In this document: positions 1 through 29,537 of the stretch, one piece after another
Layout: each line of letters starts with the position of its first letter
Numbering within the stretch: the first letter of the stretch is position 1
Source: a virus
DNA: 29,537 bases
Virus record (IMG/VR): IMGVR_UViG_3300009164_000254
Coordinates: 1-29,537 of that record
Strand: one strand, 5' to 3'
The notes under the pieces: generated by a model
What the model saw: the letters and a program-made list of their open reading frames with translations, nothing else
Database searches by the model: none
What the model was told of the DNA's origin: nothing
Made by a program: the position numbers and the translations under genes

Positions 1-933
1 GGCGGTGGAGACAACGCAATTTACCCTCACTGGAATATGCCAGAAGGTTCGACTACAACAGTTCGCTTCCTTCCAGACGCTGATCCAAACAATACTTTTT
101 TCTGGCTTGAGCGAGCAATGATCAAATTGCCTTTCGCCGGTGTTAAAGGTGAAACAAATTCCAAGCCTGTGACTGTACAAGTTCCATGTATGGAAATGTG
201 GGGAGAAACATGTCCAGTTCTAACTGAAGTGCGTCCATGGTTCAAAGACAAATCTTTGGAAGATATGGGTCGTAAGTACTGGAAAAAGAAATCTTATATT
301 TTCCAAGGGTTTGTTGGCGACAGCAAATTACAGGAAGATAAGACTCCTGAGAATCCAATTCGTCGATTTATCATCGGTAGCCAGATTTTTAACATTGTTA
401 AGAATGCACTGATGGACAGTGAAATTGAAGAATTGCCAACAGACTATGTTCGTGGTTTGGATTTCAAAATTGCTAAAACTAGCAAAGGTGGGTATGCTGA
501 CTACTCTACTAGTACTTGGGCTCGTCGTGAACGTGCTCTAAGCGAAGCAGAAAATGCGGCTATTGCACAATATGGTCTTCATGACCTAAAGAGCTTTTTA
601 CCTAAGAAGCCAGGTGAAGTTGAACTCAAAGTTATCAAAGAAATGTTTGAAGCGTCAGTCGATGGCGAAGCATTTGATATGGATCGTTGGGGTCAATATT
701 TCAAACCAGCCGGCATGGGCGGTAGCGGTCAAGCAACTGGTTCAACAACTACTCCAGCCGCTAAGGCAGCTCCTGCTGTTGTTGAAATCGATGACGAAGA
801 TGTTGCAATGGCAGAGAAGTCGTTCTCAGCACCTGCTCCAAAAGCAGAAGTTGCTACTGAATCAGCAGGTAGTGATGCTGGGGGTCGTGCCGCAGATATC
901 ATTGCAATGATTCGCAATCGTCAAAAGTCTTAA
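1..933 (+). CDS. 32: gp32-like single-stranded DNA-binding protein (5' truncated)
   Basis: The reading frame is open from base 1, so the N-terminus lies off the window; the ATG at 37 is probably internal. The T4 gp32 core is recognisable from a VRFLP strand, a CP-containing segment followed by RPWFKD, a GRKYWKKKSYIFQGFV strand, and an IGSQIFNIV helix region. The C-terminus is Ala/Thr/Pro-rich with an acidic patch (EIDDEDVAMAE), like the acidic tail of gp32 that contacts replication proteins, but it ends in a basic stretch (MIRNRQKS). gp32 coats ssDNA and coordinates polymerase, helicase loading and UvsX/UvsY. T4 gp32 binds zinc through His and three Cys including CPxC; here CPVL replaces CPxC, so the zinc site looks incomplete. 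uvsX follows 11 nt downstream behind a GGAG ribosome site. Confidence 0.85.
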   Translation, partial: GGGDNAIYPHWNMPEGSTTTVRFLPDADPNNTFFWLERAMIKLPFAGVKGETNSKPVTVQVPCMEMWGETCPVLTEVRPWFKDKSLEDMGRKYWKKKSYIFQGFVGDSKLQEDKTPENPIRRFIIGSQIFNIVKNALMDSEIEELPTDYVRGLDFKIAKTSKGGYADYSTSTWARRERALSEAENAAIAQYGLHDLKSFLPKKPGEVELKVIKEMFEASVDGEAFDMDRWGQYFKPAGMGGSGQATGSTTTPAAKAAPAVVEIDDEDVAMAEKSFSAPAPKAEVATESAGSDAGGRAADIIAMIRNRQKS

Positions 934-944
934 GGAGTTAGAGC

Positions 945-2003
945 ATGGGAAAATCCTTCGATATTTCGAAGTTCCGTAAATCTATCACTAAAAGTATTGA
1001 TGGACTAGGAATTGGGTTTAATGACCCGACAGACTGGATCTCAACCGGCAACTATGCTCTAAATTATCTTATCAGTGGGGACTTCTTTAAGGGAGTTCCC
1101 CTTGGTAAGGTGACAGTGTTTGCTGGAGAATCAGGTGCAGGCAAATCATATATTTGTTCTGGCAACATTATTAAATCAGCACAAGAACAAGGTATCTTTG
1201 TTGTCTTAGTTGACAGTGAAAATGCATTGGACAAGAAATGGCTAGAAGATCTCGGCGTTGATGTTTCAGAAGAAAAACTTTTGAAACTTAACATGGCTAT
1301 GATCGATGACGTGGCAAAAACTATTTCAGAGTTTATGAAAGAGTACAAGACAATGCCATTAGAAGAACGTCCAAAAGTGTTATTTGTTATTGACTCATTG
1401 GGCATGTTGTTAACTCCGACTGACGTTAATCAGTTTGAAGCAGGTGAAATGAAGGGCGATATGGGGCGTAAGCCTAAAGCACTAACATCACTTGTTCGCA
1501 ACTGTGTCAATATGTTTGGTAGTTATAACGTCGGTATGGTATGTACTAATCACACATACGCAAGCCAAGACATGTTTGATCCAGATGACAAGATTTCAGG
1601 TGGACAAGGCTTTGTCTATGCAAGTTCAATCGTTGTTGCCATGAAAAAACTCAAACTCAAAGAGGATGAGGATGGCAATAAGGTCACTGATGTGTTAGGT
1701 ATTCGTAGTGCATGCAAGATCATGAAAACTCGGTATGCTAAACCTTTCGAATCAGTCCAAGTTAAGATTCCGTATTCAACCGGTATGTCGCCGACCTCTG
1801 GCTTGGTTGACATGTTTGAGAAGATGAATGTATTATCTAAAGTAGGCAACAAACTTGCTTATACAGACAAAGAATCAGGTGAAATTGTTGCCGAGTTTCG
1901 TAAGAATTGGACAGAAGAAAAATTACAATTGATCATGCGTCAATGGGATTCAACTGCTGTACAAACAATTGCGACCGTAGAGGAAATGGCGGAGGAAGAA
2001 TAA
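945..2003 (+). CDS. uvsX: UvsX RecA-like recombinase
   Basis: This 352-residue protein has the length of T4-type UvsX. It carries a Walker A motif GESGAGKS at about residues 61-68 and a Walker B strand VLFVID at about 145-150. A SGGQGFVYASSIV segment fits the RecA-fold DNA-binding loop and core. UvsX forms filaments on ssDNA and drives strand exchange for recombination-dependent replication and repair, with gp32 and UvsY as partners. The start has a GGAG ribosome site in the gp32-uvsX gap. Its TAA overlaps the ATG of the next gene (TAATG), suggesting translational coupling. The C-terminus is acidic (EEMAEEE). Confidence 0.95.
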   Translation: MGKSFDISKFRKSITKSIDGLGIGFNDPTDWISTGNYALNYLISGDFFKGVPLGKVTVFAGESGAGKSYICSGNIIKSAQEQGIFVVLVDSENALDKKWLEDLGVDVSEEKLLKLNMAMIDDVAKTISEFMKEYKTMPLEERPKVLFVIDSLGMLLTPTDVNQFEAGEMKGDMGRKPKALTSLVRNCVNMFGSYNVGMVCTNHTYASQDMFDPDDKISGGQGFVYASSIVVAMKKLKLKEDEDGNKVTDVLGIRSACKIMKTRYAKPFESVQVKIPYSTGMSPTSGLVDMFEKMNVLSKVGNKLAYTDKESGEIVAEFRKNWTEEKLQLIMRQWDSTAVQTIATVEEMAEEE

Positions 2004-2251
2004 TGGACGAAAGTTTAATCATTGAAACATGGGATATCTTTAAAGAATATATTTCTGAAAAGAATCGCGATATCGCGGCAAGTCATTATGTTGATTTTCT
2101 ATTAGGTAAAGATGTTGAGTTATCTGTACTAGAAGGTTTAACAGGATTTGACTCTAGTTTAGATCAAGCAATTGAGCTAGTCATAGGAGAGAATCAAGAA
2201 GATGACGAAATTGATGAAGACGACTACGACTACGACGAAGATGAGGACTGA
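2003..2251 (+). CDS. small acidic protein, unknown function
   Basis: This encodes 82 residues from the ATG that overlaps the uvsX stop codon; a longer in-frame opening upstream lies within uvsX and is less likely. The first 60 residues look like a compact helical domain (YVDFLLGKDVELSVLEGL). The last 20 are almost entirely Asp, Glu and Tyr. Its position between uvsX and a UvsY-like gene makes a recombination accessory role plausible. The polyanionic tail could mimic DNA or contact a DNA-binding protein, but that is inference. I do not recognise a named family. Confidence 0.8.
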   Translation: MDESLIIETWDIFKEYISEKNRDIAASHYVDFLLGKDVELSVLEGLTGFDSSLDQAIELVIGENQEDDEIDEDDYDYDEDED

Positions 2252-2253
2252 GA

Positions 2254-2709
2254 ATGTCCTGGTACGCTAAAGTCTCAAAAGATATAGCATATCTACCGAA
2301 TAGTTTAGATCATTTTTATAATGAGTTAGACGATGCCAAATTAGAAGTCAAGGTCCACGGTAATGTCGAAAAGGCATCCGCGGCCTTGCCTGGCATAGTT
2401 GAGCAACGATTTAATCAACTTCAAGAAATTGAAGCAATATTAGAATATCTCAACATTGAATTGCGTCGAATCAAATCAAAGGCGTTTAGAAAATATCTAG
2501 AAAACTATCAACGAGCGTTGAGCAGTCGAGATTGTGAAAAATACGTCGAAGGTGAAGCTGATGTAGTTGACATGGAAAAAATTATCAACGAATTTGCCAT
2601 GCTGAGAAATCAATGGCTGGGTATAATTAAGGCTCTTGATATCAAGCAATGGCAATTGAGCAATATTATTAAACTACGAGCAGCCGGCTTAGAAGATATC
2701 AGTTTATGA
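2254..2709 (+). CDS. UvsY-like recombination mediator (tentative)
   Basis: This is a 151-residue, mostly helical protein; T4 UvsY has 137 residues. The C-terminal half, with an EKYVEGEADV segment followed by a W-containing helix (NQWLGIIKALDIKQW) and a basic end, matches the layout of the UvsY C-terminal region (dispersed E/D-V segment, YWGILLDFCSGALDAIK, then a terminal helix). UvsY helps UvsX displace gp32 from ssDNA. In T4, uvsY lies next to uvsW, and here it lies between uvsX and uvsW, which supports the call. The similarity is low and judged by eye. It overlaps the next gene by 4 nt (ATGA). Confidence 0.5.
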   Translation: MSWYAKVSKDIAYLPNSLDHFYNELDDAKLEVKVHGNVEKASAALPGIVEQRFNQLQEIEAILEYLNIELRRIKSKAFRKYLENYQRALSSRDCEKYVEGEADVVDMEKIINEFAMLRNQWLGIIKALDIKQWQLSNIIKLRAAGLEDISL

Positions 2710-3887
2710 CCTTATATGTTGAAGATTTAATCATTGTATGTGCTAACATCAATGATATTTCTGCGTTTGATAATTCATTTATGACTAGTATGGTTGGGCA
2801 AATCTCACAAGGACAAAGTTTAACAGAAAAACAAGCAGGGTTAGCCTTAAAAATTCTAAAACGAAATCAGAAAAAACTCACAGTGAGCGTTATGGCGAAT
2901 GTAGAATCCGCCATTGATAATCCTGTGTTTAGATTTCCATTTCGAAAGATCATATCGATCAATAAAATCTCAATAGTACCCTATATGATATGGGGTAAGG
3001 CAATAAAAGTTGAATTTCCCTACAATCCGAGCTATATAGATTCTATAAGAGCCAGCCGCAAAGACAACCCGTTTATTGCATCTTGGGACAAAGACGAAAA
3101 GTCTTGGATGTTTGATTTAAGCGAAAGTTCTATTAAATTTATTGTCCAATTATTTGATAATGTTGAAGTAGAAATAGACGACGAATTTAAAAACTATGCA
3201 GAGCAAATAAAAAACGTAGTAGACAACATCGAGCAGTATGCACCTATGTTGGTTATAGAAAACAAAATGCCTGTATATAAGAATGTTGCAAAAGAAGTAC
3301 CAGTGTTGCAATCACAAGACATACTAGGATCATTGTTCGAGGCACGTAAATGCGGAATAACAACTTATGATACAAATATTGAAAGTTTTTTACAGGTTAA
3401 TAATTTAGATACAATAACAAAATCTTTTTTAACATCAGAAGATACATTATTTGTAGACAGTAAGCAACATGCATTCAGTGAGTTAAAAACTATTATTAAT
3501 TATTTGACACCCTGTCTGTTTGTTATTCCAGCTTCTAGAGAATTAGAGTCTGTGTCATTAGTTTATGAATTTTTAATGAGTCAAGGGTATGACAGTAGTG
3601 ATATTAGTATTATGTTTAGACTTCCTTCTATCAATCCCAGCGAATTTAATAATTTTGTAAAAGCGAAAAAATTAAATAATCCCATTTCTGAAAATACTAA
3701 ATTTGTGTTTATCTGTACAAAGGTACCAAAACCAATTTTTAAATCAAAGATACACTTTGAGTTGGTTATTAATTTGGGATATTTAAATGTGCATTACACT
3801 CTTAGAGAGTATATAAAAAGCTGTCAAAATGTTATATACTACTGTGATAAGAACCCTTCTAAAGATTTAAATTATGCCAACCTGTAA
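2706..3887 (+). CDS. HARP-like domain protein with degenerate helicase half, no Walker motifs
   Basis: This protein has 393 residues. An early LTEKQAGLALKILKR helix (about 39-53) resembles segments preceding HARP domains in phage helicases. Residues 98-150 (KVEFPYN, then WDKDEKSWMF, then a helix) match the HARP pattern of SMARCAL1-type annealing helicases: a hydrophobic strand, FPYN, a long helix, and a W-D-x-x-x-K-x-W strand. The C-terminal half has alternating strands and helices (LFVIPASRELESVSLVYEFL; FVFICTKV) like a RecA-type domain, but I see no P-loop or DExH box. It overlaps the UvsW gene by 14 nt. A fork-recognition partner for UvsW is an inference. Confidence 0.6.
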   Translation: MTLYVEDLIIVCANINDISAFDNSFMTSMVGQISQGQSLTEKQAGLALKILKRNQKKLTVSVMANVESAIDNPVFRFPFRKIISINKISIVPYMIWGKAIKVEFPYNPSYIDSIRASRKDNPFIASWDKDEKSWMFDLSESSIKFIVQLFDNVEVEIDDEFKNYAEQIKNVVDNIEQYAPMLVIENKMPVYKNVAKEVPVLQSQDILGSLFEARKCGITTYDTNIESFLQVNNLDTITKSFLTSEDTLFVDSKQHAFSELKTIINYLTPCLFVIPASRELESVSLVYEFLMSQGYDSSDISIMFRLPSINPSEFNNFVKAKKLNNPISENTKFVFICTKVPKPIFKSKIHFELVINLGYLNVHYTLREYIKSCQNVIYYCDKNPSKDLNYANL

Positions 3888-5337
3888 AGTGATCATCCGA
3901 GACGAAGTGAATGTTAAGATAGAAAATCTTGATCTCGACACACGTAAGGCCTTGGTTAAGAAATTTAAGTATGAAGACCCTACTGCTCGCTTTAGACCCA
4001 GCTATAAATTAGGTAGATGGGATGGTGCTGTTAGTTTCTTTGGACTCGGCGGAACTACCTATGTGAACATGTTGGAACCTGTACTGGCCGAATTGGAAGC
4101 AAGAAACTACTATATTGAAGTAGAAGACCTTCGACTTTCAGAACCCCTGGAATTTTCCCAAATTTCTGAGGATTTTTGGGGTGACCAATGCTGGCCCAAA
4201 GGTCATCGATTTGAAGGCCATCCAATTCGACTGCGTGACGATCAGGTGGAAGTGGTCAATAATTTTTTAAAGAACCCACAAAGTCTGCAAGAGGTAGCCA
4301 CTGGTGCTGGTAAGACCATTATGACTGCAACTTTGAGTAAAATTTGTGAAAAATACGGTCGAACCATAACCATAGTGCCGAACAAATCGTTGGTCGAGCA
4401 AACCGAAGAAGACTTTGTTAATGTAGGATTAGATGTAGGTGTGTACTACGGCGACCGAAAAGACCTTAATAAAACACACACCATCTGCACTTGGCAGAGT
4501 CTGAATATTTTAGACAAAAAATCCAAGAATTTTGGTGAAAATACCGACATTTTGACTCTGGCTGAATTCCTGGATGGAGTATCAACAGTCATTGTCGATG
4601 AGGTACATATGGCCAAGGCCGATGTCTTGAAAAACTTGTTAACACAGAATTTGAAAAACACACCAATCAGATGGGGACTCACTGGAACAGTACCAAAAGA
4701 AGACATAAATTTTCAAAATATTCGAGTTTCCTTGGGAGAAATTGTCGGCAGGGTTAGTGCTCACGATCTTCAACAAAAGGGAGTACTATCAAATTGTCAT
4801 GTTAATGTTGTGCAAACAGCAGAGTGGAAAGAGTTTAGTGGCTATGCTGAAGAATTAAAGTATCTAGTCACAGATGCTACTCGAGTTTCGTATGTGACTG
4901 AGTTAATTTCCACAATTTCTCAAAGTGGAAATACATTAGTATTAGTAGATAGAATTGAATGTGGGAAAATGATATCAGATGCATTAACTGACTGCGTTTT
5001 TATTTCAGGGTCGGTTAAAACCAAAGACAGAAAAGAAGAATATGACGAAATTAAAACAAGTGATAATAAGGTTATTGTGGCGACTTACGGTGTGGCCGCT
5101 GTGGGTATTAATATCCCTAGGATTTTTAATCTGGTTCTTGTGGAGCCCGGAAAGAGCTTTGTCCGCGTTATACAATCAATTGGGCGAGGTGTTAGAAAAG
5201 CGGAAGACAAGGACTTTGTACAAATTTGGGACATCACCGCAAGCACAAAATATGCCAAGAGGCACCTTACTGAAAGAAAGAGATTTTACAAAGAAGCAAA
5301 ATATCCGTTCACAATTGAAAAGGTCAAATATCAATAA
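3874..5337 (+). CDS. uvsW: UvsW-like superfamily 2 helicase
   Basis: At 487 residues it is close to T4 UvsW (about 500). The N-terminal domain has the UvsW-type RxSYKLGRWDG segment (about 41-51). Helicase motifs follow in order: motif I ATGAGKT (142-148), motif II DEVH (242-245), motif III LTGT (269-272) and motif VI QSIGRGVRK (434-442). UvsW remodels R-loops, D-loops and stalled forks and promotes the switch from origin- to recombination-dependent replication. It starts inside the preceding HARP-like gene (14-nt overlap), and its stop codon overlaps the ATG of the next gene. Confidence 0.93.
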   Translation: MPTCKVIIRDEVNVKIENLDLDTRKALVKKFKYEDPTARFRPSYKLGRWDGAVSFFGLGGTTYVNMLEPVLAELEARNYYIEVEDLRLSEPLEFSQISEDFWGDQCWPKGHRFEGHPIRLRDDQVEVVNNFLKNPQSLQEVATGAGKTIMTATLSKICEKYGRTITIVPNKSLVEQTEEDFVNVGLDVGVYYGDRKDLNKTHTICTWQSLNILDKKSKNFGENTDILTLAEFLDGVSTVIVDEVHMAKADVLKNLLTQNLKNTPIRWGLTGTVPKEDINFQNIRVSLGEIVGRVSAHDLQQKGVLSNCHVNVVQTAEWKEFSGYAEELKYLVTDATRVSYVTELISTISQSGNTLVLVDRIECGKMISDALTDCVFISGSVKTKDRKEEYDEIKTSDNKVIVATYGVAAVGINIPRIFNLVLVEPGKSFVRVIQSIGRGVRKAEDKDFVQIWDITASTKYAKRHLTERKRFYKEAKYPFTIEKVKYQ

Positions 5338-6032
5338 TGTTTTTTAAAAAGAAATCACCACTTAAATTAGAAGCCTATGCACCCCTCGGTCAACTTGTTG
5401 ATTTATTTCCTATAGTTCATACTAAAAATGCACTACCATCATGGTATCATAACTTACTAAAATTTGATGACAAACAAAAGAATGTAAGACATTGCCCCGG
5501 GGTCGGAGATCTATTTCGCTTAGGAGTTATGATACCGGCATGGTCAGATCATGAAATTGTAATCTATCCAGACGGAAGAACTAATGTACGGTCTCCTTCA
5601 TCAAACAATCCAGTTTCTTCACACAATTTAAACTTTGATGCACCCGGTGCTTGGCCTGGGTATGTAAATGTAAAACTTTTAAATCCCTGGATGCTATATT
5701 GTAATAAACCTGTTAAATGGTTATTTCTATCTCCTACTTGGTGCAATTCAGATCCTGCAGAATTTACCATTGTCCCAGGAGTACTCGAATTTAGGGTAGC
5801 ACACGAGGCTAATGTTAACATGTTGTTTAAATTAAAATCAGAACCATATACAGTATTAATTAAGGCAGGTGATAGTTTAATGCAAATGATTCCTATCACT
5901 GAGGAAAAATTTGAGTTAGAAGTAAAAACAATGACTCAGGATATACTAACAGAAAAATTCCTGCCGTGGAATCATAGTTTCAATTATGGCTATCAAAAAG
6001 CTATATCTAGAATAAAAAAGAGTGTACAATAA
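5337..6032 (+). CDS. conserved-type phage protein, unknown
   Basis: This is a 231-residue, soluble-looking protein rich in Trp, Pro and aromatics (ALPSWYHNLLKF, APGAWPGYVNVKLLNPWMLY). It appears beta-rich, with a C-terminal strand IKAGDSLMQMIPI. No catalytic motif stands out, and there is no signal peptide or membrane segment. Its ATG overlaps the uvsW stop (TAATG), so the two are probably translated together. I cannot assign a function. Confidence 0.8.
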   Translation: MFFKKKSPLKLEAYAPLGQLVDLFPIVHTKNALPSWYHNLLKFDDKQKNVRHCPGVGDLFRLGVMIPAWSDHEIVIYPDGRTNVRSPSSNNPVSSHNLNFDAPGAWPGYVNVKLLNPWMLYCNKPVKWLFLSPTWCNSDPAEFTIVPGVLEFRVAHEANVNMLFKLKSEPYTVLIKAGDSLMQMIPITEEKFELEVKTMTQDILTEKFLPWNHSFNYGYQKAISRIKKSVQ

Positions 6033-6036
6033 CACA

Positions 6037-6540
6037 ATGCAAATATTAACATTAGAAAACCAAACATTCTTTCTCAACGATCTACCAGAAGAAATAGACG
6101 ACGATCTACGATTCGCTGTATTAGATAACAGTGACAATCAAAATCCCGATTACTTTTATATTCCATTAATCTTTTTAGAAAGTTTTACTGGCCCGGCAGT
6201 GGTGCTAAAGATTGGAGAACATGAATTAGCTATGCCGCTGGATTGGTGTACTATTGTGGGGGATCCGGAAGGTCCTAATATGGAAGTATTACCATTGACC
6301 AGTTTAAATGATCGAGGTTTTAGAACTTACTGTTTCAATCCATTAAGTAGTTTTAGACCAGAATTCTTAGACATTGATATCATAGATGTGTATCAAGATG
6401 TTAAATGGTATTTTCCAAAAATGCGTACAGGACATTTGTTATGTACTCCTTTGCATGCCGGGCCAAAACCTACTTGTGCGTACTTTGTTAAAGAAGTTAG
6501 TCGACAAAGTGAGATTGTAGATTATACTAAATGTTGGTAA
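6037..6540 (+). CDS. conserved-type phage protein, unknown
   Basis: This encodes 167 residues from ATG 6037; a GTG at 6022 inside the previous gene is a less likely start. The protein is beta-rich and acidic, with segments such as MPLDWCTIVGDPEG, VLPLTSLNDRGF and VKWYFPKMRTGHLLC. No membrane segment or known enzyme motif is visible. It sits 4 nt after one unknown gene and 1 nt before another, inside the replication block. The function is unknown. Confidence 0.8.
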   Translation: MQILTLENQTFFLNDLPEEIDDDLRFAVLDNSDNQNPDYFYIPLIFLESFTGPAVVLKIGEHELAMPLDWCTIVGDPEGPNMEVLPLTSLNDRGFRTYCFNPLSSFRPEFLDIDIIDVYQDVKWYFPKMRTGHLLCTPLHAGPKPTCAYFVKEVSRQSEIVDYTKCW

Positions 6541-6541
6541 T

Positions 6542-6865
6542 ATGGGCGGACTTACCCCAGGATCAACTTACGTGTACGAACGTGTAGAGGGCACAGTGTA
6601 TGCTCGCGAACAAGGTGCTGACCCCAGCACTAGGTTTGAGATTGGATATGAATACGATCCAGTTAATGGTCATAAAATTGATTACGATAAACGTACCCCT
6701 GACGGCCGGCCATTACACGAGCATATGATGGAAAGTAAACTTTGGGGAAATATTCATCGTGCCGCTAAGGATAATCCTGCCTTGCAAAAAGCCCTAGAAC
6801 AGTGTATACTAATATACAAACTTACTGGTGATTACGAGAAAAGATATGGCAACCGCAAAACTTGA
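6542..6865 (+). CDS. small hydrophilic phage protein, unknown
   Basis: This encodes 107 residues beginning MGGLTPGSTYVYERV and is highly charged. Its body contains a YDKRTPDGRPLHEHMM segment and a helical C-terminus (NPALQKALEQCILIYKL). It resembles short conserved proteins of marine T4-like phages, but I cannot name a family or function. It follows the previous stop by one base, and its end overlaps the next gene by 20 nt. Confidence 0.75.
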   Translation: MGGLTPGSTYVYERVEGTVYAREQGADPSTRFEIGYEYDPVNGHKIDYDKRTPDGRPLHEHMMESKLWGNIHRAAKDNPALQKALEQCILIYKLTGDYEKRYGNRKT

Positions 6866-7313
6866 TATTCAGCGTGAACTCAGAGCAGTAGATCAAAAGA
6901 ACTACGACTTTTATTCTAGTCTAACCGATGATGAACGTAAAGCATTTAGCCCTTATATCCTAATGCGATATACTGCTAGTGTTCAACTACCTGACCGAGA
7001 TATCCAAGAATGGTATCTAGAGACAACCAATGAATATGTAAACAAACATCACTGGACTCTCAGTAAAAATCACAAGGCGCTACTTTGGAAATTGTTTTCA
7101 GCCACAGGCACTGGTGTTAATTGTTATCATCCTTATCTTGCCGCAGGTAAAAAAGAAAAAGCCAATAAGATTGAAAAATTATTGGCAGAAATTTATCCCG
7201 CAATGAAGATGGCAGAAATTAAAATGTTAGCCAAGATGATGTCTAAAGAAGACAAAATAGAATTGTTTGATAAGATGGGCTTTGACAAAAAGCAAAGAAA
7301 AGACTACGAATGA
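6846..7313 (+). CDS. probable gp62-like clamp-loader small subunit
   Basis: This encodes 155 residues from ATG 6846, which has a GAGAA ribosome site 5-6 nt upstream; a GTG at 6828 is possible but worse placed. It is all-helical, with the order SPYILMRYTAS, NEYVNKHHW, then a basic mid-segment and a C-terminal LAKMMSKEDKIELFDKMG. This resembles the layout of short gp62 proteins in marine T4-like phages (PYxxNRxLS, NEMNxHHxLD, a basic middle, then a terminal helix). gp62 pairs with gp44 to load the gp45 clamp; neither partner lies in the window. The similarity is weak and judged by eye. Confidence 0.5.
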   Translation: MATAKLDIQRELRAVDQKNYDFYSSLTDDERKAFSPYILMRYTASVQLPDRDIQEWYLETTNEYVNKHHWTLSKNHKALLWKLFSATGTGVNCYHPYLAAGKKEKANKIEKLLAEIYPAMKMAEIKMLAKMMSKEDKIELFDKMGFDKKQRKDYE

Positions 7314-8002
7314 AATTAGCCGACCAACCGTTTACCTGTGTACATTGTAGCAAGAGTTTTATGAAAGAAAAGACTCTGTATGCTCACGTGTGCGAACGGA
7401 AGCGTCGAGCATTGCAAGAAAAAGAAAAACGTGTACAGGCAGGATTTGTGGCCTTTAATAGATTTTGGACTTTGGCCCAAGGTCATAAAAAATCTAAAAC
7501 TTATGCAGAATTTTGTGATACTGCATACTATAACGCATTTGTAAAATTTGGTAGTTTTATTAATAACGTCAATCCACTATACCCTGACAAATTTATTGAC
7601 TACGTTATTAAGAGCGGTGTTAAATTAGACTATTGGTGTAGAGATGAATTGTACGAAACATACCTATATGACATGATCAAAGTTGAGCCTGTAGAAAGCG
7701 CAACACAACGAAGTCTGAAAACTATGATGGAATGGGGTGATGAGCACACAGCAAATTTTGCACATTACTTTAACTATGTTAGTCTTAATAAAGCAGTGTC
7801 TGATATTAGGAACGGCTACATCAGTCCTTGGGTTGTATTAAATTGTCGATCAGGCCAAGATATGATCAATAAAATGAACGACGAACAATTAGATTTAATT
7901 TCACCTGCATTTGATTTACCCTATTGGGTAAGAAGATTTAAAGAAGTACCTGCAGATGTTATACTTGTCAAAGAAATATGCCACGAGGCAGGAATAGAAT
8001 GA
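7310..8002 (+). CDS. C2HC zinc-finger phage protein, unknown
   Basis: This is a 230-residue protein. The N-terminus holds a zinc-finger-like motif CVHC (10-13) followed by HVC (26-28), giving a C2HC ligand set, then a strongly basic helix (ERKRRALQEKEKRVQ). The remaining 180 residues are helical with conserved-looking blocks: YYNAFVKFGSF, IDYVIKSGVKLDYWC, and NGYISPWVVLNC. I recall similar proteins as widespread unknowns in marine T4-like phages. Binding to nucleic acid is likely from the finger and basic helix; the exact role is unknown. It overlaps both neighbours by 4 nt. Confidence 0.8.
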   Translation: MKLADQPFTCVHCSKSFMKEKTLYAHVCERKRRALQEKEKRVQAGFVAFNRFWTLAQGHKKSKTYAEFCDTAYYNAFVKFGSFINNVNPLYPDKFIDYVIKSGVKLDYWCRDELYETYLYDMIKVEPVESATQRSLKTMMEWGDEHTANFAHYFNYVSLNKAVSDIRNGYISPWVVLNCRSGQDMINKMNDEQLDLISPAFDLPYWVRRFKEVPADVILVKEICHEAGIE

Positions 8003-8532
8003 AACATTTAAAATTATCAAACACCGATGTTCGAGGATATGTTGCTAAAATCTGTAGAGATATAACCAACAGCGGATGGCGCCCTGACTATATTGTAGGA
8101 CTAGTACGTGGGGGTATGACCCCTGCAGTTATGATTAGCCAATACTTTGATATTCCTATGTGGGGACTAAAAGTCAGTTTGCGAAATGATGGAGAAACAG
8201 AAAGTAATTGTTGGATGGCCGAAGATGCTTTTGGACATATAGACTATGATCCAATGGCGTCCGGCGATGGTAAAAAGAAAATCCTTATCGTAGACGATAT
8301 TAACGATAGTGGTGCTACTATTAATTGGATCATAGAAGACTGGCAAAGCATGTGCCTTCCCGACGACGAGCGTTGGGATTTTGTCTGGAATGCCAATGTT
8401 CGGTTTGCCACAGTAGTAAATAATCTTGCTAGTAAATGTAAAGTAAACATAGACTATGTAGGATTAGAAGTAAACAAAGCAGAGGAAGATGTGTGGATTG
8501 ACTTCCCTTGGGAAATATGGTGGACAGAATGA
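7999..8532 (+). CDS. phosphoribosyltransferase (type I fold)
   Basis: This encodes 177 residues from the ATG that overlaps the previous stop (ATGA). The PRPP-binding loop is clear: ILIVDDINDSGAT at residues 95-107. An early YIVGLVRGGMTPA segment (31-43) matches the substrate-side loop of hypoxanthine/xanthine/orotate-type enzymes. Such enzymes join a base to PRPP in nucleotide salvage. The actual base cannot be told from the sequence. It leads into the cupin/ADP-heptose gene run through a 63-residue gene. Confidence 0.85.
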   Translation: MKHLKLSNTDVRGYVAKICRDITNSGWRPDYIVGLVRGGMTPAVMISQYFDIPMWGLKVSLRNDGETESNCWMAEDAFGHIDYDPMASGDGKKKILIVDDINDSGATINWIIEDWQSMCLPDDERWDFVWNANVRFATVVNNLASKCKVNIDYVGLEVNKAEEDVWIDFPWEIWWTE

Positions 8533-8720
8533 AAATAGTAAAAGAAGGTAGCAAGTGGAGCGGTGGCGGTGGTATGACTTTTCGAGTACTTCATACTGTT
8601 GAAATAGAAGGGCATACTTGGGTACATTATATTAAAAATAATGCTCCGGGAGATGAAAACAGAGAATATAGTTGCTATGTTGAAAGTTTTCTATCAAAAT
8701 TTACGGAATTATCAGAATGA
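8529..8720 (+). CDS. 63-residue beta-rich protein, unknown
   Basis: The start is the ATG overlapping the previous stop (ATGA) rather than an in-frame ATG farther upstream. The protein is small and looks like a beta barrel (GMTFRVLHTVEIEGHTWVHYI, then YSCYVESFLSKF). It contains a GGGG run near the N-terminus. No function is recognisable. Its stop overlaps the cupin start by 4 nt, so it is part of the same translationally linked run. Confidence 0.7.
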   Translation: MKIVKEGSKWSGGGGMTFRVLHTVEIEGHTWVHYIKNNAPGDENREYSCYVESFLSKFTELSE

Positions 8721-9076
8721 CACAATTAAACGGATTTGTAGAAAAAGGTTGGGGACACGAATTAATTTGGGCCACTAATGACAAGTATTGCGGTAAACTT
8801 TTAAAGTTTAATAAAGATGCTAGGTTCAGTATGCACTTCCATGCTGAGAAGGACGAGTCTTGGTACATACTAGATGGAAGATTCCTTATCAAATTTATTG
8901 AAACTAAAGATGCTAGTTTACATGAAGTAGAGCTTAAAGCCGGTGAGGTATGGCGCAATCGCCCACTTCAACCTCATCAAGTTATCTGTCTAGAAGAAGG
9001 CACTATCATCGAAGTTAGTACTCCTGACTCTGTAGAAGACAACTATCGTGTGGGCAGAGGCGACAGTCAAAAATGA
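8717..9076 (+). CDS. single-domain cupin (sugar-isomerase type)
   Basis: This is a 119-residue protein. Cupin motif 1 is complete: H40, H42, E47 and G54 in the H-x-H-x4-E-x6-G arrangement. Motif 2 supplies H87 in RPLQPHQV. The overall look (VEKGWGHELIW at the start) resembles the mannose-6-phosphate isomerase/guanylyltransferase C-terminal cupin. It directly precedes three ADP-heptose genes with a 4-nt overlap, so a sugar-phosphate substrate is likely, though no specific reaction can be claimed. Confidence 0.8.
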   Translation: MTQLNGFVEKGWGHELIWATNDKYCGKLLKFNKDARFSMHFHAEKDESWYILDGRFLIKFIETKDASLHEVELKAGEVWRNRPLQPHQVICLEEGTIIEVSTPDSVEDNYRVGRGDSQK

Positions 9077-9855
9077 AAATACTAATAACTGGCTATAAAG
9101 GATTTATCGGTCAGAATATGGTTGATGCTCTTAAAGACGACCACGAGCTATCTTACTTCGAGTGGGGCGACGAACTTCCTAGTTTTGAAGGATTAGATTG
9201 GTGTATTCATCTTGGTGCCATTAGTAGTACCAATGAAAAAAACGTAGAAAAAGTGATGCGTCAAAATTATGATTTTAGTTGCTCAATACTATCGTTGTGT
9301 CAGTGCTACGGAGTAAATTTGCAATACGCTAGTTCGGCAAGTGTATACGGAATGGTATCTTCTTTTTTAGAAGATTCTCCGCCTAGCCCGCAAAGTCCGT
9401 ATGCCTGGAGTAAGTATTTGTTTGACAGACATGTCAAGTCTCAAAAATTTAATAAAATAATTACACAAGGTTTTAGATATTTTAATGTATATGGTCCCCA
9501 CGAAGACCATAAAGATCAATCTAGCCCTCATCATAAATTTACTCAACAGGCAAAGACAACAGGCATAATTAAACTATTTGAAAAATCAGAGAATTACCAA
9601 AGAGATTTTGTTCCTGTAGAAACATTAATTGATATACATAAGAAATTTTTAAATATAAAAGAATCGGGTATATGGAATGTGGGCACTGGATATACTACAT
9701 CTTTTGAATCCGTTGCACGAGCAATCGCTAACAAATATAATGCTAGAGTAGAGTATATCCCCATGCCAGATGATATAAAAAATCAATATCAAAAATATAC
9801 CTGCGCCGATTTAACTAACCTAAATAGAGTATTAAATGAAAACAGTAATGGTTAA
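9073..9855 (+). CDS. ADP-L-glycero-D-manno-heptose 6-epimerase-like SDR enzyme
   Basis: This is a 260-residue short-chain dehydrogenase/epimerase. The NAD(P) motif TGYKGFIG lies at 6-13, with YASSASVYG at 85-93 and the catalytic YxxxK at Y110/K114. HldD-specific blocks are visible: HLGAISST, GFRYFNVYGP, LFEKSENYQRDFV and CADLTNL. HldD converts ADP-D-glycero-D-manno-heptose to the L-form used in LPS inner core. It lacks roughly 50 C-terminal residues relative to the about 310 of bacterial HldD, ending just after the ADLTNL block. It overlaps the next gene by 20 nt. Confidence 0.85.
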   Translation: MKILITGYKGFIGQNMVDALKDDHELSYFEWGDELPSFEGLDWCIHLGAISSTNEKNVEKVMRQNYDFSCSILSLCQCYGVNLQYASSASVYGMVSSFLEDSPPSPQSPYAWSKYLFDRHVKSQKFNKIITQGFRYFNVYGPHEDHKDQSSPHHKFTQQAKTTGIIKLFEKSENYQRDFVPVETLIDIHKKFLNIKESGIWNVGTGYTTSFESVARAIANKYNARVEYIPMPDDIKNQYQKYTCADLTNLNRVLNENSNG

Positions 9856-10237
9856 TGGCACGTTTGATATCTTGCACCCAGGACATGTTGCATTATTAAA
9901 CACCGCACGTAGCTACGGCGATCACCTTATTGTAGCTATTGACACCGATCGCCGTGTTCGAGAACTTAAAGGTGAACAACGTCCTATTAATAATCAAAAC
10001 GATCGCAGAATTATGCTGTCTAATCTTAAAGCAGTGGACATTGTGGAGTTATTTGATAGTAAAGAAGAACTAATTAGACTAATGGAACGATATCAACCAG
10101 ATATCTACGTTAAAGGCAGCGATTGGAAACACGACACAAAATCTACAGCACATCAGTATTGCAAAGAAGTAATTTATTATGACAGAATCGAAGAATACTC
10201 TAGCACACGAATCATTGAAAGTATTATTAATCGGTGA
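9836..10237 (+). CDS. heptose-1-phosphate adenylyltransferase-like protein
   Basis: This is a 133-residue nucleotidyltransferase of the cytidylyltransferase fold. NGTFDILHPGH (7-17) supplies the HxGH motif, and YSSTRII near the C-terminus is the second signature motif. It corresponds to the C-terminal half of bacterial HldE (RfaE2), or to stand-alone HldC, which makes ADP-heptose from heptose 1-phosphate and ATP. The LKGEQRPINNQNDR segment also fits RfaE2. Its context between an HldD-like and an HldA-like gene makes the heptose assignment stronger than glycerol-3-phosphate or FAD-type relatives. Confidence 0.85.
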   Translation: MKTVMVNGTFDILHPGHVALLNTARSYGDHLIVAIDTDRRVRELKGEQRPINNQNDRRIMLSNLKAVDIVELFDSKEELIRLMERYQPDIYVKGSDWKHDTKSTAHQYCKEVIYYDRIEEYSSTRIIESIINR

Positions 10238-10958
10238 TAGTTGCACCGATAGATATAATATTGGTACAGTAGATAGACTAAGCCCTGAGGCACCGGTGCC
10301 TGTAATAAAAGTTGTAGACAGCTATGATTTATCAGGCATGGCAGCCAATGTATACGACAACTTAACTAATTTAAATTGTTGGATAGCGTTTATAACTAAT
10401 AGAGAAAATATTGTTAAGACTCGATATATTGATTCTCGATCAGGGCAACATTTATTAAGAGTAGACGACGAACCTGTAATTGAACCGTGGGACGGCGACA
10501 TAGGAAGCCAACCTTGGGAAACCTACGATGCTGTGGTTATTTCAGATTACAATAAAGGTTTCTTGACATATCAACATATTGAGCAAGTTATACGCAACTT
10601 CCAAGGGCCGGTGTTTATCGACACAAAGAAAACTGATCTTCGAAGATTCCAAGGTGCTTATGTTAAGATTAATAGTTTGGAAAATAGTCTAGCAACATCT
10701 TTACCAGATGATCTAATTGTCACATTGGGCAAACACGGAGCGAGATATAAAAATCAAATCTACCCAGCACCGACAATTGAAGTTTCGGATGTGTGTGGGG
10801 CCGGAGATACTTTCCTATCTTCATTGACTTACCAATATCTATTGACAAAAGATATAGAAAAAGCTATAATGTTTGCTAACATTGCGGCAAGTCTTACAGT
10901 ACAGCACCGCGGTAATTACGCACCAACCTACGACGAGATTAGAATTGCCGGATATTGA
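10179..10958 (+). CDS. heptose-7-phosphate kinase-like PfkB protein
   Basis: This is up to 259 residues from ATG 10179, which overlaps the previous gene by 59 nt; a TTG at 10215 is an alternative start right at the kinase domain. LLIGDSCTDRYNIG followed by RLSPEAPVPV is the signature of the N-terminal kinase half of HldE (RfaE1/HldA). The PfkB motif VCGAGDTF near 205-212 keeps the catalytic Asp. It phosphorylates heptose 7-phosphate. It is shorter than the bacterial kinase domain (about 310), and SGMAANV replaces the usual PGGAANV. In bacteria the two halves are often fused in the opposite order. Confidence 0.82.
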   Translation: MTESKNTLAHESLKVLLIGDSCTDRYNIGTVDRLSPEAPVPVIKVVDSYDLSGMAANVYDNLTNLNCWIAFITNRENIVKTRYIDSRSGQHLLRVDDEPVIEPWDGDIGSQPWETYDAVVISDYNKGFLTYQHIEQVIRNFQGPVFIDTKKTDLRRFQGAYVKINSLENSLATSLPDDLIVTLGKHGARYKNQIYPAPTIEVSDVCGAGDTFLSSLTYQYLLTKDIEKAIMFANIAASLTVQHRGNYAPTYDEIRIAGY

Positions 10959-11514
10959 TTTAGATTTTTTGGATAGAACAAAAGCACTCGATATAATTAA
11001 GAATGTGCCTGCAACTATGGCTGGAGGCAAGCGTCATAACACAGGCGTATATTTTCAAAATATTCCAATTAACCCTCTAACTGGACAGGCTAGCATTGAA
11101 TATAAACAAGCAGAAGATAGAGGATACTTTAAGATTGATTTTTTAAATGTGTCTGCTTATCAAGGTGTTAGAGACGAAGCCCATCTTAATCAGTTAATAA
11201 CTACAGAGCCACTTTGGGATTTATTAGAACAGGATGAATTTACTGGCCTGTTGTTTCATGTTAATGGCCACGGCAGCATTTTACGTCAAATGAAACCTAA
11301 AAGTATATTAGAACTTGCCGCGGTTCTAGCTATGATACGTCCAGCAAAACGACATTTAATTGGCAAAAACTGGACAGAGGTTATGTCAGATGTTTGGGTT
11401 AAGCCCACATCAGATGAATATTTTTTTAAGAAAGCTCATGCGGTAGCCTATGCGCATGTAGTTGTAGTGCAGATGAATTTACTCTGCGAGCAGATTAGTT
11501 ATGAATATTCCTAG
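10945..11514 (+). CDS. miniature DnaE-like (Pol III alpha) protein
   Basis: I place the start at TTG 10945, with a GAG-type ribosome site and a 14-nt overlap with the kinase gene; a longer frame begins at TTG 10873. This gives 189 residues. Four blocks match bacterial DnaE in order: PDIDLDF at the N-terminus (DnaE PDFDIDF, two catalytic Asp), HNTGVYF (HAxGVV), YFKIDFLNV (VKFDFLGL, third catalytic Asp) and FFKKAHAVAYA (FxKSHAxAYA). The gap between the Asp pair and third Asp is about 60 residues, against about 150 in E. coli. The PHP and exonuclease-binding parts are absent. Whether it polymerises DNA is unknown. Confidence 0.7.
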   Translation: MPDIDLDFLDRTKALDIIKNVPATMAGGKRHNTGVYFQNIPINPLTGQASIEYKQAEDRGYFKIDFLNVSAYQGVRDEAHLNQLITTEPLWDLLEQDEFTGLLFHVNGHGSILRQMKPKSILELAAVLAMIRPAKRHLIGKNWTEVMSDVWVKPTSDEYFFKKAHAVAYAHVVVVQMNLLCEQISYEYS

Positions 11515-11878
11515 GATTTCTAACTAACTGTATCGATTTGCGTTTGATACGTTTTTCTGCTATTTCACTTAAATTTACCACTGGTCCAAAAACCAGCTCA
11601 ACATCTTTAGCATTAAAAGTTTTAATTGAGTATTTAAAAACTGACATTTCTTTTTTTAGAAAGATGTTGATAGGGATCTTACGATTACTTTCCCACCACC
11701 AAACTTCTCCCATTTCTAAAAGAATACGTTTTTCGTCATCACTTTTAATTGTTGCTATATCATAGATGCTGGCAATATAATTGTCAAAATTTATAATAAT
11801 TCCCACATACTCTACGTCATTTGATTTTACACAGGACACAAAGGGATGGTTATCTTGAAAGGTATTAGGGATTGACAT
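11495..11878 (-). CDS. small phage protein, unknown
   Basis: This encodes 127 residues from ATG 11878; an in-frame start at 11911 would run into the facing late gene and is less likely. The protein has beta-rich segments (VEYVGIIINFDNYIASIYDI, GEVWWWESNRKIPINIFL) and a basic C-terminus (AEKRIKRKSIQLVRNPR). It resembles a small binding domain, but I recognise no family. It runs convergently into the mini-DnaE-like gene with a 20-nt overlap. I see no clear ribosome site or late box for it. Confidence 0.65.
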   Translation of the reverse strand: MSIPNTFQDNHPFVSCVKSNDVEYVGIIINFDNYIASIYDIATIKSDDEKRILLEMGEVWWWESNRKIPINIFLKKEMSVFKYSIKTFNAKDVELVFGPVVNLSEIAEKRIKRKSIQLVRNPRNIHN

Positions 11879-11882
11879 TATC

Positions 11883-11890
11883 GATAAATA
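11883..11890 (+). promoter_or_regulatory. T4-type late promoter box GATAAATA
   Basis: GATAAATA differs from T4 TATAAATA at one base. It ends 5 nt before the ATG at 11896. In T4 the start site lies about 6 nt past the box, which would fall on that ATG and give a leaderless mRNA. Confidence 0.65.
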
Positions 11891-11895
11891 TAGGT

Positions 11896-12729
11896 ATGCA
11901 AAGTTTACCAATCTATTTATACCAAAATAATCTTGACGTAATATTAGATTTGGATTCTACTCTAAGGGGAGTTAATCAAGTCATGTATCAGCGCGATCTA
12001 AAAATTCAAAAAGGTATTAAAAATAAAGTTAGGGTGCAGTTTAAAAACAGCGACCAAAAACGTATACACATATCAAACACACAGACATTTGTTTTTTCTA
12101 TGTTCGATGCAATTAACCAACGATTGCTTATTGAAAAAAATCTAGAAGTATTAGAAGAAACTACCAGTACACGTGGGTTGGCCTTATTAACATTAAGTGA
12201 GAGCGATACTGCTGATTTGGATCGTAGCAGTTATCAATACACTATAAAAATATTAGATAGTGATGGATCTTACTTGCCTGTTTACTCTAACACCTATTAC
12301 GGTATGGCCGGAACATTGTATCTAAACAATGACACTGTTCCTGTACTACAACCTAGTCAAGAAGTTAGTGTGTTCCAGAAAAGCTACAATGCCCAAACAC
12401 AGTTGTGGGAGCATAAGAGCCGTGCTGTTCAGGCACATCCAGAGTTTAACGGCAATACAGCGTTGCATACTGTGGCAGTCTACCTAACCAACTATCGTGG
12501 AACAATAAGTTTCCAAGCTACCCTAAACAATACTCCAGACTATCTAGACAAGTTTGCCACATTAGAAACTAGAACATACAACGGTTTTACCGGCATTGAC
12601 TATGTTAATTTTAATGGCGTTTACTCTTATGTACAGGTCATGCATGTTCCAAATGTAGCACCTGGCGAATCACAAAACGACAATCCTAATTTCTTCGGTT
12701 CAGTTGACAAATTCCTCTACAGAAGTTAA
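11896..12729 (+). CDS. virion structural-type protein (tail/fibre accessory)
   Basis: This encodes 277 residues from the ATG just after a late promoter box; an in-frame TTG start upstream overlaps the facing gene. The protein is beta-rich with Asn/Thr/Tyr-rich loops. It begins with IYLYQNNLDVILDLDSTL and a basic FKNSDQKRIHIS strand, which looks like a baseplate- or fibre-attachment module. The end (NPNFFGSVDKFLYRS) is short and polar. There is no signal peptide. The late promoter and composition argue for a virion component; the precise part is not recognisable. Confidence 0.65.
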   Translation: MQSLPIYLYQNNLDVILDLDSTLRGVNQVMYQRDLKIQKGIKNKVRVQFKNSDQKRIHISNTQTFVFSMFDAINQRLLIEKNLEVLEETTSTRGLALLTLSESDTADLDRSSYQYTIKILDSDGSYLPVYSNTYYGMAGTLYLNNDTVPVLQPSQEVSVFQKSYNAQTQLWEHKSRAVQAHPEFNGNTALHTVAVYLTNYRGTISFQATLNNTPDYLDKFATLETRTYNGFTGIDYVNFNGVYSYVQVMHVPNVAPGESQNDNPNFFGSVDKFLYRS

Positions 12730-12738
12730 ACTTAGTAG

Positions 12739-13746
12739 ATGAACGAAATACAGACAGCAATACTAGCCCTCTTACCTGCTAATAGAAAAAATACTCCATC
12801 AGGTTGGACTAGTTTTAATGCTGTCTGTTGCCACCATAAGGGTGAGAAACGCGATGATCGCAAGCGTGGCGGCATTATGACCACCGGAGACGGGTTTACC
12901 TATCATTGCTTTAATTGTGGATTCAAAGCTGGATGGACTCCCGGTAAATTATTAAGTGTCAATACCAAACAGTTATTTCGTTGGGTGGGCATGTCAGAAA
13001 GCGATGTAGGAAAACTTGGGCTAGTTGCGCTACGATTGCAAGACGGGCGGGTAGATGTAAAGAAAGCCTTAAACTTTACACTAGAAGAAAAAGAATTGCC
13101 AGAGGGCAGTCTGCCGTTAATGGATTGGCTTGATGCTGAACTAACCGCAGATGAAGAACAAAAATTTGTAGAAGTTGTCGAATATGTACTCAGTAGGGGC
13201 ATGGAACTTGATTGGTATAATTGGATGTGGGCACCCACTGCGGGCTATGCAGATCGTGTCATTATTCCATTCTATCAAGATAGAAAAATCGTAGGTTATA
13301 CTGGTCGTAAGATAACATCAGGCAACCCTAAGTACCTAACGGATAGTCAAAGCGGATACGTATTCAATATTGATAGACAGCAAGACTGGAATAGAAAATA
13401 TGTTATTGTGGTAGAAGGGCAGTTTGATGCCATTGCCATAGACGGGGTTGCTATCATGACCAATGAAGCCAACGATACTCAAATTGCAAGGATCAACGCC
13501 CTCGGCAAAGATGTTATTATGGTCCCAGATAGAGACAATCCAGGAAGCAAGATGATTAAATCAGCACTGGCAAACAAATGGGCTGTTAGCATGCCACCTT
13601 GGGGTGACAACATTAAAGATGTAGCAGATGCAGTCAGGCAATATGGTCGATTGTATACCTTATTCACAATCCTGCACTATCAAGAAACAAACGAGATAAA
13701 AATACAACTACTTAAGAAAAAACTAGAAAAGATGCCACATGAATAA
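12739..13746 (+). CDS. 61: gp61-like DNA primase
   Basis: This is a 335-residue DnaG-type primase with the size of T4 gp61 (342). An N-terminal zinc-binding module uses a CCHH cluster (30-33) and CFNC (57-60). The TOPRIM domain has VVEGQFDA (224-231) and the acidic PDRD (263-266). gp61 makes the primers for lagging-strand synthesis and binds the gp41 helicase as the primosome. It overlaps the gp41 gene by 8 nt, so the two partners are co-translated. Confidence 0.92.
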   Translation: MNEIQTAILALLPANRKNTPSGWTSFNAVCCHHKGEKRDDRKRGGIMTTGDGFTYHCFNCGFKAGWTPGKLLSVNTKQLFRWVGMSESDVGKLGLVALRLQDGRVDVKKALNFTLEEKELPEGSLPLMDWLDAELTADEEQKFVEVVEYVLSRGMELDWYNWMWAPTAGYADRVIIPFYQDRKIVGYTGRKITSGNPKYLTDSQSGYVFNIDRQQDWNRKYVIVVEGQFDAIAIDGVAIMTNEANDTQIARINALGKDVIMVPDRDNPGSKMIKSALANKWAVSMPPWGDNIKDVADAVRQYGRLYTLFTILHYQETNEIKIQLLKKKLEKMPHE

Positions 13747-15211
13747 ACCAAATTACGACTACGAAGTTCAAAAACTATACATAGAAATGTTTTTGTCAGA
13801 TGCTGAGACATTTATTCGATGTCAAAACATTTTTGATCATGAAAACTTTGATCAAAGATTACAAACAGCCGCAGAGTTTATAACCAATTATGTAGACGAA
13901 TATAAGGTCATGCCCGAGGGACAGATTGTCAATGCTTCCTGTCGCACTGACTTTAACCCGGCACCCCTGCCTAAAGAGAACTACGATTGGCTCATGAATG
14001 AGTTTGAAAATTTTAGTAGACACAAAGGACTTGAGCGTGCTATTTTATCTAGTGCTGACTTGTTAGAAAAGGGAGACTACGGTCCAGTTGAAAAGCTGAT
14101 CAAGGATGCTATCCAGATCAGTTTAAACAAAGATATGGGTACAGATTACTTTGAAGATCCTAGAGCTCGACTAACCGCACTCAAAGATGGCAATGGTCAG
14201 ATTAGTACAGGATGGCCTAGTATTGATAAGAAACTTTATGGCGGATTTAATCGCGGTGAGTTGAATATCTTTTGTGCAGGTTCGGGTGGCGGTAAGTCAT
14301 TGTTCTTAGCCAACATGGGCGTAAACTGGGCACAGCAAGGACTTAATGTATTGTATCTAACTTTTGAACTTTCAGAGGGTTTGGTTAGTATGCGTTTAGA
14401 TTCTATGATGACAGGAATTACAACTCGTGAAATTTTTAGAAACATTGATGAAGTAGAATTAAAAGTCAAAATGTTGGGCAAGAAGGCAGGAAACCTACAA
14501 GTTAAGTATATGCCCTCAGGAAAAAATTGCAACGATATTCGAGCCTATTTAAAGGAATATCAGGTCAAAAAAGGCGTAAAACCAGACGTTATTTTAATAG
14601 ATTACCTCGATTTAATGATGCCTTTGTCAGTGAAGGTATCGCCCAGCGATTTGTTTGTTAAAGACAAATATGTATCAGAAGAGATTAGAAATTTGGCTAT
14701 GGAAACACAATGTATAACTGTGACAGCGTCACAATTAAACCGTTCAGCAGTCGAAGAAATTGAGTTTGATCACAGCCATATTTCGGGCGGATTATCAAAG
14801 ATTATGACAGCAGATAATGTCATTGGTATCTTTACTAGCCGTGCTATGAAGGAACGTGGTCGTTATCAAATCCAGTTTATGAAGACACGTTCAAGTAGTG
14901 GTGTTGGACAAAAAGTTGATCTAGAATTTAATGTAGATACTCTGCGTATTACAGATCTAGGTGAGGAAGAACAAGAAAGCAGTTTGGGTCAACAGCGCAG
15001 TCAGAACGGAGGTGGTTCAATTTACCAAGGGTTAAAAAGGACCAGCAGTGTGACTAGCACAGAAGAGACAGCAACAACTAGCACTACCTGGGAAAGAGCT
15101 AATCCTAAAGAAGGGTTTGATTTATCCAAGACAAAGACTAAAGCAGGCTCTGGGCCAATGATTCGCAATATGATGTCTACTATTGCTAACCTAAATCCTG
15201 AAAAAGATTAA
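13739..15211 (+). CDS. 41: gp41-like replicative DNA helicase (DnaB type)
   Basis: This is a 490-residue protein; T4 gp41 has 475. The N-terminal half is a helical DnaB-type domain. The motor domain has Walker A GSGGGKS (181-187) and Walker B VILIDYLDL (284-292), followed by an ITVTASQLNR segment and a GGLSKIMTADNVIGI stretch. It unwinds DNA 5' to 3' on the lagging strand. The C-terminal 90 residues are Ser/Thr/Gln-rich and look disordered, perhaps for contacts with gp61 or gp59-type loaders. The stop overlaps that of the convergent YqgE-like gene (TTAA). Confidence 0.93.
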   Translation: MNKPNYDYEVQKLYIEMFLSDAETFIRCQNIFDHENFDQRLQTAAEFITNYVDEYKVMPEGQIVNASCRTDFNPAPLPKENYDWLMNEFENFSRHKGLERAILSSADLLEKGDYGPVEKLIKDAIQISLNKDMGTDYFEDPRARLTALKDGNGQISTGWPSIDKKLYGGFNRGELNIFCAGSGGGKSLFLANMGVNWAQQGLNVLYLTFELSEGLVSMRLDSMMTGITTREIFRNIDEVELKVKMLGKKAGNLQVKYMPSGKNCNDIRAYLKEYQVKKGVKPDVILIDYLDLMMPLSVKVSPSDLFVKDKYVSEEIRNLAMETQCITVTASQLNRSAVEEIEFDHSHISGGLSKIMTADNVIGIFTSRAMKERGRYQIQFMKTRSSSGVGQKVDLEFNVDTLRITDLGEEEQESSLGQQRSQNGGGSIYQGLKRTSSVTSTEETATTSTTWERANPKEGFDLSKTKTKAGSGPMIRNMMSTIANLNPEKD

Positions 15212-15765
15212 AACCAATTGTTGACCTGTATTCGGGCACTGTGTTCCAGTACCGAATACCATTGGGTATCTTCCTCTTCGTCGAATACGTTTTCTATTGT
15301 CGACGGAGCAATTTCCCAACGATGCATAATATCTTTGGGTTTCTTGACGGATAGTTGTTTCTCTAGTATGCCGCCTTCCCACATCCAAATACCTGCGCAG
15401 GCTCTAAAATAGCCAGGTCCTTCACCGTTGCTGATAGCACTGAGTATGGAAATATCGTTAGTCACACCAATTTCTTTGTTGATCTTAATTGTACTCATAC
15501 CCTGCCAATCTAAGCTGTGTACCACATGTACTTTACCGGTGGCTACATTCCCCCCGTGATACATAGGATCGGCCCCTTCGTACCACATGCCTACGCCATG
15601 GGCAACATCTGATAGATCTATCTCTTTCATGCGATGATTGATCTGCACACCTACAGACATTTGATCAGTGTGACTTAATAATAGTATAACTCCGCCATAT
15701 AAGCTATCTCTGGGGTTTTTAGGGTTTGCTACCAGCAGTTGCCCTTGGTATTTCTTTTGTCTCAT
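15208..15765 (-). CDS. YqgE/AlgH family protein
   Basis: This is a 185-residue protein, the usual size of the YqgE/AlgH (UPF0301) family. GQLLVANPKNPRDSLYGGVILLLSH and SVGVQIN at the N-terminus, HGGNVATGKVHVVHS in the middle, and FRACAGIWMWEGGILEKQL near the C-terminus match the family's GxLLxAxP, GGP/VLHS and GYxxWxxGQLExE blocks in order. The biochemical role of the family is unsettled. A late box (ATTAAATA) stands 6 nt before its ATG, back to back with that of the nucleotidyltransferase gene. Late expression suggests a virion or assembly role, which is inference. Confidence 0.8.
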   Translation of the reverse strand: MRQKKYQGQLLVANPKNPRDSLYGGVILLLSHTDQMSVGVQINHRMKEIDLSDVAHGVGMWYEGADPMYHGGNVATGKVHVVHSLDWQGMSTIKINKEIGVTNDISILSAISNGEGPGYFRACAGIWMWEGGILEKQLSVKKPKDIMHRWEIAPSTIENVFDEEEDTQWYSVLEHSARIQVNNWF

Positions 15766-15771
15766 ATAAGC

Positions 15772-15779
15772 TATTTAAT
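15772..15779 (-). promoter_or_regulatory. late promoter box ATTAAATA
   Basis: On the minus strand, ATTAAATA ends 6 nt before the ATG at 15765. It matches TATAAATA at six of eight positions, all five of the last (AAATA with preceding T) being kept. Only 2 bp separate it from the plus-strand late box at 15782. Confidence 0.5.
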
Positions 15780-15781
15780 AC

Positions 15782-15789
15782 GATAAATA
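15782..15789 (+). promoter_or_regulatory. T4-type late promoter box GATAAATA
   Basis: The same GATAAATA octamer as at 11883 ends 6 nt before the ATG at 15796. The predicted start site is at or one base before the A of the ATG. Confidence 0.65.
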
Positions 15790-15795
15790 TTTAAT

Positions 15796-16497
15796 ATGAA
15801 CTTTTTGGAATTTGCTCAACCCGTCGAACAACACAATCGACTTAATCCTAAACTGTGGGACAACCACCAACTGCGCCCTGAAGTTAGTCTAGCTCTAGTA
15901 CGCATTGCCCGCGACTTTAAAGAGTTTATCGAGGTGCCGTTTAAAGTTGTAGACATACAAATCACCGGCGGTAATGCTAACTTTACCTATACTGATCATT
16001 CGGACATAGATCTACACCTAATCGCTGACTTTGATTCAGTGAGCTGTGATCGTGAGGCCGCAGAGTTATTCGACAGCAAACGATTATTGTATAAACGCGA
16101 ATATCACGTCGATGTCCGCGGGATTCCTGTAGAAGTTTATGTAGAAAATAGCCGACACCCTGCCGTCAGTGCAGGCGCATACAGTTTACTCAAAGATGCG
16201 TGGGTTCGTCAACCCAATGCCGATGTTCCGGACTACGATCGAGAACAAGTAGAAAAATGGGTAGATATATGGCATAAGGTTATCAAAACGGCCACAAAGA
16301 CTGGCGATCTTAGTGCTTGCCGTACCGCCCTAAAAATGCTACGTCACTATCGGAAATTAGGTTTAAAGACCGAACATGGCGAATTTAGTATACCAAATCT
16401 AGTTTACAAGAGTCTACGCAATGATGAAACTATCAAGGGAATACAGACCTTAATAGATCAACTTCATAGTCAAGATCTTAGTTTAAATCAAGGATAA
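15796..16497 (+). CDS. nucleotidyltransferase-fold protein
   Basis: This is a 233-residue protein. ITGGNANFTYTDHSDIDLHL (56-75) fits the Pol-beta/MNT-type nucleotidyltransferase signature, G-G/S followed by D-x-D (D70, D72). A third acidic residue could come from VEVYVE (112-117). The C-terminal half is helical and basic (ALKMLRHYRKLGLKT). The substrate is unknown; related folds modify tRNA, proteins or antibiotics. It has a late box directly upstream with no room for a normal leader. It runs into the convergent GNAT-like gene with a 10-nt overlap. Confidence 0.7.
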   Translation: MNFLEFAQPVEQHNRLNPKLWDNHQLRPEVSLALVRIARDFKEFIEVPFKVVDIQITGGNANFTYTDHSDIDLHLIADFDSVSCDREAAELFDSKRLLYKREYHVDVRGIPVEVYVENSRHPAVSAGAYSLLKDAWVRQPNADVPDYDREQVEKWVDIWHKVIKTATKTGDLSACRTALKMLRHYRKLGLKTEHGEFSIPNLVYKSLRNDETIKGIQTLIDQLHSQDLSLNQG

Positions 16498-16925
16498 AGA
16501 TAGTTAACTGTGTCCGAGTTAACACGGAATACATCAGCACCATTTTTCAAATGAAAACGTCTAGCCATTTCAGTGGGTGGACTTAGTGTGACATAGGTAT
16601 TAATGTTTTTGCGATTGTCCTTGATCCAAGCACATGCGGCAATAATTAAATCTCGGCCAGCTCCAGTCTGATAACTCCAAATAGTATAAAACACGGCAAC
16701 ATTAGGAACTACAGCAGGCTCACGGAACAAGGCATAGACGTCCTCAGGTATACTTTCACGATAAGCCGCACAGACTGCCGCAATGGGTCTAGCTTCACTG
16801 TCTAATAATACAAATATCTCAGCGGAATTGCTAACACGGAACTCCAGGGGAATTTCAGGCCGTACTGGATCATCCGCAACGACACGACAAAGCTCGTCGT
16901 CGATATTTGTTATGCGGTGTAGCAA
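16488..16925 (-). CDS. GNAT-like N-acetyltransferase
   Basis: This encodes 145 residues from a TTG start with a strong AGGAG ribosome site 8 nt upstream (rendered on the minus strand near 16933-16937). The segment TIWSYQTGAGRDLIIAACAWIKDN fits the acetyl-CoA binding beta4-alpha3 region (Q-x-x-G-x-G/A), followed by VTLSPPTEMARRFHLKNGA like the GNAT C-terminal motif. The acceptor substrate is unknown. GNAT-like genes of this size occur in T4-like cyanophages. It converges on the nucleotidyltransferase gene. Confidence 0.7.
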   Translation of the reverse strand: MLHRITNIDDELCRVVADDPVRPEIPLEFRVSNSAEIFVLLDSEARPIAAVCAAYRESIPEDVYALFREPAVVPNVAVFYTIWSYQTGAGRDLIIAACAWIKDNRKNINTYVTLSPPTEMARRFHLKNGADVFRVNSDTVNYLYP

Positions 16926-17003
16926 GTTTTAACTCCTGGGGATGTGTACTCTTAATTATCATTAGTGTTAATTTTTCAGGCTCAAATAGAGCTAAGTAGT
17001 ATT

Positions 17004-17705
17004 ATGACAGAAATTTTATACATCTTAATAATGACGCACATTACCATAGTCTGCGTCACACTGTACCTACACAGAAACCAAGCACATAGAGGAATAGAAT
17101 TCCACCCGATTTTAAGCCACTTTATGCGGTTGTGGTTATGGTTAACTACCGGAATGACTACCAAGCAATGGGTAGCAGTGCATCGTAAACATCATCAAAA
17201 TACCGATGTTGAAGGCGACCCACATAGCCCGCACGTATTTGGTATTTGGAATTTGGTGTTTGGCGGTGTCAAATATTATAATCAAGCGGGCAGTGATGCG
17301 ACTATGATTATGAAATACGGAATGGGTACTCCCAAAGACTGGATTGAACGTAAACTTTATACACCTCATCATCGACTGGGCATTCTTGTAATGTTGGCCA
17401 TAGACTTACTATTGTTTGGTTGGTGGGGTTTTATAGTGTGGGGTGTTCAGATGATTTGGATACCATTCTGGGCCGCTGGATTCATCAACGGCATTGGACA
17501 CTGGTGGGGATATCGCAATGGCGAAACCAAAGACCATAGTCGCAATGTAAGTCCATGGGGTATCTTAATTGGAGGCGAAGAACTGCACAACAATCACCAC
17601 TTAGATCCAGCCAACCCTAAACTAAGTCGTAGGTGGTTTGAGTTTGACATCGGCTGGATGTGGTTTAAAATCTTTGAGTTTGTTAAACTTGCTAAGGTAA
17701 GATAA
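17004..17705 (+). CDS. membrane fatty-acid desaturase
   Basis: This encodes 233 residues from ATG 17004; the longer GTG start at 16965 adds an unlikely extension. The three histidine boxes of the acyl-CoA/acyl-lipid desaturase family are present: HRNQAH (23-28), HRKHH (60-64) and HNNHH (195-199), plus H166 in GIGHWWGY. Hydrophobic segments near 2-20, 38-50 and 125-165 would span the membrane. It introduces a double bond into acyl chains using a di-iron centre. As a phage auxiliary gene it may alter membrane fluidity during infection. A box-like CTCAAATA at 16981 is too far off consensus to call. Confidence 0.88.
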   Translation: MTEILYILIMTHITIVCVTLYLHRNQAHRGIEFHPILSHFMRLWLWLTTGMTTKQWVAVHRKHHQNTDVEGDPHSPHVFGIWNLVFGGVKYYNQAGSDATMIMKYGMGTPKDWIERKLYTPHHRLGILVMLAIDLLLFGWWGFIVWGVQMIWIPFWAAGFINGIGHWWGYRNGETKDHSRNVSPWGILIGGEELHNNHHLDPANPKLSRRWFEFDIGWMWFKIFEFVKLAKVR

Positions 17706-17879
17706 TTACTCTTCGGGTCGTTTAAACCAATAGTATTTTTGTAATTCCCGCATTACAGCATCTACTGTCATGTTATTTTCTTTGGCGGCAAGTTCTGCAA
17801 AGTCCATATAACGATATAGATAATCGTTGTTGCTTTGTTGCCATTGTTGATACATTGATTGTAGATGATGTTCCCACAT
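17706..17879 (-). CDS. 57-residue protein, unknown (last gene of envelope operon)
   Basis: This short frame (MWEHHLQSMYQQWQQ... ending KRPEE) begins 2 nt after the stop of the coiled-coil gene and ends directly next to the desaturase stop, filling the gap exactly. It is rich in Gln, Tyr and Trp near the start and helical throughout (YMDFAELAAKENN). Overlap-style spacing and lack of any other gene on either strand here argue that it is real. The function is unknown. Confidence 0.65.
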   Translation of the reverse strand: MWEHHLQSMYQQWQQSNNDYLYRYMDFAELAAKENNMTVDAVMRELQKYYWFKRPEE

Positions 17880-17881
17880 AA

Positions 17882-18502
17882 TTATTTGTTGGCCAATGGA
17901 TTATCAATAGCTTTTTGTATTTTGCTGTCAACTTCTCGCTTTAGTGTCTCAACTTCTCTATTGATTTCTCTGCGAGCCGCAGTGAATTCTGAATTAATTT
18001 CTTTGCGTGTTGCTTCCATGTCTCTGCGAATTGCATTGGCTTCGTTTCTTGCTCGCTCTAGATCTTCACGCACCGCCTTACGCATGTCACGCATTTCACT
18101 TTCAGTTTCACGCTGTGCAGTTTTTACACTACGTTCAACTTGTTCAGTGACAGTCTCATTACGGCGAATATCATTCTTTAAGTCTGTTTTAATATCGCGG
18201 GTATAGTCTGCACCTTTTTGACTATTTTCTTCGATAACTGCTAGTCGCTTGTCAAATCCACTCAAATCAGGTGCCGCGTATTCGGCAATCTTTTTCTTCA
18301 TGCCCACATAGTCTTTGTAAACTTCAAAGGTTCCATATAGTCCGCCCAGTACTGAACTTACAATAGTAAATGCTACCATTAGTTTAGCAGGGGTAAATTC
18401 ATAGCCACCAATACTGATAACAGTATCCTTGCTGGCATACTTCTTTGCGGCTGCCTCTAGTTCATCAACTTTGGCGTTTACGTCTTTAATTTCTTCTGTC
18501 AT
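17882..18502 (-). CDS. membrane-anchored coiled-coil protein
   Basis: This is a 206-residue protein with an AGGAG ribosome site on the minus strand just upstream of the ATG. A short hydrophilic N-terminus is followed by one membrane helix (about 41-57, LMVAFTIVSSVLGGLYG) and then a long charged coiled coil of about 130 residues, dense in Arg, Glu and Lys. The topology (cytoplasmic or periplasmic coil) cannot be set from sequence. It belongs to the operon of secreted and membrane proteins, so it may anchor or organise them at the inner membrane; that is inference. Confidence 0.8.
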   Translation of the reverse strand: MTEEIKDVNAKVDELEAAAKKYASKDTVISIGGYEFTPAKLMVAFTIVSSVLGGLYGTFEVYKDYVGMKKKIAEYAAPDLSGFDKRLAVIEENSQKGADYTRDIKTDLKNDIRRNETVTEQVERSVKTAQRETESEMRDMRKAVREDLERARNEANAIRRDMEATRKEINSEFTAARREINREVETLKREVDSKIQKAIDNPLANK

Positions 18503-18517
18503 TTTAGTCTCCTAATA

Positions 18518-18706
18518 TTAATTCCAGCCCTGTGGCCATTTTGAATTGTTTGTTTTTTGATCAGCTAACATTCTGATCCATTCTTTCTTTACTGATAGAT
18601 CATGCTTCATGCGAGCTAGTTGATCCATTGAGTTATCGTAATAAAATATATAGTAAAATGGAATACCAAATCCAACGCCTAACATAAAATAAGCAATATA
18701 ATCCAT
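18518..18706 (-). CDS. 62-residue single-pass membrane protein
   Basis: A hydrophobic N-terminal segment (about 4-23, IAYFMLGVGFGIPFYYIFYY) is followed by a charged 40-residue tail (ARMKHDLSVKKEWIRMLADQ). A TAGGAAA ribosome site lies 6 nt before its ATG, and it starts 1 nt after the large secreted-protein gene ends. It could be a holin/antiholin-like or scaffold membrane protein, but nothing specific supports a lysis role. Confidence 0.7.
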   Translation of the reverse strand: MDYIAYFMLGVGFGIPFYYIFYYDNSMDQLARMKHDLSVKKEWIRMLADQKTNNSKWPQGWN

Positions 18707-18707
18707 A

Positions 18708-21305
18708 TTAATTTCCTAACTTAAACTGCTGATCAACCATTTCTTGATGTAGTCTGTCGCTACCCCTAGTTAACCCTCGCAACACTCGCTCATTGTCAAC
18801 TGTACGTTGATTCTTATAAACTTCTTTTGGCTCATAGAATGATGCATCTTTTAATATAAATGAATAAGCATTAAATCCAGTAGGTACGCTGGCTATTGAA
18901 GCAATATCAACGCTACCTGCTAGTTCATTTGGCAATACATTTCTATTGACTGCGCTAGTCTGAGATTGTATGTTTTCCTGCATCATTTCAAACTTCTGTT
19001 GCATCATCATTTCTGATAAAGGATTACCAGGTTTACCTATACCTCCAAAACTAGCCACCTGTACCTGCGGTGTTTCGACGTCCATGGCACGTTCTTGTAA
19101 TCGTGGTTGATATACCGGTGCAGATTGTGTAGGTGCTGGTGTCATACTAGACAAATTAATTGAACCTAAAGGATTATAGATAAATGGATTACGACCAATA
19201 GTCAACCCTGTACCACTGCTGGCCTGCTGTTGTGTCTCCACAGGCGCCGGAGGAGTAGGCTTTAACATAGTGACTGCGGTTGATTGTGTGTCTTGTTGCT
19301 GTACCGTTGCAGAATATGTCAATGAGTTAGTTTGAATAGGTTGCGTACTATTAACAGTTGGTTGTACCTGTTGTATTTCTTTTTGTAGGGGAGCAGGTGC
19401 TTGAACAAAATTTACAGACGATTGATTCTGTACCTGTTGTACTTCTTGCTGTGTTTGTTGAGTCTGTTGTACATATCTACCAGATTGTTGCTGTTGTGAG
19501 CCGGACTGCTGTTGTTGAGGACTTTGACTTGCTTGTACTAAGGATTGAACACTGGCCTGTGTTGACTGACTGGAAAACTGTGCGGCTGCTGTGGCACTAT
19601 TAGCACTCATATCTTGATTCATAGCAACTGCGGCATTACTTGTGGCAGTTGCACTTTGTACAGCATTGTCAAATGCCTTGGCGGCTTGTTGTACGGCCGC
19701 GGCCTGTACTGCTTGGTCTTTGGCCTGTGCTGATTTAACCACACTCATTGCTAGTTTACTAGGACCGCCGCCTCCACCACTACCGCCCTGTTGTGGTCCA
19801 GAACTCTGTTGTGGTGCACTGGCTGTTGCTGTCTGTGGAGGACCGCCAGCAGGTTGTGGACTTGTAGGTGCAGGGCCTGCTTGAGTTGGACTTGGCTGTG
19901 ACGGATTGTCTTGTGCTACACCAGGATTCTGATTTTGATCTTGCGCAGGACTTGGACTTGATTGAGCCTGTTGAGGTGAAGATTGTGCTTGGGCAGGACT
20001 AGATTGTGCCTGTGCAGGAGCTGCCTCAGCAGGTGACATTTGTGCTGTTGCCGGTGCAGGAGCTGCCGGAGCACTTGCACTAGCAACTGTTGATCCTAAT
20101 AACATATTTTTAGCATAAGCAACTGCATATCCAGAACAGGATGCATTGTATAAAGGATTAGTGACACACGGGTCAGCAGTATAAATTAACGTTGCTGAAA
20201 AATTACCTATAGATGATCCTGTACCCGATGTACTACCTGTTAAACTAAATCTACCTAATCCAGTTTGATTCAAACTGGTTGGCAACAAATACTTTCCACT
20301 AACCGATCCACTATCGCCATCTCCAGTCAATGCATAGCTCTTTGAAAATATTGTACCGGAATCGCTGCCAGTTAGTCGTGCAGTGGCATTTACCTGTGCA
20401 GGAATATTCATATACCAACTGCACGAACCGTCTTGATTAGTGGCTGTACATCCTGACCAGCTTTGACCAATGTTGTAATCAAATCCATAATTAATGCCGT
20501 GTACTGTGGCGCCAATGCCGCCATTTTTTAATGCTGTATTAATAGCCACTGATTGAGTTAGGGCATTTGACCATACACTAGAGTTGAAAACATTATTACC
20601 GGTTGTGACTGTATTAAATCCGGCACAACTAGGGCTGTAAGCAATATTGGTAGCACACGGATCAACACGATACTTTAAACTAAAACTGACATTATAAATT
20701 TCCGGGCCATATGGACCAACCCAAAAATTATTATCTCGACCAACAAACCCGACTTGTGCATTACTGTAGTTTGAAGCCGCTACGGGATTGGCAAATGTTT
20801 CACTGAAGTTAAAGTTAGTCCAGTTGTATTTTCTGTTTGTTTCATTTGTATAATCATACGTTGCGGCAACACCGCCGGCGGCATTGTAAAACTTAACGTA
20901 AGCACTTAGGTAATCCTGAGCTCCGTTGTCCCAACCATTACCATTTTTAGCACGAAATCCAAAATTGAATCCGCTGAGTTGTACACCGGCACCGCCTGCT
21001 TCCAGTGCTCGGTTTATATTGACAATTTGATTTAAGTCTGTAGTACCATAACTGAAATTTATTACACCGTAGCCGTTGGCATTGACTCGTGGCTGAGATC
21101 CACAATAGCCTGGGTCGCCACCACGCCAGCAGGTCAGTGATCCACCGAACTGTCCTACGTTATTCCAATTGCCGGTCGTGGTAGTGGGTGTGCCGGTAAA
21201 GTTTATCAAATTACCAGTAGTCGAATCTACCTGAGCATTACTTGAAAGCGTTATGAATGAGAACGCCAAGCAAAGCGCCAAAGCCAACTTTCTTATAAGT
21301 TTCAT
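18708..21305 (-). CDS. large secreted low-complexity protein with duplicated N-terminal module
   Basis: This is an 865-residue protein. The signal peptide (1-24, MKLIRK then a hydrophobic core, SSNAQ) predicts export. Two tandem modules of about 160 residues follow, each with IN-x-AL-x-x-GG (97-104 and 255-262), an aromatic GF/YGF strand, and an end DPC...SC/AGF (215 and 378). Residues 405-660 are Ala/Pro/Ser/Gln-rich low complexity. The last 100 are globular-looking (GFNAYSFILKDASFYEPKEVYK, then LRGLTRGSDRLHQEMV). Its start lies inside the preceding gene (68-nt overlap). It may be a secreted filament or surface protein; the function is unknown. Confidence 0.82.
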   Translation of the reverse strand: MKLIRKLALALCLAFSFITLSSNAQVDSTTGNLINFTGTPTTTTGNWNNVGQFGGSLTCWRGGDPGYCGSQPRVNANGYGVINFSYGTTDLNQIVNINRALEAGGAGVQLSGFNFGFRAKNGNGWDNGAQDYLSAYVKFYNAAGGVAATYDYTNETNRKYNWTNFNFSETFANPVAASNYSNAQVGFVGRDNNFWVGPYGPEIYNVSFSLKYRVDPCATNIAYSPSCAGFNTVTTGNNVFNSSVWSNALTQSVAINTALKNGGIGATVHGINYGFDYNIGQSWSGCTATNQDGSCSWYMNIPAQVNATARLTGSDSGTIFSKSYALTGDGDSGSVSGKYLLPTSLNQTGLGRFSLTGSTSGTGSSIGNFSATLIYTADPCVTNPLYNASCSGYAVAYAKNMLLGSTVASASAPAAPAPATAQMSPAEAAPAQAQSSPAQAQSSPQQAQSSPSPAQDQNQNPGVAQDNPSQPSPTQAGPAPTSPQPAGGPPQTATASAPQQSSGPQQGGSGGGGGPSKLAMSVVKSAQAKDQAVQAAAVQQAAKAFDNAVQSATATSNAAVAMNQDMSANSATAAAQFSSQSTQASVQSLVQASQSPQQQQSGSQQQQSGRYVQQTQQTQQEVQQVQNQSSVNFVQAPAPLQKEIQQVQPTVNSTQPIQTNSLTYSATVQQQDTQSTAVTMLKPTPPAPVETQQQASSGTGLTIGRNPFIYNPLGSINLSSMTPAPTQSAPVYQPRLQERAMDVETPQVQVASFGGIGKPGNPLSEMMMQQKFEMMQENIQSQTSAVNRNVLPNELAGSVDIASIASVPTGFNAYSFILKDASFYEPKEVYKNQRTVDNERVLRGLTRGSDRLHQEMVDQQFKLGN

Positions 21306-22746
21306 CTAGTTTTTCCTCTTCTACTTTTGGTAGTTTTTCTGGATTAGATTCCCATGCAGCCTTGGCCTGCTCGCCAATCTTACCTTCGTATGGACAAGGT
21401 GTGCCTGCTGCCAACATAGCATCAAATACCCTACGGTCTTGACACATAGTGGCCACAGCGGCAACTTTCATACCCATATCGTAGAGTGTTTTAGATAACT
21501 TTAATCGTTCACAATTCATATCACGTGTAGTGCTACCTGCCCCAACACCAAAGATCTGTGTTTGTACTGATCCGCTGGTGCCTGTTGAGCATAGGTCAGC
21601 ATTGCCACCACTCATCATAGCAGGAGCAACTGCTGTTGGAGGAGGTTGAATAACTTTTTGTGTTATAACAGTTTCATTGATATTTCTATTTGTCATTTCA
21701 CCGCTATTAATGTTTTGGTTAACGTTGGTATTAGCATTAGTGCTGGTACTAGAGTTGGTATTATTGTTGTTGTTAGTCATTGTACCCGTGTTGGTATTTT
21801 GATTAATGTTGGTCATTGTACCTGAATTAATATTGTTATTGGTATTTGTACTATTTGTTGTAGCCGTGGTATTGTTGATATTACGGTTGGTCATGTCACC
21901 AGTGTTAACATTGTTATTAGTGTTGGTACTTGTACTGGTATTGACATTGTTATTATTGTTGGTCATTGTACCATACTGATAGTTTGTGTTGGTACTGGTA
22001 GACGTATTAACGTTGTTATTGTTGTTGGTATTAACGCTGGTACTAGAGCTGGTACTGGCATTGTTGTTGTTATAGGTCATTGTACCACTGTTAACATTGT
22101 TGTTGTTATTGGTATTTGTGCTGGAACTAGTGCTGGTGTTAACGTTATTGTTGTTAAATGTCTGTGTACCACTATTGATGTTGTTATTAGTATTAACATT
22201 GGTACTGGCGCTAGTACTGGCATTGTTGTTGTTATAGGTCATTGTGCCTGTGTTAACATTATTATTAGTATTAACTGATGTACTGCTACTAGTACTGGTA
22301 TTAACATTGTTATTGTTGTTGGTCATTGTACCACTATTGACATTGTTGTTGTTGAATGTCTGTGTACCACTGTTAACATTGTTGTTGTTATTGGTATAGG
22401 TCACTGAGCCGCTCATAACATTGTTGTTGTTATTGTTGTTGGTCAAGGTGCCCGAATTAACATTGTTGTTGTTATTGGTATTAGTCGTGCCACCGGTCAA
22501 ATTGGTGTTGTTATTTGTGGTCACTGTACCCGAATTGACATTGTTGGTATTGATCGTACTAACACTGTTAGAGGTACTGTTGGTATCAACCAAGGATTTG
22601 CTGTCATAGCCCCCTTGATTGATCACTGTGGCAGTGCCTGTAGCGGTGCCACCACTGGATCCTGATGTACCTGTGGTAGTGGTCTGTGCCAGGGCCGCGC
22701 CAGATAACACCAAGGCAGCAACGACAGAGATAATTTTCTTGAACAT
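21238..22746 (-). CDS. secreted Asn-rich repeat protein
   Basis: This is a 502-residue protein with a signal peptide (1-20, MFKKIISVVAALVLSGAALA). Residues 58-357 are almost only N, T, S, V, G and M in short repeats such as NNNNVNSGTMT. The C-terminal 135 residues are globular, with four Cys (DLC, MNC, MCQD, TPCPYEG), an ERLKLSKTLYDMGMKVAAVATMC helix region and a final hydrophobic helix (GFGALLGVLI). It has an AGGAGGA ribosome site 4 nt before ATG. The repeat could form a beta-solenoid or amyloid-like fibre, or be disordered; the role is unknown. It heads the envelope operon. Confidence 0.82.
   Translation of the reverse strand: MFKKIISVVAALVLSGAALAQTTTTGTSGSSGGTATGTATVINQGGYDSKSLVDTNSTSNSVSTINTNNVNSGTVTTNNNTNLTGGTTNTNNNNNVNSGTLTNNNNNNNVMSGSVTYTNNNNNVNSGTQTFNNNNVNSGTMTNNNNNVNTSTSSSTSVNTNNNVNTGTMTYNNNNASTSASTNVNTNNNINSGTQTFNNNNVNTSTSSSTNTNNNNNVNSGTMTYNNNNASTSSSTSVNTNNNNNVNTSTSTNTNYQYGTMTNNNNNVNTSTSTNTNNNVNTGDMTNRNINNTTATTNSTNTNNNINSGTMTNINQNTNTGTMTNNNNNTNSSTSTNANTNVNQNINSGEMTNRNINETVITQKVIQPPPTAVAPAMMSGGNADLCSTGTSGSVQTQIFGVGAGSTTRDMNCERLKLSKTLYDMGMKVAAVATMCQDRRVFDAMLAAGTPCPYEGKIGEQAKAAWESNPEKLPKVEEEKLDETYKKVGFGALLGVLIHNAFK
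21676..22575 (-). repeat. degenerate AAC/AAT-rich coding repeat array
   Basis: This is the DNA of the Asn-rich region, approximate bounds. On the plus strand it reads as runs of GTT/ATT/TTG with recurring GTCATTGTACC-type blocks that mark SGTMT units. Unit lengths vary from about 10 to 25 codons, and codons are mixed rather than identical, so it is an old, selected coding repeat rather than recent slippage. Confidence 0.85.
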
Positions 22747-22778
22747 AGATTCCTCCTAGAATAGAGACTTTACATCAA

Positions 22779-22786
22779 TATTTAAA
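22779..22786 (-). promoter_or_regulatory. possible late promoter box TTTAAATA
   Basis: Minus-strand TTTAAATA lies 32 nt before the ATG of the Asn-rich gene, leaving space for its AGGAGGA ribosome site. It differs from TATAAATA at one position. Unlike the other late boxes it would give a normal leader. Confidence 0.45.
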
Positions 22787-22810
22787 GGTAAAAATGCAGG
22801 AATTAAACTA

Positions 22811-23419
22811 CTAGTTTATCAAGCCAAACAGAATTCTTTTGGCATCATCAAAATAAACACCTCCCGTGTCCCGACAATGCAGTGTCAGTACCACACGAGT
22901 ATTATCCGACTGAGTGTTGTCAAAATCGTGGAATATATCAGTGTTGAACAGGATACACTCGTTGGCCTGAGCGGTCATTGTTTTAAGGGGAACATGATGT
23001 TGTTTGACAAAACCCCGGCACTCTCGAGAAGTATTAGAGGGCAAATTATCAATAGGGTAGTGTTTGAGATCCTCGTCGCTGTACCAACTGGTTTCACACA
23101 GCTGATCCAATATGGTCACAGTGTAGTTTATGCTGATGCGATTATCAAGTCCATCCTTGTGCGCCCTATAGTAGCGGCCACCTGCGGTTATAAACAAGCT
23201 GACTCGATCACGCTGGAAGTCCAAAACTCCAGAAGCAGGCACCCGACTCAGCAGTTGATCAGCATCAGCTAGGGCCAACTTGTGATGTACAAACTGGCCC
23301 GGGGAGATCTGTGTATCGGGTATACGACTGCGACAAAAATCAATGACGTCCTCAATGCCTGGGTGGGTAAATCGAATGTAGTAGGGACTAGAGTCTTCTA
23401 TGATAGTATACTGGCTCAT
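22811..23419 (-). CDS. 2OG-Fe(II) oxygenase superfamily protein
   Basis: This is a 202-residue protein. The iron triad is plausible: H87 and D89 in YYRAHKDG, and distal H164 in DIFHDFDN. R175 (NTRVVLTL) is placed to bind 2-oxoglutarate. The strand RISINYTVTI after HxD and the LFNTDIFHDFDN block are typical of phage 2OG oxygenases and prolyl-hydroxylase relatives. The substrate (protein, nucleic acid or small molecule) is unknown. Late box GATAAATA stands 5 nt before its ATG. It is transcribed separately from the SGNH gene upstream. Confidence 0.72.
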   Translation of the reverse strand: MSQYTIIEDSSPYYIRFTHPGIEDVIDFCRSRIPDTQISPGQFVHHKLALADADQLLSRVPASGVLDFQRDRVSLFITAGGRYYRAHKDGLDNRISINYTVTILDQLCETSWYSDEDLKHYPIDNLPSNTSRECRGFVKQHHVPLKTMTAQANECILFNTDIFHDFDNTQSDNTRVVLTLHCRDTGGVYFDDAKRILFGLIN

Positions 23420-23424
23420 GGAGA

Positions 23425-23432
23425 TATTTATC
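23425..23432 (-). promoter_or_regulatory. T4-type late promoter box GATAAATA
   Basis: On the minus strand GATAAATA is followed by a 5-nt gap (TCTCC) and then the ATG at 23419. The predicted start site is the A of the ATG. Confidence 0.65.
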
Positions 23433-23503
23433 GGGGCAGGGTAGGAGCTTAGGGCCCAAAGCGAAGCGCGAAGCGCAAAAAATTTGCAAGAATTTTTCCC
23501 ATC

Positions 23504-23523
23504 AATTAACCACAGAGTTAATT
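23504..23523 (-). terminator. AT-rich hairpin at end of SGNH gene
   Basis: A perfect 7-bp inverted repeat AATTAAC/GTTAATT with a 6-nt loop overlaps the SGNH stop codon. The stem is AT-rich and no clean U-tract follows at once (GATGGGAAAAATTC), so terminator strength is doubtful. The remaining gap to 23433 holds an AT-rich stretch and a GCGAAGC direct repeat near 23459-23476. Confidence 0.35.
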
Positions 23524-24391
23524 ATCTATTAACCAGAGTTAACTCAGTATACTCATCTTGTAGGTTCAATCGCTGTGTCCAGGGCATGAAAGTATAGGCC
23601 TCACCCATGAAGTGTATCTGCGTGAGATCCGCAACCTGATACTTGATGCCAGGATTCTTGACCCAGGTGTCATAGTTGCCCTGATCTCTGGTCATGAGTT
23701 TAGATGTTATGCCAAACTGATGTTTGTGCATCTGAGTAAAGTTTTCGGAGTTTGAAACTCGAACTGTTTCTCCACCAATACAGGGTTCTATCAACTCTGA
23801 AAAGAATCTTCCATACTGGTCACCTCGATAGTGTATACCATCTGTAGGTGTATGTCCTAGGGTAGTATAAGTACCAGAATCAACATAGTCGTAGAAAGCT
23901 GAAGCAAAGCGTATTGGTCCCTGAGGCTCCAAAAAGCCCACAAACTCACGATTGAACAAATGTATGATTCTATTGCGTGTGGCGATATCCCCGGCAAATG
24001 GATAGGTATGATTATAGGCACCTTGACGAGCTTCTGCGGCTGGTGGACTGGCCCATAATGTAGCTGAATTAAGCTCATACAAGTTAACAGCATGTCCTAT
24101 GGCACGATACAGAGCCAGTGCAGATGACTGTACATACTGCTCGGGTGGTAGATTGTATCTGGGTAGTTGTCGCCAATAGTGCGCACGTATGTCAATTTCA
24201 CCCAAACAAACTACTAGATCCATGCCCTTGCAATTGGTCAACCATGGATCTAACTTGGTCCATAATTCACTGCCAAAATTGACAAACTCACGAGCAGTGG
24301 GTACAATGCCACCACTGTTAAAGTACTGTGCTCCGGCAACGTGACTTAGTTGCTCACCATGACTGTCGCCAATGACTAGAAAATTACTCAT
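23522..24391 (-). CDS. SGNH/GDSL-type hydrolase
   Basis: This is a 289-residue protein. Block I is IGDSH (7-11) with the nucleophile S10. A CLGEIDIRAH segment (62-71) matches the block seen in phage SGNH enzymes. Block V TDGIHY supplies D185 and H188 of the catalytic triad. SGNH enzymes act as esterases, acyl- or deacetylases, often on cell-surface sugars. The C-terminal 90 residues (after IEPCIGG) form an extra domain with IHFMGEAYTFMPW. A late box lies 5 nt before the ATG. A virion or surface-glycan role is inference. Confidence 0.75.
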   Translation of the reverse strand: MSNFLVIGDSHGEQLSHVAGAQYFNSGGIVPTAREFVNFGSELWTKLDPWLTNCKGMDLVVCLGEIDIRAHYWRQLPRYNLPPEQYVQSSALALYRAIGHAVNLYELNSATLWASPPAAEARQGAYNHTYPFAGDIATRNRIIHLFNREFVGFLEPQGPIRFASAFYDYVDSGTYTTLGHTPTDGIHYRGDQYGRFFSELIEPCIGGETVRVSNSENFTQMHKHQFGITSKLMTRDQGNYDTWVKNPGIKYQVADLTQIHFMGEAYTFMPWTQRLNLQDEYTELTLVNR

Positions 24392-24396
24392 ACAGA

Positions 24397-24404
24397 TATT
24401 TATG
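24397..24404 (-). promoter_or_regulatory. T4-type late promoter box CATAAATA
   Basis: On the minus strand CATAAATA is followed by 5 nt (TCTGT) and the ATG at 24391, the same geometry as the other late boxes. Confidence 0.6.
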
Positions 24405-24482
24405 CAATAACAGCGTGGTTAACCCATGGTCTATACGCAGTCAAAAAAATTGTGCGTAAAAATTTTTAATCACCAAAATACA

Positions 24483-24511
24483 TTGACAGCCTAGTTTTTA
24501 CAGTGTATACT
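24483..24511 (+). promoter_or_regulatory. sigma-70 promoter TTGACA-17-TATACT
   Basis: A consensus -35 and near-consensus -10 with an ideal 17-bp spacer. The start site expected 6-8 nt past the -10 falls on or just before the ATG at 24519, so this transcript may also be leaderless. Confidence 0.8.
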
Positions 24512-24518
24512 GATGACT

Positions 24519-24728
24519 ATGTACTTAAACTTAACCAACGCTAGCCCACAGCATAGAGGCACCAAATTAGCCATTGAACGCAGTCTAGTAGTGACTGCAC
24601 ACACTAGTCTAGTGACCAGAGACGATGGCATATCAGAAACAGTGACATTCCTATTTTGCCCACCACACGGCACATGGGAAGTACAAGAAAGCTTTGATCA
24701 GGTATTAAAGCAGTTAAACAAGGTGTAA
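24519..24728 (+). CDS. 69-residue early protein, unknown
   Basis: ATG 24519 is preferred because it coincides with the predicted transcription start; ATG 24513, two codons upstream, lies between the -10 and the start site. The protein is small and beta-rich (MYLNLTNAS, LVVTAHTSLV, ETVTFLFC) and ends WEVQESFDQVLKQL. This strand-strand-WxVxESxxxVxxxL shape recalls the small FlbD-like fold, but I do not claim homology. It is the only early-type gene on the plus strand in this part. Confidence 0.65.
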   Translation: MYLNLTNASPQHRGTKLAIERSLVVTAHTSLVTRDDGISETVTFLFCPPHGTWEVQESFDQVLKQLNKV

Positions 24729-24928
24729 ACAGCCCGAGGGGCCGGTCTATACTAGCCCTAAAAATCTGCCGCGCAAAATAAAATAGAGTTGGAGATCTCG
24801 GACCCCCCTGGTTTTACTCTAACACTGACTTTTTACGGGGGATTTTTTATGGGGATTTTGAGAGAAAGTTTGGCATGCTTGCTGTTGTAAAAATACAACA
24901 GTTTGCATATACACCTGACCCACCCCCC
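24729..24928. other. 200-bp intergenic region between convergent early genes
   Basis: No gene is supported. It lies between a plus-strand gene and the end of the minus-strand early block, so termination in both directions is expected. A perfect 8-bp hairpin CTGTTGTA/TACAACAG with an AAAA loop lies at 24882-24901. A smaller GCCC/GGGC stem lies just after the plus-strand stop, and runs of C and T (GGGGGATTTTTTA near 24837) follow. A TAGAGT/ACTCTA pair brackets GGAGATCTC near 24784-24822. Confidence 0.5.
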
Positions 24929-25183
24929 TCAGAGATTGACCTCAGTGTCTCGGGGATGGCCCTTGGCTTCTCTAAGATTCTGTGCCTCAACAAGGCATGC
25001 TTGTGCTTTGACCAGTAGCTGTTTGGCCTCGTTCATACCTGAGTTGAAGCCATCGTATCTACCCAAGGTGTCAGCGGCCCAGAACAAGGCTAGGAAGCAC
25101 CAGAACTCTGCTGTGGCTACGTGGAACCCTAGCACACTACATAGTGTGCCCAGGGTTGTGAACAGTGCTATGCGAGCCAGCAT
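24929..25183 (-). CDS. small membrane protein next to AAA+ ATPase
   Basis: This encodes 84 residues from the ATG that overlaps the ATPase stop codon (TAATG); an in-frame ATG at 25225 would add 14 residues (MDGYGTYYLYASYI) and overlap by 43 nt. One long or two short membrane helices (ARIALFTTLGTLCSVLGFHV, EFWCFLALFWAAD) precede a helical polar tail (MNEAKQLLVKAQACLVEAQNL). Translational coupling suggests that it works with the ATPase. No family is recognised. Confidence 0.65.
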   Translation of the reverse strand: MLARIALFTTLGTLCSVLGFHVATAEFWCFLALFWAADTLGRYDGFNSGMNEAKQLLVKAQACLVEAQNLREAKGHPRDTEVNL

Positions 25184-26040
25184 TATGTACGACGCATACA
25201 AGTAGTACGTGCCATAGCCATCCATGTAGCAGGGAATGCCTTACGCAAGTCTGCTACCTTGAGTACCATGCGCAGGCTCAGCTCTCTCAGCTTGCCAGCA
25301 TTGCTGACTATGAAGTCTACTACTTCATCCTTCTGTATGGGTTCGAACTCATAGGCGTCCAACATACCATCGCCCACGATCTGTTTAATGCGCAAGATCT
25401 TCTCACGGTCTGTGTCCATCTGCAAGTCGATGTAGTGGCAACGTGACTCTAGTGCATCTAAGTGATCTCTCAGTCGCTTGCTCTTAACGTGCTCAAACTT
25501 AATGTTAGTGATAAAGATAGCCGCACCCTTGAACTCAAAGCGGTCCGGAATGCCTTCTGAGCGCAACAGTCTGCTGTCAGTGTTCCAAGCAATGAAACGC
25601 TTCTTTGAACTGTCCAAGGCACCCTTGAGAATGTTCAAGCTCAGGTCTTCCATCAAGATTGAGTCACAGTCATCAAATACTAGAACGTTCTTAGCATCTG
25701 AGAACTCGTATAACTTAGCATAGAGACCCAGTGCTGACATAGCACCCTTGACTACCTCATATCTGGGCTTACGCTCGCCTAAGGTGTCAAACAAGCCGTC
25801 CTTTTGTAGCACTTCTTCTACGCCAAAGGATTTACCAACGCCGGGTGGGCCTGATACGATCATAGCACGGACATCACCTGACTTGACTGCCTTGGTCATG
25901 TCTGTCAATATGGTAAAACGCTCTCTGAGACGTGCCAAGATCTCGTCGTCTGTTTCCTGTGCCACTGCCTTTTGTGTTGCTTTGATAGCGTCTGTGTCAA
26001 ACTCTAACACAGAGATGTTCTTCATGTTCTTAACTGCCAT
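25183..26040 (-). CDS. AAA+ family ATPase
   Basis: This is a 285-residue protein. Walker A GPPGVGKS is at 64-71 and Walker B VLVFDDCD at 119-126. A sensor-1-like ITN follows in AIFITNIKFEHV, and an arginine-rich ALESRCHYIDL segment could supply a finger. The C-terminal helical lid ends near LRELSLRMVLKVADLRKAF. It resembles single-domain AAA+ proteins of marine T4-like phages whose targets are unknown. It has its own consensus promoter with leader AAAGGA. It is coupled to a membrane protein downstream. Confidence 0.85.
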   Translation of the reverse strand: MAVKNMKNISVLEFDTDAIKATQKAVAQETDDEILARLRERFTILTDMTKAVKSGDVRAMIVSGPPGVGKSFGVEEVLQKDGLFDTLGERKPRYEVVKGAMSALGLYAKLYEFSDAKNVLVFDDCDSILMEDLSLNILKGALDSSKKRFIAWNTDSRLLRSEGIPDRFEFKGAAIFITNIKFEHVKSKRLRDHLDALESRCHYIDLQMDTDREKILRIKQIVGDGMLDAYEFEPIQKDEVVDFIVSNAGKLRELSLRMVLKVADLRKAFPATWMAMARTTCMRRT

Positions 26041-26069
26041 TTTTCGTCCTTTAGTGTAGTGAAGTCATT

Positions 26070-26098
26070 ATTATACAGCGTTTTTGTTGAGTTGTCAA
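26070..26098 (-). promoter_or_regulatory. early promoter P1, TTGACA-17-TATAAT
   Basis: Perfect sigma-70 consensus on the minus strand, driving the AAA+ ATPase. Its spacer is the most divergent of the eight in this array. The TGA of the preceding gene (26100-26102) abuts the -35. Confidence 0.85.
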
Positions 26099-26099
26099 G

Positions 26100-26402
26100 T
26101 CACTGACAAACTCTTTGGATCAGCGGTTGTCCAAATTGATTGTAGCCCACAACTTGATCAAAACATTGAGGTCTCTGTTGCACCATCCAAGGTTGAACAC
26201 CGTAGGCGCCATTGTATTGTGGATAACGTGCATCGTTCCACTGTGGGCCTTGGCTGTATATAACAGCTGGTGCTCGCTGTGTATTTTGGATCAACAAGGT
26301 AGCCGCAATGCCTGCCAATGCACCTTGCTCACGTGGGCCCCAAGCCTGGGCTTGAGAGGCTACTGTGGACATAATTGCTAGGGCTATTAAAACTTTTCTC
26401 AT
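26100..26402 (-). CDS. secreted 100-residue protein, unknown
   Basis: A signal peptide is clear (MRKVLIALAIMSTVASQAQA, cleavage likely after AQA). The mature part of about 80 residues is rich in Gln, Pro, Tyr and Trp with two Cys (QCFDQVVGY, QRVCQ) near the end that could form a disulphide. An early-expressed periplasmic protein of a phage might block superinfection or alter the envelope; this is inference. It has its own promoter and a GGAGC ribosome site. Confidence 0.75.
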   Translation of the reverse strand: MRKVLIALAIMSTVASQAQAWGPREQGALAGIAATLLIQNTQRAPAVIYSQGPQWNDARYPQYNGAYGVQPWMVQQRPQCFDQVVGYNQFGQPLIQRVCQ

Positions 26403-26430
26403 TTGCGGCTCCTTGTTAGTGTATGTATGT

Positions 26431-26459
26431 ATTATAACACTGTTTTACCAGAATGTCAA
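26431..26459 (-). promoter_or_regulatory. early promoter P2, TTGACA-17-TATAAT
   Basis: Perfect consensus; drives the secreted 100-residue gene. The spacer carries GGTAAAAC as in P4-P8. The leader shares CACTAACAAGGAGC with other promoters of the array. Confidence 0.87.
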
Positions 26460-26463
26460 CCTC

Positions 26464-26489
26464 TTTCAGTGACATCTTTCAGTGACATC
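26464..26489. repeat. 13-bp tandem duplication
   Basis: TTTCAGTGACATC occurs twice head to tail. It lies at the 3' end of the 88-residue gene; being 13 bp it shifts frame and creates the present stop. Confidence 0.9.
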
Positions 26490-26732
26490 TTTGAACACGC
26501 GGTATCCATAGCGTGTCAGCTTTTCAATGGCACCCTGTATCTCTTGTGCTGTCTTCTCAAAGTCCTCGAGGCACTTCTTAGCTTCTTTGATAGTCTCTGC
26601 TGTGACTTCTAAGCCTGAGAAGTGACGCACTACATAGTATCTCTCACGGTCATAGAACTCGTTGGCTTCCTCAACAATGAGTTGGTAAGTGCCAAAAGTC
26701 TTGTATACAAAAATCTCGCTTTGCTTGACCAT
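26466..26732 (-). CDS. 88-residue early protein, unknown
   Basis: It begins MVKQSEIFVYKTFG, with a beta-strand N-terminus (TYQLIVEEANEF, RYYVVRHFSG) followed by a helical C-terminal half (IKEAKKCLEDFEKTAQEIQGA). The fold resembles a small strand-then-helix domain without a known name. A 13-bp tandem duplication ends the gene, so the last residues (RCH) are probably recent. It has its own promoter P3 and a TAGGAGC ribosome site. Confidence 0.7.
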   Translation of the reverse strand: MVKQSEIFVYKTFGTYQLIVEEANEFYDRERYYVVRHFSGLEVTAETIKEAKKCLEDFEKTAQEIQGAIEKLTRYGYRVFKDVTERCH

Positions 26733-26762
26733 AATATGCTCCTAGTGTGTTAGTGTGTATGT

Positions 26763-26791
26763 ATTATAACAGGGTTTTGATAACCTGTCAA
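26763..26791 (-). promoter_or_regulatory. early promoter P3, TTGACA-17-TATAAT
   Basis: Perfect consensus; drives the 88-residue gene. A small ACCC-TAA-GGGT stem sits directly before and partly abuts the -35, a minimal stem-loop/promoter cassette. Confidence 0.87.
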
Positions 26792-26803
26792 CCCTTAGGG
26801 TCT

Positions 26804-27154
26804 TTAGCTAGCCCGCACACGTTGTGCCACTGCCTCGAGCTTTTTATCGTTAGTGTTCACTAACATATAAGTCTCGTACTCTACCATGTCAAAACGCTGG
26901 AAAGCAAACTCTATGCCCTGTGCTTTAAGAACTCGGTTAACTTCTACCAGGGTAGCTTCTGCCACTGCAATGCCCACACGGACGTCAATGTCTTCTACGT
27001 CCTCAAACTGGGCTTTCTCCAGGATGTCTTCTATGTTGCTAGGGCTGTCCAGGACTAGGAACTTGCGGAGCTTCTTGTTAAGAGCTTCGTTGCAAAAGTC
27101 CTCTAGGTGGTCGCCTAGTGCGTTGCTGTCTATGTCTTTAAGTGTCTTAGCCAT
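26804..27154 (-). CDS. 116-residue early protein, unknown
   Basis: This is an acidic helical protein (LEDFCNEALNKKLRKFL; SNIEDILEKAQFEDVEDIDV), with a C-terminal mixed part (AQGIEFAFQRFDMVEYETYML). No catalytic or membrane motif is seen. It has its own promoter P4; the leader contains AAGGGGC 5 nt before the ATG region. Early expression and small acidic character would suit a host-takeover or inhibitor protein, but nothing in the sequence proves that. Confidence 0.72.
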   Translation of the reverse strand: MAKTLKDIDSNALGDHLEDFCNEALNKKLRKFLVLDSPSNIEDILEKAQFEDVEDIDVRVGIAVAEATLVEVNRVLKAQGIEFAFQRFDMVEYETYMLVNTNDKKLEAVAQRVRAS

Positions 27155-27183
27155 TTTGTGCCCCTTTGTGTTAGTGTGTATGT

Positions 27184-27212
27184 ATTATAGCAAGGTTTTA
27201 CCACTTTGTCAA
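27184..27212 (-). promoter_or_regulatory. early promoter P4, TTGACA-17-TATAAT
   Basis: Perfect consensus with the GGTAAAACCTTGC spacer. Five bases upstream lies a strong terminator hairpin, so P4 plus hairpin forms a PeSL-type cassette. Confidence 0.9.
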
Positions 27213-27217
27213 CTAAA

Positions 27218-27238
27218 GACCCTACTGTGTGTAGGGTC
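27218..27238 (-). terminator. stem-loop upstream of P4 (PeSL terminator)
   Basis: A perfect 8-bp stem GACCCTAC/GTAGGGTC with a 5-nt loop, followed on the minus strand by TTTAG. It lies between the 42-residue gene and promoter P4. Confidence 0.75.
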
Positions 27239-27245
27239 GTTGTTT

Positions 27246-27374
27246 TTATGCAACATTGTCCTCTATTGCTTGCGACAATACGCTAATAGCTTCTTGTATA
27301 GCGTCGTCGTCTAAGTCGGTTAATGCTTGCAGTTGTGCTAATGCACTGTACAATTTAGCTTGTGCTTCTGACAT
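27246..27374 (-). CDS. 42-residue early protein
   Basis: This short frame (MSEAQAKLYSALAQLQ... ending EDNVA) is helical, Ala/Gln-rich and acidic. It sits exactly between promoter P5 and a terminator hairpin, with an AAGGGA ribosome site upstream of ATG, so it looks like a single-gene transcription unit. The function is unknown. Confidence 0.7.
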   Translation of the reverse strand: MSEAQAKLYSALAQLQALTDLDDDAIQEAISVLSQAIEDNVA

Positions 27375-27396
27375 TGTTTAGTTCCCTTAAAAACTT

Positions 27397-27425
27397 ATTA
27401 TAGCAAAGTTTTACCAAACTGTCAA
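27397..27425 (-). promoter_or_regulatory. early promoter P5, TTGACA-17-TATAAT
   Basis: Perfect consensus; spacer GGTAAAACTTTGC. A terminator hairpin with flanking A and T runs lies 7 nt upstream. Its leader is shorter and lacks the CACTAAC element of the others. Confidence 0.88.
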
Positions 27426-27432
27426 CAAAAGC

Positions 27433-27449
27433 CCCTACAGCATGTAGGG
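27433..27449 (-). terminator. stem-loop overlapping gene end, upstream of P5
   Basis: CCCTAC/GTAGGG 6-bp stem, 5-nt loop, flanked by AAAA and TTTT so it could act on either strand. On the minus strand CTTTTG follows the stem. The stop codon and last codons of the 69-residue gene lie within the stem. Confidence 0.72.
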
Positions 27450-27644
27450 TTTTAGAACCTGTTGGGCCAACTCCACATCGGCTATGTCATCGAAGGTAGC
27501 CGCAATGATCATCTCTTTGACAATGTAGCCTTGTACCCCAAAGGCACGGAGAACCACATTGACTTCTCGCTGGCTTTGGCATGACCACAAGAGATCTGCG
27601 ATGCGTCTCTGTTCGTCGGTTTTGAATTTGATTTGGATGTCCAT
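27435..27644 (-). CDS. 69-residue early protein, unknown
   Basis: It begins MDIQIKFKTDEQRRIADLLWSC and is a small alpha/beta protein (VNVVLRAFGVQGYIVKEMIIAATFDD). An AAGGAG ribosome site lies in the 9-nt gap after the previous gene. The last codons (KPYML and stop) form part of the terminator hairpin, an economical arrangement. No known family is recognised. Confidence 0.7.
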   Translation of the reverse strand: MDIQIKFKTDEQRRIADLLWSCQSQREVNVVLRAFGVQGYIVKEMIIAATFDDIADVELAQQVLKPYML

Positions 27645-27653
27645 GTTAGCTCC

Positions 27654-27875
27654 TTAGGTTATGACCACTACACGACGCACGGTGCCTTCATCGCTGTCGT
27701 CTTCGATGAGCTTGTCCATCTGGTGGTAGTCACTGTAGGCCACTATACCGTCAAAGACTTGACAGACTGCAGGGGCAACCTCTGTACGCCAGTAGTCACC
27801 ATACCCATAGGCAAAGTGTACATCGGCTTCTTGGTTGAAGCGGCTCAACATCTCTACAAGTTCTGAAACTTTCAT
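27654..27875 (-). CDS. 73-residue early protein, unknown
   Basis: It starts at ATG 27875 (MKVSELVEMLSRFN), chosen for its AAGGAG ribosome site; an upstream in-frame start lies within the previous gene. It is a small acidic alpha/beta protein with aromatic-rich HFAYGYGDYWRTEV and a C-terminal strand RRVVVIT. The pattern (SELVEMLSxFNxEADVHFAYG) is like short conserved phage proteins of unknown role. It belongs to the P6 operon. Confidence 0.72.
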   Translation of the reverse strand: MKVSELVEMLSRFNQEADVHFAYGYGDYWRTEVAPAVCQVFDGIVAYSDYHQMDKLIEDDSDEGTVRRVVVIT

Positions 27876-27876
27876 A

Positions 27877-28107
27877 TCAATACTCCTTCTTATCGCCATT
27901 GGCTTCGTTGTTGGTATAGCCTGCGGTGTAGGCCACAATCTCTCGGGCTGTCATCTGTGACAACTCGATCTTGGGTGAGTTGTATGTGTCACCTACAAAG
28001 TAGTGGGGGTTGTAGTCACGACCGTAGTAGCTGTCGGCTGTGCCGCGATCGTATGGGCCACCGTGGCGCTCATCATAATAACCGTGTTGTGTTAGTGCTT
28101 CTAGCAT
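27877..28107 (-). CDS. 76-residue conserved-type small phage protein
   Basis: The sequence is full of Tyr, Gly and Asp: GGPYDRGTADSYYGR followed by PHYF and TYNSPKIELSQMTAREIVAYTAGYTNNE. I recall this GGxYDRGxADxYYGRxxxPH pattern as common in small cyanophage and other T4-like proteins of unknown function. It is the first gene of the P6 unit, with an AAGGAGC ribosome site, and ends 1 nt before the next gene's start codon. Confidence 0.8.
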   Translation of the reverse strand: MLEALTQHGYYDERHGGPYDRGTADSYYGRDYNPHYFVGDTYNSPKIELSQMTAREIVAYTAGYTNNEANGDKKEY

Positions 28108-28134
28108 CGTTGCTCCTTGTTAGTGTATGTCGCT

Positions 28135-28163
28135 ATTATAGCAAGGTTTTACCAAACTGTCAA
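28135..28163 (-). promoter_or_regulatory. early promoter P6, TTGACA-17-TATAAT
   Basis: Perfect consensus, spacer GGTAAAACCTTGC, drives three genes down to 27435. The TGA stop of the 66-residue gene (28160-28162) lies within the -35 hexamer. Confidence 0.9.
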
Positions 28164-28360
28164 CCCCTAACTACATCAAAGATTGAATTCTGTAGTTCGC
28201 TGACTTCATCGTTTGCGACATAGAAGTCTGTGCGTGGATCCCAGTACTCTCCGGCCTTGGGATCATAGTACAGGACTCGTCCATTGGGGTAGTGGAAAGG
28301 ACCCTCTAAGCCCTTGCGGGCTTCGTAGGCTTGATTGTGTTTGAAAACAGTATAGCTCAT
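28160..28360 (-). CDS. 66-residue early protein, unknown
   Basis: MSYTVFKHNQAYEARKG, then beta-rich FHYPNGRVLYYDPKAGEYWDPRTDFYV. The YYDPKxGxYWDPxTDFY repeat-like part resembles a small WW- or OCRE-like beta motif, though this may be chance. Its ATG overlaps the TGA of the upstream membrane-protein gene (ATGA), and its own stop is embedded in promoter P6. The function is unknown. Confidence 0.72.
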   Translation of the reverse strand: MSYTVFKHNQAYEARKGLEGPFHYPNGRVLYYDPKAGEYWDPRTDFYVANDEVSELQNSIFDVVRG

Positions 28361-28527
28361 TTGGATGTGCCCAGGTAAGCGGCATAGCAGGCCAACATGC
28401 CCAAGACCGCAATCACTAGACTGCTTACCAGTTGCTCGGTAGTCTCTGACAGTTCAACGCCGCCTGCACCGCCGAACACTAGGATAGCGCCTGCGATTGC
28501 CACGATGTTTGCTTGGATTGTATTCAT
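28357..28527 (-). CDS. 56-residue two-helix membrane protein
   Basis: This short frame starts MNTIQANIVAIAGAIL. Two hydrophobic helices (about 8-20 and 35-52, LVSSLVIAVLGMLACYAAYL) flank an acidic turn (ELSETTEQ). A GGAGC ribosome site and promoter P7 stand directly upstream, and its stop overlaps the next start. A small early membrane protein could act in exclusion or membrane takeover; unproven. Confidence 0.72.
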   Translation of the reverse strand: MNTIQANIVAIAGAILVFGGAGGVELSETTEQLVSSLVIAVLGMLACYAAYLGTSK

Positions 28528-28552
28528 AGTCTGCTCCTTGTTGCGATAGTGT

Positions 28553-28581
28553 ATTATAGCAAGGTTTTACCAATTAGTCAA
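28553..28581 (-). promoter_or_regulatory. early promoter P7, TTGACT-17-TATAAT
   Basis: One mismatch in the -35; spacer GGTAAAACCTTGC conserved. Drives the 56- and 66-residue genes. The stop codon of the gene upstream overlaps the promoter. Confidence 0.85.
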
Positions 28582-28768
28582 CCTTTTGGAAAGTCCTTCC
28601 TTTTAGGTCGAGTTTCAAGGGCTTGCTGAACTTGATGACCCGGTCTGTACCTCGTGGCACATAAGCCACAGCCGTAGCACTTCTACCTTCAGGGGTGCCC
28701 TTAAAGATGTAGACATGATTGCCGCCTTGGCCATCTGTAAATTCTGTGGTCTCTTGTAAGATTACCAT
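28574..28768 (-). CDS. 64-residue early protein, unknown
   Basis: A small beta-rich basic protein (NHVYIFKGTPEGRSATAVAYV, then RVIKFSKPLKLDLKGRTF). It has an AAGGAG ribosome site and lies 1 nt after the 51-residue gene. The C-terminal codons and stop overlap promoter P7. No family is recognised. Confidence 0.72.
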   Translation of the reverse strand: MVILQETTEFTDGQGGNHVYIFKGTPEGRSATAVAYVPRGTDRVIKFSKPLKLDLKGRTFQKVD

Positions 28769-28769
28769 A

Positions 28770-28925
28770 CTATCTCCTTGATGCGAGCTCTGCCCTACGA
28801 GCCATTAACCTACCCAGGCCGCAGTTAGGATCTGTATGATCTAAATCATAGAAAGCCCATATCCGCATCATCTGCGTTTCGATTAGGTCTGGGGTGTTGG
28901 TAAAAGCCCACATGCGCATTACCAT
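28770..28925 (-). CDS. 51-residue early protein
   Basis: The frame starts MVMRMWAFTNTPDLIE, with an AAGGAG site 7 nt upstream inside the previous gene, and overlaps that gene's stop (ATGGTAA). It contains an internal near-repeat MRMWAFTN / MRIWAFYD (residues 3-10 and 20-27), and the C-terminus is Arg-rich. It fills the gap between two genes exactly. The function is unknown. Confidence 0.6.
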   Translation of the reverse strand: MVMRMWAFTNTPDLIETQMMRIWAFYDLDHTDPNCGLGRLMARRAELASRR

Positions 28926-29230
28926 GCTATCTCCTTAGAACCGTAGCGGATCTTGCCTTCGTAGTCCAACTGGCTCTGCTCAAACTCTGTAAGAGCATTG
29001 TCAGCAACGATAGACCAATCAATGATTGTCTCGCGGAAGGCGTAGTTGTCGCACTCGATCTGGCCACGCACACCCATCACGGTCTCTGTGACCTTGTTGA
29101 CGTTGATCTTCTTGACCACGTAGTCTGAACCACCCTTGGCTTTCCAGTACTGTGGGCACTCACCAACGCCGTCCCAATCATGGGCACCGTAGTTCTCGTA
29201 GACTTGTGTAGTAATTAAGAGTTTAGCCAT
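28919..29230 (-). CDS. 103-residue conserved-type small phage protein
   Basis: MAKLLITTQVYENYGAHDWDG followed by ECPQYWKAKGGSDYVVK. I recall this opening from small conserved proteins of cyanophages and other T4-like phages, without a known function. It looks beta-rich and acidic, with no membrane segment or catalytic motif. It is the first gene of the P8 unit, with a GGAGC ribosome site, and is overlapped at its end by the 51-residue gene. Confidence 0.8.
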   Translation of the reverse strand: MAKLLITTQVYENYGAHDWDGVGECPQYWKAKGGSDYVVKKINVNKVTETVMGVRGQIECDNYAFRETIIDWSIVADNALTEFEQSQLDYEGKIRYGSKEIAW

Positions 29231-29258
29231 TGTCTGCTCCTTGTTAGTGTATGTCGCT

Positions 29259-29287
29259 ATTATAGCAAGGTTTTACCAAAGTGTCAA
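29259..29287 (-). promoter_or_regulatory. early promoter P8, TTGACA-17-TATAAT
   Basis: Perfect consensus with the GGTAAAACCTTGC spacer and a leader nearly identical to that of P6. A GTTGTA/TACAAC hairpin lies 10 nt upstream (29298-29313), beginning in the end of the metalloprotease gene. Confidence 0.9.
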
Positions 29288-29306
29288 CCATTTTGTTGTT
29301 GTATTT

Positions 29307-29537
29307 TTACAACTCTATTGCCCTACGGAATATGATTTCCTGCCGTGCAAAGGCCTGGATTTCCCAGGGTTGATCGAGGTAAGGATGGTTCACCTTGTAG
29401 AACTTGCCCTTCCACACTCGACCTTTGGCCGTAGGTTTGAGGATACCTTTGGCAAACTGTGCCACGTGAGTCAACTCGTGTGCCAGAGTGACTCCTAGGT
29501 TTACCCAGTTCCTAGTAGGCTTGAGAACCACTAGGAA
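29307..29537 (-). CDS. HExxH zinc metalloprotease-like protein (N-terminus off window)
   Basis: The frame is open to the right edge, so the start lies outside the window; the GTG at 29531 is probably internal. VTLAHELTHVAQF carries the HExxH zinc motif, and E in QPWEIQAFARQE about 40 residues later is a good third ligand, as in many gluzincin-like phage and bacterial peptidases. The middle is basic (KGRVWKGKFYKVNHPY). The substrate is unknown. An SprT- or ImmA-like assignment is possible but not supported in detail. Confidence 0.75.
   Translation of the reverse strand, partial: FLVVLKPTRNWVNLGVTLAHELTHVAQFAKGILKPTAKGRVWKGKFYKVNHPYLDQPWEIQAFARQEIIFRRAIEL

Follow-up and report, generated by a model that had tools for sequence, protein, structure and literature searches.

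The window analysed here, which is the whole of a virus record of 29,537 bases, contains a T4-like replication/recombination region (Table 1). Genes for an SSB, UvsX, UvsY and UvsW are followed by small genes, then by a run of separate sugar genes, and then by an open reading frame, herein called B. Inspection of the open reading frames of the window indicates that B encodes a stand-alone protein of 189 residues and begins with TTG. Past the helicase gene, the window holds a gene for an AlgH-like (DUF179) protein (15208-15765, minus strand; E 6e-20), two overlapping long open reading frames of 865 and 502 residues (18708-22746, minus strand) that matched nothing in Pfam and almost nothing in PHROG, and a gene for an AAA ATPase of unknown function that is only weakly related to clamp loaders (phrog_1250; 25183-26040, minus strand).

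Table 1. Gene B, its sequence motifs and its neighbours, with positions in the window
Feature	Position	Strand	Remarks
gp32-type SSB	37-933		
UvsX	945-2003		
UvsY	2254-2709		
UvsW	3874-5337		
Sugar run: epimerase, heptose adenylyltransferase, PfkB-type kinase	9073-10958		Separate genes directly upstream of B
Gene B	10945-11514	+	C-terminal half of split minimal Pol III alpha; phrog_11778
DIDLD	10951-10965	+	First two predicted catalytic Asp (D3, D5) and invariant D7; 72/72; model strand 4-7
HNTGVYF	11035-11055	+	Equivalent of the DnaE palm motif HAAGVVI; H31 and G34 invariant
KIDFL	11131-11145	+	K63 and third predicted catalytic Asp (D65); 72/72; model strand 63-67
IRPAK	11335-11349	+	Equivalent of DnaE (A)xRPGP, fingers base; R132, P133, K135 72/72
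FKKAHAVAYA	11425-11454	+	Equivalent of DnaE FNKSHAxxYA; H165, Y169 72/72
phrog_11637 gene, function unknown	11495-11911	-	Convergent with B, 20-base overlap of the B 3' end; E 7.6e-33
Virion structural protein-like gene	11872-12729	+	Kept between B and primase; phrog_14467
DNA primase (gp61-like)	12739-13746	+	phrog_47, E 1.9e-35
DnaB-like replicative helicase (gp41-like)	13739-15211	+	phrog_19, E 2.3e-73

The first-pass annotation of this DNA held that B is encoded after an ADP-heptose run rather than with primase and helicase, a view that the gene order contradicts. The primase and helicase genes lie just downstream of B, with one convergent gene and one structural-like gene between B and the primase. 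Moreover, a primase is found within 3.5 kb downstream of B in 62 of 64 homologous loci, whereas just 12 of 80 have a heptose kinase on the upstream side, and the sugar run as such occurs in a minority of relatives. XacN1 departs from the order of B before primase, with no primase annotated after B. The convergent gene, for which no Pfam match was found, keeps its position in 68 of 77 loci, even in very distant jumbo phages. Genes for DnaQ-type exonucleases also occur near B in RaK2 (L003:2721-3542), PBECO4 (L010:802-1620) and XacN1 (L008:8865-9458), and could be proofreading partners; no DnaQ-like exonuclease was recognised in the window at the place equivalent to that in RaK2 and PBECO4.

B aligns over nearly its full length with phrog_11778, a family annotated as DNA polymerase (E 2.4e-65; profile positions 8-194 of 197), and also matches the full-length phage Pol III family, phrog_405 (E 9.2e-7); a Pfam finger domain matched it below threshold. 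A search of solved structures with the single B sequence gave no match. The family profile, searched against the PDB, gave weak matches to Pol III alpha chains, in which the aligned blocks, including PDIDIDF, the third-Asp block, RPGP and FNKSHA, fell in the right order. The 189-residue frame contains the motifs PDIDLDF, HNTGVYF, YFKIDFLNV and FFKKAHAVAYA in the order in which they were first reported, and the homology to the DnaE core then proposed is upheld by the profiles, by the fold of the AlphaFold model and by the invariance of residues. Judged by these profiles, the likeness of B to Pol III is no chance resemblance. Relatives in phrog_11778 number dozens in jumbo phages and at least 168 in IMG/VR. 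One IMG/VR contig carries a B homologue split over two open frames (L068:5992-6567), through either a sequencing error or a real break. The position of the start codon is shared as well, homologues having ATG (62 cases) or TTG (5 cases) exactly at TTG 10945, and this TTG is a plausible start for B.

Among 72 complete, distinct homologues of B, which are 35-76% identical to the protein of the window, no variation was found at D3, D5, D7, H31, G34, K63 or D65, nor at R132, P133, K135, H165 or Y169. The count was made on an HMM-based extraction, and a motif-based extraction gave the same result. The three catalytic-type aspartates noticed earlier correspond to D3, D5 and D65, and their conservation, which had been set beforehand as a check on the proposal, is complete in all 72. 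The median pairwise dN/dS of B is about 0.11 (29 pairs), and the gene is under purifying selection.

Several parts of Pol III alpha are reduced in B or missing from it. In M. smegmatis DnaE1 (chain 5lew), the second and third aspartates (D417 and D581) are 164 residues apart, and Arg-Pro and His 120 residues apart; the corresponding intervals of B are 60 and 33. What is lost from the first of these intervals corresponds to the thumb, and what is lost from the second to most of the fingers. The shortening between the aspartates reported earlier is therefore real, and the reported loss of the PHP domain, most of the fingers and the tail domains was likewise confirmed, there being neither a PHP nor a tail domain in B and no PHP match in a Pfam search. 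The domains with which Pol III alpha binds the clamp and tau are also absent. Finally, the B chain, whose sequence starts at PDIDxDF, contains no GS/GRGS motif.

That motif, which the first-pass annotation overlooked, is carried by proteins of phrog_11127, encoded elsewhere in related genomes. This second stand-alone Pol III fragment, herein called A, has about 175 residues (~170-183) in ten annotated jumbo phages (RaK2, PBECO4, Munch, PA5oct, Atu_ph07, Phosso, SCTP-2, XacN1, CM1 and Vibrio 2.275), and is annotated as "DNA polymerase III alpha subunit" in 121Q, GAP32 and CBB. It matches Pfam DNA_pol3_alpha above the cut-off (E 5e-12), covering only the GRGS-bearing stretch of the model (positions ~16-96; one of the ten reaches 125, through a stop); the match with this E value spans model positions 21-95 and runs up to the FLN end. 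G-x-GRGS is invariant in 50 sequences of A. The A profile aligned with residues 285-393 of E. coli Pol III, the last block being FLN. A terminates at the equivalent of FERFLN (EFLx-stop), and the next Pol III block, PDIDxDF, opens B, a few residues after its start (up to ~15 in the RaK2 group). Because A ends at one block and B opens at the next, the two are, by sequence, complementary pieces of the Pol III core, cut in the middle of the palm. No natural fusion was seen, as no open reading frame in any fetched locus matched both halves. We also considered a DnaE joined by an intein and rejected it: the end of A and the start of B abut the Pol III blocks, A stopping at EFLx and B opening within a few residues of DIDxD, so there is no space for intein halves.

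A was present in 59 of the 60 listed phage records that carry B; the lone exception, PP728206, has 109 kb as against ~350 kb for its relatives. A, B and a family B DNA polymerase occurred together in all ten phages checked. The distance from A to B is 15-224 kb in the ten annotated phages and reaches ~280 kb in IMG/VR contigs, and in RaK2, Munch, Atu_ph07 and Phosso the A gene lies near that for the clamp loader. When viral contigs were searched with a single A protein, no match was found; a search with an alignment of A found hundreds. Several IMG/VR contigs of 111-462 kb carry both halves, and others, which may be fragments, carry only one.

AlphaFold models, built from the sequences of the window and IMG/VR, were of high confidence for both proteins (pLDDT 92 for A and 89 for B). 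The best solved-structure matches of both models in Foldseek were to Pol III alpha, with modest E values (2.7e-3 for A and 3.7e-3 for B); for B, the best 12 solved matches were Pol III alpha or entries titled DNA polymerase, with a best probability of 0.98. A match to DnaE, by profile or by structure, had been called for earlier, and both kinds were obtained, with Pol III alpha chains as the matches. The predicted palm of B has the Pol III fold. D3/D5 and D65 lie at two predicted strands (4-7 and 63-67), as in the palm, their positions being taken from strand assignment. In the A model, residues 1 to ~85 fold confidently (pLDDT ~90) without aligning to Pol III in sequence (L130:6001-6534, L092-L101), and this N-terminal half is possibly a separate, phage-specific domain.

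B is probably a subunit of a Pol III-type nucleotidyltransferase that has two parts and would act on phage DNA. Homology suggests that B is the metal-binding, template-side half of a family C (Pol beta-like) nucleotidyltransferase, divided in jumbo phages between two proteins, and that A would supply the triphosphate site, since GRGS is, in Pol III, the motif that grips the incoming nucleotide by its triphosphate. We infer that A and B associate, most likely non-covalently, and that their association would bring GRGS together with the two-metal triad D3/D5/D65, K63, RPxK and FKKxHAxxY of B; the pair would then add nucleotides to DNA at the phage fork, beside the family B replicase. Having neither a thumb nor clamp-binding, OB or tail domains, and little of the fingers, the A-B enzyme alone would be expected to have weak processivity, and a short-patch role, such as primer extension or hand-off beside the primase-helicase, gap filling or repair, appears likelier than bulk synthesis. 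Against this main reading, ordinary template-directed extension is doubtful for an enzyme so reduced in thumb and fingers. A more specific version, in which the reconstituted pair would be a Pol III-type enzyme without a thumb that has a task of its own beside the family B replicase, such as the elongation of primase products ahead of hand-off, is put forward only tentatively, and we regard it as rather unlikely. If it holds, the phage would have a two-polymerase fork of a eukaryote-like kind, and the A-B enzyme may resemble an early bacterial replicase.

The same losses can be read differently. Since no more than the palm and some of the fingers base is retained, and a family B polymerase is already present in these phages, A and B might be a nucleotidyltransferase that is not a template-directed polymerase, one that adds to ends or modifies nucleic acid or protein on a Pol III palm. 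We consider this improbable, though worth keeping in mind: the RPxK and FKKxHAxxY motifs on the template and nucleotide side are invariant, and the genes sit with primase, helicase and clamp loader. Less probable still is a reading in which the pair is catalytically dead and serves as a structural or regulatory component of the phage replisome, or else acts as a decoy that draws off some replication protein of the host. A stand-alone fragment with large deletions, beside a full family B polymerase, would suit such a role, and the first-pass annotation had named both a degenerate polymerase and a decoy. On the contrary, the triad and the nucleotide-site residues are all invariant among proteins that are 35-76% identical to that of the window, which is unexpected for a relic that only binds, and B does not have the clamp- and tau-binding domains of Pol III alpha. 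The invariant residues of B and A, together with the low dN/dS, argue for a working catalytic site and not for a relic or decoy.

The lineage of the window itself bears on whether B needs A. The nearest relatives of its B (mostly 61-76% identical) are on uncultured contigs of up to 153.7 kb, and neither A nor a clamp loader nor PolB was found on the 29.5-kb window or on twelve related contigs of that size range, so that no A can be attributed to the lineage. One might suppose that B here dispenses with A, or pairs with another protein, perhaps one of the host; we judge this very unlikely. The contigs that lack A also lack PolB and the clamp loader, which is the neighbour of A elsewhere, and they look like fragments without the A region; wherever near-complete genomes exist, A and B are found together. 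On the simplest reading, the part of the genome that would bear A lies off these contigs. That B is a pseudogene, an assembly break or a gene fragment, as its unusual TTG start and its correspondence to only part of a known protein might suggest, can be rejected with near certainty, given that dozens of independent genomes carry it with the same length and ends, and given its dN/dS and the TTG of five homologues.

Iyer et al. (2021; PMC7824862) described, on the basis of sequence, a minimal Pol III in two pieces from the "group 2.2" jumbo phages, whose genomes also encode a family B polymerase; the kind is therefore already published, and B of the window is a further example. The suggestion of an unrecognised enzyme in the first-pass annotation is accordingly out of date, as that study described this protein as the C-terminal half of the split enzyme. 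Only the A half was noticed in the earlier papers on CBB, where it was termed truncated (PMC5259590), and Atu_ph07 (PMC6102473). In a search of mostly open-access literature, no bench test of a split phage Pol III was found. Added here are the exact split point, the invariance of the whole active site, the near-complete co-occurrence of A and B, the conserved placement by primase and helicase, and a broad uncultured lineage with B.

The replicases of bacteria are unrelated to those of archaea and eukaryotes. These phages nonetheless retain, under strong selection, polymerases of both kinds, one of family B and the other a minimal, split enzyme of the bacterial type. The job of the minimal enzyme would reveal how little Pol III catalysis needs, and if two unrelated polymerases can share one fork.

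Compared with known systems, B is closest to the C-terminal unit of the group 2.2 split Pol III (phrog_11778), with which it shares a stand-alone length of ~190-215 residues, the motifs, the order with primase and helicase, and 35-76% identity. It differs in belonging to an uncultured lineage, in having MPDIDIDF at the extreme N terminus and in that its partner is unseen on the available contig. The partner family, phrog_11127, is the complementary half of the same core and co-occurs with B; unlike B, it has GRGS and ends before the catalytic aspartates, and it is usually the only half annotated as a polymerase. With DnaE (Pol C family), B shares PDIDxDF, HxxG, KxDFL, RP and FxKxHAxxY in the same order, but it has no PHP domain, no GS motif and no thumb, little of the fingers, and none of the clamp-binding, OB and tail parts, and the core is divided between two chains. 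The cyanobacterial DnaE is likewise encoded by two genes, with its halves joined by an intein; in A and B, however, there is no intein-like extension, the split point is another one, and both halves are minimal.

Follow-up and report, generated by a model that had tools for sequence, protein, structure and literature searches.

Two-component spanins such as lambda Rz/Rz1 and T4 PseT.3/PseT.2 combine a coiled-coil protein, held in the inner membrane by an N-terminal helix, with an exported lipoprotein partner which is encoded next to it. Their genes overlap and are expressed late, the proteins have conserved cysteines, and endolysin or holin-like genes sometimes lie beside them. The T4 holin T, which has class III holin topology, is a protein of about 200 residues with one transmembrane helix near residue 40 and a C-terminal periplasmic domain. 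The i-spanin has been defined as a protein with an N-terminal transmembrane helix and a periplasmic, usually coiled-coil, domain (PMC6139136). In addition, curli operons occur in some pelagiphages (PMC9599517; PMC9004378).

The locus described here encodes three proteins, P1, P2 and P4, which share the above traits of the spanins: an inner-membrane coiled coil with an N-terminal helix, exported partners encoded next to it, overlapping genes with a late-type motif, conserved cysteines and, in some phages, endolysin or holin-like neighbors. In contrast to the spanins, the trio comprises three proteins instead of two, the exported partners have SPase-I-type signals and are not lipoproteins, P2 is several times larger and contains glycan-binding-like modules, and there is no match at the family level. 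P4 also has the size of holin T, about 200 residues, and a single helix near residue 40, but it differs in being a coiled coil with an NPL tail that is accompanied by two exported proteins. We tentatively propose that P1, P2 and P4 form an envelope-spanning, spanin-like complex acting at lysis, without classing it as a spanin. No published account of a P1-P2-P4 module was found.

The window, i.e. the whole stretch of DNA that was analyzed, is the entire IMG/VR record of an aquatic virus, 29,537 bp long, and contains a T4-type replication block (a gp32-like protein, a RecA/UvsX-like ATPase, helicases and a primase-like gene). The original prediction had described five consecutive minus-strand genes as a late, envelope-directed operon, and all five open reading frames are indeed present (Table 1). 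Its description of the products was likewise borne out: P1, the supposed secreted Asn-rich repeat protein, has a signal peptide and an Asn/Thr repeat, P2 has the duplicated Cys module and the Gln/Pro/Ser tract ascribed to it, and both supposed membrane proteins have a candidate helix, which is marginal in P3 (mean hydropathy 1.49, compared with 1.70 for the helix of P4), P4 being the long coiled coil.

Table 1. Features of the P1-P5 locus (window coordinates, unless a locus is named)
Feature	Coordinates	Strand	Description
TTTAAATA	22779..22786	(-)	read directly; ~33 nt before P1 start codon
P1 ribosome-binding site AGGAGG	22752..22757	(-)	read directly from sequence
P1	21238-22746	(-)	502 aa; signal peptide, Asn/Thr-rich repeat, four-Cys core, hydrophobic C-terminal helix
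P1 Asn-rich repeat tract, ~residues 70-360	21667..22539	(-)	beta strands predicted, low confidence
P1 core domain, ~residues 377-470	21337..21618	(-)	four conserved Cys are invariant alignment columns
P1/P2 overlap, 68 nt	21238..21305	(-)	P1 3' end lies over codons of the P2 signal peptide (coordinates)
P2	18708-21305	(-)	865 aa; signal peptide, two beta-sandwiches, Pro/Gln/Ser linker, helix 518-577, conserved C-terminus
P2 module 1, residues 27-214	20664..21227	(-)	carbohydrate-binding-like beta-sandwich
P2 module 2, residues 233-377	20175..20609	(-)	beta-sandwich, AlphaFold block pLDDT 89-98
P2 C-terminal conserved block, residues 780-865	18711..18968	(-)	holds most invariant residues of P2
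P3	18518-18706	(-)	62 aa; one marginal transmembrane helix; optional
P4	17882-18502	(-)	206 aa; one transmembrane helix (41-59), long coiled coil, C-terminal NPLANK
P5	17706-17879	(-)	57 aa; small, soluble-looking
P1-core small lipoproteins	L280:886-1101, L188:8606-8866, L189:1725-1940		directly upstream of P1; unannotated or hypothetical

A fatty-acid desaturase gene (window 16965-17705, plus strand; PF00487, 62.7 bits) converges on the cassette, and among 110 non-redundant loci 11 have a desaturase relative no more than 5 kb from P4. The minus-strand gene at 16488-16925 encodes 145 residues with a match to the malonyl-CoA decarboxylase C-terminal domain (29.1 bits), the product probably being a GNAT-fold acyltransferase. 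An AlgH-like DUF179 protein (72.2 bits) is encoded by the phage at 15208-15765 on the minus strand.

To collect homologous loci, IMG/VR was searched with P2, P4 and P1 as queries, which gave 24, at least 80 and at least 79 loci, respectively. Homologues of each of the three proteins are present in more than 160 IMG/VR loci (P1 in 167), genes having been called mechanically on contigs many of which are fragments. In all 94 non-redundant loci that hold all three genes these follow each other in the order P1-P2-P4 on one strand, a count that measures conserved order and not prevalence since the loci were collected with the module's own proteins. Overlaps of 62–74 nt between P1 and P2 predominate in these 94 loci, with 65 nt in 35 and 68 nt in 17 of them. 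The co-occurrence which had been expected for all five genes was thus found for P1, P2 and P4 but not for the remaining two: P3 occurs in 35 of the 167 loci carrying P4, and P5, which has neither signal nor helix, has homologues in 8 loci, where they lie on the opposite strand upstream of P1, placing it outside the conserved unit.

The part of P1 which pelagiphages and roseophages have in common with it is the P1 core, found in the Pelagibacter phages HTVC115P, HTVC023P, HTVC202P, HTVC033P, Baldr and the T4-like Mosig, in the Roseobacter phages CRP-207 and CRP-810 and in three uncultured phage records. In these phages the core is followed by a membrane coiled coil ending in NPL, usually after an intervening large exported protein, and a wider set collected with the P1 core shows this coiled coil in all 62 loci whose sequence continues downstream for more than 3 kb. 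The SAR11 and Roseobacter isolates with the trio belong to different types, and all of these isolate genes are annotated as hypothetical or are misannotated. Many ocean and lake viruses that are unrelated to each other carry the trio with its gene order unchanged. The original prediction, which regarded such an operon as unusual for T4 relatives, was drawn too narrowly: the module also occurs in small pelagiphages, in roseophages and on contigs of up to 524 kb. Among GTDB genome contigs P1 was found in only 7 MAG loci, which argues for a phage-specific family.

In one lineage (L079:5648-7950; also L078, L080, L085 and L094) P2 is replaced by a short relative which shares the P2 C-terminus (E 9e-11 in a set of nine sequences), and three further proteins with signal-like N-termini lie between P1 and P4. 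One of these extra proteins resembles a spore-coat-U-type pilin by eye, with no family match, and tblastn searches of phage records with two secreted genes of an alternative lineage gave no match. A small Cys-rich protein with the motif (F/Y)RYPCQ(D/N)PxNW recurs downstream of P4 (L139, L145, L149, L172 and others; L280:2834-3016), 6 of its 11 members having a lipobox.

All 64 non-redundant homologues of P1 and 94 of the 98 of P2 begin in the manner of a signal peptide, and almost every one has an AxA-like cleavage site and lacks a lipobox; in the window, the hydrophobic segment of P1 ends in ALA-Q. A lipobox was found in none of 55 P2 homologues and in one doubtful case among 53 P1 homologues. 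Judged by these N-termini, P1 and P2 very probably leave the cytoplasm. The claim that the products are aimed at or across the inner membrane is therefore upheld, the signal peptides being conserved in the homologues and the P1 core keeping its four cysteines, which fit an oxidizing compartment.

Residues 23-360 of P1 contain 122 Asn and 79 Thr among 338 positions, and in the DNA a 62-nt repeat recurs in 18 register copies, often spaced 36 or 42 nt. The length of the Asn-rich tract varies among homologues (133–539 aa for P1 as a whole across the scored set), and in some lineages, where P1 has 176–199 aa, it is missing, so that it cannot be an essential part. The model places the 12-residue Asn/Thr repeat in stacked beta strands (pLDDT about 58–73 over residues 140-230) and predicts a helical core. 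P1 matches phrog_20531, a family of unknown function (E 1.7e-4); nothing was found in Pfam up to E 0.1, curlin included, nor by a sequence search of solved structures with the core, and a fold search with the low-confidence model gave nothing at E < 1.

The two modules of P2, each closed by DPCxxNxxYxxxCxGY, are modeled by AlphaFold as beta-sandwiches with a pLDDT mostly above 85. Among solved structures module 1 best matches the Fbs1 sugar-binding domain, with Z 12.9 and an rmsd of 3.4 for 157 residues at 12% identity, CBM16 reaches Z 9.8, and the top Foldseek matches of the modules are tandem CBM proteins. Module 1 has the beta-sandwich of the Fbs1/F-box-associated domains and of CBM22/CBM16, with a short common stretch near FWxGxYG, whereas host and context of those proteins are unrelated. 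For module 1, a profile also hits FBXO6 (E 0.0034) along a stretch of 27 residues, and one of 55 P2 members gives a weak match to the FBA family (E 0.099). The modules are thus lectin-like in their predicted fold and may bind sugars, a shared fold alone being no proof of this. The linker is very variable, and with 460–909 aa in the scored set P2 is, to our knowledge, far larger than known spanins. The C-terminal block gave a low pLDDT when modeled alone. Searches of phage records by tblastn with P2 or its C-terminus gave no match, and the C-termini of the freshwater and pelagiphage types show weak similarity (best E about 0.001 in the nine-sequence set); homology of P2 between these types is suggested mainly by position and architecture.

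P4 and its distant relatives are built alike: a single transmembrane helix near the N-terminus, then a coiled coil, and NPL in the tail. This tail is kept in 11 of 11 P4-type proteins, although their identity to the first of the set is otherwise 19–76%, and one additional relative ends in NPM. The P4 profile detects CRP-810_gp51 (L188:10210-10632; E 5e-6) and CRP-207_gp73 (L189:3292-3873; E 2e-7), both of which end in NPL, suggesting that their annotation as 'lysozyme' is wrong.

The motif TTTAAATA upstream of P1 differs by one mismatch from TATAAATA, the T4 late promoter consensus, and TAAATA is the core of T4-type late promoters. In 51 of 63 homologous loci TAAATA lies no more than 110 nt ahead of P1, compared with 11 on the opposite strand and with a mean of 2.9 and a maximum of 9 in random windows of the same loci (500 trials), in agreement with the late expression originally claimed. 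As no such motif stands before P2 or P4 in the homologous loci, P1-P2-P4 are probably transcribed as a single late unit starting at P1.

In the window, ATAAATA also stands directly upstream of three other start codons (23425-23431 and 24397-24403 on the minus strand, 15783-15789 on the plus strand), which suggests that the genes behind these copies (22811-23419, 23522-24391 and 15796-16497) are further late genes.

The proposed role in lysis is suggested by several of these features, namely the exported-type N-termini kept by nearly all P1 and P2 homologues, the resemblance of P4 in its architecture to the i-spanins (PMC6139136) and the late-type motif upstream of P1 only. Muralytic and holin-like neighbors in several small phages point in the same direction: in HTVC023P an M15 peptidase gene (PF08291) directly follows P4, in HTVC033P an amidase and a holin-like gene lie within about 1.3 kb before P1, and in ctXG6705 a lysozyme follows P4. 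Near the trio in 60 small-phage loci, members of the M15 peptidase family were found in 14, an amidase in 6 and a glucosaminidase in 6. In addition, CRP-810, CRP-207 and ct7L0027 encode, ahead of P1, a short lipobox protein that contains the P1 core (E 3e-5, 1.5e-4 and 0.009 among 30,412 ORFs), and in CRP-810 and ct7L0027 its gene overlaps an upstream gene for a coiled coil with an N-terminal helix, as in two-component spanins. Finally, the hosts of all isolates are Gram-negative, and no Rz-family spanin (PF03245) scored above the cut-off in any of 29 trio-carrying genomes.

The lysis reading is weakened by other results. No lipoprotein partner occurs regularly near the trio, one being present in the 2.5 kb behind P4 in only 8 of 110 loci and nearby in 6 of 60 loci in a second count, and P4-type proteins have no significant match to a PHROG spanin family (E 0.08). 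A canonical two-component spanin was therefore rejected, a lipobox being absent in general and a spanin family match lacking. In the large genomes the GH19 endolysin candidate comes closest in one genome, at about 8.5 kb, while its usual distance is tens to hundreds of kb, and no annotated endolysin gene adjoins the trio in Mosig, HTVC202P or Baldr; a Peptidase S11 lies within 6 kb of the trio in 3 of 11 large genomes, which is too few to build on. The charges flanking the helix of P4 do not settle its orientation.

If P1, P2 and P4 do act at lysis, they would be produced late from one promoter, and P1 and P2 would pass through Sec to the periplasm or the outer membrane. The N-terminal helix of P4 would anchor it in the inner membrane, with the coiled coil presumably spanning the periplasm. 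The two glycan-binding-like modules of P2 might hold an envelope glycan, peptidoglycan or LPS, while the conserved C-terminus of P2 and the Cys core of P1 might connect the exported side to the NPL tip of P4. After the endolysin has cut the wall, the complex could then tear or fuse the outer membrane in the fashion of a spanin.

The main rival of this lysis reading is receptor masking or superinfection exclusion, which we regard as unlikely: the lectin-like modules of P2 would coat surface glycans and block the adsorption of other phages or, in a variant, P2 would keep released progeny off debris, with P1 as a spacer and P4 as an inner-membrane anchor. The tandem carbohydrate-binding-like folds of P2 would suit such a function, as would the very variable P1 length and P2 linker, which are expected of surface-exposed proteins, the lipoprotein form of the P1 core in roseophages and the fact that in large genomes the trio is late and independent of the endolysin. 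However, exclusion genes are usually early while the motif of the trio is of the late type, masking would not require a coiled coil in the inner membrane whose C-terminus is invariant, and the position beside muralytic genes in several small phages would be left unexplained.

An extracellular or periplasmic fiber, in which the Asn-rich repeat of P1 forms a beta-solenoid or an amyloid-like fiber that decorates or aggregates infected cells, appears improbable. The repeat is predicted as stacked beta strands and recalls the curlin repeats, and some pelagiphages carry curli operons (CsgG, CsgF, CsgA/B), which like the trio encode exported proteins (PMC9599517; PMC9004378). The trio differs from these in having a membrane coiled coil in every case, no CsgG and no curlin match: CsgG was found in none of 18 large records and none of 11 isolate-type phage records carrying the trio, although the control search detected it in E. 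coli and three others. Curli or type VIII secretion was rejected on the basis of these 29 genomes and the curlin result. For a fiber in general, the model confidence is low, and some homologues retain the core while having a short repeat or none.

That P1 and P2 are virion or tail-fiber proteins with misleading N-terminal hydrophobic segments is very improbable, even though the viral-structure matches of the P2 modules include minor tail and fiber proteins (a common fold) and HTVC023P and CRP-810 have structural genes close to the trio, because exported-type N-termini are kept in nearly all homologues and Sec substrates are unavailable to tailed phages, which assemble in the cytoplasm, and also because P4 is a membrane protein and the Cys pattern fits an oxidizing compartment. 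Among the three roles originally considered, envelope remodeling for release fits best, though as a proposal, and a fiber and exclusion rank lower.

SAR11 and Roseobacter phages are among the most abundant viruses in the sea, and we know of no mechanism by which they open the outer membrane. The trio is a concrete candidate for this step, being common to small pelagiphages, a T4-like pelagimyophage and very large lake-type phages. A spanin-like role would assign functions to several families annotated as hypothetical and would correct two 'lysozyme' labels. It is conceivable, if rather doubtful, that a new three-component, non-lipidated envelope-disruption machine, consisting of a glycan-binding P2, the Cys core of P1 and the NPL-tipped coiled coil of P4, replaces Rz/Rz1-type spanins in many aquatic phages, and if so its users would include SAR11 phages and phages with very large genomes.
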